From NCBI GenBank assembly GCA_031274035.1, contig JAISQR010000113.1, forward strand, positions 1 through 49,517: a stretch of 49,517 nt of DNA, given 5' to 3'. This document shows, in pieces, positions 1 to 49,517 of the stretch. Below the pieces are notes generated by a model. That model was not told the origin of the DNA. It was given only the letters and a program-made list of their open reading frames with translations, and did not search any database. The position numbers were made by a program, and so were the translations under genes. Position 1 is the stretch's first letter. Each line of letters opens with the position of its first letter. This DNA comes from Treponema sp. Its GTDB lineage: Bacteria > Spirochaetota > Spirochaetia > Treponematales > Breznakiellaceae.

Positions 1-132
1 GCTTCGCGCATAAAACGGTATAAATATTCATGTTTATGAATATCTATACCTTACAAACTCCGAAAGCATGCCCATTGATCGGGATTTTTTGCATGAATAT
101 GCAAAAAATCCACAAGTGCCACAGGCTGCTAG
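1..132 (+). repeat. CTAG-bounded palindromic repeat, copy A (cut by window edge)
   Basis: First of a family of MITE-like repeats in this window; its left CTAG end lies outside. It has the family's two main palindromes: a stem of GGTATAAATATTCAT against its near-complement (17-51), and GATTTTTTGCAT against ATGCAAAAAATC (82-109). It ends with CTAG at 129-132. A short remnant of another terminus follows (132-165). It lies upstream of the rnf promoter. Confidence 0.85.
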
Positions 133-160
133 GAGCCTGTGGGAGTCTGTTGTTTTCTGG

Positions 161-190
161 TTGACGGTTTTTATATTTTCACTGTATTAT
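161..190 (+). promoter_or_regulatory. Promoter of the rnfCDGEAB operon
   Basis: TTGACG (161-166), an 18-base spacer and TATTAT (185-190). The predicted start near 197 leaves a leader of about 42 bases carrying a strong ribosome binding site AAGGAG (225-230), nine bases before the rnfC ATG. It lies just downstream of repeat copy A. Confidence 0.6.
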
Positions 191-239
191 AATAATATAC
201 TTCTTAAATACTGTTATCTGTTACAAGGAGAAGACTCTC

Positions 240-1703
240 ATGGCGGTAAGTACTTTTAAAAGAGGCTTGCGTCTTAATACACGGAAACACGCTACTGAGG
301 GCAAACCAGTGGAGATGGTTCCTGAACCGAGGCAGGTTGTTATTCCCATCAATCAGCATTTCGGAGCGCCGAATCAGGCTCTGGTAAAGGCCGGGGATAA
401 GGTTAGAAGGGGGCAAAAAATTGCTGACGCAGTTACCCCCGGGCCTATGACCGTACCGGTTCATGCTTCTATCACCGGCATTGTAAAAAAGATAGAAGTC
501 CGTACTCAGCCAAACAATACCAATGGATTATGTATTATTATTGAAAAAGAACACCCTTCCGGTGAAAATAATGATGCCGTTTCTACTACCGGAAACCCCG
601 TCTCAGATGATACAGATTTCCTCCCGCCGCTGGACCCTTTTATCTGTACCAAAGAAGAAGCCTTAACCCGTATACGTGATGCGGGCATTACCGGTATGGG
701 CGGAGCGGGGTTTCCCGCTCATATCAAGCTGAATCCTCCGCCAAGCAAAAAAATTGATATCATCATAGCAGACGGCGCTGAATGTGAGCCATATCTTACC
801 ACTGATGAAGCGGTAATGACTGAAAAACCGGCAACCCTCCTTAAAGGTATTGCTATTGTTATGAAGATCACTGGGGTAATGAAGGCCATTATCGGCATGG
901 AAGATAATAAAGTGAACCTTATCCCTATGCTTGAAGAAGAAATAAGAAAGGCTTCCTACCCTGGCGTTATACAGATCGGGTTGTGCAAAACCCTGTACCC
1001 CCAGGGCGGCGAAAAGATGCTGATAAAGGCTCTGACCGGCAGGGAGGTTCCTTCGGGAGGGCTTCCTATGGATGCAGGATGTATTGTCAGCAATGTAGGA
1101 ACCCTTGTTGCAATTGCCGAGGCGTTTACGCTGGGGAAGCCGCTCATCGACCGTGATCTTACGGTTTCAGGCGGCGCTTGCAAATTTCCCAAAAATATCC
1201 GCGCTCCCATAGGAACTCTACTCACCGACCTGCCTCCTGATTTTATGGATATTGACTATCCTAAATTGAGAAAGGTCCTATTCGGCGGACCTATGATGGG
1301 CCAGGCTGTTCCGGCTGTAGCTATACCCATACAGAAAAACACATCCGGTATCATTCTGATGACTGAAGAAGAAACTGTCCAGGATGCGGAAGGCGCCTGT
1401 ATACGTTGCGGCCGCTGCATACGCAACTGCTCATGCCGGCTTGTTCCTGTTATTATGAATATGAACCTGGAAGCGGGCGATCTGGACGGCGCTATTAAGG
1501 CAGGACTTATGGACTGTATTGAGTGCGGAAGCTGCACGTATATATGTCCCGCCCGAATCAAACTGGTACAGCGTTTCAGGGTAGGAAAGCAGCGTCTGCG
1601 GATACGCCAGCAAGCGGTTCAAGTCCGCAAGCAGGCTGTAGAAGCTGCCGCCAAGGCTTCTACAGTTCCGCCGCCTGCCGGGGGCGGAACTCAAAAAAAT
1701 TAA
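240..1703 (+). CDS. rnfC: Rnf electron transport complex subunit C (RnfC)
   Basis: Peripheral cytoplasmic subunit of the Rnf complex, which couples reduced ferredoxin:NAD+ electron transfer to Na+ or H+ export. The protein has 487 residues. The Gly-rich FMN/NADH motif GGAGFPAHIK is at 154-163, the NuoF-like ECEPYLTTDE at 181-190, and YPQGGEK near 253-259. Two ferredoxin motifs follow: C387/C390/C393/C397 and C426/C429/C432/C436. The tail beyond 450 is Lys/Arg/Ala rich. An AAGGAG site nine bases upstream fixes the ATG. It is the first gene of a C-D-G-E-A-B operon, the order seen in acetogens such as Acetobacterium. All expected redox motifs are present, unlike the divergent homologue at 45795-47102. 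Confidence 0.96.
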   Translation: MAVSTFKRGLRLNTRKHATEGKPVEMVPEPRQVVIPINQHFGAPNQALVKAGDKVRRGQKIADAVTPGPMTVPVHASITGIVKKIEVRTQPNNTNGLCIIIEKEHPSGENNDAVSTTGNPVSDDTDFLPPLDPFICTKEEALTRIRDAGITGMGGAGFPAHIKLNPPPSKKIDIIIADGAECEPYLTTDEAVMTEKPATLLKGIAIVMKITGVMKAIIGMEDNKVNLIPMLEEEIRKASYPGVIQIGLCKTLYPQGGEKMLIKALTGREVPSGGLPMDAGCIVSNVGTLVAIAEAFTLGKPLIDRDLTVSGGACKFPKNIRAPIGTLLTDLPPDFMDIDYPKLRKVLFGGPMMGQAVPAVAIPIQKNTSGIILMTEEETVQDAEGACIRCGRCIRNCSCRLVPVIMNMNLEAGDLDGAIKAGLMDCIECGSCTYICPARIKLVQRFRVGKQRLRIRQQAVQVRKQAVEAAAKASTVPPPAGGGTQKN

Positions 1704-1713
1704 AGGATAGTGT

Positions 1714-2856
1714 ATGGCAGAAACCGACAAATCTGTTCGGGCAGAACAAAAAACAGCCCCTGTTTCCCCGCCCCAACTTATTATGCCCTTGCTTCTTTCT
1801 TCCAGTCCTCATATTGCAAATACAGTTGAATCGCGGTATCTCATGCGCAACGTGCTTATCTCTCTTGCGCCGGTTACGATTTTTGGTATAGTGTTGTTCG
1901 GCGTACCTGCCCTTCTCAATATACTGATTTCTGTTGCCGGGGCGGTTCTGGCGGAAGCGGCATTCCGGCGTATTACCAGGCAGGACATACGCATAGGCGA
2001 TCTTTCCGCTGCGGTAACCGGCCTTATGTTCGCACTCATTCTACCGCCTTCCACCCCGCTCTGGATGACTTTTTTAGGGGCGGTATTCTCGGTGGTGGTT
2101 GCCAAGGAATTTTTCGGCGGGCTGGGGGCCAATATCTTCAACCCAGCCCTTATCGGCAGGGCCTTTGTCCTTATGAGTTTTCCGGCTGCTATTACCAGTT
2201 GGACCAATCCCCGCGTTTTTGTTGAAAAAGTTAATGAAGCGGTTGACGCGGTAAACAGCGCTTCTATTATAGACGGCATTACCAATGCAACACCCCTCAA
2301 TATTATTAAAATGGGGAATACCATTGCCGATGTGGGTACAGGTTTTACCGCCCTGGGACTTTCGGCTTCAGATGATTACTGGTCTACCATAAAAACGCTT
2401 TTTATGGGTTTCCACTCAGGCTGTATAGGGGAATCGTCAATCTTCCTCATATTAGCAGGAATGGTGTTTCTCCTTATCACCCAGACCATAGACTGGCGCG
2501 CGCCTGCGTCTATGAGCGCGGCGGTACTCGTAGTTTCCCCCATCCTTGGTATGGATCCGCTTTTCAGCCTTATAAGCGGCGGTGTAGTTTTCGGAGCAGT
2601 TTTCATGGCTACCGATTACGTTACCGCCCCCCTTACCGAAAAAGGCAAACTGATTTTCGGTTTTGGGGCAGGGCTTATCACAGTACTTATCCGTAAATGG
2701 GGAAGTTTCCCGGAAGGGGTTACCTACGGCATCCTCATCATGAATGCTCTGACCCCGTTTTTGAACCAGCTTCTGCCTAAAAAATACGGCTTTGTACCTA
2801 AAAAGAAGACGGCTTCTGCTTCCGGCGTTTCGTCCGTTAAAGGAGAGGTTAAATGA
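1714..2856 (+). CDS. rnfD: Rnf complex membrane subunit D (RnfD)
   Basis: Integral membrane subunit (380 residues) homologous to NqrB, which carries covalently bound FMN. The family stretch FFGGLGANIFNPA is at about 133-145. The flavinylation context DGITNATPL (187-195) points to T193 as the probable FMN-linked threonine. Multiple hydrophobic segments span about 45-360. It starts 10 bases after rnfC and overlaps rnfG by four bases (ATGA), so translation is probably coupled. Covalent flavinylation needs an ApbE-type transferase, which is not in this window. Confidence 0.95.
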   Translation: MAETDKSVRAEQKTAPVSPPQLIMPLLLSSSPHIANTVESRYLMRNVLISLAPVTIFGIVLFGVPALLNILISVAGAVLAEAAFRRITRQDIRIGDLSAAVTGLMFALILPPSTPLWMTFLGAVFSVVVAKEFFGGLGANIFNPALIGRAFVLMSFPAAITSWTNPRVFVEKVNEAVDAVNSASIIDGITNATPLNIIKMGNTIADVGTGFTALGLSASDDYWSTIKTLFMGFHSGCIGESSIFLILAGMVFLLITQTIDWRAPASMSAAVLVVSPILGMDPLFSLISGGVVFGAVFMATDYVTAPLTEKGKLIFGFGAGLITVLIRKWGSFPEGVTYGILIMNALTPFLNQLLPKKYGFVPKKKTASASGVSSVKGEVK

Positions 2857-3467
2857 AAGGTATGCTGAAGTTAGGTTTAGTGCTGGCCTGTTATGCCGTT
2901 GCGGCCTGTGTAGGTCTTGCCTTTGTGTATACCGCTACATTCAAAACCATTGAGGAAAAGACGCAGGCAGATCTGAAGGCGTCCCTCAAAGAACTCTTCC
3001 CTGATGCCGATGATTTTCCCGGTATAAGCGGCGCCTTTGAACCGGAAGCTCAATCGGTACAATTTAAAGGCAAGTACGAAGCGCGGAAAAACGGCGTCCT
3101 TATCGGTGCGGTGGTAGAGGTTTCGAGCGCCAGTTACGGAGGCGCTATCAAAGTGCTGGTAGGCATGGGAGTAGACGGGAGGATCAGCCGTATCAAAATA
3201 CTTGAACACAAGGACACGCCCGGACTTGGAGCCAATGCCGCTTCCCCGGCCTATTATGTAGACCGGCCGACAAAAAAGACATTCTACGGACAATTTGAAG
3301 GTAAATCTATTGAGGATAGATTTGAAGTAAAAGGTGATGTAACCGCTATTACCGCATCTACCATAACAAGCAGGGCAGTTACTACGGCGGTGAAAGCCGC
3401 GGGCGATGCCGCCGCGAAATGGCTTACTGCCCAGGGGGTGTTTATCAGCGCCGGAGGTTCACGATGA
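2853..3467 (+). CDS. rnfG: Rnf complex flavoprotein subunit G (RnfG)
   Basis: A 204-residue protein with one N-terminal membrane anchor (about 6-28) and a periplasmic FMN-binding domain, homologous to NqrC. The flavinylation motif, canonically SGATxTS, appears as TASTITS at 167-173, making T170 the likely FMN carrier. The HKDTPGLG stretch (119-126) is also typical. It overlaps rnfD by four bases upstream and rnfE by four bases downstream (ATGA in both cases). Confidence 0.94.
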   Translation: MKGMLKLGLVLACYAVAACVGLAFVYTATFKTIEEKTQADLKASLKELFPDADDFPGISGAFEPEAQSVQFKGKYEARKNGVLIGAVVEVSSASYGGAIKVLVGMGVDGRISRIKILEHKDTPGLGANAASPAYYVDRPTKKTFYGQFEGKSIEDRFEVKGDVTAITASTITSRAVTTAVKAAGDAAAKWLTAQGVFISAGGSR

Positions 3468-4159
3468 GCGTTAAACAGACAGTACGGATTTTTACAAACG
3501 GCTTTATAAGGGAAAACCCCCTGCTCATGCTGATGATAGGGCTCTGTTCAGCATTGGCGGTTACTACGGCGACAGCCAACGGAATAGGGATGGGGCTTTC
3601 TATGACCTTTGTCCTCCTTATGTCCGAGGTAGTAATCAGTATATTCCGCAAGCTCATTCCTGAGTCGGTACGCATCCCGGTATTTATCATTGTTATCGCT
3701 TCGTTTACTACCGTGATAGATTATCTCCTCAAAGCCTATTTTCCGGATCTGTCCAAGGCTATGGGGGTCTTTATTCCCCTTATCGTCGTAAACTGCATCA
3801 TTATGGGGCGGGTGGAAGGCTTTGCGTCCAAACAGCCTTTGGGCGCCGTCATCCCCGATGCCCTAGGTATGGGTATAGGCTATACGTGGGTGCTTACAGG
3901 TATTTCTATCATCCGTGAACTTCTGGGTAGTGGAACCATATTAAGCATACCTGTTTTGGGCGATAGCTACCAGCCCATACTCTTTTTTGTGCTGCCGCCC
4001 GGCGGTTTCTTCGTATTTGCCCTCTTTATCAGCCTGAATATCTTTATTAAAAAACACCTTAGACCTATCACAGAAACAGGCCAAGACAGCCAAATAGAGC
4101 AGGAACAACCGGAGGTGCAAAACGCTTCCGTAAATATTTCTGTAAAGGAGCAGATATGA
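3464..4159 (+). CDS. rnfE: Rnf complex membrane subunit E (RnfE)
   Basis: Hydrophobic 231-residue subunit, homologous to NqrD, which pairs with RnfA to form the ion channel and holds an intramembrane iron-sulphur centre. The two conserved cysteines are C28 (IGLCSALAVT) and C111 (VVNCIIMGRVEGFAS). The start at MSVKQT is chosen because its ATG overlaps the rnfG stop as ATGA; an in-frame upstream ATG at 3419 lies deep inside rnfG. The hydrophilic Gln/Glu-rich C-terminal tail (about 205-231) is longer than usual. Confidence 0.95.
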   Translation: MSVKQTVRIFTNGFIRENPLLMLMIGLCSALAVTTATANGIGMGLSMTFVLLMSEVVISIFRKLIPESVRIPVFIIVIASFTTVIDYLLKAYFPDLSKAMGVFIPLIVVNCIIMGRVEGFASKQPLGAVIPDALGMGIGYTWVLTGISIIRELLGSGTILSIPVLGDSYQPILFFVLPPGGFFVFALFISLNIFIKKHLRPITETGQDSQIEQEQPEVQNASVNISVKEQI

Positions 4160-4758
4160 ATCTCTTTGAAATTTTTATCTCCGCCTTTCTTATCAATAAT
4201 GTCGTCCTGCTGCGTTTTATCGCACTCTGCCCTTTTATTGGGATGAGTTCAGATGAAGACAAAGCCATCGGTATGGGCCTTGCCGTAACCTTTGTTACCG
4301 TTCTTGCCACCGCGGTAACCTGGCCTATCTATCATTTTATTCTAGCCCCTGACGGAATATTTAAAGATATCCTCCCCAACGGCCTTGTCTTTCTCCAGCT
4401 TCTCGTCTTTATCCTTGTGATTGCGTCGTTAGTTCAGCTTGTTGAATTCTACCTTAAAAAATCCGCCCCCGCGCTTTATGCTTCTATGGGAATATACCTT
4501 GCGCTCATTACCACTAACTGCGCTATCCTTGCTGTTACCCTTGATAATATCAACAATAACTATAATTTTATTGAATCTATTGTATATGCAATCGGCGTTG
4601 CCGCGGGTTTTATGCTGTCCCTTATTCTGCTTGCAGGTATACGCAAACGCATACGAATCAGCCCTATTCCAGCCTTCCTCAAGGGAACGCCAATACTGTT
4701 TATATCCGCCGGTTTGCTTTCCATGGCCTTTATGGGCTTTTCAGGATTGGTAAAATAA
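4156..4758 (+). CDS. rnfA: Rnf complex membrane subunit A (RnfA)
   Basis: Six-helix membrane protein of 200 residues, homologous to NqrE and the pseudo-symmetric partner of RnfE. The conserved cysteines are C25 (LLRFIALCPFIG) and C122 (ITTNCAILAVT). The C-terminal signature IRKRIRISPIPAFLKGTPI is intact. It overlaps rnfE by four bases and lies 10 bases before rnfB. Confidence 0.95.
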   Translation: MNLFEIFISAFLINNVVLLRFIALCPFIGMSSDEDKAIGMGLAVTFVTVLATAVTWPIYHFILAPDGIFKDILPNGLVFLQLLVFILVIASLVQLVEFYLKKSAPALYASMGIYLALITTNCAILAVTLDNINNNYNFIESIVYAIGVAAGFMLSLILLAGIRKRIRISPIPAFLKGTPILFISAGLLSMAFMGFSGLVK

Positions 4759-4768
4759 GGAAGCCTTT

Positions 4769-5584
4769 ATGGAGAACATTGGTTTTATTGTTTTTATTAC
4801 TGCCGTATTTGCCGCGGCTTTAGCCTTTGTCCTGGGTCTGGCCCTGGGTTTCTTTAAAAAATTTTTTGCCGTAGAACAGGACCCGTTAATAGGTCAATTA
4901 CGGGAAGCCTTACCGGGCGCTAATTGCGGAGGGTGCGGTTATCCCGGCTGCGACGGCTATGCCGCCGCCATAGCCAAAGGTGAAGCCCCGATAGATCGCT
5001 GTACGGTGGGAGGAAAAACATCCCTGGATAAACTCTCCGCCCTTATGGGTGTAACAGGGAACCTTGTCCCGGTTGCCGCTGTTCTTGCCTGCCGCGGCGC
5101 TAAGGAATGTGCTGTAATTAAAGGGAAGTACACAGGATTGCAAACATGCCGTGGGGCAAAAATTTCTGCCGGTGGAACCAAACTTTGCGACTGGGGCTGC
5201 ATGGGTTTTGGCGATTGTACTAAAGTTTGTCAATTCGGGGCTCTTTCTATAGGGAAGGACGGTTTACCGGTAATCGATACTGCCAAGTGTACCGGTTGTA
5301 AAGCATGTGTAAATGAATGTCCGCAGCATCTTATCCTTGCGGTAAACCGCGACCGGCAAGGCCCGACCATGCTGTGTGCCAACCGTAACACTATTAGAGC
5401 TATGGTACGGCGTACCTGTACCGTCGGCTGCATGAAATGCGAACTGTGTGTCAGGTCTTGTCCGCAAAAATGTATCAGCATGGATAGATTCCTGCCGTTG
5501 ATTGATTATTCCAAATGTACCAATTGCGGGACATGTATATCAAAATGTCCAGCCAAGGTATACAGATTCTTGGAACTAGCTTAA
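4769..5584 (+). CDS. rnfB: Rnf complex ferredoxin-type subunit B (RnfB)
   Basis: Iron-sulphur subunit (271 residues) that accepts electrons from reduced ferredoxin. After one N-terminal membrane helix (about 5-28) comes a [4Fe-4S] domain with C53, C56, C61 and C78 (GANCGGCGYPGC). A Cys-rich region follows, with repeated CxxCxxCxxxCP-type ferredoxin motifs, including TGCKACVNECP, KCELCVRSCP and NCGTCISKCP. It is the last gene of the operon and the only rnfB in the window; the second Rnf-like cluster has none. Confidence 0.95.
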   Translation: MENIGFIVFITAVFAAALAFVLGLALGFFKKFFAVEQDPLIGQLREALPGANCGGCGYPGCDGYAAAIAKGEAPIDRCTVGGKTSLDKLSALMGVTGNLVPVAAVLACRGAKECAVIKGKYTGLQTCRGAKISAGGTKLCDWGCMGFGDCTKVCQFGALSIGKDGLPVIDTAKCTGCKACVNECPQHLILAVNRDRQGPTMLCANRNTIRAMVRRTCTVGCMKCELCVRSCPQKCISMDRFLPLIDYSKCTNCGTCISKCPAKVYRFLELA

Positions 5585-5927
5585 TCAGCCTTAAAAAAGT
5601 ACAATTTAAGTAACTACTCAGGACTGATGCGGGGATAGCGTCGCCACTACCGTGGTGCAATCGGCGGAATGAAGGGCGGAAGGGCTAAGGTTCTCCATTC
5701 TGATACTGACAGTTCTATAATCCGCAGAGCCGCAATTGGTATTGAAACTGCAAGCAGGGCTATATGGTCTGAGGAGGGAATGAACAGGAAGTATCATCAA
5801 CCAACGGAGAGGAATGCAGAGGGAGGTCTATTCCCCCAAGAGAATTGGGCTTCCGCTATCGGCAGTCTTGCAGCTTACTACCGCCGCCGCTGTACGCTGT
5901 CCGGCGTTTAGACCGAATCGAGTTTCT
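5585..5927. other. 343-bp convergent intergenic region, no gene recognised
   Basis: This lies between the convergent ends of rnfB and the tetR-type gene. A forward open frame of 80 codons (5669-5911) has no ribosome binding site, no recognisable domain and only start-to-stop openness in its favour. No clear terminator with a T-run is visible. The stretch 5616-5700 contains a small hairpin around CCACTACCGTGG (5643-5654). It could be the remnant of a mobile element, but this could not be shown. Confidence 0.4.
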
Positions 5928-6521
5928 TTATACCTGCATTTGCTGTACCGCAAGCATAAGGGACTGCTTTACTTCGTTAATGGAAGAGCGCTTAAGAACC
6001 GCAAGCCGGAATATAGCCGATTCGATAAGGCCGTAGATCAGATCGTTGGCGGTTCTGACGTTTATGGTCTTTAGCTCACCGGCTCGAATGCCTTCGATGA
6101 TCATAACTGCAAGGATATGACGCAGACGTATAGTCCTGCGGCGCACCCGAATGTCCACATTGGAATCGCTCTTTGAAAGATAGAGAAGATAGTTCAACAC
6201 CACCGAAATCAGGCCGCTGTTCTTTTCCAGGGTTTCTATAATCATGGTTAATACCGTTATAAGTTTATCTGTGTTATTAATGTCATTTCTTTTGCGAATA
6301 GTGATGATATCATCCTCTACTCTTCCCAATAATTGTTTGATGCTGTAATTAAAAATCTCTTTTTTATTTTTAAAGTATATATACAGCGTTGTCCGCGTAA
6401 TGCCGCAACGATCCGCAATTTTCTGATATGTTACATCTTCAAACCCTTCGGCCATAAAAACTTCCAGAGCCCTATCAAGAATTTCCTTTCGCCGTTTTTC
6501 ATGTTCTATGACAATTGACAA
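5928..6521 (-). CDS. TetR/AcrR-family transcriptional regulator
   Basis: DNA-binding repressor-type protein of about 197 residues. The N-terminal helix-turn-helix is clear: the segment from EILDRALEVFMAEGF through TYQKIADRCGITRTTLYIYFKNK matches TetR_N. The C-terminal ligand/dimer domain is not classifiable. The start chosen is TTG at 6521, preceded by GGAGAG; an in-frame ATG at 6575 would overlap the upstream methyltransferase gene by 41 bases. It lies 13 bases downstream of that gene on the same strand, so the two may be co-transcribed. Its target is unknown; the convergent rnf operon is only a neighbour. Confidence 0.85.
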   Translation of the reverse strand: MSIVIEHEKRRKEILDRALEVFMAEGFEDVTYQKIADRCGITRTTLYIYFKNKKEIFNYSIKQLLGRVEDDIITIRKRNDINNTDKLITVLTMIIETLEKNSGLISVVLNYLLYLSKSDSNVDIRVRRRTIRLRHILAVMIIEGIRAGELKTINVRTANDLIYGLIESAIFRLAVLKRSSINEVKQSLMLAVQQMQV

Positions 6522-6534
6522 GATGCTCTCCGCT

Positions 6535-7722
6535 CTACAATTCAAATTGATAAAAATACAACTGCACTGCACCATTACTTATCTCACGGCAAGATTCAGC
6601 TTTCCTGCCGAAAAAACTTTCAAATCCAGGATGATCGCATATTACCCCTAACTTCCACCCTGGAAAATTTCGAGCTAATACCGCCATTTGCGCATACGCA
6701 GCCTCGGCGCCGGCTTTTTCCCCAAGCCGTTTCCCATAAGGCGGATTGGTAATAATATAGCCAGATTCAAGGCCGTCTTCCCTTTCCAGGGGACGGACAT
6801 CCTGCATAGCAAGAGTCTTGAATACCGGCAGGCCGGGCAGATGCAGCGGGGGCCGGTTGTCGTTGGATATTTTACGGGGTATTTTCCCCAATGCAAGCTC
6901 GTAAGAACGTTCGGCGTTTGAACGCGCGCTGTTTACGGCACGGGCGTCGGAATCGCTTCCAAATATATGTATTGGACGGGAGAAGTCCACTCTGCCAAGA
7001 AAGGTCTGCCGTTCCCGTTCTTCAATTTCCTTATCGGCGATTAACAGATCCTGAATAACGAACCGCCGTCCAAGCCCCGGAGCCATATCCCATGCGTACA
7101 TGGCCGCTTCTATAATAATAGTTCCCGATCCGCAGAATGGATCGCAGAGGGTATATTTTCTCCTCCAGTTGGTCAGGAGGATGAGCGCTGCCGCCGTGGT
7201 TTCCCTCAAGGGAGCAACACCGCCCTCAAGACGGTAACCGCGCTTGAATAAAGGCTCGCCTGAAAGATCAAGGAGGAGTGAAACCTGATCCTTTTCCATG
7301 TAGACCCTGATTTCTGCGGGGGCGGCAGTTTCCGGCAATCGTTTGAGTGTGTATTGCCGGCAGAGCCGTTCCGCCGCCGCTTTGTGTACCACCGCCTGAA
7401 TACTGGTAACAGCCTCCAACCGCGAACGGCCGGCCCTCACCTTGTCTACTTTAAGGCCCATAGCGGCAGGGATGTACCGCTCCCAGGGAATCGTATTTAC
7501 ACCCTTATACAGCGCATCAAAATCTTCCGCCGGAAAAAACCCGGCCTCCAACAATACCCTGTCGGCGGCCCGCAAACCTATGAGCGCACGGTAGAGACCT
7601 GCCGTATCCGCACTAAACCGTACCCTGCCGAAACGGGAATCGATAACGGAGATGCCGAGCTTCCGCAATTCGTTGGAAACAACTTTCTCAGCTCCCACGG
7701 CGCAAAGAGCTACCGCAGTCAT
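6535..7722 (-). CDS. RlmL/YpsC-type 23S rRNA guanine-N2 methyltransferase
   Basis: SAM-dependent RNA methyltransferase of the COG0116 type (395 residues from this start). The order is an N-terminal ferredoxin-like/THUMP region (about 1-150), then a Rossmann methyltransferase domain with the SAM motif DPFCGSGTIIIEAAM and the catalytic NPPYGKRLG. The family modifies a guanine of 23S rRNA (G2445 in E. coli RlmL). The start at MTAVALCAVGAEKVV matches the beginning of homologues. An ATG ten codons upstream (7752) sits on the far side of a TATAAT (7741-7746) that may be this gene's -10 box. Confidence 0.85.
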   Translation of the reverse strand: MTAVALCAVGAEKVVSNELRKLGISVIDSRFGRVRFSADTAGLYRALIGLRAADRVLLEAGFFPAEDFDALYKGVNTIPWERYIPAAMGLKVDKVRAGRSRLEAVTSIQAVVHKAAAERLCRQYTLKRLPETAAPAEIRVYMEKDQVSLLLDLSGEPLFKRGYRLEGGVAPLRETTAAALILLTNWRRKYTLCDPFCGSGTIIIEAAMYAWDMAPGLGRRFVIQDLLIADKEIEERERQTFLGRVDFSRPIHIFGSDSDARAVNSARSNAERSYELALGKIPRKISNDNRPPLHLPGLPVFKTLAMQDVRPLEREDGLESGYIITNPPYGKRLGEKAGAEAAYAQMAVLARNFPGWKLGVICDHPGFESFFGRKAESCREISNGAVQLYFYQFEL

Positions 7723-7812
7723 TACATTTTGCACGCATTCATTATAACACAAGCTGTCAATTTGTATACGGGGAAATTGGGCGTGATTCCTTTTCCGGTA
7801 TATTTAGGCAGC

Positions 7813-7873
7813 CCAAGAGCCTGTGGGAATTTACAAATTTATACGATTTTTGGGCAAAACACGGCAAATTCCT
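7813..7873 (+). repeat. Degenerate fragment of the CTAG repeat family (copy F)
   Basis: The stretch contains family words in order: GAGCCTGTGGG, TTTATACGATTTTTGGGCAAA and CAAATTCCTA. These match the variant terminus seen in copy I, but both CTAG ends have decayed. The rest of the 7753-8051 gap shows only a weak hairpin (GAATAAG/CTTATTC near 7965-7995) and no gene. Confidence 0.5.
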
Positions 7874-8051
7874 ATCCCTTGACCGCCCCGGAAGTCAAAC
7901 CCCTTCGAATAAAAGGGAAGTGAGTGGGCCGTCCGCTATCTTTATCCGTGGATAAAAAGAATAAGCGTCCATGGATAAGCTCTTATTCGCTGTTCATAAT
8001 CCTTGTTTCTGACCGTGATCGTCTGCGGCTAATTTTCCTCTTCCCGTGTTC

Positions 8052-9371
8052 CTAATTATCTATACTTGCCCTTACTTCCTTGAATATCAGTTTCCTCGCG
8101 GCAGGGGGGCTGTCCGTATATTCAAGGGCGTCTTCAAGCTGGGGGATAGCGGCTTTAAGGCCCTCCTCGTCCCGTGCGTAAACTTCCATAATCAGGTCTC
8201 CAGCCTTTAGCCCAGCGCCGCTTTTCCGCAGGAAATGTACGCCGGCCGTGGGACTGACCGATTCCCCTGTGCGGTTCCTGCCTACGCCGAGCACCACTGC
8301 TGCATGACCTACCTTCCATGCGTCTATCCGCGCTATATAGCCCCCGCAGGGGGCTCTCAACTCGGCCCTGTGCGCTGAACGGTAGTTTCCCCGCATATCC
8401 AGCAATTTTTTTACATCTCCGCCCTGGCTTTCCACATTGTGCAGAAAAAGCTCGCGGGGCTTTCCTCCGGCAAGGGCCTCTTCGCAAACGGCCCTGCCTT
8501 CCTGCGGATCGACGGCCTTACCCCCCAGCATAACCATACGGGCGGCAAGTTCCAGCGTTACTTCCATAAGATCGGCAGGCCCCCGGCCCTCAAGACAATC
8601 CAGGCTCTCCTCAATTTCAAGGAAATTACCGGTCATATTGCCCAAGGGCTCGTCCATATCGGTCAGCAGGGCTATCATCTTCTTCCCCATAGCCGTCCAG
8701 GTGTTTACCAGCGAGACGGCCAGCTTTTCCCCCTCCAGAGGATCCTTCATAAAGGCTCCCGACCCGAATTTCACATCCAGTACTAGGGCTTCCGCACCCT
8801 CGGCAGCTTTTTTGGAGAGTATACTTGCCGTGATGAGGGGTATGGACTCCACCGTACCCGTTACGTCCCGCAGACCGTAGAGCAGCCTGTCCGCGGGTAC
8901 TGTTTCCCTGGTCTGACCGGTCATAGCGTAGCCGCATTCCCGCAGTATTTCGCGGAATTCATCGGCAGAAAGGCCGGTGCGGTAGCCGGGGATAGACTCC
9001 AGCTTGTCCAGCGTACCGCCGGTATGACCCAGAGCGCGGCCCGACATCATAGGGTCCTTTATACCCAAGGATGCGATGAGCGGCGCAAGTATAAGGCTGG
9101 TCTTGTCGCCAACGCCGCCCGTGGAATGTTTGTCCACAAAAGGCCCCTCTATCCCGCTTAGGTCTATAACCGTACCGGATCTCAGCATGGCCTCGGTTAG
9201 AACCGCAGTCTCCTGCGGACTCATCCCCTGAAAGTACACCGCCATAGCCCATGCGGAAACCTGATAATCAGGAATATCTCCTGCGGTATAGCCGCGGATA
9301 AGGAATTCTATCTCTTCACGGGAAAGCTCTTTCCCTGCCCGCTTATTCATGATGATGTCAACTGCCCTCAT
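8052..9371 (-). CDS. Pyrimidine-nucleoside / thymidine phosphorylase
   Basis: Salvage enzyme of 439 residues that cleaves thymidine and/or uridine with phosphate to the base and (deoxy)ribose-1-phosphate. The glycosyltransferase family 3 helical domain carries the signature SGRALGHTGGTLDKLESIPG, and the phosphate site is VDKHSTGGVGDKTSL. The C-terminal alpha/beta domain is complete, which matches the Pdp/DeoA length. Sequence alone does not separate thymidine-specific DeoA from broader Pdp. It starts 26 bases after the second flotillin gene, at the end of that operon. Confidence 0.92.
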   Translation of the reverse strand: MRAVDIIMNKRAGKELSREEIEFLIRGYTAGDIPDYQVSAWAMAVYFQGMSPQETAVLTEAMLRSGTVIDLSGIEGPFVDKHSTGGVGDKTSLILAPLIASLGIKDPMMSGRALGHTGGTLDKLESIPGYRTGLSADEFREILRECGYAMTGQTRETVPADRLLYGLRDVTGTVESIPLITASILSKKAAEGAEALVLDVKFGSGAFMKDPLEGEKLAVSLVNTWTAMGKKMIALLTDMDEPLGNMTGNFLEIEESLDCLEGRGPADLMEVTLELAARMVMLGGKAVDPQEGRAVCEEALAGGKPRELFLHNVESQGGDVKKLLDMRGNYRSAHRAELRAPCGGYIARIDAWKVGHAAVVLGVGRNRTGESVSPTAGVHFLRKSGAGLKAGDLIMEVYARDEEGLKAAIPQLEDALEYTDSPPAARKLIFKEVRASIDN

Positions 9372-9397
9372 GGCGCCCTCCGTCGTTCCGGTTAGCT

Positions 9398-10633
9398 TTA
9401 ATTTTTCGTTTCGGCTTGCAAAGCCGCAGCCACTATCCGGTTGCGGGCTTCCGCTACCGCATCCGGGTGTATGGCTGATATAGGTTCCCTCTCGGAGCCT
9501 GTGCCGGTAATGACCGATATATGCTTGGCCGGATAATGGGTAAGGGTCTCGGTAAAAGGCTCGAAAAGCCGCTCAAAGTTATCAATAAGCCATACCTGCC
9601 GGGCATCGCCCTTGGCCTCCTGCATGGTTTTCAGGGTTATTTCAAGCTGTTCAATTTCCGCCTTGGCAACCTCGTACCATGAAGAAACTTCGGCTTTTGC
9701 GTTCAGTATGGCCTTTGATTTAAGGGCCTGAGCGGGGGTAAGTATCTCCGCGCGGTAACGGTTTCTAAGCAGTTCTATGTTCTGCTTTTCCGCCTCAAGC
9801 TGGGACTTTATTCCCGAAACTCTGGCGCGGGCATTGGCCGCTTCCTGCTCGACGCCCACCTTTTCACGCTGATTTTCCTCGGCCAGCCTTACCCTTACCT
9901 TGGTTCTCAATCCTTCCAGTTCGTTTTTCAGGTTTTTTACCTCAGTTTCGCCACGCCGCCGTTCCGCCTGTTCCGCCGCGGCAGCTTTGGCTTCGGCCTG
10001 GGCCTCCCGCGCCTTGGTTTCCGCGTTGGCTGACTGTATGCGCTTGAGGAGTGCAATATAGAGGTCGGGCTCGTTTACGCCCGGCAGCCGGTGATCGTCA
10101 ACGTCGGCTATGTTCATCGTAGTGATTTCGAGCCCTATGTTTTCAAGGTCATTCTTGCAGACATTGATCATCTTGGCCACAAGGGTGTCCTTATCCTTCA
10201 TAACCTGCTCAGGGGTCATGCTGGCGATGGAATCCCTCAGATGGCCTTCGATAATGTCCCCGGCAATATTGGCAAGGTTCTCGCGATCTGAGGCAAGTTC
10301 CAGTATGCGGGTTACCGCGTAGGAACGGCCAGCTTCATTGCCGGCTATTGCAAAAGAGACTGTAGCCTTGACATTGAGGGGCACTATACCGGCGGCAATG
10401 GCCGAATCTACCGCGACCTCAATAGTGATAGGCGTAAGGTCGAATTTGCTGAACCGCTGTATAAGGGGGATGATGAAGGCTCTGCCGCCTGAAAAGGTTC
10501 TAAACCCTTTGGGTTTGCCGGAACCGGTAACAACGCCCAACTCATTACCGCCTACTATCTTCATGTTGGTGATAAGCTGGATTAAAATGGTGATCCCAAC
10601 AAGGCCGCCCAGAACCGCTATAAATATGATCAT
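9398..10633 (-). CDS. Flotillin-like SPFH (band 7) protein, second of a pair
   Basis: Membrane scaffold protein of 411 residues. An N-terminal membrane segment (about 2-22) is followed by an SPFH/band 7 domain (about 25-190), a long Ala/Glu-rich coiled coil (about 200-330) and a C-terminal region that in this family mediates oligomerisation. It overlaps the preceding SPFH gene by four bases. Two SPFH genes behind an NfeD-like gene form the usual bacterial flotillin arrangement. The substrate or membrane function cannot be read from the sequence. Confidence 0.85.
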   Translation of the reverse strand: MIIFIAVLGGLVGITILIQLITNMKIVGGNELGVVTGSGKPKGFRTFSGGRAFIIPLIQRFSKFDLTPITIEVAVDSAIAAGIVPLNVKATVSFAIAGNEAGRSYAVTRILELASDRENLANIAGDIIEGHLRDSIASMTPEQVMKDKDTLVAKMINVCKNDLENIGLEITTMNIADVDDHRLPGVNEPDLYIALLKRIQSANAETKAREAQAEAKAAAAEQAERRRGETEVKNLKNELEGLRTKVRVRLAEENQREKVGVEQEAANARARVSGIKSQLEAEKQNIELLRNRYRAEILTPAQALKSKAILNAKAEVSSWYEVAKAEIEQLEITLKTMQEAKGDARQVWLIDNFERLFEPFTETLTHYPAKHISVITGTGSEREPISAIHPDAVAEARNRIVAAALQAETKN

Positions 10634-11949
10634 TTTCCACCCCCCAAAGAAGAACCGGCTGATGCCGCCAGCGTTTTAACATCTATCCCAAAGGCATCGG
10701 CAAAGGTCTTGAGAAAATCGGCAAACGCACGAGGGCCCCTGTTAACCGCGCCTGAAAAACCTTCGGCGTCGTTCATAACGATAAAGGTATCCACCGATCC
10801 TTTCTTCGCGGCAGCCATGTATTGTTCGTAGAGCAGGGGCAGTTTCTGCTGTAGGAAGATAACGCCGGCCGCATCGGCGCCGTAAGAACCCAGAAGCCGG
10901 GCTTTGGACTTTAGGATATCGTTGTGTGCGGACTGAAGTATGCTTACCGCATTCCTCTCGCCTTCGGCAATGATACGGGCTTCTTCTTCGCGGGCTTCGG
11001 CTTCCAGGGTTACCGCCGACTGGTTCTTGAGTTTCTGCAACTCGACCAGCATGGCCTGAACCGATGCCTCGCCCTGGTTGGCCGCTTCCGCAATAGCCTG
11101 ATCCGCCTTAAATTTGGCCTCACTGATAAGCCCAGAGGATTCCCGGCGGTAGACCTCCAGTTCCTGCCGTGCGGCAATGATGGCCTCGTCCGCAGCGTTC
11201 TTTGCCACCTCAATACGCTTACGGGCATCGCTTTCGGCCTGATCCGCAACGGCCCGCAGCCGCGATTCCTCAATTTCAACCTGGCGCCGTTTTTCCGCCA
11301 GGGTTTTTTGGGCCAGGTTCGCAATGTAGTTGGAGGTATCCCAGATTTTTTGCAGGGATACCGAAACGACCTTCATGCCGAAGGAACGGAGGTCCGAGTT
11401 AATGTCATCCAGAAGTTCCGCCCTAAACTGCGCCCTTTCGCCTATGGTTCCGTCATCGTTGGTTTCTCCCGCATCTTCCATACCTATGGCCTGGAGGGGG
11501 GTGGCCTTGTTAAGAGCGCCCCTGAAATTGCCTATCAGGGTCTGCTGTATCTGGTCGTGTATCTGCTGGATACTCTTACCCATAAGCCGTTCTACCGCAC
11601 TGTAGAGCATACTTTCATCATCATCATCAATACAGACGCAGGCTGTCGCATCGGCCCCTACCGTAATGCCGTTGGCGCTGTTCACCCCTTCAACCCGTAC
11701 ATTGATAGGAAACACGTCAAGGTCAAGGCTGCCGAGGGTTTGGAAATAGGGGAGTACAATAGCGCGTCCCCTGTCCACCGAAAAACCGAAGGTTCTGCCG
11801 TGCCTGCGGGTCTTGCGGCCGGTTACCACGAGTATCCGGTCGGGCCGCGCAACATGGATAAATTTTTTGAGGATGGCAATTATCAGGATAAACGCAACAA
11901 CCCCAAGCGTCCCAAAGATAATGCCCTGGGTCATATCATACATATTCAT
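10630..11949 (-). CDS. Flotillin-like SPFH (band 7) protein, first of a pair
   Basis: SPFH protein of 439 residues with an N-terminal helix (about 8-30), a band 7 domain and a long coiled coil rich in EAEAREEEAR-type heptads. The C-terminus is Gly/Ser rich. It differs from its downstream partner in the SPFH domain but shares the architecture, so the two probably hetero-oligomerise. It follows the NfeD-like gene by 40 bases and overlaps the second SPFH gene by four. Confidence 0.85.
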   Translation of the reverse strand: MNMYDMTQGIIFGTLGVVAFILIIAILKKFIHVARPDRILVVTGRKTRRHGRTFGFSVDRGRAIVLPYFQTLGSLDLDVFPINVRVEGVNSANGITVGADATACVCIDDDDESMLYSAVERLMGKSIQQIHDQIQQTLIGNFRGALNKATPLQAIGMEDAGETNDDGTIGERAQFRAELLDDINSDLRSFGMKVVSVSLQKIWDTSNYIANLAQKTLAEKRRQVEIEESRLRAVADQAESDARKRIEVAKNAADEAIIAARQELEVYRRESSGLISEAKFKADQAIAEAANQGEASVQAMLVELQKLKNQSAVTLEAEAREEEARIIAEGERNAVSILQSAHNDILKSKARLLGSYGADAAGVIFLQQKLPLLYEQYMAAAKKGSVDTFIVMNDAEGFSGAVNRGPRAFADFLKTFADAFGIDVKTLAASAGSSLGGGK

Positions 11950-11989
11950 ACTATATCCTTTATAATGTAATTTCTATTCACAACTACAA

Positions 11990-12676
11990 CTATTCAATCC
12001 AAAACTGATGTTCATCATAATCTACAATACGCACTCCGCTGCCTTTGGCGAAGGAAGCCTTTTCATCTTTACAGCGAACATAGACTTCCCGTTCCCTGCC
12101 GAATTGCCGTACTATTGCCTTGCCTATTTGACCGGGGCCTACCGGTACGCTGATAACCGCCGTTTCCATAAGCATCTCTTCAGATTTTATGGAAGAATCT
12201 ATATCGTTTCGTATCAGTTTCCGAAGAATTTTGCCCAATACAGCAAGACCTGCGCCCGCGGCGCCGGCCCAGAGAAGGCTGCTTAATGCCGAACGCCCGG
12301 TAAAAAACGCAAAAAGCCCCGTGGGGCCTGCCCCTAGGGAAAAGTACACCGCTGTCCTGAGCAAACCCATAAGACGTGTGATAAAACGGATACCGGTATT
12401 TCCAGAGCCAAGCAAAGCGCCCGCTTCCCCGTGCCGGAAACTATCGTTTGCGCGCCCTGTATGGTCAGGGATATAATCATCACCGGCGTGATAGCCGTCA
12501 TCATGGCCGCCGCCGGTATCAACGCCTCCGTCCGTATGATCGCCGGTATCGGCTGATTCATCACCGCCTGAAGTATCCTGCTCCCCGGCATGATCCAGAA
12601 AACCCAAGAAATCTATAACGGTAACACCCAGACCGAATATGGTAAGGGCGGTATAGAGGACAAAAAAATTTCCCAT
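11990..12676 (-). CDS. NfeD/YqiJ-like membrane protein with C-terminal OB fold
   Basis: Protein of 228 residues: an N-terminal membrane segment (about 5-25), then a low-complexity Asp/Gly/His-rich loop (about 30-80; HDDGYHAGDD and similar), further hydrophobic segments (about 100-155) and a C-terminal domain of about 60 residues resembling the NfeD OB fold (ETAVISVPVGPGQIGKAIV...). NfeD-like proteins accompany flotillins in bacteria, and here two flotillin genes follow directly. The Asp/His-rich loop could bind metal; this is inference. It heads the operon 12676-8052. Confidence 0.75.
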   Translation of the reverse strand: MGNFFVLYTALTIFGLGVTVIDFLGFLDHAGEQDTSGGDESADTGDHTDGGVDTGGGHDDGYHAGDDYIPDHTGRANDSFRHGEAGALLGSGNTGIRFITRLMGLLRTAVYFSLGAGPTGLFAFFTGRSALSSLLWAGAAGAGLAVLGKILRKLIRNDIDSSIKSEEMLMETAVISVPVGPGQIGKAIVRQFGREREVYVRCKDEKASFAKGSGVRIVDYDEHQFWIE

Positions 12677-12928
12677 ACCTGGTAAGTATCACCTTAATAG
12701 AGAAATATAGCAAGTAATTTCAAACTGTGGTATGTGAATACGATATGCTAATCTATGTATAAAAGGACTTAAAAAGGTCAAATCATAGCCGATTTAGAAT
12801 ACTATCACTTTAACAAACCCTAAAACTCATAAAAACGACGGTCGTAAAAATACGGCTATGGACGATTATTACAATCGGCAGACCCCGGCGCCCAATACCG
12901 CCCCTGCCCAAAACCACCGCGCTATAAT

Positions 12929-13001
12929 TCGGCGAGGGGGGATTTGAACCCCCGATGTTCAGTTCCCAAAACTGATGGCTTAACCACTGGCCTACCCACC
13001 G
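12929..13001 (-). tRNA. tRNA-Pro (anticodon UGG)
   Basis: A 73-base cloverleaf. The acceptor CGGTGGG pairs with CTCGCCG (two G-U wobbles), with discriminator A. The D-arm GGC/GCC has a GTGGTTA loop. The anticodon stem TCAGT/ACTGA has loop TTTGGGA, giving anticodon TGG followed by G37. The variable loop is five bases, and the T-arm is GGGGG-TTCAAAT-CCCCC. The 3' CCA is not encoded, as the genomic sequence continues ATT. Confidence 0.95.
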
Positions 13002-13010
13002 TATTCTTTT

Positions 13011-13040
13011 ACTATAATTCTTCTGTTCCCTCAACGTCAA
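13011..13040 (-). promoter_or_regulatory. Promoter of tRNA-Pro
   Basis: On the minus strand: TTGACG (13040-13035), an 18-base spacer and TATAGT (13016-13011). The -10 box ends nine bases before the mature tRNA 5' end, so the precursor would have almost no leader. Confidence 0.65.
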
Positions 13041-13119
13041 TACACCATAACGTAACGTTGCCCATGACCTCGGCATTTCTTCTAAAAGTATGCGGAACCG
13101 TTGAAGATGGAGAGCGGTA

Positions 13120-13297
13120 CTAGCAGTTTGTTGCGCTTCGCGCATAAAATGGTATAAATATTCATAAGAATGAATATTTATACCTTACAAACTCCGAATA
13201 CTCGAAGAGTACAGTATGCCCATTAATCGGGATTTTTTGCATGAATATGCAAAAAATCCACAAGTGCAATCGGACACGAAGTGTCCGCGGCTGCTAG
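13120..13297 (+). repeat. CTAG-bounded palindromic repeat, copy B (178 bp)
   Basis: CTAG at both ends (13120 and 13294), extended by flanks to GTACTAGCAG...CTGCTAGTAC. It contains the GGTATAAATATTCAT stem with its exact complement, the GATTTTTTGCAT/ATGCAAAAAATC stem, and the CGGACAC-GAA-GTGTCCG hairpin near the right end. It is longer than copies H and L because of an extra ACTCGAAGAGTACAGT-like insert. Confidence 0.92.
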
Positions 13298-13334
13298 TAC
13301 TTTGTTTAGGCTAAATAAACTGATAAAGAATTTA

Positions 13335-13466
13335 ACCACTGACCTCACGGACCACATAGAAAAATAGGGAAAAGCTGGAAAAATATCGGAAATAGGCCGA
13401 TTTTACTTCAAGTTTACCCTTTTTCTTCGTCCGTGTTGTCTGTGTGGTCCGCGGTTAAACCTATTG
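13335..13466. repeat. Inverted pair of an AACCrCGGACCACA-type sequence
   Basis: The left arm TTTAACCACTGACCTCACGG continues into ACCACA, and is mirrored on the right by CGTCCGTGTTGTCTGTGTGG followed by TCCGCGGTTAAA. The complement of the right arm begins TTTAACCGCGGACCACACAG. About 75 bases separate the arms. Similar short-period 'ACCACAGACACAGAC' tracts occur between genes in many unrelated bacteria. No gene is visible between 13298 and 13485. Confidence 0.6.
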
Positions 13467-13485
13467 ATTTGACCTAATCAAGCTA

Positions 13486-13521
13486 CTAGGAGTTTGTGGG
13501 CAAAGCCGCACAAACTCCTAG
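13486..13521. repeat. Miniature 36-bp CTAG element (copy C)
   Basis: CTAGGAGTTTGTG, a ten-base core GGCAAAGCCG and CACAAACTCCTAG: a perfect 13-bp terminal inverted repeat with nothing between but the core. The same terminal sequence begins or ends copies I and K, so this looks like an internally deleted family member. Confidence 0.85.
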
Positions 13522-13628
13522 AAATTTCCTTGATAAGAATCGTTATACGTTCATTATAAAACCAATAGCGACATAAAAATTACCATTGGCTATTTGGCTA
13601 ATTTAAAATTAACATGGATAATGAAAGT

Positions 13629-13805
13629 ACAAGGGGTTTGTTGCGCTTTGTGCAACAAATGATATTTATACCTTACAAATTCCGAATGCTCGAAGAAGCA
13701 CAGTACGCAAAAAATCCCGATCAATGGACGTGTAGGTGTACAAAAGGCATACCGGGCAAAAAAATCCACAAGTGCAATCGGATAAGAAGTGTCCGCGGCT
13801 GCTAG
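13629..13805 (+). repeat. Degenerate CTAG repeat, copy D
   Basis: Recognisable family order with many changes: GGGGTTTGTTGCGCTTTGTGC, ATATTTATACCTTACAAATTCC, AAAAAATCC, ACAAGTGCAATCGG, GTGTCCGCGGCTGCTAG. The first palindrome is broken. The internal piece GTGTAGGTGTACAAAAGGCA resembles a piece of copy K. The intact right-end CTAG (13802-13805) lies only six bases before the first possible ATG of the XRE gene (13812). Confidence 0.75.
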
Positions 13806-13820
13806 AATGGTATGGGTTAC

Positions 13821-14171
13821 ATGGAAGAAAAGTTTACCGGCGATATTATCCGCAAAATATTCAGCAGAAATTTAAAGCGGCTTCGTTCTTTACAAAATAT
13901 TTCCCAGTTTACCTTAGCAGCCCAGACAGGATTAACGCATAACTTTATTGCCGATATTGAAAACTGTAAAAAATGGGTATCACCGATGACTATAGAAAAA
14001 CTTTCCGCCGCCCTCCAGGTGGAACCCTATCAGTTCTTTCTTTCTGATATGCAGTCCAAGAATCCGCCTGATGCCTTTTTTACCGTATACCTTGATGATT
14101 TTTCTGATACTCTACAAAAGATGGTTCATGAATTAAAGCTCCGCTACATCGAGGATGCGGAGGAAAATTAA
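13821..14171 (+). CDS. XRE-family helix-turn-helix regulator
   Basis: Small DNA-binding protein of about 116 residues. A Cro/C1-type helix-turn-helix is seen from about 15 to 70 (NLKRLRSLQNISQFTLAAQT, then GLTHNFIADIEN and ISAALQVEP-like LSAALQVEP). A C-terminal acidic helical tail follows (about 80-116). Neither in-frame ATG (13812 or 13821) has a good ribosome binding site. The gene begins directly after degenerate repeat copy D, so its expression signals may lie within the repeat. The target is unknown. Confidence 0.8.
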   Translation: MEEKFTGDIIRKIFSRNLKRLRSLQNISQFTLAAQTGLTHNFIADIENCKKWVSPMTIEKLSAALQVEPYQFFLSDMQSKNPPDAFFTVYLDDFSDTLQKMVHELKLRYIEDAEEN

Positions 14172-14217
14172 GAACCTGCGTAACTATAGACTCTTAAAAA
14201 TCTGTATTTCTATGTTT

Positions 14218-15345
14218 TTAGCCTTCATATATCCGTTTGACCCTCTTGTTGATATTGCAGGTTATTTCGTAAGGGATAGTACCGGTTACCGCGGCCATGT
14301 CTGCGGCATCCTGCATTCCAGGCCCGAATATACAGGCTTTTGCCCAGCGGGGGATTTTAGCACCCGCTCCCAGGTTTACCATGCACTGATCCATACATAT
14401 CCTCCCTATAAGCGGGTAAAGCCCGCCCTCCATACGCACCTTCCACTTGCCGCTTAGGGAGCGGGGCAGTCCATCCCCATAACCAAGCGGAAGTATACCG
14501 ATAGTCGTATCTTCCGCAGCGGTCCATGTTCTGCCGTATGAAACTGACTCCCCCTGTTTTATGTGCTTTATAGAAACAATCTGGGTGGAAAGTTCCATGA
14601 TCGGCTTTACCGGCAGGGCCGCGGGGCCGTCTTTAAAGGGGGAATAACCATAAAGCGCTATGCCCGGCCGTACCATATCGAACCACGCATCTTCATGCAA
14701 GGCTGTAGCCCCGGAATTGGCCGCATGAACTATGCCGGGGTGTAATCCCCCAGCCTTAATACCTTCTACCGCTTCCCTAAAGCGCACAAGCTGCGTCTTT
14801 GTCCAGCCTATGTCGTCTTCCGTTGTAGAATCGGAGGCCGCAAGATGCGTGGCTACACCCGCCAGTTCCAGGTTTTTCTGACGGCAGATAAAGGCCGCTA
14901 GATCAGGGGCTTCTTCCGGACGGCAGCCTGCACGGCCCATACCGGTATCAATCTTGAGATGCACAGGAAAAGGCTGTCTCCCTTTCGGCCCGGGCAGGGC
15001 GGATTCGAGGGCATCCGCAAGAAGCCTGATAAATTCCCTATCAAAAACAAAGGGAGTAAGATGAAGAGCAATAAGCCGGGGGAGTTCTTCCGGCAAGGGC
15101 AGAGTGAAGAGCAGTATAGGCGCGTCTATTCCGGCTTCCCGCAGTTCCGCCCCCTCGTCTACCGCGGCGACGGCAAGACAGTCCGCCCCGGCCTCAAGCC
15201 CTGCCCTGGCAACAGGAACAGCCCCATGACCATAGGCGTCGGCCTTTACCGGCAGGCAGATGAGGGGGAACCCAATACGCTCCCGCACTACCCTGATATT
15301 TTGCCTAAGATTATCAAGATGGATAATTGCCCTTGTTGCCCTCAT
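14218..15345 (-). CDS. alr: Alanine racemase
   Basis: PLP-dependent enzyme of 375 residues that interconverts L- and D-alanine for peptidoglycan. The PLP-binding lysine is K34 in PVKADAYGHGA. The second catalytic residue is the tyrosine in ESVSYGRTW. The family's PLGYGDGLPR and GRICMDQCMVNLG stretches are present. It converges with the XRE gene and lies 120 bases downstream of the UxaA-type large subunit. Length and motif order are normal. Confidence 0.95.
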   Translation of the reverse strand: MRATRAIIHLDNLRQNIRVVRERIGFPLICLPVKADAYGHGAVPVARAGLEAGADCLAVAAVDEGAELREAGIDAPILLFTLPLPEELPRLIALHLTPFVFDREFIRLLADALESALPGPKGRQPFPVHLKIDTGMGRAGCRPEEAPDLAAFICRQKNLELAGVATHLAASDSTTEDDIGWTKTQLVRFREAVEGIKAGGLHPGIVHAANSGATALHEDAWFDMVRPGIALYGYSPFKDGPAALPVKPIMELSTQIVSIKHIKQGESVSYGRTWTAAEDTTIGILPLGYGDGLPRSLSGKWKVRMEGGLYPLIGRICMDQCMVNLGAGAKIPRWAKACIFGPGMQDAADMAAVTGTIPYEITCNINKRVKRIYEG

Positions 15346-15465
15346 CCCATTTTTCCTTTTAGCTACAGGCTCTATGTCTTATATCCTGGCCTTACCGGTG
15401 CTTTTTTTGCTCAGTTGTCTTTGACATAACATTGAGGGGCAAGCATCCGCAAACTCCGCAGGTAT

Positions 15466-16692
15466 TTACCGCGGACAGGGTGCGGCGTCTTCTGCAAAAG
15501 GCGCGCTATAGCCCGGTCCTTTTCGGCCTTGCCTCCTCCCGATAACAAAGAGTTCATCCCCTCCAAGGAGTTCCGCGCGGGCAGGTTCCCCGGAGGCAAC
15601 GGCTATCATTTTATTGAAGAATTCTTCCCCCATTTGCCTTATGGTATGAGTACCCAAGATGATCCCCGCCGCATTAAAGTCCATGTCCGCCTTCATCTTC
15701 TGAAAGCAGAAATCGTTGCCGGTTACCTTGATAACCGGCACGAAAGGGAAACCTGTGGGGTTGCCCCTGCCTGTGGTAAAGGCTACAATTTGAGCGCCGC
15801 AGCCGACCATACCGGTAACTACCTCGCCGTCCTGACTTTCATACTTCATCAGGAACATACCGCGCTTTTCCTTTTCCGGCGGTATTGCATAATCCAGTAC
15901 ATCCACAATAGGCGAGGTTCCTGATTTGTGCACACCCCCCAGCGCCTTTTCTACAATGGAACTGACCCCGCCCTGAAAATTTCCCGGAGAGATAAGCTCA
16001 TTTCTACCCGGGTAGCGATCATCGCAGCCGGTACGCAGGACATCCTCTATTTCATAAATAGCGTCGTATATCTTTTTCGCTACATCTTTATTGATCGCAC
16101 GGGCAGCCAGCATGTCTTCGGTGCTGAGAAGCTCGTTAAGCTCCGAAAGTATGGCGCTGCCCCCCATGCCGGTAAGCATGTCGCTCATCACACCCAGGGT
16201 AGGGTTAGCGGCAAGACCGCTTGTAGCGTCGGTGCCGCCGCACTTGAGGGCAACGGTAAGCTGGGAAACATCGCATTCGATACGGGCCTTGCCCAACTCC
16301 GATGCGGCGAATTCCCTGAGTATACGCACGCCCTTCTCGATAGTAGGCCCTGTACCGTTTTCATCTTGAATGACGAGCATCTCCACCGGCTTTCCTGTCT
16401 TTTTTATACCTTCGTAGAGTTCTGCCGGTTTAAACCGTTCGCAGCCAAGTCCTACCACAAGAACAGCCGCAATATTCGGATGGCGGCCCATTGCTATGAG
16501 CGTCCGCGCACTCAGTTCAAAGTCGAATCCTACCTGGGTGCAACCCACGGGATGCCTCAAACAGATTGCCCCCTGTACTTGGCCGGCTATACGTTCCGCT
16601 GTTTTTGCCGCACAGAATACCGAAGGGATCACCGCCACATAGTTCCGTGTTCCTACCTGCCCGTCAGGACGCATATAACCCATAAATTTCAT
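15466..16692 (-). CDS. UxaA-family dehydratase, large (C-terminal) subunit
   Basis: Protein of 408 residues matching the large part of altronate / galactarate-type dehydratases (UxaA, GarD), which remove water from sugar acids using an iron cofactor. Conserved stretches: the N-terminal GYMRPDGQVGTRNYVAVIP, CLRHPVGCTQ, LKCGGTDATSGLAANP and FTTGRGNPTGFPFVPVIKV. In E. coli UxaA one polypeptide carries both parts; here the small SAF part is a separate upstream gene (16793-17059), 100 bases away. The exact sugar acid is not predictable. Confidence 0.88.
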   Translation of the reverse strand: MKFMGYMRPDGQVGTRNYVAVIPSVFCAAKTAERIAGQVQGAICLRHPVGCTQVGFDFELSARTLIAMGRHPNIAAVLVVGLGCERFKPAELYEGIKKTGKPVEMLVIQDENGTGPTIEKGVRILREFAASELGKARIECDVSQLTVALKCGGTDATSGLAANPTLGVMSDMLTGMGGSAILSELNELLSTEDMLAARAINKDVAKKIYDAIYEIEDVLRTGCDDRYPGRNELISPGNFQGGVSSIVEKALGGVHKSGTSPIVDVLDYAIPPEKEKRGMFLMKYESQDGEVVTGMVGCGAQIVAFTTGRGNPTGFPFVPVIKVTGNDFCFQKMKADMDFNAAGIILGTHTIRQMGEEFFNKMIAVASGEPARAELLGGDELFVIGRRQGRKGPGYSAPFAEDAAPCPR

Positions 16693-16714
16693 AATATCCC
16701 CAAGGATCCCCTGT

Positions 16715-16780
16715 TAAGGTATAAATTTACAATTTATTGTAAATTTATACGTTTTTTAGGCAAAGCCCCGCAAACTCCTC
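16715..16780 (-). repeat. Partial palindromic repeat (copy E) inside the UxaA gene pair
   Basis: A perfect 14-bp stem GTATAAATTTACAA / TTGTAAATTTATAC (16719-16750) with a four-base loop is followed by TTTTTTAGGCAAAGCCCCGC and AAACTCCTCG, the family terminus with CTAG changed to CTCG. The stem differs from other copies on both arms in matching positions. It nearly fills the gap between the two subunit genes. Confidence 0.7.
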
Positions 16781-16792
16781 GTACTCAAAAAC

Positions 16793-17059
16793 CTACCTGC
16801 CCCGGTCGCAGCGCATATTGTGGTTGTGAATCCATGTTCCCCTGGGAACCGCTTGGGCCATATAGCCTATCTCATGGCCGTACTTGTATACCTTTTGCTT
16901 TGCTTCATAATCAATAATAGCCGCCTTATGGGCAAATTCAATATCTTCCACAAGGGCGATTTCACCCTGCGGCGTACTAATCACATCCCCCTTCCGGGCA
17001 TTCTCCAGCAGTACAGCTACAGTATCCTTTGGATCGATAATCAGGCTTCTTCTCAGCAT
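16793..17059 (-). CDS. UxaA-family dehydratase, small SAF-domain subunit
   Basis: An 88-residue protein matching the N-terminal SAF domain of altronate/galactarate dehydratases. It ends with the diagnostic AVPRGTWIHNHNMR, where VxxGxWVHxHN is the family pattern. It is expected to act as a complex with the product of 15466-16692, just downstream on the same strand. It starts 13 bases after the clostripain-type gene, so it probably belongs to the same transcript. Confidence 0.88.
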   Translation of the reverse strand: MLRRSLIIDPKDTVAVLLENARKGDVISTPQGEIALVEDIEFAHKAAIIDYEAKQKVYKYGHEIGYMAQAVPRGTWIHNHNMRCDRGR

Positions 17060-17072
17060 ATTGCCCCCGCAT

Positions 17073-19025
17073 TTAATAGGTTATGGCCCCTATGCCGCCC
17101 GAACGATCAATGATAAAACCTGCCAGTTTTGAGGTTGCGGTATTGTTCTTGGCATCTATCATTTCAAACATGCTGACATATTCACCCGCTCCCAGTTTCT
17201 TCCAGTCAAGGGTTAAAGATCTTGTTACCCACATCTGATTCATCATAACAAGCCTGGTACGGATACCGGGGAATCTCATATTGGTCTCGTAGGTATAGGT
17301 GATTATCTGATCGCCGGTTTTAAAGAGGCGGAGATTCTTGTCTTGCAGTCCTGGAATGCCGGTGTCTTTGCGGGCGCCTAATACGGTAAATTTCCCGCTT
17401 GCATTATCAAGGCTCATCAGCATGATGTACTTTCTGCCGTTTAAGCTGATAGGCGAGCGGTACAGGTTGTATGCGTTACTCTCGTAATACAGTTCTATAT
17501 AGATATGGTTGCCGTTAAGTGCGGGCCAGAGACCGTTAAACCGTTCGGTAAAAATGCCGTTCTTCCAGTCTTTATCCACCCTGGCATCGTTCCCCAGATA
17601 CCGCAGGCTTCCCGATGTCCGGCTGTAGCTTGCTACCTGGACGTTCACCTCGGTCAACACCTCCGCCGCGGCCCCCAGACTAAGTACCGAGTTGCCCCTG
17701 CTGTTTATTGTTACCGGAACATTCTCCAGATTCGTACCGGTAAGGGTAGGCACCGGTTCCAGCGTATACTGAGGGGACGGGGTTGAAGGCGTTGGTTCAG
17801 GCTTGCTTATAGCCTCCAGGTAGGTCCTCCCCGCAGCAGATATGGAACCGTCAATATTGTATTCATAAAAATATCCAAGGGCTTCACTCGTTCCTATTGC
17901 CGTAAAAACATTCAGATTCCTCTTGTTCATGTCAAAAGGATAGTAGGACGAAAGCCCTGTAGCTTCTTTCCGCAGCGGGCTGTCTATCTTGTATACGATG
18001 CAATTATTTAAAGCATCCAGGAGAGCCCTGGCATTCTGAGGCGATAAGACTTCGCCGGATTTTCTAACAAGATCCCCCAGATCCACCATATTGGTAAAAC
18101 CTACGGCCTTACTGTTGGGGCCGTACTTTTCGGAATTTTTAGCAAAACGACCGATTTGGCTGAAAAAACCAGCGTCGGAGCTTGCTTTGGTAAGGGCTTC
18201 CTTGCCAAGATTGTTGTAGGCTGTAATAAGCGGCTCGATCTTCCCCAGGTCCGTAACAGACAGGGTTATATCGTCGGCCATGCCTTCTTTAGCGCAGGCT
18301 TCTTTATAGGTATCGCAGATAATACGGCCCAGTTCGGCGCCGTTCATAGAAGTATTTTTAACCAGGCCGGAGAAAAGGCCGGTATAGTTCCAGCCCAAAC
18401 CAGGTTCCTGTTCTTCAGAAGCTACCATATAACGGGCAATGTCCCTTACCGTAAAGGCAGTATCAACGGTAGCCATCAGGCAGGTATCAAAGCCTACCAA
18501 TTCAATAGGGGGCTGCCTTGAAGAAAGGGAATACACCCTGGAAAACGCATCGCGGATATTTTTAAGGCTTAAATACTCGAAATTATAATTTTCGTCATAA
18601 GCTACACCGGTTGTCGATCCGCCTCCGTGATCCCAGAACAGAACCATAGCTTTTTCCGCAGGATAATTATCTTTACAGAATTGCAGGAAACCGGCCAAGG
18701 TCTCCGTATTGCCCATGCTTGCACTGGGCAGCGACGCTACCTTGCTGAAACCGGCGCTGGTATAAACATAACGCCCCAGAGTTCTAGGGTCGATAGAAGG
18801 ATAACGCCACTTCGATGCCCCGCCGGTCTGTATAACCACGGTAATGTCTGACGGCAGTTTAACTTTTAACATTTCCTCCAGGTCTATACTGGCGGAACCA
18901 TCCTCCGATTCCAGATCGCTGCCGCAGAGATACCAGTAAATTGCCCACCTTGCCTGGGCTGCGCTTACCGAAACCGGAAGTGAAAAGACAATCCAAATAA
19001 TAAATAAAAATTTGGTTTTTTTCAT
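17073..19025 (-). CDS. Clostripain-family (C11) secreted cysteine peptidase
   Basis: Protein of 650 residues with an N-terminal signal peptide (about 1-22). The C11 catalytic core follows (about 25-390): H133 in LFWDHGGGSTTG and C182 in GFDTCLMA form the expected dyad. After a Pro/Ser/Thr-rich linker (about 405-425) come about 220 residues of predicted beta structure with no family recognised. C11 peptidases usually cleave after Arg or Lys and are often self-processed. It starts two bases after the NlpC/P60 gene with GAGGT as ribosome binding site, so the two exported proteins are co-expressed. Confidence 0.88.
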   Translation of the reverse strand: MKKTKFLFIIWIVFSLPVSVSAAQARWAIYWYLCGSDLESEDGSASIDLEEMLKVKLPSDITVVIQTGGASKWRYPSIDPRTLGRYVYTSAGFSKVASLPSASMGNTETLAGFLQFCKDNYPAEKAMVLFWDHGGGSTTGVAYDENYNFEYLSLKNIRDAFSRVYSLSSRQPPIELVGFDTCLMATVDTAFTVRDIARYMVASEEQEPGLGWNYTGLFSGLVKNTSMNGAELGRIICDTYKEACAKEGMADDITLSVTDLGKIEPLITAYNNLGKEALTKASSDAGFFSQIGRFAKNSEKYGPNSKAVGFTNMVDLGDLVRKSGEVLSPQNARALLDALNNCIVYKIDSPLRKEATGLSSYYPFDMNKRNLNVFTAIGTSEALGYFYEYNIDGSISAAGRTYLEAISKPEPTPSTPSPQYTLEPVPTLTGTNLENVPVTINSRGNSVLSLGAAAEVLTEVNVQVASYSRTSGSLRYLGNDARVDKDWKNGIFTERFNGLWPALNGNHIYIELYYESNAYNLYRSPISLNGRKYIMLMSLDNASGKFTVLGARKDTGIPGLQDKNLRLFKTGDQIITYTYETNMRFPGIRTRLVMMNQMWVTRSLTLDWKKLGAGEYVSMFEMIDAKNNTATSKLAGFIIDRSGGIGAITY

Positions 19026-19027
19026 TT

Positions 19028-20323
19028 TTACCTCACATTCCAGGTATGTTCAAAATATAGATCATTAGTTTTATCCCTGATCTCTAACTTGTATTGGCCT
19101 ATCTTTTCCAATATTAACAGTTCCGATTCAAATTTTTCTTTGATCTTAAGCTGAAATTCCTGCCGTTCGCCGTTTGGCCTGCCGGTTCCGGTATTATAAA
19201 AATAAAGAGTAAAATCACCCGCCTTGTTAGTCTCGTTGTAAATAGAAAAACGCATAACGGTATTTACTTCCGCTTCAATCTGATCGACGCCGCGCTGAAT
19301 AGAATTCTTAAGGCTGATAGAAAAATCGCTTACCGGCAGAATTGCCGCCGGGGATTTAGGCTTGGCGATAAGAGCGCCGCCTGAAAAAAAGGTACGGTAA
19401 CCGATGATTCTCGGCGTCCAGTACTTATCCGGCATGGACGAAGTGATCACTCCGGTCGGCCTTCCGGCTGAGACCGCCTGAATAATCGTAGAATTATTGA
19501 TCCAGAGCGCAACATGGCTGGGGCTGCCCCATATATCGGTGGTAAACACTACTATATCCCCGGGTTTTAGTTCCTGTTCGGTTATAGCCTTCCCTAACCG
19601 GAATATCTCTTTTGATGAACGGGGAATAGTATACCCCGCAGCATCCTTGTAAGCCTGCCCGACTAAGCCGGAACAGTCAAACTTGCTGGGAGGAGACATA
19701 GCCCCGTATACATACCGCGCCCCTTGATAATTTCTTGCCGCGGCTATAATAGCAGCCCGCAGTCTGTCTTCTTCCTGTGAAGACAGACTGGATGCCGACG
19801 GCGCTATAACAGACTGCGCTTGAGATCCAGGCTTTACAGCCGACGGCGCGGCAGGCGGTGTTGAAGGCTTATTCCCAAAGACAAATTCCTTAACGGCATC
19901 GTAACAGTCATTCTTTTTTAATTCCTGTATCAGTTGGGAACCGTCATGTTGAAGCACCTTCCGCAGCCCGTCAAGTACATCCAGAGAACCTGCGGTAAAG
20001 GCTTTTACACTTTTGTTTGCAGCGATCTGCTTACAAAATTCCAGAAGTTCCTGCTGTTCCGCGGCGTCAAGATTATCAGGATTCCAGTCGTCTTCGCTGT
20101 TGAACTGAACCTGCACAATACCAGGCGCATCTAAAGAACCTGGTTGGATTTTTAAATGCGCTTTACTATATAATAAGATATTTGCATGAAGAAGAGAAGT
20201 GTCTTCTCTAAAATTCGATACAAAGTCTTGAGCGCCCTTTATCTTATCATCCTTATGCGCCGAAATGCCTGAAACCGCAAAAAGCAATAGCAGGCCCAGG
20301 GATGCAAGCCGCATCATTTTCAT
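19028..20323 (-). CDS. Exported NlpC/P60 peptidase-like protein
   Basis: Protein of 431 residues with a signal peptide (about 1-22), an N-terminal helical region without a family name (about 25-150), a Pro/Ala/Ser linker (about 150-185), an NlpC/P60 domain (about 188-315) and a C-terminal beta-rich domain (about 325-431). Catalytic C217 (KFDCSGLVGQAY) and H270 (GSPSHVALWI) are present. The third position, usually His (IIHA), reads IIQA (Q282). The family cleaves peptidoglycan stem peptides. It heads a probable operon with the C11 peptidase and the UxaA pair. Confidence 0.87.
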   Translation of the reverse strand: MKMMRLASLGLLLLFAVSGISAHKDDKIKGAQDFVSNFREDTSLLHANILLYSKAHLKIQPGSLDAPGIVQVQFNSEDDWNPDNLDAAEQQELLEFCKQIAANKSVKAFTAGSLDVLDGLRKVLQHDGSQLIQELKKNDCYDAVKEFVFGNKPSTPPAAPSAVKPGSQAQSVIAPSASSLSSQEEDRLRAAIIAAARNYQGARYVYGAMSPPSKFDCSGLVGQAYKDAAGYTIPRSSKEIFRLGKAITEQELKPGDIVVFTTDIWGSPSHVALWINNSTIIQAVSAGRPTGVITSSMPDKYWTPRIIGYRTFFSGGALIAKPKSPAAILPVSDFSISLKNSIQRGVDQIEAEVNTVMRFSIYNETNKAGDFTLYFYNTGTGRPNGERQEFQLKIKEKFESELLILEKIGQYKLEIRDKTNDLYFEHTWNVR

Positions 20324-20579
20324 AAATTCTTCCTCCTTAGATTGTGAAAAAATGAATGATATTCTGCTTTAAGTAGACTGCCAAATAGTTATACTTTATC
20401 CATACTGTCTATAGAGATCATTATATCAACATAATTTATTATTTACAACATAATGCGCTGCTTTATAATTTTTCTATCTGGCCGCACCTGCTGTTTCTCA
20501 TAGAAGCTGCGTAACCACAGGAGGCTTTTGAGACGGCGTTCTTTTACATCAATTACGGCTTTGTTTGATACCCGGCATA

Positions 20580-21683
20580 TTACCGGATCCTTATGCCGGT
20601 ATCCGGGTCAAAGAACATCACATGCTCATCCCTAATATTAAGGGATACCCTAGTGTTTACCGTTATATTCATAGGATCGGAAGAGACGATTTTGATCTCC
20701 GCACCGCCTATATGGGTAATCAAAATTGAGTGGTTCCCCTGGGGTTCAATAAAATCGATGCTGCTATCGCAGAGGCAGCCTGCGGCTTTTTCCCCGCGGG
20801 GGGAAAGTTCAATAAATTCAGGCCGTATCCCCAAAACCGCGTTTTTGCCCTCGCGGGACGCAATCGCGGCATGCAGGGGTGCGGGTATCCGGTAATGGAC
20901 ATGCTCATTTACCGCTGTATAACCTTCCTCAGTTTTTTCGATACGGGTCTCAAAAAAATTGGCCGGCGGTGTTCCGATAAACGAAGCCGCAAACAGGGTG
21001 GCGCTATCACTGTATATCTCCATAGGTGTTCCTATCTGTTCAATTTTGCCCTGGTACATGATAACGATTCTGTCTGCCAGACTCATGGCTTCGGCCTGAT
21101 CGTGGGTAACAAAAATGGTGGTGGAATTCTCCATCAGGTGTATCCGTTTAAGTTCCGAGCGCATACTTACCCGCAGTTTGGCGTCCAGGTTTGAAAGAGG
21201 TTCGTCCATAAGAAATATTTTGGGGTTTACTACAACCGCCCTGGCCACCGCCACCCGCTGGCGTTGTCCGCCGCTCATCTGTGAAGGGTACCGCTTTAAA
21301 AGCATCTCTATGCCGGCGGCTTGAGCGGCAGCCTCCACCCGTTTTTTTATTTCGTCCTTAGCTATTTTTTGCAGTTTAAGGGGATAGGCGATATTATCAA
21401 AGGCCGTCATATGGGGCCAAATGGCATAACTCTGGAAGATCATAGAAACACCCCGATCCCGCGGCTTCTTCTGTAGTATACTCTCCCCATCCACAATGAT
21501 ATCTCCGCCGGAAACATCCTCCAGGCCGGAGATCATCCTGATGGTCGTGGTCTTGCCGCAGCCGGAGGGCCCAAGAAAAACGATAAATTCGCCTTTTTCT
21601 ATGGACAGATTCATATTATTGACGATCAGGGGACCGTCTTTTGTATAACGTTTTTGCAGATTACGTAGTTCCAGATAACTCAT
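20580..21683 (-). CDS. ABC importer ATP-binding protein (MalK/UgpC type)
   Basis: ATPase of 367 residues for the importer encoded upstream. Walker A is GPSGCGKT (38-45), the Q-loop lies in MIFQSYAIWPHM, the signature is MSGGQRQRVAVARA, Walker B is IFLMDEPLSNLD and the switch His is in VTHDQAEA. A C-terminal TOBE-type regulatory domain (about 240-367), typical of carbohydrate importers, follows. It lies 152 bases downstream of the second permease gene; that spacer is G+C-rich with no gene. Confidence 0.94.
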   Translation of the reverse strand: MSYLELRNLQKRYTKDGPLIVNNMNLSIEKGEFIVFLGPSGCGKTTTIRMISGLEDVSGGDIIVDGESILQKKPRDRGVSMIFQSYAIWPHMTAFDNIAYPLKLQKIAKDEIKKRVEAAAQAAGIEMLLKRYPSQMSGGQRQRVAVARAVVVNPKIFLMDEPLSNLDAKLRVSMRSELKRIHLMENSTTIFVTHDQAEAMSLADRIVIMYQGKIEQIGTPMEIYSDSATLFAASFIGTPPANFFETRIEKTEEGYTAVNEHVHYRIPAPLHAAIASREGKNAVLGIRPEFIELSPRGEKAAGCLCDSSIDFIEPQGNHSILITHIGGAEIKIVSSDPMNITVNTRVSLNIRDEHVMFFDPDTGIRIR

Positions 21684-21835
21684 CAGGTACTCCTTTTAGG
21701 GATATGGAAATAGGGCTTTCCTGCCGGGGGGAGCGGAAGCCCCGCAGGGCTGGAGCGCAGGGGGGCTGGACGAGAAATACAGCATTTTGCGGCGGGAACA
21801 AGCCCTCTCCTTAATTTTATCCTGAATATTGCCTG

Positions 21836-22876
21836 TCATAGCACGGCGCCGCCCCACATCTGATTAATGTAGCGGCGTACAATAAAGGTGAATACCAGCG
21901 CGGGAATAATAAGGACTATACTGCCCGCAGCCGCATATTGGATGCCGCTTGAGGTGGTTCCTATTGCCTTGTATACCACCAGGGAGAGGGTCTGATTACG
22001 TTCGGTAAGGATAAGCGCGGAGATAGTATCGTTCCACGCTGTGTTGAAGGCATACATGGAACTGGCGGCCATCGCGGGGAAGGCCAGGGGAAGGGTGATG
22101 CGCAGAAAGGTTTGCAGGGAATTGGCGCCGAAGATGAGGCTTGCCTCTTCCAGTTCTTTGCTGATCCCCATAAAGATACTGGAGGTGATCCATGCGGTAA
22201 GGGCTATGTTGGGGATTGAATACAGGATGGCAAGACCCACGAGTGTGTCGAACATACCGAAACGGATCAACAGTTTAGCCATTGGGATGGTAATGCCTGC
22301 AACGGGGAACATCCTTACTATCAGAATGCCTAGATTGATCTTCTCTTTAAAGCGGAATTGATAACGCGCCATAGCAAAACCGGCCATACTGCCCAGGGTA
22401 AGGGATATGAGGATGGTAAGCAGGGAAACGATGATGCTATTTTTGAGGGCGGGAGCCGCATTGTTCACAATCGTAAAAAACTGGCTGAAGTTATAAAAAG
22501 CGTCTTTCCGGTAGCTGAATTCCATAGGGCCCTGCTCCAGAGTTTGAGAAAAGTCCCTGATCAGTTTTTCACCGGTGATATTGACATTGTATTGGCGCTT
22601 AAAGTGGGTCTCCAGCCGCGAAGGATTTTTGGTGGTGATAACCGAACGGTAGCCGTTTCCACGGTCATGGAAAAGTTCAAATTCGCCGTTTTCCACGGGT
22701 TTTATCAGCACGGTAACCTGCATGGACGGCAGTATACGTTTGGGGAATTCGCTTATCTCCACCGAACTGGAAAAGGCGACGGTACAAAAATACAACAGGG
22801 GTACCAGTACCAGCATAACCATACCGGCAAGAACCAGTGCGATAACCGTTTTTTGGATTATATTGAGTTTATCCAT
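21836..22876 (-). CDS. ABC importer permease (MalG-like)
   Basis: Inner-membrane permease of about 346 residues from the ATG at 22876, which overlaps the stop of the upstream permease as TGATG. A longer open frame to 23083 only reads inside that gene. The first membrane helix (about 10-30) is followed by a periplasmic insert of about 100 residues (FPKRILPSMQVTV... to ...NFSQFF), then the binding-protein-dependent transport fold. The EAA loop, contacting the ATPase, is near ELEEASLIFGANSLQTF. The large insert after the first helix recalls MalG. Confidence 0.9.
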   Translation of the reverse strand: MDKLNIIQKTVIALVLAGMVMLVLVPLLYFCTVAFSSSVEISEFPKRILPSMQVTVLIKPVENGEFELFHDRGNGYRSVITTKNPSRLETHFKRQYNVNITGEKLIRDFSQTLEQGPMEFSYRKDAFYNFSQFFTIVNNAAPALKNSIIVSLLTILISLTLGSMAGFAMARYQFRFKEKINLGILIVRMFPVAGITIPMAKLLIRFGMFDTLVGLAILYSIPNIALTAWITSSIFMGISKELEEASLIFGANSLQTFLRITLPLAFPAMAASSMYAFNTAWNDTISALILTERNQTLSLVVYKAIGTTSSGIQYAAAGSIVLIIPALVFTFIVRRYINQMWGGAVL

Positions 22877-23781
22877 CAGGCCGCCTCCAGATAACTGCCC
22901 CGGCGGCTTATACGATAGTAGATCATCGTGGTAATAAAGACCGCTACCGTTGTGGTAAAGGAAAGAGTAAAGGCCAGCTTGCCGCTGCCGGGCGCGCCGG
23001 GGATAACGTCCTCGTAAAACGCGATACGCTCTACCAGGAAGGGGACTTTTCCGTGTCCCAAAACCATCACCGCTATGGCCCACACCTGTACCGCGGCAAT
23101 AAGACGCAGTATTATCGAAGTGATGATGGAAGGCCGCAGTATGGGCAGGGTAATATCCTTAAAGATACGCCATTTGTTTGCGCCAAAGGTATAGGCCGCT
23201 TCCCGCAGCTCTTTTTGAATGCCCTGCAACCCAGCCGAAAGGATGATCATAACGCCGGGCGTTACCGTCCAGGTATCAATAAGGATGATCAAAAACAGAG
23301 CGGAAAAACCTTCCGAATTCATAAACAAAATAGGATCCTTTACGATACCCAGCCAGGTTATAACAGAGTTGATCCACCCGTCTTTGAAGAGGCCGGTCTT
23401 CCAGAGGATGCCTACCGCTGTGGGGGTGATAGCCATAGGTATCATGGCGATAAACATGAGTATGTTGGAAAATTTGAATTTTATGCTGAGAAAGACCGCA
23501 AGGATAAGGGCAAGAAAATATTGCAGGATTACCGAGATAAGCGCAAAGAGGCCGGTATTTATTACCGACTGCAAAAAGAGATCCGACTTCCATAAAAGGA
23601 TAAAATTTCCGGTCAGAGTAAAATTACCTTCCTCAGTGGTAAAGACTTCGATCATTCCGGCTATTACCGGCGCCAGCCAAAATACCATATAGTAGATAAA
23701 GGCCGGCGCCATAAGGAGATAGGGTGCAAATTTACGGCTGTTAAAACTGCTTGTCAATGATACCACCCCCTCTCCATCCAT
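22876..23781 (-). CDS. ABC importer permease (MalF/UgpA-like)
   Basis: Permease of 301 residues with six membrane segments. The EAA loop is LREAAYTFGANKWRIFKDITLPIL. The ATG at 23781 lies three bases from the end of repeat copy G; GGAGAGG just inside the frame makes a TTG at 23757 (TSSFNSRKF...) an equally good start. The gap back to the binding-protein gene is filled by two repeat copies. Substrate is unknown; the transporter class handles sugars, glycerol-phosphate and similar compounds. Confidence 0.9.
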   Translation of the reverse strand: MDGEGVVSLTSSFNSRKFAPYLLMAPAFIYYMVFWLAPVIAGMIEVFTTEEGNFTLTGNFILLWKSDLFLQSVINTGLFALISVILQYFLALILAVFLSIKFKFSNILMFIAMIPMAITPTAVGILWKTGLFKDGWINSVITWLGIVKDPILFMNSEGFSALFLIILIDTWTVTPGVMIILSAGLQGIQKELREAAYTFGANKWRIFKDITLPILRPSIITSIILRLIAAVQVWAIAVMVLGHGKVPFLVERIAFYEDVIPGAPGSGKLAFTLSFTTTVAVFITTMIYYRISRRGSYLEAA

Positions 23782-23784
23782 GGT

Positions 23785-23948
23785 CTAGGAGTCTGTTGCG
23801 CTTCGCGCATAAAATGGTATCAATATTCATATTCATGAATATTGATACCTTACAAACTCCGAAAGGAGCCCCGTTAATCGGAATTTTTGCATATTCATGC
23901 AAAAATTCACCGAAGTCCCATCGGACATGAAGTGTCCGCGGCTCCTAG
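23785..23948 (+). repeat. CTAG-bounded palindromic repeat, copy G (164 bp)
   Basis: CTAG at 23785 and 23945. The first stem reads GGTATCAATATTCAT / ATGAATATTGATACC: relative to other copies one A-to-C change on the left is matched by T-to-G on the right. The second stem is the GAATTTTTGCAT / ATGCAAAAATTC variant, again changed on both arms. The third hairpin is CGGACATGAAGTGTCCG. It shares its right CTAG with copy H. Confidence 0.92.
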
Positions 23949-24091
23949 GAGTTTGTTGCGCTTCGCGCATAAAATAGTATAAATATTCATAGATATGAAT
24001 ATTTATACCTTGCAAACTCCAAAAGCATGCCCATTGATCGGGATTTTTTGCATATTCATGCAAAAAATCCACAAGTGCAACAGGCTGCTAG
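23945..24091 (+). repeat. CTAG-bounded palindromic repeat, copy H (147 bp)
   Basis: Tandem to copy G, sharing the CTAG at 23945-23948, and ending with CTAG at 24088-24091. On the minus strand that last CTAG supplies the TAG stop codon of the binding-protein gene. Both main stems are present: (A/G)GTATAAATATTCAT-type and GATTTTTTGCAT/ATGCAAAAAATC. It lacks the CGGACAC hairpin and ends GTGCAACAGGCTGCTAG. Confidence 0.92.
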
Positions 24092-25359
24092 TTTTTCAGC
24101 GCCCTGCACTTGGCTTCCAGGTCTTGCAGGAATGCATCGCCAGGAACTTGTTTTGTATTAAGAACCTGGTTAAAAGCATCGTGGTAGAGCAGCTTAACCG
24201 CGTTCCAGTCCTTGTAATCGACTGAGGGAACACCCGAAACAATGGTAGTGCCCAGCATCTTATTGCCTGCGGTCATCACCACATCATCACTGCCCAAAAG
24301 AGGGGCAATCTCATTAATGGGACTGAGCACGCCGCCGAAATTAACGCACATCTCATAGTTTACCTGCGCGGTGGTAACATAATCTATCCACTTTGCGGCC
24401 AGGTCCGCATGGGGAGCGCCTTTCTGTACGCCCCAACACCATGCGCCGGAGGTAGAACCCGCACCCTTGCTGCCCTTGGGCGCCGCGCCTATTACCCATT
24501 CATTGGGGGCTGCATTATATGCAATCCCTATCGGGCTCATGTGGGCAAAGGTAAGCCATACATCACCGCTCCTCATAGGATCGGTGGGGGCGCTGTATTG
24601 GGCCTGTTCAGGATAGAAGGCATTGCCCCTGGCTATTTCGGCAATGATATTAAGGGCGCTTTTGAAGCCGGCTGATGTAAAGTCAGGAAAGCCGCCGCCG
24701 TAGGCCATAGCCATACCGGCCATGGGGTAGAGAAGCTGGGAACCCTGATTAAGAGCAGGCATCATGGTTTTACCAACCCCTTCGCCTTTGGCGATATTCA
24801 CCGCCCACTGCGCATATTGTTCCCAGGTAATGCCGTTGATCACATCTTGCCTGCTAAGTCCCGCGGGCAGATATTTGATTGCATCCACATTGGCGGCCAA
24901 AATGTAGACATCAAAAAAATTGGGAACAAAATAACGTACGCCGTTTTTATTGGTAACAGCGTCGTACATTTTGGTAATAGTGCTGCCCCGATGGATCATG
25001 CCGCCGATATCCGCCATCCAGCCGCCGTTTACATAGGGCCCCATACGGGACGTATCAACATAAATTACATCACTTACGATCTTGCCGGTATCCTGCTCGG
25101 CCCCGATCTTCTTTAAGCAATCGTCCTGGGTTATAAACTCCACATTCACCTTTACCCCGTGCTGCTGCTCGAATTTCTTGACAAATACATCAATAAAGTA
25201 CTGCTTTTCGTGAACCTGGGGAGTACCGCTGTATGCGATATTTAACTCAGTCGAACCTCCGGATGATCCGGCAGCCTGGGTTCCGCCCCTGGCATAGACT
25301 GCCGCCGCAGCCGAAACCATGAGAAGCACCGCGCATACGAAACCAATCATTCTTTTCAT
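24088..25359 (-). CDS. ABC importer extracellular solute-binding protein
   Basis: Family 1 solute-binding protein of 423 residues. The signal peptide (about 1-24) ends in AAVYARGG, a style common in treponemes; no lipobox cysteine is visible, so it is probably periplasmic and soluble. The mature part starts LNIAYSGTPQVHEKQYFIDV and has the usual two-lobed length. A ribosome binding site GGAGGT lies six bases before the ATG. The two permeases and the ATPase follow after 306 bases made entirely of repeats G and H. The stop codon TAG is part of the terminal CTAG of copy H. Confidence 0.92.
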   Translation of the reverse strand: MKRMIGFVCAVLLMVSAAAAVYARGGTQAAGSSGGSTELNIAYSGTPQVHEKQYFIDVFVKKFEQQHGVKVNVEFITQDDCLKKIGAEQDTGKIVSDVIYVDTSRMGPYVNGGWMADIGGMIHRGSTITKMYDAVTNKNGVRYFVPNFFDVYILAANVDAIKYLPAGLSRQDVINGITWEQYAQWAVNIAKGEGVGKTMMPALNQGSQLLYPMAGMAMAYGGGFPDFTSAGFKSALNIIAEIARGNAFYPEQAQYSAPTDPMRSGDVWLTFAHMSPIGIAYNAAPNEWVIGAAPKGSKGAGSTSGAWCWGVQKGAPHADLAAKWIDYVTTAQVNYEMCVNFGGVLSPINEIAPLLGSDDVVMTAGNKMLGTTIVSGVPSVDYKDWNAVKLLYHDAFNQVLNTKQVPGDAFLQDLEAKCRALKN

Positions 25360-25385
25360 TAAAAACCTCCTGCACTATATCAGAT

Positions 25386-25413
25386 ATTATAGAATATAAC
25401 CCCCTTTTGTCGA
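25386..25413 (-). promoter_or_regulatory. Promoter of the ABC importer operon
   Basis: On the minus strand a consensus TATAAT (25391-25386) with TCGACA 16 bases upstream (or TTCGAC at 17). About 26 bases separate it from the start codon, with GGAGGT in between. The divergent AraC-type gene begins about 70 bases away and is a plausible regulator. Confidence 0.6.
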
Positions 25414-25451
25414 AATAGATATATCGATCTTAACGCTAAAAATTGGAAAAT

Positions 25452-25480
25452 TTGCACTATTTTCTCGATTGACGTATATT
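25452..25480 (+). promoter_or_regulatory. Promoter of the AraC-family gene (apparently leaderless)
   Basis: TTGCAC (25452-25457), exactly 17 bases, TATATT (25475-25480). The ATG is only six bases beyond the -10 box, so transcription would begin at or next to the start codon. No ribosome binding site precedes it. Confidence 0.55.
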
Positions 25481-25486
25481 AAAGAT

Positions 25487-26326
25487 ATGGAACCTGAAGA
25501 GGAAATTGTATATCCAAGCCCCGGCTATTCTTTTTGTTTTCAGATAAGCAGGGACAGGAAACTTCACTATAATTGGCATCTTCATAATGAGTACGAATTT
25601 GCCGTATGCCAGCGGGGGGAAGGAGAAATCCGCGTTGGGGATACTATCCTTTCATTTAAAGGACCCGCGGCATATTTTATCGCTTCCCGTATTCCCCACG
25701 CCCTTATCAGCAGCGGGCCCTTTGACGGCTGGATCATACAACTGCCGCTTAATATTCTGAATGCCTATGAGAAGCGTCCCGAATTTGCCTTTATTACGGA
25801 CCTTACAGGCCGTTCCTTCCCCGCACTGAGCTTCTCATCCGCAATATCGTTACGCATTATCGCTAAACTGGAAAAAGCCCAGGAAAGATCCGGCGTCTTC
25901 CGTTGGATAAGCCTGCTCGAAGCCCTCTACGCGGCATCTATCGAACGGAATGTCTTCCGCTGCTCCTTTCTTTCGGAGAAATCACTGGAGGAAAATACAG
26001 ACCGCTTTGATGAGATATGCCATGCTATTTTTAAGGAATCTGCCCAGCCCCACAGCCTTGCCGATTCCGCGCGGGCCGCGGGTATGTCGGTACAGAGCTT
26101 TTGCAGAAATTTTAAAAAGAAAACCGGTATGACTTTTGTGGAGTACATCCATTCGGTACGCATAAACAATGCAAAGAAACTGCTCCAGCAGACCAGGATG
26201 TATGTGGATGATATCTGTTATGAATGCGGTTTTAATACGGTTTCTTTTTTTAACCGCAAATTCAGGGAACAGACTGGTATGACACCCATCCAGTACCGGC
26301 AGAACTACGGGGCGGATTACCATTAG
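25487..26326 (+). CDS. AraC-family transcriptional regulator with cupin sensor
   Basis: Regulator of about 279 residues. An N-terminal cupin-type ligand domain (about 10-110; HYNWHLHNEYEFAVCQRGEGE) precedes a C-terminal double helix-turn-helix (about 180-275; LADSARAAGMSVQSFCRNF, then FVEYIHSVRINNAKKLL, then ICYECGFNTVSFFNRKFRE and TGMTPIQYR). The ATG at 25487 is preferred over an in-frame TTG at 25469, which lies within the promoter. It is divergent from the sugar-type importer and probably controls it in response to the substrate (inference). Confidence 0.9.
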   Translation: MEPEEEIVYPSPGYSFCFQISRDRKLHYNWHLHNEYEFAVCQRGEGEIRVGDTILSFKGPAAYFIASRIPHALISSGPFDGWIIQLPLNILNAYEKRPEFAFITDLTGRSFPALSFSSAISLRIIAKLEKAQERSGVFRWISLLEALYAASIERNVFRCSFLSEKSLEENTDRFDEICHAIFKESAQPHSLADSARAAGMSVQSFCRNFKKKTGMTFVEYIHSVRINNAKKLLQQTRMYVDDICYECGFNTVSFFNRKFREQTGMTPIQYRQNYGADYH

Positions 26327-26330
26327 GCTG

Positions 26331-26493
26331 CTAGCAGCCGCGGACACTTCGTGTCCGATTGCACTTGTGGATTTTTTGCATATTTATGCAAAAAATCCCG
26401 ATCAATGGGCATGCTTTCAGAGTTTTTAAGGTATAAATATTCATGTTTATGAATATTTATACAATTTTTGGGTAAAGCCCCACAAACTCCTAG
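26331..26493 (-). repeat. CTAG-bounded palindromic repeat, copy I (163 bp, inverted)
   Basis: Opposite orientation to most copies: it begins CTAGCAGCCGCGGACACTTC and ends AAACTCCTAG. All three stems are present. Its distal end carries the TTTTTGGGTAAAGCCCCACA variant terminus. It starts four bases after the AraC-type stop codon. Confidence 0.9.
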
Positions 26494-26741
26494 GAATACG
26501 ATAAAGCGTTATAATGGTTTTCTTTTCATGTTTCCGAACGATCCCCCTATCGGCGAGATATTTGGGTTATATTTTTATTGAAACGCGCGGGTGTAATACC
26601 CAAGAGCCCGCTAAGAACCCGCTCACCGGTTCGCGGGAGAGGGTTCGCGGGAGAGGGTTCGCAGGGGAGCTTTAGGGCGAGGTAGTTCATTTTGCGGTAT
26701 TCCTTTTTAGGGTTAGATTAATTATGAGGCAATGCGCCCCC
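26494..26741. other. Intergenic stretch with a 14-bp tandem repeat
   Basis: No gene is visible. Three tandem copies of GGTTCGCGGGAGAG (third copy with two changes) lie at 26628-26669. They are preceded by AACCCGCTCACC, which could pair with them. The function is unknown. Confidence 0.5.
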
Positions 26742-26770
26742 TTCACTCTTAAATCATTTTATGCTATACT
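26742..26770 (+). promoter_or_regulatory. Promoter of carD-type gene (apparently leaderless)
   Basis: TTCACT (26742-26747), 17 bases, TATACT (26765-26770). The ATG at 26778 is seven bases further on, so the transcript would start about at the ATG. Confidence 0.5.
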
Positions 26771-26777
26771 TTATCTA

Positions 26778-27278
26778 ATGAGCGATATAGTTACGGATTT
26801 CCGTGTTGACCAGAAGGTAGTTTATCCCAGTCAGGGGGTCGGAATTATAATTTCGATAGTAGAAAAAGAATTCAAAAGCGAAAAAATTCCCTATTATATC
26901 ATCTACCTCGAAGTTTCCGACATGACCATTTGGGTGCCGGTTGAAAAGGCATCTGGTTTAGGCATCCGTCCCGTTGTAAGCCAGGCAGAAGCGGAAAAGG
27001 CTATTGCCCTTATCGGCGAAACTTACGAGCCCATTCCTTCCGATTGGAAGATGCGCTATCAGATGAATCTTGACCTGCTGAAAAAAGGCAGCGTAGAAGA
27101 TATAGCCTCCATTGTACGTTCCCTCTACCACAGGAGCAAAGTCAAAGAACTGCCTATCCTAGAGCGCAAACTCTACGATTCCGCACTACGGCTTCTGGAG
27201 GACGAAATTTCCTCTTCGCTCCAGAAAACCAGAGAGGAAGTAGAAACTATAATCTTCACCCGCCTTGAGTCCCACTAG
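26778..27278 (+). CDS. CarD-family transcription regulator
   Basis: Protein of 166 residues. The N-terminal domain (about 1-60; DFRVDQKVVYPSQGVGII) is the RNA-polymerase-interacting domain shared by CarD and Mfd. The C-terminal helical domain (about 75-160) contains MNLDLLKKGSVEDIASIVR, where CarD proteins touch promoter DNA. CarD stabilises open promoter complexes, mainly at rRNA and housekeeping promoters. The start at MSDIVTDF fits the family. The ispD start codon follows its stop by one base, so they form one operon. Confidence 0.9.
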   Translation: MSDIVTDFRVDQKVVYPSQGVGIIISIVEKEFKSEKIPYYIIYLEVSDMTIWVPVEKASGLGIRPVVSQAEAEKAIALIGETYEPIPSDWKMRYQMNLDLLKKGSVEDIASIVRSLYHRSKVKELPILERKLYDSALRLLEDEISSSLQKTREEVETIIFTRLESH

Positions 27279-27279
27279 A

Positions 27280-28107
27280 ATGAGTATAGCCGCCGTAATC
27301 ACTGCCGGCGGTTCTTCAAGCCGTATGCAAAGCGAGGGCGGCGGGAAGATTGTCAAAAAGGAATATTGCCCCTTGGGAGACGGCGCGGAGGACGATGAAG
27401 GCAAGCCGCTTACTGTGCTTGGTTCGGCGGTCCGTAGCTTCGCGGCATCCTCAAGGATAGGCCCTATAGTCATTACCGTTCCTGCCGATACGGAAACAGG
27501 TGAATATGCGGCCAGGGCCAGTCTACCTTCATCGTTCTTCAGAAACACCGTGCAGAGTACCGTTAATCCCTGGATTTTACCCTGCTCTGCGGCCCCCCAA
27601 TGTATGGAGAAGCCCTCTCAGACCCGGCCTGAGAGTCCCCGCATACTCTTTGTGCCCGGGGGAAAAACCAGGCAGCTTTCCGTGTACCATGCGCTTTCCT
27701 TGCTTTCCGCCTATATGCCCGATTATGTACTTATCCATGACGGAGCGCGGCCCTGGATAGAATCTTCCCTGGTCGAGGCCGTCATAAACGCGGTCATAAA
27801 ATGCCGCGCTGTTATCCCCGTTGTACCGCTTGTCGAGACGCCCAAAGAAATAGGCCCTGATAACGTTATCAGAAGGCACTTGAAACGCTCGTGCCTGGCA
27901 ACGGCCCAGACGCCTCAAGCCTTTGCCTTTCCTGATATTCTCTATGCCCACGAAAAAGCCGCGGAAAGGGCTCTGGGCGGGGGTATTGACTACACCGATG
28001 ATGCTGAAATCTGGGCCGAATTCTGCGGGCCCGTGTCGGTGATCCAGGGTTCCCCCCGCAACCGTAAGATCACCTTTAAAGAGGATATGCCGCATTACGG
28101 AGCATAA
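27280..28107 (+). CDS. ispD: IspD: 2-C-methyl-D-erythritol 4-phosphate cytidylyltransferase
   Basis: Third enzyme of the MEP isoprenoid pathway, joining MEP and CTP to CDP-ME. The nucleotide-binding start is AAVITAGGSSSRMQ. The core shows VLIHDGARPWI, IPVVPLVETPK and LATAQTPQAF, and the end is YTDDAEIWA...ITFKEDM. At 275 residues it is longer than the usual ~230. The extra length lies in two inserts, after residue 20 (GGGKIVKKEYCPLGDGAEDD) and around 90-125 (before ILFVPGGKTRQLSV). The ATG at 27280 is chosen over a TTG at 27265 inside carD. Confidence 0.93.
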   Translation: MSIAAVITAGGSSSRMQSEGGGKIVKKEYCPLGDGAEDDEGKPLTVLGSAVRSFAASSRIGPIVITVPADTETGEYAARASLPSSFFRNTVQSTVNPWILPCSAAPQCMEKPSQTRPESPRILFVPGGKTRQLSVYHALSLLSAYMPDYVLIHDGARPWIESSLVEAVINAVIKCRAVIPVVPLVETPKEIGPDNVIRRHLKRSCLATAQTPQAFAFPDILYAHEKAAERALGGGIDYTDDAEIWAEFCGPVSVIQGSPRNRKITFKEDMPHYGA

Positions 28108-28221
28108 ATTCCTGCCGATACTATTATAAAGATATTTTTAAAACTCAGCAGGGGGGTTATCGGAACCATCGAATCGAGCCAAAGGCGTGCGGTTCGTATG
28201 GCGTCCGTGAAGGATGCAGTT

Positions 28222-28698
28222 ATGATACGTGTTGGTTTGGGACAGGACCTGCACCGGCTGGTGCAGGGGCGGCGTTTTATTCTTGGAGGTGTAGACATTC
28301 CCTCCGACCGCGGGGAACTCGGTCATTCCGACGGGGATGTGCTTGCGCATGCGGTAACCGACGCTCTGCTCGGCGCTGTCGGCATGGGCGATATAGGTGA
28401 ATTGTTCCCCCCCGCTGATGCTGCCTGGAAGGATGCAGATTCTATGAACCTGCTGCATATAGCCTTTAGCCGCATACAGGCATTGGGATGGCGTCTGGTC
28501 AACATTGATTGTGTGGTAAGTTGCGAAAAACCGCGCATACTCCCTTATCGCCGCCAGATATGCGAGTCTCTGGCGGCGGTTCTTGCCGTTCCGCCGGAGG
28601 CGGTCTTCGTCAAGGGTAAAACAGGCGAGGGCTTAGGTCCCGTAGGGGAAGGTATAGCGGTACAGGCAAGCGCTGTCTGCCTTTTGGAGTGGCCCTAG
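28222..28698 (+). CDS. ispF: IspF: 2-C-methyl-D-erythritol 2,4-cyclodiphosphate synthase
   Basis: Next but one enzyme of the MEP pathway, cyclising CDP-ME-2-phosphate. The metal ligands are in GQDLHRL (Asp, His) and LGHSDGDVLAHAV (His). The structural DIGELFPP, CEKPRILPY and KTGEGLGPVGEG stretches are present. The start MIRVGLGQDLH (28222) has AAGGA upstream; an ATG at 28198 is less supported. The product is full length, and its TAG stop is part of the CTAG that begins repeat J. Its last 21 bases before the final proline codon recur at 31809-31829. Confidence 0.93.
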   Translation: MIRVGLGQDLHRLVQGRRFILGGVDIPSDRGELGHSDGDVLAHAVTDALLGAVGMGDIGELFPPADAAWKDADSMNLLHIAFSRIQALGWRLVNIDCVVSCEKPRILPYRRQICESLAAVLAVPPEAVFVKGKTGEGLGPVGEGIAVQASAVCLLEWP

Positions 28699-28852
28699 GA
28701 GCCTGTGGCACTTGTAGGTTTTTACGGCCTTTTTTAGCAAAAAAGGCCGTAAAAACCACTATTATCCGGCATCCTTACGCAGTTTGTAAGATAAAAACCG
28801 CCTAATCGGCGGTTTTTTTAGGTTTTATGCGCTCGCCCTGACAAACTCCTAG
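28695..28852 (+). repeat. Variant CTAG-bounded element (copy J) with terminator-like core
   Basis: CTAG at 28695 and 28849, with family-type ends (CTAGGAGCCTGTGGCACTTG and GACAAACTCCTAG) but an unrelated interior. The core holds a perfect 19-bp hairpin (28717-28735 against 28739-28757, three-base loop), and then a terminator-type hairpin. It overlaps the ispF stop codon. Confidence 0.75.
28793..28819 (+). terminator. Rho-independent terminator after ispF
   Basis: AAAAACCGCC, loop TAATC, GGCGG followed by seven T. It lies inside element J, 95 bases after the ispF stop, and probably ends the carD-ispD-ispF transcript. Confidence 0.75.
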
Positions 28853-28856
28853 AAAT

Positions 28857-30719
28857 TTGTTGCTCTTTGTATATAAACATAGTAAAATCGCGGCAGAACT
28901 GGTGTCAGTCACCTTTTCGCAATGCGTTGATAAAAAGAAGGTACTTAGCACGAAAAGTTTGAAGACCACATTTCTTATTGTATTTGCTGCCTTAAGCATC
29001 GTTATTTCATTCGGTGTGGGGATGGTGATCTATATGCAGTATCGGGCATATATCAAAAGCAGCTATGAAGCCACACTGAAGCAGGTGCTGGAAGGGGTCT
29101 CCGAAAATCTCCCTGTTCTCAGTGACGCTGATTATATAATTCGGGAAGGGGAAGCGCAGTCTGAAGCATTTATGGACCTCTTCATTGAACTGCATACACT
29201 TTCAAAACTGTTTAATGTTGAAGACATAGCGGTATTTGAACGCCAGCGAGCTGGTGTCTACCGGTTTCTTGCCGGTGTAAGGCCGGCGGATGATCCATTC
29301 GTATTTATAGCAGAGGGTACGTTTCTCGTTCCCTGGGAGCCCGGAGAAAGCGTTGCTCACGTTATGGAGACGGCCTACACTACCAGAACGTTTCAGGCAA
29401 CTTCGTCTTACACTGACGAGTTCGGTACTCATGTATCAGGGATTCTTCCGATGACAAAAAGTGACGGTACGGCGTCTGTTCTTCTCGGCGTCGATTATGA
29501 AGTTTCTTGTATAGAGAGCCTGTACCGGAAGGCATACACCGCGCTGATCATTTCTATGCTTATTGGTATTATTCTTGCACTGGGAGGCGCGTGGGTATTT
29601 GCCGCGATCCTCGTGAGGCCAATCAAGCAGGTTACTCAGGTGGCGGGGGAACTGGCCGGCGCCCATTTTGATATTGAAATTCCAATTACGAGCAAGAACG
29701 AAATCGGCGACCAGCAGAAGGCCCTCCGCACGATCCGGGATAATCTCAAACAGATGATGGCTACCCTCAACCAGCAACAGGTCCAAAAATTGGACAGTAT
29801 CAGCCGGAATCTTCGGGACGCGGTCAATAAATCGCTTAAGGATGTGGAAGTGATTGTTGATCAGATGGGCGCGGTTGAACATCGCTCGGAATCTCAGATA
29901 ACCCTGGTAGGCGAAGCGACGGATTCAACCAAGCGGATTGTCTCTCGCATTGACGGGCTGAATGCGGCGATTCAAACACAAGTCGCGAATATCATCGAAT
30001 CCTCCGCTGCTATAAAACAAATGATTGCCCATACAGCCTCTATCCGTTCAACAGTGAGTAATTCCACAAAACTAACCGAACAACTCAACGGTTTATCAAA
30101 AAACGGGCAGCAGATTATACGGCGTTTAGGCGAGGAATATCAGTTGATAGCGACCCGTGCCGGTTCATTAAAGACGGCAAACAAGATGATAGCGAATATG
30201 GTGACGGAGACGAACATTCTTGCCATGAACGCGGCGATAGAGGCGGCCCACGCCGGCGAATCTGGAAGAGGTTTTGCGGTGGTGGCCAGTGAGATACGAA
30301 AGTTAGCTGAATCCTCGGCGAAAGAATCTTCAGCCATTGACGCGGAGATCAAAAACATGGAACATGCGATAACGAATATGGCGGGAGCGTCAAACGATAC
30401 GACCGCATTGATGGAATCTCTGTTCGCGGGAATACATGATATGGAATCTCTATTTTTTACGGTTACGAAAGCAGTGGAGGAACAATCCGTCGGGGGCGCC
30501 CGGATATTAGAATCCTTGAACGTAATACAAGAAAAAACGAATCTGGTACAGGACGATTCTCTGGAAATAAAGAAAGAAAGCAACGACATCTACCAGGACA
30601 TAGAGAATGTAAAGTCCGCTTCAGGGGAAGTACGGAATAGCGTTTCCAACGTACTGAACGCAAGCAAGCATATTGCCGAATATCTCGAATATTCCCAGCA
30701 GATTGTAGAAAGTCACTGA
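28857..30719 (+). CDS. Methyl-accepting chemotaxis protein
   Basis: Chemoreceptor of up to 620 residues. A membrane helix (about 37-60), a periplasmic sensor domain of about 165 residues, a second helix (about 228-252), a HAMP region (about 253-305) and a cytoplasmic coiled coil follow in order. The signalling tip is the conserved NILAMNAAIEAAHAGESGRGFAVVASEIRKLAE (split as read). The start is uncertain: the longest frame begins at TTG 28857, inside decayed repeat sequence; GTG 28902 and TTG 28959 are alternatives, none with a good ribosome binding site. The ligand is unknown. Confidence 0.88.
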   Translation: MLLFVYKHSKIAAELVSVTFSQCVDKKKVLSTKSLKTTFLIVFAALSIVISFGVGMVIYMQYRAYIKSSYEATLKQVLEGVSENLPVLSDADYIIREGEAQSEAFMDLFIELHTLSKLFNVEDIAVFERQRAGVYRFLAGVRPADDPFVFIAEGTFLVPWEPGESVAHVMETAYTTRTFQATSSYTDEFGTHVSGILPMTKSDGTASVLLGVDYEVSCIESLYRKAYTALIISMLIGIILALGGAWVFAAILVRPIKQVTQVAGELAGAHFDIEIPITSKNEIGDQQKALRTIRDNLKQMMATLNQQQVQKLDSISRNLRDAVNKSLKDVEVIVDQMGAVEHRSESQITLVGEATDSTKRIVSRIDGLNAAIQTQVANIIESSAAIKQMIAHTASIRSTVSNSTKLTEQLNGLSKNGQQIIRRLGEEYQLIATRAGSLKTANKMIANMVTETNILAMNAAIEAAHAGESGRGFAVVASEIRKLAESSAKESSAIDAEIKNMEHAITNMAGASNDTTALMESLFAGIHDMESLFFTVTKAVEEQSVGGARILESLNVIQEKTNLVQDDSLEIKKESNDIYQDIENVKSASGEVRNSVSNVLNASKHIAEYLEYSQQIVESH

Positions 30720-31194
30720 AAGTCCGCCAGAATAGACGGTCAAACGCAGGGGGGACTTCGTGCTTAAAAGTAAAACCGCTGCATAGCCGAAAACATGGCT
30801 TGACACAACGAGAGAAAAAGGTATATCCTATTGCCTATGAATACAGTGCGTGATGTAAACTTCTCGCGCCCTCTTTCAGGGGATTTTCCTCTTTGTACGC
30901 TGAAACTTAATCTATCCCCCCCCCACACACACACACACACATACATACATACACTAGATTAATAAAGCTCTATAGGCGTTTTCCGGTTCCGGTCGGGCCT
31001 TAAATTTATTCTCAAATTTTCCCGCGAAGGTTGTTTTTGCGCCCCGGCTGGTTTTTTTGTCTACACGCCAATTTTCCAGGCTTTTCAGGATGCCGAACCA
31101 TATTCCACAATTCACAATATCACGGCCCTTCGGCCGTGTGGTGAGGGAACGGGTCTCTGGCAATATGCAACAAATATTTAGGAGGTTTTTTTTG
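30720..31194. other. 475-bp intergenic region with simple-sequence tract and hairpin
   Basis: No gene is recognised between the chemoreceptor and the lipoprotein. It holds the C/CA/ATAC tract (30916-30954) and a compact hairpin CACGGCC-CTTC-GGCCGTG at 31121-31138, which forms a CUUCGG-type stable loop in RNA but has no T-run. Open frames here lack start signals. Confidence 0.5.
30916..30954. repeat. Microsatellite C9-(AC)8-(ATAC)3
   Basis: Nine C (30916-30924), eight AC units (30925-30940) and ATACATACATAC(AC) (30941-30954). Such tracts are slippage-prone. It lies 241 bases before the lipoprotein ATG and about 200 after the chemoreceptor stop, so it can affect transcription or spacing only. 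Confidence 0.9.
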
Positions 31195-31731
31195 ATGAAA
31201 AACAAACTTGTTCCAGTTACGGCGGCGGCGCGTCTTGCCGCCGCCATGCTGGTTGTGGTAACCGCTCTTCTGTCGCTGGCTTGCGACACCGAAACGCCGA
31301 TTACGCCGAGCATACCTGACACGACTTCTGTCAAGTTTGAGGGGAAAACCGTCTGGATTGGTACCCAGTATCAGGGGGACGACAAAGGCGGTTATCATAT
31401 ACTGCAAATGGGTTGGAAAGGTGAATATAAAAATAACGTCGATAAGATAGTTATCACCTTGGGTAAGGATTATCTTGAAGATAATAGACCAGCTCTCCTT
31501 ATGGAACTGGTTAAGACGGATCCTCCTGAAGTTTCTAATGTTGACATTTCTCAGGCCGACTATGATGCGCTTAAGAGCAAGCTCAATGCTGCTTTGCCTG
31601 CGGGTTCTGGAAAGACTGTAGTCAACGGTAATCTCGTTAATGTTACCAAGGTCCCCGTCTACGCCATGATTCGCGATGCCATCATCCGTCTGGCGCAGAC
31701 CGCCAGGGCTGGCGTAGGAAGGGGTGCGTAA
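31195..31731 (+). CDS. Small putative lipoprotein, unknown function
   Basis: Protein of 178 residues. The start ATG is preceded by AGGAGG seven to fourteen bases upstream, making it far better than the frame's earlier start at 31057. The signal peptide is MKNKLVPVTA... with a lipobox LSLAC, so C30 would be lipidated. The mature part begins DTETPITPSIPDTTSVKFEG and resembles no family I recognise. It ends AQTARAGVGRGA. A terminator follows 42 bases later. Confidence 0.75.
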   Translation: MKNKLVPVTAAARLAAAMLVVVTALLSLACDTETPITPSIPDTTSVKFEGKTVWIGTQYQGDDKGGYHILQMGWKGEYKNNVDKIVITLGKDYLEDNRPALLMELVKTDPPEVSNVDISQADYDALKSKLNAALPAGSGKTVVNGNLVNVTKVPVYAMIRDAIIRLAQTARAGVGRGA

Positions 31732-31773
31732 CAGCCTGCTTTTTACGGCTAATTAGGGGTGACGGACACCATA

Positions 31774-31805
31774 AAGGCGTGGTTCGAGAGAGCCGCGCCT
31801 TTTTT
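31774..31805 (+). terminator. Rho-independent terminator after the lipoprotein gene
   Basis: AAGGCGTGGT pairs with GCCGCGCCTT (ten pairs, two G-U) around an eight-base loop, followed by further T. It lies 43 bases after the stop codon. Confidence 0.75.
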
Positions 31806-31808
31806 CCT

Positions 31809-31837
31809 CTGTCTGCCTTTTGGAGTGGCTCTAGGAG
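31809..31837 (+). repeat. Duplicate of the ispF 3' end
   Basis: The 21 bases at 31809-31829 are identical to 28673-28693, the last codons of ispF; after one mismatch, CTAGGAG also matches. The copy is out of any coding context and is joined directly to repeat copy K, as the original is to copy J. Confidence 0.85.
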
Positions 31838-31959
31838 TTTGTGGGGCTTTGCCCAATGGAGCCCCTTTAATCGGAATTTTTGAATGTAGGTGTACCAAAG
31901 GAACACTGAGAAAAAATTAAAAAACGTCCAATCGGACACTAAGTGTCCGCGGCTCCTAG
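31831..31959 (+). repeat. CTAG-bounded repeat, copy K (129 bp, internally rearranged)
   Basis: CTAG at 31831 and 31956. The left terminus is the GTTTGTGGGGCTTTGCCC variant. The first palindrome is missing. A GTAGGTGTACCAAAGG piece is shared with copy D, and the CGGACACTAAGTGTCCG hairpin is kept. It is tandem with copy L, sharing one CTAG. Confidence 0.85.
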
Positions 31960-32102
31960 GAGTTTGTTGCGCTTCGCGCATAAAATGGTATAAATATTCA
32001 TAAACATGAATATTTATACCTTACAAACTCGGAAAGCATGCCCATTGATCGGGATTTTTTGCATAAATATGCAAAAAATCCACAAGTGCAACAGGCTGCT
32101 AG
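31956..32102 (+). repeat. CTAG-bounded palindromic repeat, copy L (147 bp)
   Basis: Same length and type as copy H. CTAG at 31956 and 32099. Both main stems are perfect. Its terminal CTAG contains the minus-strand TAG stop codon of pbpC. Confidence 0.92.
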
Positions 32103-34504
32103 CGTACCTCAAAGTGAACCGTCCGGCTTTCGAGGCTGTCCGAACGTGCGGACAGCGAGTAAAGTCCTTTCCGTAAAGTCCAGTTTACACGGTACGGCCA
32201 TACAACAGAAGCAGTTTCTTTCCCGTTAAGATACCAGTGTATGGTTTCGGGACGCGCGGCCGATTCAGCGGCAAATTCTATGCTCTGTAAAGCCGCATCG
32301 TAACCAGGCTCAATAATATAAATATCGCCTTCCCTTGGCCTTGAAATGGTAATCTCATTGCCTGCCGTATCTTCCTTGCCGTTTCCCTTCAGCACCAATT
32401 TTCCGCTTTCCTTGAGCCACGCATCGTACTCCGGGGGCAGATTATAGGCAAGAAGTATCTGTTCGCCCGGAATAGCGCGGCCGCCGGGAAGCGCGTTCCC
32501 CAGTCCGGCCTGGGGGGTCCTGCCGGAAACAGTTCTGACCAGGGAGTGAACACCGCAAAGGGGGATGTCCCCGCCTGATCGCAGGCTGACGGTGAGCCTT
32601 CTGGGACAAAAGCTGTGGGGCATACCGCCCGATTCGGCGCAGACCACAACCCGCTGTATACCTTCCGGTTCCTCCAGCGCCCTTAGTGTTCCCTCATACT
32701 CCCTGAGCAGCCTGACCATATTGGCAAAGAGTATACCCGCTCCCGAAGAACCGGATACCTGATTCATGGGCTGAGCTTCAAAATCGCCGCTCCAAACCGC
32801 AACAGTATAATCCCGTGTATAACCCGCCGTCCAGGAATCCCGCCAGTCGCTGGAAGTACCGGTTTTCACCGCAATCGGAAAACCAAAGATCAGCGGAGAA
32901 AAACTTCCAAAGGCTTGAATGCGCATAACCTCATCCTGTAGGATGGATGTAAGCAGCCAGGCTGCCTCTACGCTGAAAACCCGCCGTCCGTTTTCAGCGG
33001 CATAGGCCCCGGCTGGGTTTTCCTGTATAAGGGCGGTTCCCGCGGAAGATTCCCGCATGAACCCGGCCTGTTCCAGAGGTTCCCCGGTAACAGGCGGCAG
33101 GTAGAGGCCGCCCCTCGCAAGGCACGAGTATGCCGCGGCTATTTCCAGCAGGCTCACTTCCCCGTTCCCCAGTACCAGGCCCAAGCCGTAGTAAGCGGCA
33201 TCCCTATCCAGTGAGGAAAAACCAAGATCTTTAAGGCAGTCAAGAAAGTCCTCAAGGCCAAGTTCCCTGACAAGCCGAATAGCGGGTATGTTAAGACTTG
33301 ACGCGAGGGCTTCCTTGGCCAATACCGGGCCCCTGAAACTACGGGAATAATTCCGCGGTATATAGAGCGTTCTATCATTGCTCAGGTATTCGGTCTCTAT
33401 ATCCGCAAGGAGCGAAGCGGGGCTCCAGCCCCGATCAAAGGCCAGGGCATAGGCAAAAGGCTTCAGGGTAGAACCGGGTTGACGCGGGGAAACCGCACCG
33501 TTGACATAGCCCTGTTCATCCGTCTGCCAATCCTTGGAACCGACCATCACCCTGACCGCCGCGTTGCGGTTATCCAGTACGACAATTGCCGCGTTGGTAA
33601 GGCCGTTTTCCCTGAAACGCCGCGCGTGTTCGGCTGCAAGGTTCTCCGCGGCTTCCTGCAATTCCCAGTCCAGGGTGGAGACAAGATCCCCCGCACTCAT
33701 ACGCGCCGCGGTATAATCGGTAAAGTGTCCGGCGCGTATAGGCGTTTCACGCACCCTTTGGGGGAGGGGTTCGGCAAGGGCCCGGCGGTATTCATCCGCG
33801 GAAAGAAGGCCCCGTTTCTTCATACGATCCAGCACCCAGTTGCGGCGCAGCATCGTTTTCAAAGGCTCCGCGGCAGGGTCGTAGAGACCGGGCGACTGTA
33901 TCATCCCGGCAAGGAGCGCCGCTTCCGCGGGCCTCAGCGCAGATGAGGAATGGCCTAAGTACCGGAATGCGGCCGCCTCAAGGCCGGTACAGCCGGGCGC
34001 GGAGGGAACACGGTTAAGGTACTCTTCCAGAATAAAATCTTTGCCCAGGAACTGTTCCAGCCTGAGCGCGTCGAAAGCCTGCCGTATTTTACCGGCGAAG
34101 GTACGCGGCTGCCGGTAAAGTATACGGGCAAGCTGCATGGTGATGGTGGAGGCGCCGGAAACGGTACGGCCCTGCAAGGTATTATCCAGAAGGGCGCGCA
34201 GAGCCGAAACCCAGTTGATCCCGCGGTGATGCCTAAAGGAAGCATCCTCCGCGGTTAAAACCGCCGTGATAAGCCGCGGGGAAACATCTTCCAGCCTGAC
34301 GAGGTTGCACCGTTCCCCCTGGGCGTTCGCCAGTTCCCGCAGTAAGACCCCCTGCCGGTCGTAGATACGCTTTGAAGGGGAACGGCCCGCAATGATCTCG
34401 GCCTTATCTACAGGGCAGAGCAGCACACCGGCCTGCAAGATCAGTACCGGCAGCGCTGGAATAAGAGACCAGAGCAGACCGGGCAAAAAACGCATAGACC
34501 GCAT
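32099..34504 (-). CDS. pbpC: Penicillin-binding protein 1C (bifunctional)
   Basis: Bifunctional peptidoglycan synthase of 801 residues. After an N-terminal membrane anchor (about 8-30), the glycosyltransferase 51 domain has catalytic E86 in EDASFRHHRG and GASTITMQLAR (118-128). The transpeptidase has S345-TLK348, S403-L-N405 and K547-TG. A C-terminal BiPBP_C-like beta domain (about 700-801) completes the PbpC architecture. The A2M gene is seven bases upstream on the same strand; pbpC and yfhM neighbour each other in many bacteria. Its TAG stop is shared with the end of repeat L, but the protein is full length. Confidence 0.95.
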   Translation of the reverse strand: MRSMRFLPGLLWSLIPALPVLILQAGVLLCPVDKAEIIAGRSPSKRIYDRQGVLLRELANAQGERCNLVRLEDVSPRLITAVLTAEDASFRHHRGINWVSALRALLDNTLQGRTVSGASTITMQLARILYRQPRTFAGKIRQAFDALRLEQFLGKDFILEEYLNRVPSAPGCTGLEAAAFRYLGHSSSALRPAEAALLAGMIQSPGLYDPAAEPLKTMLRRNWVLDRMKKRGLLSADEYRRALAEPLPQRVRETPIRAGHFTDYTAARMSAGDLVSTLDWELQEAAENLAAEHARRFRENGLTNAAIVVLDNRNAAVRVMVGSKDWQTDEQGYVNGAVSPRQPGSTLKPFAYALAFDRGWSPASLLADIETEYLSNDRTLYIPRNYSRSFRGPVLAKEALASSLNIPAIRLVRELGLEDFLDCLKDLGFSSLDRDAAYYGLGLVLGNGEVSLLEIAAAYSCLARGGLYLPPVTGEPLEQAGFMRESSAGTALIQENPAGAYAAENGRRVFSVEAAWLLTSILQDEVMRIQAFGSFSPLIFGFPIAVKTGTSSDWRDSWTAGYTRDYTVAVWSGDFEAQPMNQVSGSSGAGILFANMVRLLREYEGTLRALEEPEGIQRVVVCAESGGMPHSFCPRRLTVSLRSGGDIPLCGVHSLVRTVSGRTPQAGLGNALPGGRAIPGEQILLAYNLPPEYDAWLKESGKLVLKGNGKEDTAGNEITISRPREGDIYIIEPGYDAALQSIEFAAESAARPETIHWYLNGKETASVVWPYRVNWTLRKGLYSLSARSDSLESRTVHFEVR

Positions 34505-34510
34505 AGTATT

Positions 34511-37500
34511 CTACCGTATAGTAATGCTTCCGCCTCCGGTAGTCCCCAGGGTATCAGGATCGTACATGGTTTCTGCCAGGCTTATAGGGAGAAAGAAGGT
34601 CCCCGGCGTGGTTGCGCGGACATAGTAGACAAATTCATAACTGCCCGCCGGTAGTTCATCGGCATAGAACGCCGCCCGGTAATCGCGGAAGTCGCGGAAA
34701 TTCGTGAAGGCTCTGGTTCCCGCCGCGGCCGCCGATTCTCCGTCTCCGTTCATACTTTCGGTAGTCAGCAGATTCGTGTTGAGAATCTCAAAGCCTGCCG
34801 GTAAAAGATCATCAAACGCGGCATAGTTGAGCTTGCGTCCTGTCTGTGCGGCGAGCCGTACCCTGACTATGCTGCCCAGCGGTATGACGCTCCCCAAGGC
34901 GCGGCCGTCCAGGGTCTCGAAGGTACGGGTAAAGCGTATACCCTTGTCCTGGGGCGAGAGGAAACGGCTGTCTATAGGCATGTCGTAGGATGCCTTTGCG
35001 GTAAGGTAAACGGTTCCGCCGCCTCTTAAACTGATACCGCGGTTCTGTATGCCTTGCACACGGGAATCCGCCCTTGCGGGCGGAAGCTCGGCCTCGTTTA
35101 TGGTAAGAACCCAGGTCCTGCCGCCTGAAAGGGAAGAAAAAGCTGACGCGGGATAGTTTTTACCGTCTATACTTACCGTAAATGAAGGGGCGGATCTGCC
35201 GGTAAGAGCCGAACCGCTTGTCAGGTGATAGACAGCCATAATCCCGAACACATTCCCCTGGGTAGTTCCCCACAGCCCGTCGCGGCGCTTTTCCATAAGG
35301 CCGCGCAGAAATTTTGCCGTTAGGGGGTTCTGGGGATCGCCTACGGCATAGGCCATAAGCGCGGCCGCGTTTGCCCTGGTCGGCGTATCAAAGGACCAGT
35401 TTCCCCGAGGAGAACCGGGGAAGGCCGCGCTGTCCGCTGTTTCTACCGCGGCCTTCCGTATCTCAGAGAGCACCTCGGAGAGGGGAACGGTTCTGTCCCC
35501 GGCTTCCTTCACCGCTGTCGCAAGGAAGGAAAGACCGAAAGGCGTTAAAAGATTCTTTGAACGCCAGAGATCCTGCATAAGGCTGATCTGGGGGCGGTTC
35601 ATCCTTCCCAGCGTCATGGCGAAAAAGGCAAGCGTATCGGCATCCGCATCGCCTTGGGAGTACATTTCCCGGCGGTAGTTCTTCTTCGCAATGATATCTT
35701 CAAGATATTTTACCATACCGTCCATAAAGTCCTGGGGTATATTCCAGCCGCGCTTCTTTGCCTCAATGAGGGCGGAAAGGCCGAAGGCCGTTCCAAAAGC
35801 ATGGGGGCTCGATTCTCCAGGCCAGAAGGAAAGTCCTCCCGATGATGTGCGGAAGGTCATAAGCCGCTCAATACCGGCATCGGCAAATTTTTTGACGGCA
35901 ATAGGATCCTCAGTAACGCCAATGGCGGGAAGAATATCCGCAAGTACGATGAGGGGGTAGGTCTCGCTTGTTGTTTGCTCAATGCAGCCGTGGGGATACC
36001 TCATAAGGAATTCTACCGAATCTTTCAACTCGCTCAAGGGTGTTTCAGAAACCGTCAGTTCTATGCTCCCCCTGCTTCTTGTACCCGGAAGCGGCAGGAC
36101 AATGTCCCCAGCCCCATTTACAATGATGTTCGCCGTACTGCGCTGCCTGTTCCCCCGTACCCTGACCGGTATGCTGTACTCGGCGTCATCGCGGATATTC
36201 CCCATAGCCGCGCTGAAACGGAACTTTACCTCGGGGAATCCGCTCTGTATACGGCCCTGCCACGAAACCATAACCGAAGAGCCAGCCCCTACTGTTAGGG
36301 CAGGGGCTGGCCGCGGCCGGTCCTCAGTCTGGAAGCCGGTAAACTGGGCGCTTACCGACACGGACGACGCGGTTTCCGTGCCGTTAAAGACCCTCGCCTG
36401 TACGGTTAGTACATCATCCTCGTAGACAAAACGCGGCAAGGCCGGTTCTATCATAAGATCACGGCGGCTTTGCAGGCTGCTCTGACCGGAACCCATCTGG
36501 CCCAGCCGGTTTACCGCCACTATCATGATCCGGTAGGCGGTAAGATTATCCGGCAGGGTAAAGGTAAAGTTCCCCTGACCGTTGCTGTCAACAGGGACGG
36601 CAGGAGCGAAGAACGCGGTACTACGGAAAAGACGGCGCAGCATATCGTCCGACCAGGGCAGCATGGCCGGATCGCCGGAATCGCCGGAGGGGAAGAGCGC
36701 CTCGTAACGGGCGCGGCGGGAGTGGGGCAGGTCCAGCAGATTGGAAGCGTTACGCACGGAAAGCACACGGATGGAATAGGCCGTTTTAATGGGATCGGGC
36801 GTCGCATAGCCTGTCATACCAAGAACGGCCTCGTCTACCACCATAACCGCGGCGCTGGCATCGGTTGGCAGCCCCGCGGGGTTTTTTACCGTAAAGGCAA
36901 CCTTTAGGGTCTGCCCCGGAGAAGCGGTTTTGGGGGCGCTGACGGCAACGGCAAGACGCTGGGCGTCGGGGTCGGCCTCGAAGCGGGCATAGCCTATGCG
37001 GTATGCCGGAGCGCCGGTTTCAAAACCGGTAGCATCCCTGGCATAGTGGACACGGCCGCGCAGGAGTATCACCGAGACAAAGGCATTAGGCGCGTACTCC
37101 GCCTTAACCGGAAAGTTAATCTGGGGCGTATCCCTGTTTATCACAAAGGGATACGTGTCCAGAACGCCGTTTGCTTCAATGGTCAGGAGTCCGCGGGCGC
37201 TTTCAAAGGGGGTCTGTACCACCACCGATGCTTCTTCTCCTATCTTATAGTTCTGCTTGCTTAAAATCAGGTCTATACGTTCACGGTCAAAACGGGGCCA
37301 TGCCGATGTTTCGCCGCCGCTTACAGTAAAGGTAAAATAGCTTGAAGCGCTCCGCCCCTTTGAATCCGTTACCTCAAAACGCAGCCGGTACATACCGGCC
37401 CGCTCGGCTCTGTAACTGTAGTCGCGGGGGGCGGCCCCCGATACGGTATTCCCCAGCAGGCTTGAAGAGATAATCTCACGGTTATAGGTTGCGGTTCTGC

Positions 37501-40222
37501 CTTCATCGTCCAGCATAGTATTCTGGTTGTAGCGCAAGGTTTCAAGGTAAACCGCGGCAGGGCTGTTAGGGACGGGCCTGCCCTGGGTATCGGTAACAAT
37601 GTAGGGGAGTTTAATCGTTTCCCCTCCGCGGTAGATGGTTTTTGCGGGCGGACGTATCCCCGCGTAGAGTTCCGTCCGGTGAATGACGCGCGACATACGG
37701 CCCGCATAGTTCTGCCGGTCATCATCGGTAACCGAAGACTGGACTATATAACGCATAGGGCCCTGTATGCCGGAAAAGGAAGGCCGGAACACAAGGCGCG
37801 CCTTGCCTGCGTTATCCAGAATACCCTCCTCGTCGTGGACTGTTCCCGCGTCAAGGGGATCCGGTTCAGGGCCGAAGACATAACCGGGGAAGGCGGGAGG
37901 CGCAAAGACCTCGCTTTGGCGGTATATGCGCCAGGAGAAGGGCTTACCCGCCATAACCCCTCCGCGCAGGTATTCGGCGGATGTTTCTACCGTTACCGGC
38001 GTATCGATCTTCCACTCGCTGTAGGGGCTGGAGACATTTACCTGAAAGGTGGGGACGCGGTACTCCTCTACACGGAAACTGGTACTGGCGCTGTATATCC
38101 CCAGGTTGAGGGCCGCCGTGTACTCGCCTATATTGGCATCCTGGGGCAGACGGAATTCCCAGGCGGCGCCGCGGTAGGAATCAAGATTCTTTCCCGAATT
38201 ATAGACTTCCCGTCCGCGGCTGTCCCGTATACTAAGGACTATCGGGGTCAGGCCGTTGTATTCGCTTAAATTCCTCAAAAATGTCTTAAAGTAGACCGAT
38301 TCGCCGGGCCGGTAAACGCCGCGTTCGGTAAAGAAACTTGCGGCCAGAGGATTAACCCCCTTTACGGCGCCGGCCAGATTGAACTGCCAGGCGCTTGAAA
38401 GCTCATTGTTCACTATACGGCATACAGATATATCCCTTCCCATCTCCGCCGCAAGGTAGAGCGGTTCTTCAACGCCCCACTCAAAGGCTTTATCGGTTTT
38501 GATAATGCCTATTCCGTCCCTGCCTGTACCGGCTGCTTCGCCCAGCAGGCGTCCTGACGCGGAGTAGAGGCTGAGTTTTGCGCCCTGTACCGGTACGGCA
38601 TTGTAGATCCAGGTAACCCAGCCCAGCACGGCCCCGCCGGAAACCTTAGCGCTAAGCCCCAGATTGGTTGACTGCACAATAATACGGCGGGCAGGTATGT
38701 TTTTTGCTTCGGAACCTCTGCCTCCGGCGCTTATCTCGACCAGCTTGAGGCCCGCTCCGCTTTCTATGCCGAAATCGGCCTGGTATAGGTTGTTCAGGGT
38801 ATTGGGGGACGGACGGATAGTAAGGGGAACGCCCTGTAGGGAACGCTTCCCTAATTCGGGTCTCTTGGCCGCAAGGCTCTGTATATAGGCGGAAACATCC
38901 TCGTAGCGGTAGACGCTCACCGTAATATCCCGGAGATTCCGGTACTTAACGGGGATACGGTTTGTGTCGGCCTCGATAACAAGGCTCTCCCGCGGAAGCT
39001 CGAATATCGGGGGCAGATCCTGGCTGCGGAAGTCGAAGGCCAGAGGCTTGCGGAGCCTGTTCCCCAAAAGATCGGTGAACTCGGGCGCAAGCCGGAGGTA
39101 GTAGGGTTTACCTGTCTCAAAAGACGCCCGTATCACTACGGAAGAGCCGTAGTAGGAGAACTGGAGCGAAGGCGGCTGCGGGCTGATGCTGAAGTTATCT
39201 TCAAATAAAACAGGGTCTATCGAGGAATTAAATTCAATTTCCCATCTGCTTTCAAGCCGCGCGGCCCTGCCGCCGCGGATGCTGTCAATATCATCACTTG
39301 AATAATAAAAACCGGTAAAAACTGAAAAAGCCTGCTCCGCATAACTCTGGGCGCCCGGGGTCATAATCAGGGGATAGCGTATCGTTACACGGGTTCCGTC
39401 GGCAGGCATTTCAGGGAAGCTCAGGGCAAGGATATGGCTTGTGTCATAGCGGCCCTCACGGTCGAAGAAGAGCGATTCCGGCCTGTTAGCCCGTACCGGC
39501 AATTGCCGTCCCCCCGCCGCCGCGCTGACCAGCGAAGATGCCCAGCTTTCCAGGCTCTGATCGTAGAGCAGGTAAAGCGGGCCTTCGCCTATCTGCCCTG
39601 TGCCCGAATTGAGAAAGGCGACAAAACGCGGCTGTCCGGGCGTAACAGGCCGCGATCCTGTCTTACTACCCATCTGGAAATCTTCAACCTCGAAGGACAA
39701 CTCGGCTGAAACCGGCGCCAGTCTCCGGCTGCCCGTCTCTCCCGCAAGCGGTACAGAGCCTGAAACTTTCACGGAGAATACGGTTCCTACGCTCGGCCTT
39801 TCGGCCGGCTTAAACTGAAGCTCGTTTCCCCCAACCCAGGTCCAGGCGCCCGCTACCGTTCTTCTGCCGTAGTCAAATACCACACTATAGGACAGCCGCT
39901 GCGCTGTATTCTGTAAGGCGGTTACGGCAGCCGTATCCACCGGCTTTTCAAAACGTATCCTGATCGGCCCCTCCGGCCGGCTCATAGGGATAATCGCCGT
40001 CCTGAGATACCTCTCCTCCGTGCGCCATTCAGGGGTTTTAGGCGCTTCCTGGTAAAGTATCACCGCCTCCCCCGCCTTGATAGGGGCGTCTCCGCCCGAG
40101 GGTTCATTCTGCGGCCACAGCACCCACGGAAGAAGGAACATAACAAAAAAAACACCGGCATATATACCGCGCCTACAGGCGCGACGCCTACGGGCGCAAA
40201 CATGGAAAAATTCCGTACTCAT
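34511..40222 (-). CDS. Bacterial alpha-2-macroglobulin (YfhM type)
   Basis: Very large exported protein of 1903 residues, a protease trap thought to guard the periplasm after envelope damage. A hydrophobic N-terminal segment (about 20-36) is followed by MG-type beta domains, a bait region, and a thioester motif C1413-I-E-Q in YPHGCIEQTTSE, then the alpha/alpha toroid. No lipobox is visible, so it may be anchored by its N-terminal helix rather than lipid. It forms an operon with pbpC, whose cell-wall role matches the proposed repair function. Confidence 0.93.
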   Translation of the reverse strand: MSTEFFHVCARRRRACRRGIYAGVFFVMFLLPWVLWPQNEPSGGDAPIKAGEAVILYQEAPKTPEWRTEERYLRTAIIPMSRPEGPIRIRFEKPVDTAAVTALQNTAQRLSYSVVFDYGRRTVAGAWTWVGGNELQFKPAERPSVGTVFSVKVSGSVPLAGETGSRRLAPVSAELSFEVEDFQMGSKTGSRPVTPGQPRFVAFLNSGTGQIGEGPLYLLYDQSLESWASSLVSAAAGGRQLPVRANRPESLFFDREGRYDTSHILALSFPEMPADGTRVTIRYPLIMTPGAQSYAEQAFSVFTGFYYSSDDIDSIRGGRAARLESRWEIEFNSSIDPVLFEDNFSISPQPPSLQFSYYGSSVVIRASFETGKPYYLRLAPEFTDLLGNRLRKPLAFDFRSQDLPPIFELPRESLVIEADTNRIPVKYRNLRDITVSVYRYEDVSAYIQSLAAKRPELGKRSLQGVPLTIRPSPNTLNNLYQADFGIESGAGLKLVEISAGGRGSEAKNIPARRIIVQSTNLGLSAKVSGGAVLGWVTWIYNAVPVQGAKLSLYSASGRLLGEAAGTGRDGIGIIKTDKAFEWGVEEPLYLAAEMGRDISVCRIVNNELSSAWQFNLAGAVKGVNPLAASFFTERGVYRPGESVYFKTFLRNLSEYNGLTPIVLSIRDSRGREVYNSGKNLDSYRGAAWEFRLPQDANIGEYTAALNLGIYSASTSFRVEEYRVPTFQVNVSSPYSEWKIDTPVTVETSAEYLRGGVMAGKPFSWRIYRQSEVFAPPAFPGYVFGPEPDPLDAGTVHDEEGILDNAGKARLVFRPSFSGIQGPMRYIVQSSVTDDDRQNYAGRMSRVIHRTELYAGIRPPAKTIYRGGETIKLPYIVTDTQGRPVPNSPAAVYLETLRYNQNTMLDDEGRTATYNREIISSSLLGNTVSGAAPRDYSYRAERAGMYRLRFEVTDSKGRSASSYFTFTVSGGETSAWPRFDRERIDLILSKQNYKIGEEASVVVQTPFESARGLLTIEANGVLDTYPFVINRDTPQINFPVKAEYAPNAFVSVILLRGRVHYARDATGFETGAPAYRIGYARFEADPDAQRLAVAVSAPKTASPGQTLKVAFTVKNPAGLPTDASAAVMVVDEAVLGMTGYATPDPIKTAYSIRVLSVRNASNLLDLPHSRRARYEALFPSGDSGDPAMLPWSDDMLRRLFRSTAFFAPAVPVDSNGQGNFTFTLPDNLTAYRIMIVAVNRLGQMGSGQSSLQSRRDLMIEPALPRFVYEDDVLTVQARVFNGTETASSVSVSAQFTGFQTEDRPRPAPALTVGAGSSVMVSWQGRIQSGFPEVKFRFSAAMGNIRDDAEYSIPVRVRGNRQRSTANIIVNGAGDIVLPLPGTRSRGSIELTVSETPLSELKDSVEFLMRYPHGCIEQTTSETYPLIVLADILPAIGVTEDPIAVKKFADAGIERLMTFRTSSGGLSFWPGESSPHAFGTAFGLSALIEAKKRGWNIPQDFMDGMVKYLEDIIAKKNYRREMYSQGDADADTLAFFAMTLGRMNRPQISLMQDLWRSKNLLTPFGLSFLATAVKEAGDRTVPLSEVLSEIRKAAVETADSAAFPGSPRGNWSFDTPTRANAAALMAYAVGDPQNPLTAKFLRGLMEKRRDGLWGTTQGNVFGIMAVYHLTSGSALTGRSAPSFTVSIDGKNYPASAFSSLSGGRTWVLTINEAELPPARADSRVQGIQNRGISLRGGGTVYLTAKASYDMPIDSRFLSPQDKGIRFTRTFETLDGRALGSVIPLGSIVRVRLAAQTGRKLNYAAFDDLLPAGFEILNTNLLTTESMNGDGESAAAAGTRAFTNFRDFRDYRAAFYADELPAGSYEFVYYVRATTPGTFFLPISLAETMYDPDTLGTTGGGSITIR

Positions 40223-40229
40223 AATGAAG

Positions 40230-40258
40230 ATTTTACTAGATTTTCTTTAGATGTTAAA
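40230..40258 (-). promoter_or_regulatory. Promoter of the A2M-pbpC operon (apparently leaderless)
   Basis: On the minus strand TTTAAC (40258-40253), 17 bases, TAAAAT (40235-40230); the ATG (40222) is seven bases beyond. The -35 box is weak. No ribosome binding site is visible. Confidence 0.4.
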
Positions 40259-40287
40259 GCGTTTATAAAGAATTTGGTAACTATTCA

Positions 40288-40400
40288 GAGCCTTGCCCAA
40301 AACTTTAGTTTTTGGGCAATCCTCTTCAGATATGTGCGATTTTTTACCCTGCAAACCGCGTAAGGAGGCCGGATAATCGGGATTTTTGTGTATTTTCATG
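40288..40400 (+). repeat. Decayed CTAG-family repeat (copy N)
   Basis: Contains a hairpin TTGCCCAAAA...TTTTGGGCAA (40288-40319) and then CTGCAAACCGCGTAAGGAGGC, GATAATCGGGATTTTTG and TTTTCATGC, in family order but with no intact stem or CTAG end. The rest of the 40223-40476 gap shows no gene. Confidence 0.4.
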
Positions 40401-40476
40401 CGGAATACCGGCTCCCCGGTATCGATCCCCGCCTAACTTGATCTTTCCGCCGAATTTACGGCTTATATCGATCTGC

Positions 40477-42372
40477 TCAGATACTTTTCAGACCTATTTT
40501 CAGTCTGAATTCCGTTTTCCAAATTTCCCCCGGCTGTAAGTCTATTAGCATCACCGGCATAATACAGGTCGATTGATACTCGTCCGTGTTTTCCCCGGTC
40601 CTCACCGAATATATCCAGGCGTCAAAGGGCCTGTCAGCGGCGAGCCTTATGCTTACCTCGTTCTTTATATCCTGGAATTCCACTACGCTGTTCCCCCCAA
40701 ATACCCCCGCGGGGGAAATTTCTTCACGGGAATCTCCCCGTATACAGAAAACTTTGAGGAATGCCTTGCTATCGTCTGGAAAGGACAGATCGATACTCGG
40801 CATAAATTTGAAACGCTCAGGTCTGCTATGCCTATTGCTCAGTCTATAAGCTACCGCAAGCGAATCCTTTTCAAGAGAAAAAGTCTTTTCTATCTCAATT
40901 GCCTCGAATGCTTTCTCCCCTTCAACGGAGAGGCTGCCAAGGATCCGTGCAGGCAGCGTAAAACTTGCCTTTTCCCGATTCCCTGATATTTCGCAGCTTT
41001 CGTAGTATTCATCACCGCAGAAACGGAAGCCCCGGAATTCACCATGTAGAATATGCTCAAGGGCGGCTTCGGGATGCGCAAGAATATCGGCAAACGCGCA
41101 ACGCTTGTTCTTTCTACCGCGCTCTTCGGCTTTTTGCCCCGTGTAGGTGTCAAGATAATTCCAATTCCGCGGAAGATAGTCAAGCTCGAAGATACTTGCC
41201 CCCGCCGCGTCTATGTAACAGTTTATAAACTCATCCTGGAAGATATATGCGGTACGGCCGTCCATGTTGAAATCAAAGGCTGAAAGCGATGGGATAAAAG
41301 CGGTTTCCCTGCTTATCTTTTCAGCTTCGAGCAACGCGCGGTACACAGCCTTCCTCTTGGTCTGGAATCCGATAAGCGGCGCGTTTTGGGAACCAGGATA
41401 AAACATATCACAGCCCTGAGCTTTCCAGAGTTCCCCGCGGGCGGTGTTCTTCCGTGCCTTATCCCCGCGAAGCTGGTTGATCAATATATGCGTAAACATC
41501 ATTTTGGCGTAAATACCGTTTGCTTCAGGACAATCGGTGAGGAATTTTCTGGGCAGGAAGGTCTCCCCCCCCGTCCATTCAATAAAACTAGGAAAGTAAC
41601 ACTTTTCAAAGCCCTTTAACTGACGGAAAACCCTTCCCGGCGTGATGAATTCTATCCTGGGGTCCGACGCGGAGAGGGCCTCAAAAAAATCGTGGTAGAA
41701 AAGTTCGTTCGTATTCCTGTCGAAAAATTTATCGGTAAAGATAGTGAATACCTTTTCCTGTTCCGGCATACTATCCTCCAGGAGCTTTGCCAGAACATTT
41801 GAGGGATTTCTTACGCTTATTGTTCTACCCAACTCCGAATACACCGGGAATACCGTGATGATCTTCCCCTGATCCTCGGTAATGCAGGGGCTGTAATACG
41901 GGCTCTTGCCCTGAACATGGGTAAAAATGGTTTCGTTCAGGAATGTATAACTCATACCGCAGGCATGAAGAGGGCTGGTCAGGTTCTGTTCCCAGGCATT
42001 ATAGGGCAGCAGGCAGCCTTGGGGCCGCTTTCCAAAGGTCTTACGGAGATAGGTGGTCATCATCTCAATCTGACCAAGTTTATCGGTGAGCGGTATAAGG
42101 GGTAACAACGGCTCATAGAATCCGCCGCCCAGAAATTCCACCTGCTTCCGGCTGACCAGATTCTTGAGCAGCAAGATAAGTTCAGGGTGCCGCCGCTCAA
42201 TCCACTGCAATAGAACACCGGAATAGTGCAGGACAAAATTCACGCGGGGAAATTTGTAGAGGGTTGTAATAAACGGCTTCAATTCCCGCCGGTAGAGTTC
42301 TTCAAATTCATCGGCAGAAGAACCATACGGGAGATGTTTATGAGAACCTAAAAATAAACTTATTTTCCCCAT
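40477..42372 (-). CDS. GH57-like glucanotransferase/amylase homologue with altered active site
   Basis: Protein of 631 residues colinear with GH57 4-alpha-glucanotransferases. HKHLPYG (11-17) matches the HxHxP motif and EFLGGGFYEP (79-88) is intact. The third motif, where the nucleophile Glu sits (usually WLTERVWQ), reads LLPYNAWEQ with Tyr124 at the Glu position. The acid/base Asp may be D214 (IFTDKFF), but the QCNDxYWHG motif reads QGCDMFYPGS. A C-terminal beta-sandwich domain (about 390-631) is present. The MGKISLFLGSHKH start matches homologues; the frame extends to 42438 but a strong hairpin covers that part. It may be non-catalytic or have a changed reaction. Confidence 0.8.
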   Translation of the reverse strand: MGKISLFLGSHKHLPYGSSADEFEELYRRELKPFITTLYKFPRVNFVLHYSGVLLQWIERRHPELILLLKNLVSRKQVEFLGGGFYEPLLPLIPLTDKLGQIEMMTTYLRKTFGKRPQGCLLPYNAWEQNLTSPLHACGMSYTFLNETIFTHVQGKSPYYSPCITEDQGKIITVFPVYSELGRTISVRNPSNVLAKLLEDSMPEQEKVFTIFTDKFFDRNTNELFYHDFFEALSASDPRIEFITPGRVFRQLKGFEKCYFPSFIEWTGGETFLPRKFLTDCPEANGIYAKMMFTHILINQLRGDKARKNTARGELWKAQGCDMFYPGSQNAPLIGFQTKRKAVYRALLEAEKISRETAFIPSLSAFDFNMDGRTAYIFQDEFINCYIDAAGASIFELDYLPRNWNYLDTYTGQKAEERGRKNKRCAFADILAHPEAALEHILHGEFRGFRFCGDEYYESCEISGNREKASFTLPARILGSLSVEGEKAFEAIEIEKTFSLEKDSLAVAYRLSNRHSRPERFKFMPSIDLSFPDDSKAFLKVFCIRGDSREEISPAGVFGGNSVVEFQDIKNEVSIRLAADRPFDAWIYSVRTGENTDEYQSTCIMPVMLIDLQPGEIWKTEFRLKIGLKSI

Positions 42373-42427
42373 ATAACTGAGGCGCTTGCAAAATATCAGA
42401 TTCCGCAAACGCAACCTTAAATTTAAG

Positions 42428-42452
42428 GGCGAAAGCACTTACCGCTTTCGCC
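42428..42452. other. Hairpin upstream of the GH57-like gene
   Basis: GGCGAAAGC, seven-base loop, GCTTTCGCC: a perfect 9-bp stem 56-80 bases before the chosen start codon, in the probable leader. No T-run follows on either strand, so it does not look like a terminator. A second weaker stem GGTAAAGG/CCTTTACC lies at 42592-42624. Confidence 0.5.
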
Positions 42453-42628
42453 AAGAACCGCCGCATAATTAACCGAATTACACTGCGGTCCAACTCATTA
42501 ACGCAAATTCACCAAACAGAAAGAAATTTAACCGCATCCGGCCAAAGGATCGAAACATGTTGACGCAGAGAATCCGGCAGGATGCAGACAGGGTAAAGGC
42601 TGTTATGATGGATAAACCTTTACCGGGA

Positions 42629-42792
42629 CTAGGAGTTTGTTGCGCTTCGCGCATAAAACGGTATAAATATTCATATTTATGAATATTTATACCGTGCAAA
42701 CTCCCAAAGGAGCCCCGTTAATCGGAATTTTTGCATGAACATACAAAAATTCACCAAAGTCCCATCGGACACTTCGTGTCCGCGGCTCCTAG
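42629..42792 (+). repeat. CTAG-bounded palindromic repeat, copy M (164 bp)
   Basis: CTAG at 42629 and 42789; same length and subtype as copy G. The first stem is perfect with loop ATTT. The second is the GAATTTTTGCAT variant with one mismatch. The CGGACACTTCGTGTCCG hairpin is at the right end. The flanking gap 42439-43000 has no gene. Confidence 0.92.
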
Positions 42793-43000
42793 CCATAGTA
42801 CCTTAGCTGTCTGAACACACTACCGTATGAGTTTTCTTGGCGGGTCTGTGGTTAAAACTTCTCCCCTCAACCCGGCGTCATTAGATTTTCGTCCAATATA
42901 GACAAACAGATTAGGATTAGTATTATGTACCAACCTCGATTAGCGCTCCCATCCATCGGCGTTCATTTTAGGCAATACGCACATAGCTCCCCAATATAGA

Positions 43001-43576
43001 TCAGAATTCCAGTATTTTATAGAAGATCCCCGCGGCGGCGGTAAAAATTAAGGACAGAAGCCCCATCGAAATAAGCATGAGGGGCTTACCCCTCAGAAGA
43101 CCGGGAACCTTCTCAATTAAGGATCGCCTCCTAATCTGGGCAAGGATGAAAATGCCGACCAGAACGCCCAACGAGAAATGGAAGGAGATTATCAGTCCTT
43201 CCGCAACGGTTTCCGCCAGATGCCGGGTTAGAAAGAGGGCGGCCAAGGCAAGCCCATCGTAGGAAGAAAGGCAATCAAAGATTTTATCCTCGGTTTTCAC
43301 GGGAAATAATTTAGAGAATGCGGTTTCCAGGCCCAGACAGGTAAGGCACGAAAGGGGGTAATACAAGAGATATTCAAAGAAGCCCAAATTGATCAGGGCC
43401 GATACAGAGAAAAATACCATGAAGAGCGTCAATACCGAAAGGAAAAGACAGAGTAATTGCAGCAAGGGCAGAGAATTCTTTTTTGGCAGCGCCGCCCCCG
43501 CCATACCCAGGCCGAATTGCAGCACCAGATTCCAAGAGAGGCCGGCCATTATCCCGAAACAGGCAAAATCTCTCAT
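43001..43576 (-). CDS. Divergent RnfA-like membrane protein (second cluster)
   Basis: Membrane protein of 191 residues. It aligns with RnfA through the C-terminus (IRRRSLIEKVPGLLRGKPLM against IRKRIRISPIPAFLKGTPI of the complete operon) and NLVLQFGLG near the start. Both RnfA cysteines that hold the intramembrane iron-sulphur centre are missing: the C25 region reads LQFGLGMAG and the NCAIL region reads LFLTR. It overlaps the RnfE-like gene by four bases and ends the seven-gene operon. It may keep only the structural or ion-path role. Confidence 0.75.
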   Translation of the reverse strand: MRDFACFGIMAGLSWNLVLQFGLGMAGAALPKKNSLPLLQLLCLFLSVLTLFMVFFSVSALINLGFFEYLLYYPLSCLTCLGLETAFSKLFPVKTEDKIFDCLSSYDGLALAALFLTRHLAETVAEGLIISFHFSLGVLVGIFILAQIRRRSLIEKVPGLLRGKPLMLISMGLLSLIFTAAAGIFYKILEF

Positions 43577-44265
43577 TCAATATCCCCGGCGGGAAACAGC
43601 GGACGCCTGAAATGGGCATATATCGATAGGCCGTAGCCCATAAGGATGAGAGCCCCCGCGGAACCCGCAATTATCCGTATCGGAAAAAACACAGCGGCGT
43701 CCTTTGCACCGAATATCTCCATTATACCTTGGACACCTCCGGGAAGACTGAGAGCGGCGCAGCCTATCGGTTCCCGTATCAAAGCCATGCCTACAATTAA
43801 AAGGGCGATAATTCCCGCTTCCCTGCACGCAAGGGAAACCGCTTCCCCCATATCATAGAATTTAGCCCGCTCAAAGATACCTGACGCGATACAGCAGCCC
43901 GGAACAAGAAGGATGATATACACGGTTCCTAAAACCAGTATAGGATTCATAAACCAGAGCAGGAAAAGGTAGAAACTGCCCAAGAGGGATGTCAAAAACA
44001 TGAGTATCGGGCTAAGACCCTTTTGGGGTAAAACAGGTTTTGATACTATAAAAATCAGCATAGAAAAATCGTAAACCCAAAATAGAGCTCCGGCAACGGT
44101 AACCGCATAGGACAACCGTGCTGAAGCCATCACTATAAGCCCTCCGCAGAAAAGACTTGCAAGCGGCGAATGCCGGCCCCAAAAGATATGGGTCCTGTAA
44201 TACTGACTTACCGTAGAACTCTTCACGGTATTGCCTTCGGGTCTATCCCCATAAACCTGACTCAT
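43573..44265 (-). CDS. Divergent RnfE-like membrane protein (second cluster)
   Basis: Membrane protein of 230 residues aligning with RnfE along its length (for example IREPIGCAALSLPGG against IRELLGSGTILSIPV). The second RnfE cysteine is kept (PGCCIASGIFERA, C124/C125 against NCIIMGRVEGFA). The first is not in register: ASLFCGGL has Cys three residues early. A hydrophilic N-terminal extension (1-30) is extra. It overlaps both neighbours by four bases. Confidence 0.78.
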   Translation of the reverse strand: MSQVYGDRPEGNTVKSSTVSQYYRTHIFWGRHSPLASLFCGGLIVMASARLSYAVTVAGALFWVYDFSMLIFIVSKPVLPQKGLSPILMFLTSLLGSFYLFLLWFMNPILVLGTVYIILLVPGCCIASGIFERAKFYDMGEAVSLACREAGIIALLIVGMALIREPIGCAALSLPGGVQGIMEIFGAKDAAVFFPIRIIAGSAGALILMGYGLSIYAHFRRPLFPAGDIE

Positions 44266-44816
44266 AGTTCTCTCTCCCCGGAGGCATTTCCAGCCCTCCT
44301 CTGTTTTGCGTTTCTCTCTATACGCAGGATGTACTGGTTTACGATCCCGTCCGGCACAGTTCCTTGAAGGGTCTGGGGGTTTAAAAAGACCAGCCTTTCC
44401 ACAAAACCTTCAGGCGTAACTACGGCCATATAGGGGAAGAGAATACCGCCGTTCATTATAGTAAAGACAAGCCCTCTTTTGTCAGAATTGAATATGCTAA
44501 ACCAGGTTCCCAGCCGTTTCTGCCTGGGGCTTAGGGAGTTAAAGGGGATAAGAGATTCCAGCCGCGGTTCGGCTTCCCGCTGCTCTAGGATGCGGTTTAC
44601 CGCATTCAAAAGCGCCTTGTCCCGGGGCGTCTGCGTTAAAAGCCACAGCAACGCGCCCGCAAGAACGAGTCCCCCTATCCAGGCCGCAATATATGTAATA
44701 TCCTTTGCCGAAAAAAGCGGTTGCTTCCCATCCGTCACTTTAGTATTCACTATACTCCATAAATTTTTCCTATTCTTAGGCAATATTCCGTTTTCCATAA
44801 AAAATTCGGTTTTCAA
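44262..44816 (-). CDS. Divergent RnfG-like protein lacking the FMN site (second cluster)
   Basis: Protein of up to 184 residues placed where rnfG is expected, with one membrane helix (about 42-62) and a short extracytoplasmic domain (VVTPEGFVERLVFL resembles the VGVDGRISRIKIL stretch of RnfG). The SGATxTS-type flavinylation motif is absent and the C-terminal half of the FMN domain is missing. The start is uncertain: ATG 44816 overlaps rnfD-like by 41 bases; GTG 44750, preceded by GGAG, is a good alternative. Assigned mostly by position and weak similarity. Confidence 0.6.
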   Translation of the reverse strand: MKTEFFMENGILPKNRKNLWSIVNTKVTDGKQPLFSAKDITYIAAWIGGLVLAGALLWLLTQTPRDKALLNAVNRILEQREAEPRLESLIPFNSLSPRQKRLGTWFSIFNSDKRGLVFTIMNGGILFPYMAVVTPEGFVERLVFLNPQTLQGTVPDGIVNQYILRIERNAKQRRAGNASGEREL

Positions 44817-45795
44817 TTTTCCGTATCAGGGGCAGGAACGCATTAAACAGCCCTACCGCATAAATTGCCCCGTAAGGTTCCGCCCCCAGGCAACGGAAAA
44901 GGCCGGACAGAAAACCTGACAGAACCGCTGCTAACAGTATCCCCCAGCTTGACTTAGGAGAGCTGACGGTATCCGCAATAAGGATAAAAGCCGCGGCCAA
45001 TGTTCCCCCTGAAAGAAGATAGAAAAGGACGTTCCCTTGCCAGAACTGGCCGCCCGACACAAGCGCGCCTGAGATGCGTGTTACCAAACCGAAAACAGCC
45101 AGGTATGCCAGTGACGCCCAGGCGCGGCTTACCTGGGAAGAGATGATAAACAGGCTCCCCAGCAGAAGCCCCAACACCCCCCTGTCGGCAATAATACCAG
45201 GGGAGGATGACTGAAAGAGGTCTATATAACCGCCCGGCAGCATTGCTCCAAACGGGTTAAAGAGCATATTATTGAGAAAGGACCGTACCGCGGTATCAAG
45301 GGCGCTGGCAGGAACGGGGAGAAAATTCTCCCCCGCCTGGATGTTCAGAAGCGGGGACCCCTCCAACGCATTAAGAAAAACCTGGGGCCAGGAAAACCTG
45401 ACAAAAAGCCAGGCGCCTACAGCCGGATTAAGCCAGTTGGCTCCCAAGCCCCCAAAACTATGCTTTACAACGGTCATAGCAAAGACAGCCCCCATTACAG
45501 CATATATCGGATGTATGGTATTGGGCAAGAGCAGGGAGAATACCAGGGCGGACGCCACTGCGCTGCCGTCTCTTAGTTTTTCAATTTCTTCGGTACGGTA
45601 AAAGAGGAAAAGTTCCGTCAGCACCGCGGCAAGAACAGATGACAATGCTATAAGCAGGGAAGAAAATGAATCGCCCAAGCTGGACTGGATAATGGCAAGG
45701 GCCGCACAAAAGCTGACCATCCACATTCTAAAATTAGTTGAGCGGGAAAGATTCACCTGGGGGGTCTGGTAACGGCGTCCGTAATTCTCCGGCAT
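44776..45795 (-). CDS. Divergent RnfD-like membrane protein (second cluster)
   Basis: Membrane protein of 339 residues. KHSFGGLGANWLNPAVGAWLFV matches EFFGGLGANIFNPALIGRAFV of RnfD, and the multi-helix profile is the same. The flavinylation context DGxTxATPL is absent; the matching region reads ALDTAVRSFLNNMLFNPFG. The ATG (45795) overlaps the stop of the RnfC-like gene as TAATG, so the longer frame to 45939 is rejected. Confidence 0.82.
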   Translation of the reverse strand: MPENYGRRYQTPQVNLSRSTNFRMWMVSFCAALAIIQSSLGDSFSSLLIALSSVLAAVLTELFLFYRTEEIEKLRDGSAVASALVFSLLLPNTIHPIYAVMGAVFAMTVVKHSFGGLGANWLNPAVGAWLFVRFSWPQVFLNALEGSPLLNIQAGENFLPVPASALDTAVRSFLNNMLFNPFGAMLPGGYIDLFQSSSPGIIADRGVLGLLLGSLFIISSQVSRAWASLAYLAVFGLVTRISGALVSGGQFWQGNVLFYLLSGGTLAAAFILIADTVSSPKSSWGILLAAVLSGFLSGLFRCLGAEPYGAIYAVGLFNAFLPLIRKIENRIFYGKRNIA

Positions 45796-47102
45796 TAGTT
45801 CCCCCTTAAAGCAGAATCCTGGATAACCTTTCCCAAGGGAAGCCTGGACGGACAAACCGCTTCGCAGCAGCCGCAGCCGTGGCATTCGACCGCCCTTCCC
45901 TGCGTTTCGTCGCTGGTTTTGACAGATGATTTTGCCCATTTGTAGAGTTCTTCCGGATCAAGCCCTACAGGACAGACCCTCCGGCATTCACCGCAGCTTA
46001 TACAACCCCGGCTTGGCCCCCCGCCCACCTGCTTCTCAAGCAGGGCGAAAACGGCAAAGCTGGTTTTAATTATAGGCTCGTCCAGATCGACCACCGCCCA
46101 GCCCAGAAGGGGGGAACCGGTAGCGATACGTTTAGGCTTATCAATAAACCCCCCGCATTCGGCAAAGACCTCCCCAATGCGGGTGCCTATCCGTACCTTC
46201 ATAACCTGGGGATTCTTGACCGCCGATCCTCCTACCGACACATAACGGTCCAGTATAGGCTTGTTCAGCTTTACCGCATCATGGATTGCGGCAAGGGTTG
46301 CCGGTCCCAAAATAAGCAGGGCGCCCAAGGTTAGGCCCTCCTTTTTTTCATATATACGGAGAACCATCTCCAATTCACGGCGGTTCCGCTGGGGGTAACG
46401 GGAACCTACCAACACGGTAGAAACCTCAATACCGCCCGGAGGCTGGACCGTGCGGAAACTACCGGCCAGATCTTTTTCCTGCTCTGATACGGCGAAGATG
46501 ACGCGGTTCGCCCTGGAAGCCCTTGCCGTTATAAAGGCCCCCTCAAGCACTGCCTGAAACCGTTCTTTGCACAGCACATAATCTGCGGCAAGCCAGGGAT
46601 CGTCAAAGATACAGCGTACCACCATGCTTATAGGTTCGGACAGAGAACGGAAGGCGGAAAGTATATCCGAAACAGGGGCGCCAACCCCTTCCATTTCTAC
46701 AATGCCCATATCCGCAATTATCCGCTGTATTTCAAAAGAAGAAAGACCTTCCCAGCGGAAACTATCTTCCTTTCTGCCCAGTTTTTCAAAACGGCCTTCC
46801 AGACGTATAACCAGGGCGTCATTGTTAATATCCGCGGCAGTCTTCCAGGAGACCATATTGACTACCCTGCCGGGAGCTGTCGCGTGGATGTTGGCGGATC
46901 CTAGGCCCTGCCCCCGGCCTATAAGCATACCTTCCCGCACATAGTCCCCAATATTCACAACAGGAAAGGCTCTTGGGCCGGTATGCTGGATGAGCGGTAT
47001 AACGGAAAAACCCGGTAAAAAGGCAGTTACACTGGATGTCCTGGGGGGAACCGTAGTATCCTCATAACGGATTCCCCCACGGGGAAATGCGTATACCTTC
47101 AT
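45795..47102 (-). CDS. Divergent RnfC-like iron-sulphur protein (second cluster)
   Basis: Protein of 435 residues with the RnfC domain order. The C-terminal ferredoxin part is intact: C367/C370/C373/C377 (CISCGECRRVCP) and C407/C410/C413/C417 (CHGCGCCEAVCP). The FMN/NADH part is not: GGAGFPxHxK reads MEGVGAPVSDIL (137-148), ECEPYLTxDE reads RCIFDDPWLAAD (163-174) and YPQGGEK reads YPQRNRR (236-242). It therefore probably does not bind NADH, although it could pass electrons through its two clusters. It overlaps the upstream 537-residue membrane protein gene by four bases. Confidence 0.85.
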   Translation of the reverse strand: MKVYAFPRGGIRYEDTTVPPRTSSVTAFLPGFSVIPLIQHTGPRAFPVVNIGDYVREGMLIGRGQGLGSANIHATAPGRVVNMVSWKTAADINNDALVIRLEGRFEKLGRKEDSFRWEGLSSFEIQRIIADMGIVEMEGVGAPVSDILSAFRSLSEPISMVVRCIFDDPWLAADYVLCKERFQAVLEGAFITARASRANRVIFAVSEQEKDLAGSFRTVQPPGGIEVSTVLVGSRYPQRNRRELEMVLRIYEKKEGLTLGALLILGPATLAAIHDAVKLNKPILDRYVSVGGSAVKNPQVMKVRIGTRIGEVFAECGGFIDKPKRIATGSPLLGWAVVDLDEPIIKTSFAVFALLEKQVGGGPSRGCISCGECRRVCPVGLDPEELYKWAKSSVKTSDETQGRAVECHGCGCCEAVCPSRLPLGKVIQDSALRGN

Positions 47103-48712
47103 GCGGCAACCCGCTTGTCATTTAATATAAACATCTTTCTCTTTTTTTTACTCCATATCGATGCTGCCGTATATAAAAAGGGAATACCTGCCATAAAGAG
47201 CAGGGAAAGGGGAACATAGTCCTGTACTTCCCGTCTGATCGCATCCTGGACGGATAAACGCATACCCCTTCCCGCCATCAGGAACGTCTTTTCAGTACCA
47301 GCCTCCTCACGTTTTCTTTCATTTATAGTATGCTGAAAATCGGTAAAAAAATCCATAAGCGGGGCAAGGGGAAACGGCGGAAAAACAGCATTTTGTCCTT
47401 CAATTCCGCCGATATTCCCTTCAAACGCGGTTAGGTCCCAATAATCCCCGTCATGGTAGGCGCCGGATATAAGCCCGTCGCTGCCGGTATAGTAACGGAG
47501 ATACGGCGGAGGGGTTTCTTTAAATATATCACCGGGCGTTCCCAGCGGCAGGTATGAAAAGAACCGCTGAAAAAGGACATGGGCCGTATAATCATCAGGG
47601 TAAAGCCTTGTAAGCAGGACGCCGGCCTCTGTTTCGGCTTCGCGGTCAATTGGGTTGATAAGATCGCGCAGGGGCGGGAACCAGAGAAGAAAGCCCATGC
47701 CCAGCATGAAGGGCAGCAGGAACCGGAGAAATATATCCGGTTTTAAGGGATGATGGGACAGCATAAAAACCGGTGTAAAACGCACATGCCCCCTCGACTT
47801 CCCGCTTAGGGACTGAGTTTTCAGGCAGTTTAAAAAGATCAGCATAAAAACAAAAAAAACGGCGGATCCTAAAATGACGCCTATGGAATTCCAGACAATC
47901 AGAAACCAGTAAAGTACAAAAAACGCCAAACTAAGTATCCAGTATACCTTAAAAACCCTCAACCTGTCTATTGCGGCGCCAAGCCGGGGCCTGGCTAGGT
48001 CCCGGCCATAGCGCATATCGGTAAAAAATTCCGCCAACGGCTCCCGCAGAAGGGCGGAGAATGTCAAAAGGCATGCGCAGGGAGCAAACCCCCTGCTCCC
48101 CGTAAAGGCAAAAGGGAAGAGCGCGGGTACCAAAGCAGTGTAGAGCAGCGGACGCCCTGATAGGACAAGGGCAAGCAAAAGAGCGGCCGCAAAGATCACA
48201 AGATACCAGAAAATGGTCTCCTGTCTCCCTATGAAAATAAGGGAAAAAGGAATATCCCCCAGGGAAGAGAGAAGGGCCTTTTTCAGATTCTTAAATGCGA
48301 TCCCTGAAAAATCCGGCGTAAAGGGGATAAAGAACCTGCGCAGACCATCGTAGACAAAAAAGGAACGGAATTTATCCGCATAGCCGTCATTCCGCAGGTC
48401 AAAGGATTCAAGCTCCTCTCCGTATTGATCCAGGGGAATACGTTTAAGATCTCCAAAATCATCAAAGAAAACCCACTGATTAGATTCCGAAATAATGCTG
48501 TCTTCCGGTTTTTCTATGCCCGCGGCTTGGGAAACCGCATCCGAGGCTAAAAGATCGCGGATAAGCCTATCGGAGTAGGATTCCTCTACACGGATTTCAA
48601 TATAAGCCGGAGAAAACCGGGGCATATTGAAAATCCAAAAGAGGTAAAACAAGGATACCCCCAGACCCAGAGATAAAAGCACTGAAATTAGAGCGGAATT
48701 CCTGTAGGACAT
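47099..48712 (-). CDS. Unknown 537-residue membrane protein heading the Rnf-like cluster
   Basis: No family recognised. One N-terminal membrane helix (about 8-28), then an extracytoplasmic segment of about 135 residues, then hydrophobic segments about 165-210, 255-300 and 335-360, a long soluble stretch (about 365-500) rich in Tyr/Pro/Asp, and a final helix (about 500-520) with a Lys-rich end (KKKRKMF). No iron-sulphur or flavinylation motif is visible. The four-base overlap with the RnfC-like gene suggests that it is a subunit or assembly partner of that complex. Confidence 0.7.
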   Translation of the reverse strand: MSYRNSALISVLLSLGLGVSLFYLFWIFNMPRFSPAYIEIRVEESYSDRLIRDLLASDAVSQAAGIEKPEDSIISESNQWVFFDDFGDLKRIPLDQYGEELESFDLRNDGYADKFRSFFVYDGLRRFFIPFTPDFSGIAFKNLKKALLSSLGDIPFSLIFIGRQETIFWYLVIFAAALLLALVLSGRPLLYTALVPALFPFAFTGSRGFAPCACLLTFSALLREPLAEFFTDMRYGRDLARPRLGAAIDRLRVFKVYWILSLAFFVLYWFLIVWNSIGVILGSAVFFVFMLIFLNCLKTQSLSGKSRGHVRFTPVFMLSHHPLKPDIFLRFLLPFMLGMGFLLWFPPLRDLINPIDREAETEAGVLLTRLYPDDYTAHVLFQRFFSYLPLGTPGDIFKETPPPYLRYYTGSDGLISGAYHDGDYWDLTAFEGNIGGIEGQNAVFPPFPLAPLMDFFTDFQHTINERKREEAGTEKTFLMAGRGMRLSVQDAIRREVQDYVPLSLLFMAGIPFLYTAASIWSKKKRKMFILNDKRVAA

Positions 48713-48724
48713 GTACCTCTCGAC

Positions 48725-49213
48725 TTATAAATAGGTATAGGCTGCCGCAATGAAAATGCCCAGGAGAGAACCCATCACTACTTCCAGAGGCTTATGACCG
48801 TAAACCTCTTTTACCGGATGATATTCAATCCCCAAACGTTCCGATACATTCCGGCCAAGATTGTTCAGGGTCCTTCCCTGAATTCCTGAAGCCCTGCGTA
48901 CCCCCATAGCATCTCTTAATACGATAAGCGCCACAAATAAAGATACCACAAATAAATTTGAACCTATGCCTTCTTGAAACCCGACCGATGTAGCCATAGC
49001 CGAAACCAGCGCCGCATGACTGGACGGCATGCCGCCGGTACGCCATGCAATAGTTGCCAACAATTCTCTAGGGCTTCTCTTACGGGTACCAATAAGCACA
49101 ATGAGTGTCTTGATAAGCTGTGCAAAAAACCAACTTGAAACCGAAGAGAGAAAAAGCGGATTCTCAAAAAAAGGCTTTAAGGATACGGTTCGTATTGACA
49201 AAGAAAAAGACAT
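48725..49213 (-). CDS. Divergent PAP2-family (YuiD-like) membrane protein
   Basis: Protein of 162 residues resembling the DUF212/YuiD group of acid phosphatase-like membrane proteins. The signature TGGMPSSHAALVSAMATS is at about 59-76, with LRDAMGVRRASGIQ and EVYGHKPLEVVMGSLLG following. It is 12 bases before the 537-residue protein gene. The family's substrate is not established. The start has no ribosome binding site, and a promoter sits directly before it. Confidence 0.85.
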   Translation of the reverse strand: MSFSLSIRTVSLKPFFENPLFLSSVSSWFFAQLIKTLIVLIGTRKRSPRELLATIAWRTGGMPSSHAALVSAMATSVGFQEGIGSNLFVVSLFVALIVLRDAMGVRRASGIQGRTLNNLGRNVSERLGIEYHPVKEVYGHKPLEVVMGSLLGIFIAAAYTYL

Positions 49214-49220
49214 TATTTAC

Positions 49221-49248
49221 AATGTAGTCAGTATTAAAAAATTGTCAA
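49221..49248 (-). promoter_or_regulatory. Promoter of the second Rnf-like operon (apparently leaderless)
   Basis: On the minus strand a consensus TTGACA (49248-49243), 16 bases, TACATT (49226-49221). The ATG follows after seven bases, so transcription would start at about the ATG. Confidence 0.6.
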
Positions 49249-49280
49249 GAAGGGGACAGGGGATAACAGCAATTTTACTT

Positions 49281-49517
49281 TTAGCCGCCTCTGGCGCGGA
49301 CGCTAACAAAAAACAGAAGGTCTTCCCATGTTTGAAACTCAAAAGCCCAGAAGAATGTCCGCAGAGCGTTATAGAATTCGTCCCTCCTGCCGAAATGCCC
49401 GCGGGCTTTTATAAAGTCTTCATCGCACAGTATCATCAGGCCGTGAACCAGAAACGCCGGCAGGTTCAACACGCAATAGACCTCGCTGGCGTGGTTTTTC
49501 CCGTGTCCGAAGTTGTG
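49281..49517 (-). mobile_element. C-terminus of a DDE-type transposase (partial, runs off the window)
   Basis: The frame is open to the window edge (78 residues visible, the start outside). It begins HNFGHGKNHASEVYCVLNLP and continues AFLVHGLMILCDEDF. The NFGHGxxHxxxxxxxLNLxAF pattern is typical of the C-terminal part of DDE transposases of the ISNCY/IS4-like groups. Inverted repeats of the element cannot be seen. Only 67 bases separate its end from the Rnf-like operon start. Confidence 0.65.

Follow-up and report, generated by a model that had tools for sequence, protein, structure and literature searches.

Gene content of the locus

We analysed a window of 49,517 nucleotides of Treponema DNA, meaning the whole stretch, whose coordinates are used throughout. 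A survey of the open reading frames at 43001-47102 found five overlapping genes on the minus strand in the order C-D-G-E-A and no rnfB, just as a preliminary description of this DNA had claimed. That description treated the five genes as the unit; the genes are indeed there, but the unit starts one gene before RnfC, with a gene that we call X. The features considered here are:

48725..49213, minus strand: DUF212 (divergent PAP2) gene, conserved neighbour upstream
47099..48712, minus strand: gene X, first gene of the unit, 537 aa membrane protein, 4-base overlap with the RnfC-like gene
45795..47102, minus strand: RnfC-like, 435 aa, TIGR01945 at 234.6 bits, two [4Fe-4S] motifs, FMN/NADH loops replaced
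44776..45939, minus strand: RnfD-like ORF, PF03116 (E 4e-53), FMN threonine changed to serine
44262..44816, minus strand: gene in the RnfG position, transmembrane anchor and short periplasmic domain, flavinylation motif absent
43573..44265, minus strand: RnfE-like, 230 aa, hhalign 98.5% against intact RnfE, [2Fe-2S] cysteines not conserved in the family
43001..43576, minus strand: RnfA-like, 191 aa, hhalign 98.0% against intact RnfA, both [2Fe-2S] cysteines gone
40477..42438, minus strand: GH57 glycoside hydrolase gene, conserved neighbour downstream, also adjoining intact Rnf in other families
240..5584, plus strand: intact rnfCDGEAB operon of a different Rnf lineage, used as the comparison set

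Judging from the starts of orthologues, the true start of RnfD likely lies near 45795, and that of the protein in the RnfG position is probably downstream of the TTG at 44816. The GH57 gene is adjoined by a minus-strand gene (34511-40222) for a 1903-aa protein resembling bacterial alpha-2-macroglobulin. A third Rnf-type locus of the same genome (G000:C372, L023), cut by a contig end, has the RnfC FMN loop and cysteines intact.

RnfC and RnfD are clear Rnf homologues by Pfam and NCBIfam profiles, with RnfC scoring only 12.5 bits against the nqrA profile compared with the value above for rnfC. RnfA was matched weakly by these profiles; for RnfE and RnfA homology is backed by the profile comparisons with their intact counterparts, so that homologous RnfA, C, D and E subunits stand together in one operon. 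The protein in the RnfG position received no homology support from the profile comparison of sequences (1.1%), and RnfG/NqrC is among the best of the weak fold matches of its model (pLDDT 84); we assign it by position only. PDB sequence searches with this protein and with X returned nothing useful.

Gene X encodes an N-terminal transmembrane segment, a periplasmic alpha/beta domain and further transmembrane segments downstream, and no Pfam family matched it. The fold of its low-confidence model (pLDDT 74) matches mainly the RND superfamily with Z values of 6.4-8.8, and on such a model values under 8-9 are no higher than common arrangements give; the resemblance is too weak to serve as more than a lead. 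X-like genes, recognised by position and topology, lie upstream of rnfC in the intact Rnf loci of families f9, f10, f14, f18, f19 and f20, with HMM support in f18 and f20 only. X as a newly acquired partner of the cluster is ruled out by these genes, which precede rnfC in intact loci too.

Cofactor sites in the subunits

We scored cofactor ligands in aligned columns, taking the roles of residues from the work on Acetobacterium woodii and Clostridium tetanomorphum Rnf (PMC11889175, PMC9588780). Alignment columns were preferred to a regular expression for the flavinylation motif because the latter recognised only 12 of 23 intact RnfG proteins. Local misalignment may have affected the ligand calls in the most diverged RnfE, RnfA and RnfG sequences.

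The RnfC-like protein of the window retains both [4Fe-4S] motifs (C367/370/373/377 and C407/410/413/417), while its FMN/NADH loops are replaced: GGxGFP..K is gone and ECEPY has become FDDPW. Aligned columns thus bear out the earlier reading of an RnfC with two ferredoxin clusters and no FMN/NADH motifs. All eight cysteines are kept in every one of the 67 FMN-less loci, which belong to five families, and these motifs suggest that the clusters are occupied. In the window's own family, f1, the former FMN domain is as a whole well conserved, with a mean identity of 0.587 versus 0.511 for the Fe-S domain, and contains new invariant residues (R163, C164 and FDDPW at 166-170), suggesting a new ligand or partner.

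RnfD carries a serine at the expected FMN threonine, at a site that is not conserved across f1. Serine is also found at this position in the otherwise intact RnfD proteins of loci L063, L069 and L087, and may be flavinylated as well. Loss of the flavinylation threonines from RnfD and RnfG, as described previously, is clear for the RnfG position, where the motif is missing from a short domain, but ambiguous for RnfD. The claim that every flavin site had disappeared does not hold: the riboflavin contacts of RnfD (N123 and D249 in A. woodii) persist in the window as N171 and the aspartate of ILIADTVSSP, and the N and D/E residues are present in 14 of 14 f1 members. Riboflavin is a probable occupant of RnfD in this family.

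In the RnfA-like protein both [2Fe-2S] cysteines are absent, in agreement with the preliminary description. The single cysteine that it had noted in the RnfE-like protein is not conserved in the family, and the aligned columns of the window's cluster lack the four-cysteine [2Fe-2S] set of RnfA and RnfE. We also considered ligands in shifted positions, an outcome that would have spoken against the original proposal. No Cys or His column reaches 50% in the alignments of stripped RnfE and RnfA, which rules this out. The sites that survive are contiguous, because transfer from riboflavin to the RnfC cluster is an adjacent step in Rnf, over 11.7 A (PMC9588780). Residues lost here are essential in Acetobacterium, and equivalent single losses abolish ferredoxin-dependent NAD reduction in A. 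woodii (PMC11889175).

Distribution, origin and selection

Scanning 84,980 species genomes, we obtained 20 loci from termite-gut spirochaetes (Treponema), nearly all of which show the order DUF212-X-C-D-G-E-A-GH57 where the contig extends that far. The same gene order is found throughout Treponematales, and this recurrence shows that the cluster is not a chance arrangement. Of 393 genomes sampled across the phylum, 143 had a match to the RnfE-like profile, and some of these matches were intact Rnf. About 90 further loci were retrieved and scored for cofactor ligands, with families coded f1 to f48. The profile search for clusters without rnfB that had been suggested earlier thus found them to be widespread in Treponematales. 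Six loci of families f3, f4, f7 and f11 (L075-L078, L068 and L070) hold RnfD/G/E/A-type operons in which no RnfC was found, and are probably NQR.

Intact rnfCDGEAB is followed by the same GH57 gene in f9, f10, f12, f14, f18, f19 and f20, and an X-like gene frequently precedes rnfC there. Most simply, the window's cluster is the inherited ancestral rnf locus of spirochaetes, which the sampled loci show in many states of disassembly. The intact operon at 240-5584 is part of a separate Rnf lineage, common to genomes of f2, f4, f5 and f17, and lacks the GH57 neighbour, which excludes a recent paralogue of that operon as the origin of the cluster.

On a quick tree of RnfC and RnfD from 84 loci, with its root and long branches taken as they stand, loss of the RnfC FMN/NADH loop is a single change on a split with a support of 100. 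The RnfA/E cysteines require five changes, rnfB nine, the RnfD Thr/Ser six and the riboflavin aspartate of RnfD two. The [2Fe-2S] cysteines of RnfA/E, rnfB and the flavin sites of RnfG and RnfD were lost later than the RnfC loop, and repeatedly. Family f4 still has RnfB and the RnfD threonine, often with SGAT in RnfG, and its RnfA/E cysteines are decaying piecemeal. Most f3 members have lost the RnfA/E cysteines and RnfB and kept the RnfD sites; in f3 and f4 together, every locus without RnfB (9/9) has also lost the RnfA/E cysteines. In f1, the family of the window, RnfB and the sites of RnfA/E and RnfG are gone and the N and D/E of RnfD remain. Family f2 often retains RnfB in a shortened form, in which the domain feeding RnfA/E is gone and the two-cluster ferredoxin domain is kept. 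A relay from RnfD to RnfC is not universal, since one f2 clade has tryptophan in place of the riboflavin aspartate.

The smallest genome sampled in the order (G056, 1,139,633 bp) carries only the stripped form. Its single RnfD-type gene at 173952-174851 corresponds to tp0151, which lies at 174174 in a strain whose genome measures about 1.1396 Mb, and from this match in size and gene position we take the genome to be Treponema pallidum. None of the lost sites is present in its cluster, and the eight RnfC cysteines are all there; rnfB had no match anywhere in the genome, and no X was seen in the interval from C to the DUF212 gene. The preliminary description was correct in ascribing related divergent Rnf genes to T. 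pallidum. In L054, from a T. pallidum-sized genome, the RnfC-like ORF (10902-12521) has a roughly 50-residue insertion near the former FMN glycine loop.

The cluster is under purifying selection: across four close pairs, all genes have dN/dS values of 0.08-0.37. Selection had been proposed from the intact reading frames, and values near 1, which would have pointed to decay, were not seen. Progressive loss of cofactor sites is what a nonfunctional remnant would show as well. Given these dN/dS values, retention of the RnfC cysteines in 67/67 loci, the conserved operon and the persistence of the cluster in a T. pallidum genome of 1.14 Mb, we reject this explanation, whose probability we regard as negligible.

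Possible functions and relation to known systems

It is well supported by the sequences that the cluster cannot be a normal Rnf, neither a ferredoxin:NAD oxidoreductase nor a redox-driven ion pump, and in this respect we concur with the preliminary description: the path through RnfB, RnfA/E and RnfG and the NAD end are both absent from the sequence. The literature assumes that the treponeme complex is an ion pump, a role that it has probably lost. To a repurposed, membrane-anchored and cytosol-facing Fe-S module derived from an inherited Rnf, with the RnfC clusters as a redox relay or sensor, we would give about an even chance. The FMN and NAD(H) site of RnfC would have disappeared first, in the ancestor of these families; lineage by lineage, loss of the RnfA/E [2Fe-2S] site and the flexible cluster of RnfB would have followed, then of RnfB itself and the flavins of RnfG and RnfD. 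What remained would be a scaffold of RnfA/D/E/G and X holding the two RnfC [4Fe-4S] clusters at the cytosolic face, in the window's family beside the probable riboflavin in RnfD. The electron partner of these clusters would most likely be a soluble carrier, either ferredoxin or flavodoxin, and their role that of a redox relay, or of a redox sensor controlling the membrane part or X. Ion pumping would be absent.

A non-redox assembly or transport machine, in which the RnfC clusters have a purely structural role and RnfD/A/E form a channel or a scaffold for X, is in our view unlikely. It would account for the loss of most transmembrane cofactor sites in the window, and it finds some encouragement in the resemblance of the RnfD fold to urea/ammonium transporters (PMC9588780) and in the mostly RND-type fold matches of X, whose Z values however fall in the range of common arrangements noted above. 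Against it, the riboflavin contacts are kept in f1, f3 and f4, and the tryptophan that often replaces the pocket aspartate in f2 would fill the site rather than open it. Still less probable, in our estimate, is a one-way conduit in which the RnfC clusters pass electrons via RnfD towards the periplasm, or in the opposite direction. RnfD-based single-path systems have been described (PMC8238504), several f4 loci keep the RnfG SGAT while the RnfA/E cysteines decay, and the 29 loci of f4 and f3 keep the RnfC clusters in 29, the RnfD Thr/Ser in 27, N123 in 29 and D/E249 in 28 cases. However, the RnfD FMN site varies in f1 and its RnfG has no flavin site, and f2 keeps little besides the RnfC clusters; the conduit therefore matches the intermediates more closely than it does the window.

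We regard it as very unlikely that the complex is still an ion pump driven by redox chemistry with unusual cofactors, as has been proposed for T. pallidum. The complex of this species has been modelled as a flavin-based ion pump or flavodoxin:NAD Rnf (PMC7512555, PMC11717252, PMC11371664), and the subunit order is kept. Nevertheless, the RnfC FMN/NADH loop, RnfB and the RnfG flavinylation site are all absent, RnfE and RnfA offer no alternative conserved Cys/His ligand, and in A. woodii the equivalent single losses abolish activity (PMC11889175). Returning to the Fe-S module, we suggest more tentatively that in host-dependent treponemes including T. pallidum the Rnf scaffold has become a new membrane machine whose only gating or driving element is the pair of RnfC [4Fe-4S] clusters, with no ion pump and no Rnf-based energy conservation in T. 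pallidum; we hold this somewhat short of an even chance. Energy models of T. pallidum with a flavin-based Rnf pump (PMC7512555, PMC11717252) become directly testable, as the sites they need are missing, and if so the source of its ion gradient is reopened.

An atypical Rnf in T. pallidum is already in the literature. In open-licence papers we did not find the site-by-site loss, the graded intermediates, the invariant RnfC cysteines or the predicted lack of pumping. The T. pallidum 'noncanonical RNF' (tp0151 rnfD and neighbours; PMC7512555, PMC11371664) is the orthologous locus, published as a flavin-based ion pump, whereas its sequences lack the sites that such a pump needs. With the Rnf complexes of A. 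woodii (9ERI) and C. tetanomorphum (7ZC6) the window shares homologous RnfA, C, D and E, gene order, the two RnfC [4Fe-4S] motifs and the riboflavin contacts of RnfD; unlike them it has no RnfB, no RnfC FMN/NADH site, no [2Fe-2S] cysteines in RnfA/E and no RnfG flavin site. The NQR/RNF-like flavinylated systems (PMC8238504) are likewise partial Rnf/Nqr with an incomplete electron path, but their defining features, flavinylation and an RnfD-NqrF fusion, are both missing from the cluster. Na+-NQR derived from Rnf by loss of RnfB and of RnfC cofactors (PMC4014512): the Fe-S clusters of the RnfC homologue were lost, the membrane path was kept and NqrF was gained. The window's cluster, in which the ORF survey found no NqrF, is the reverse, with Fe-S kept and the membrane path lost. 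The locus thus offers a rare series in which a respiratory complex is dismantled stepwise with one cofactor pair kept, mirroring in reverse how NQR arose from Rnf.
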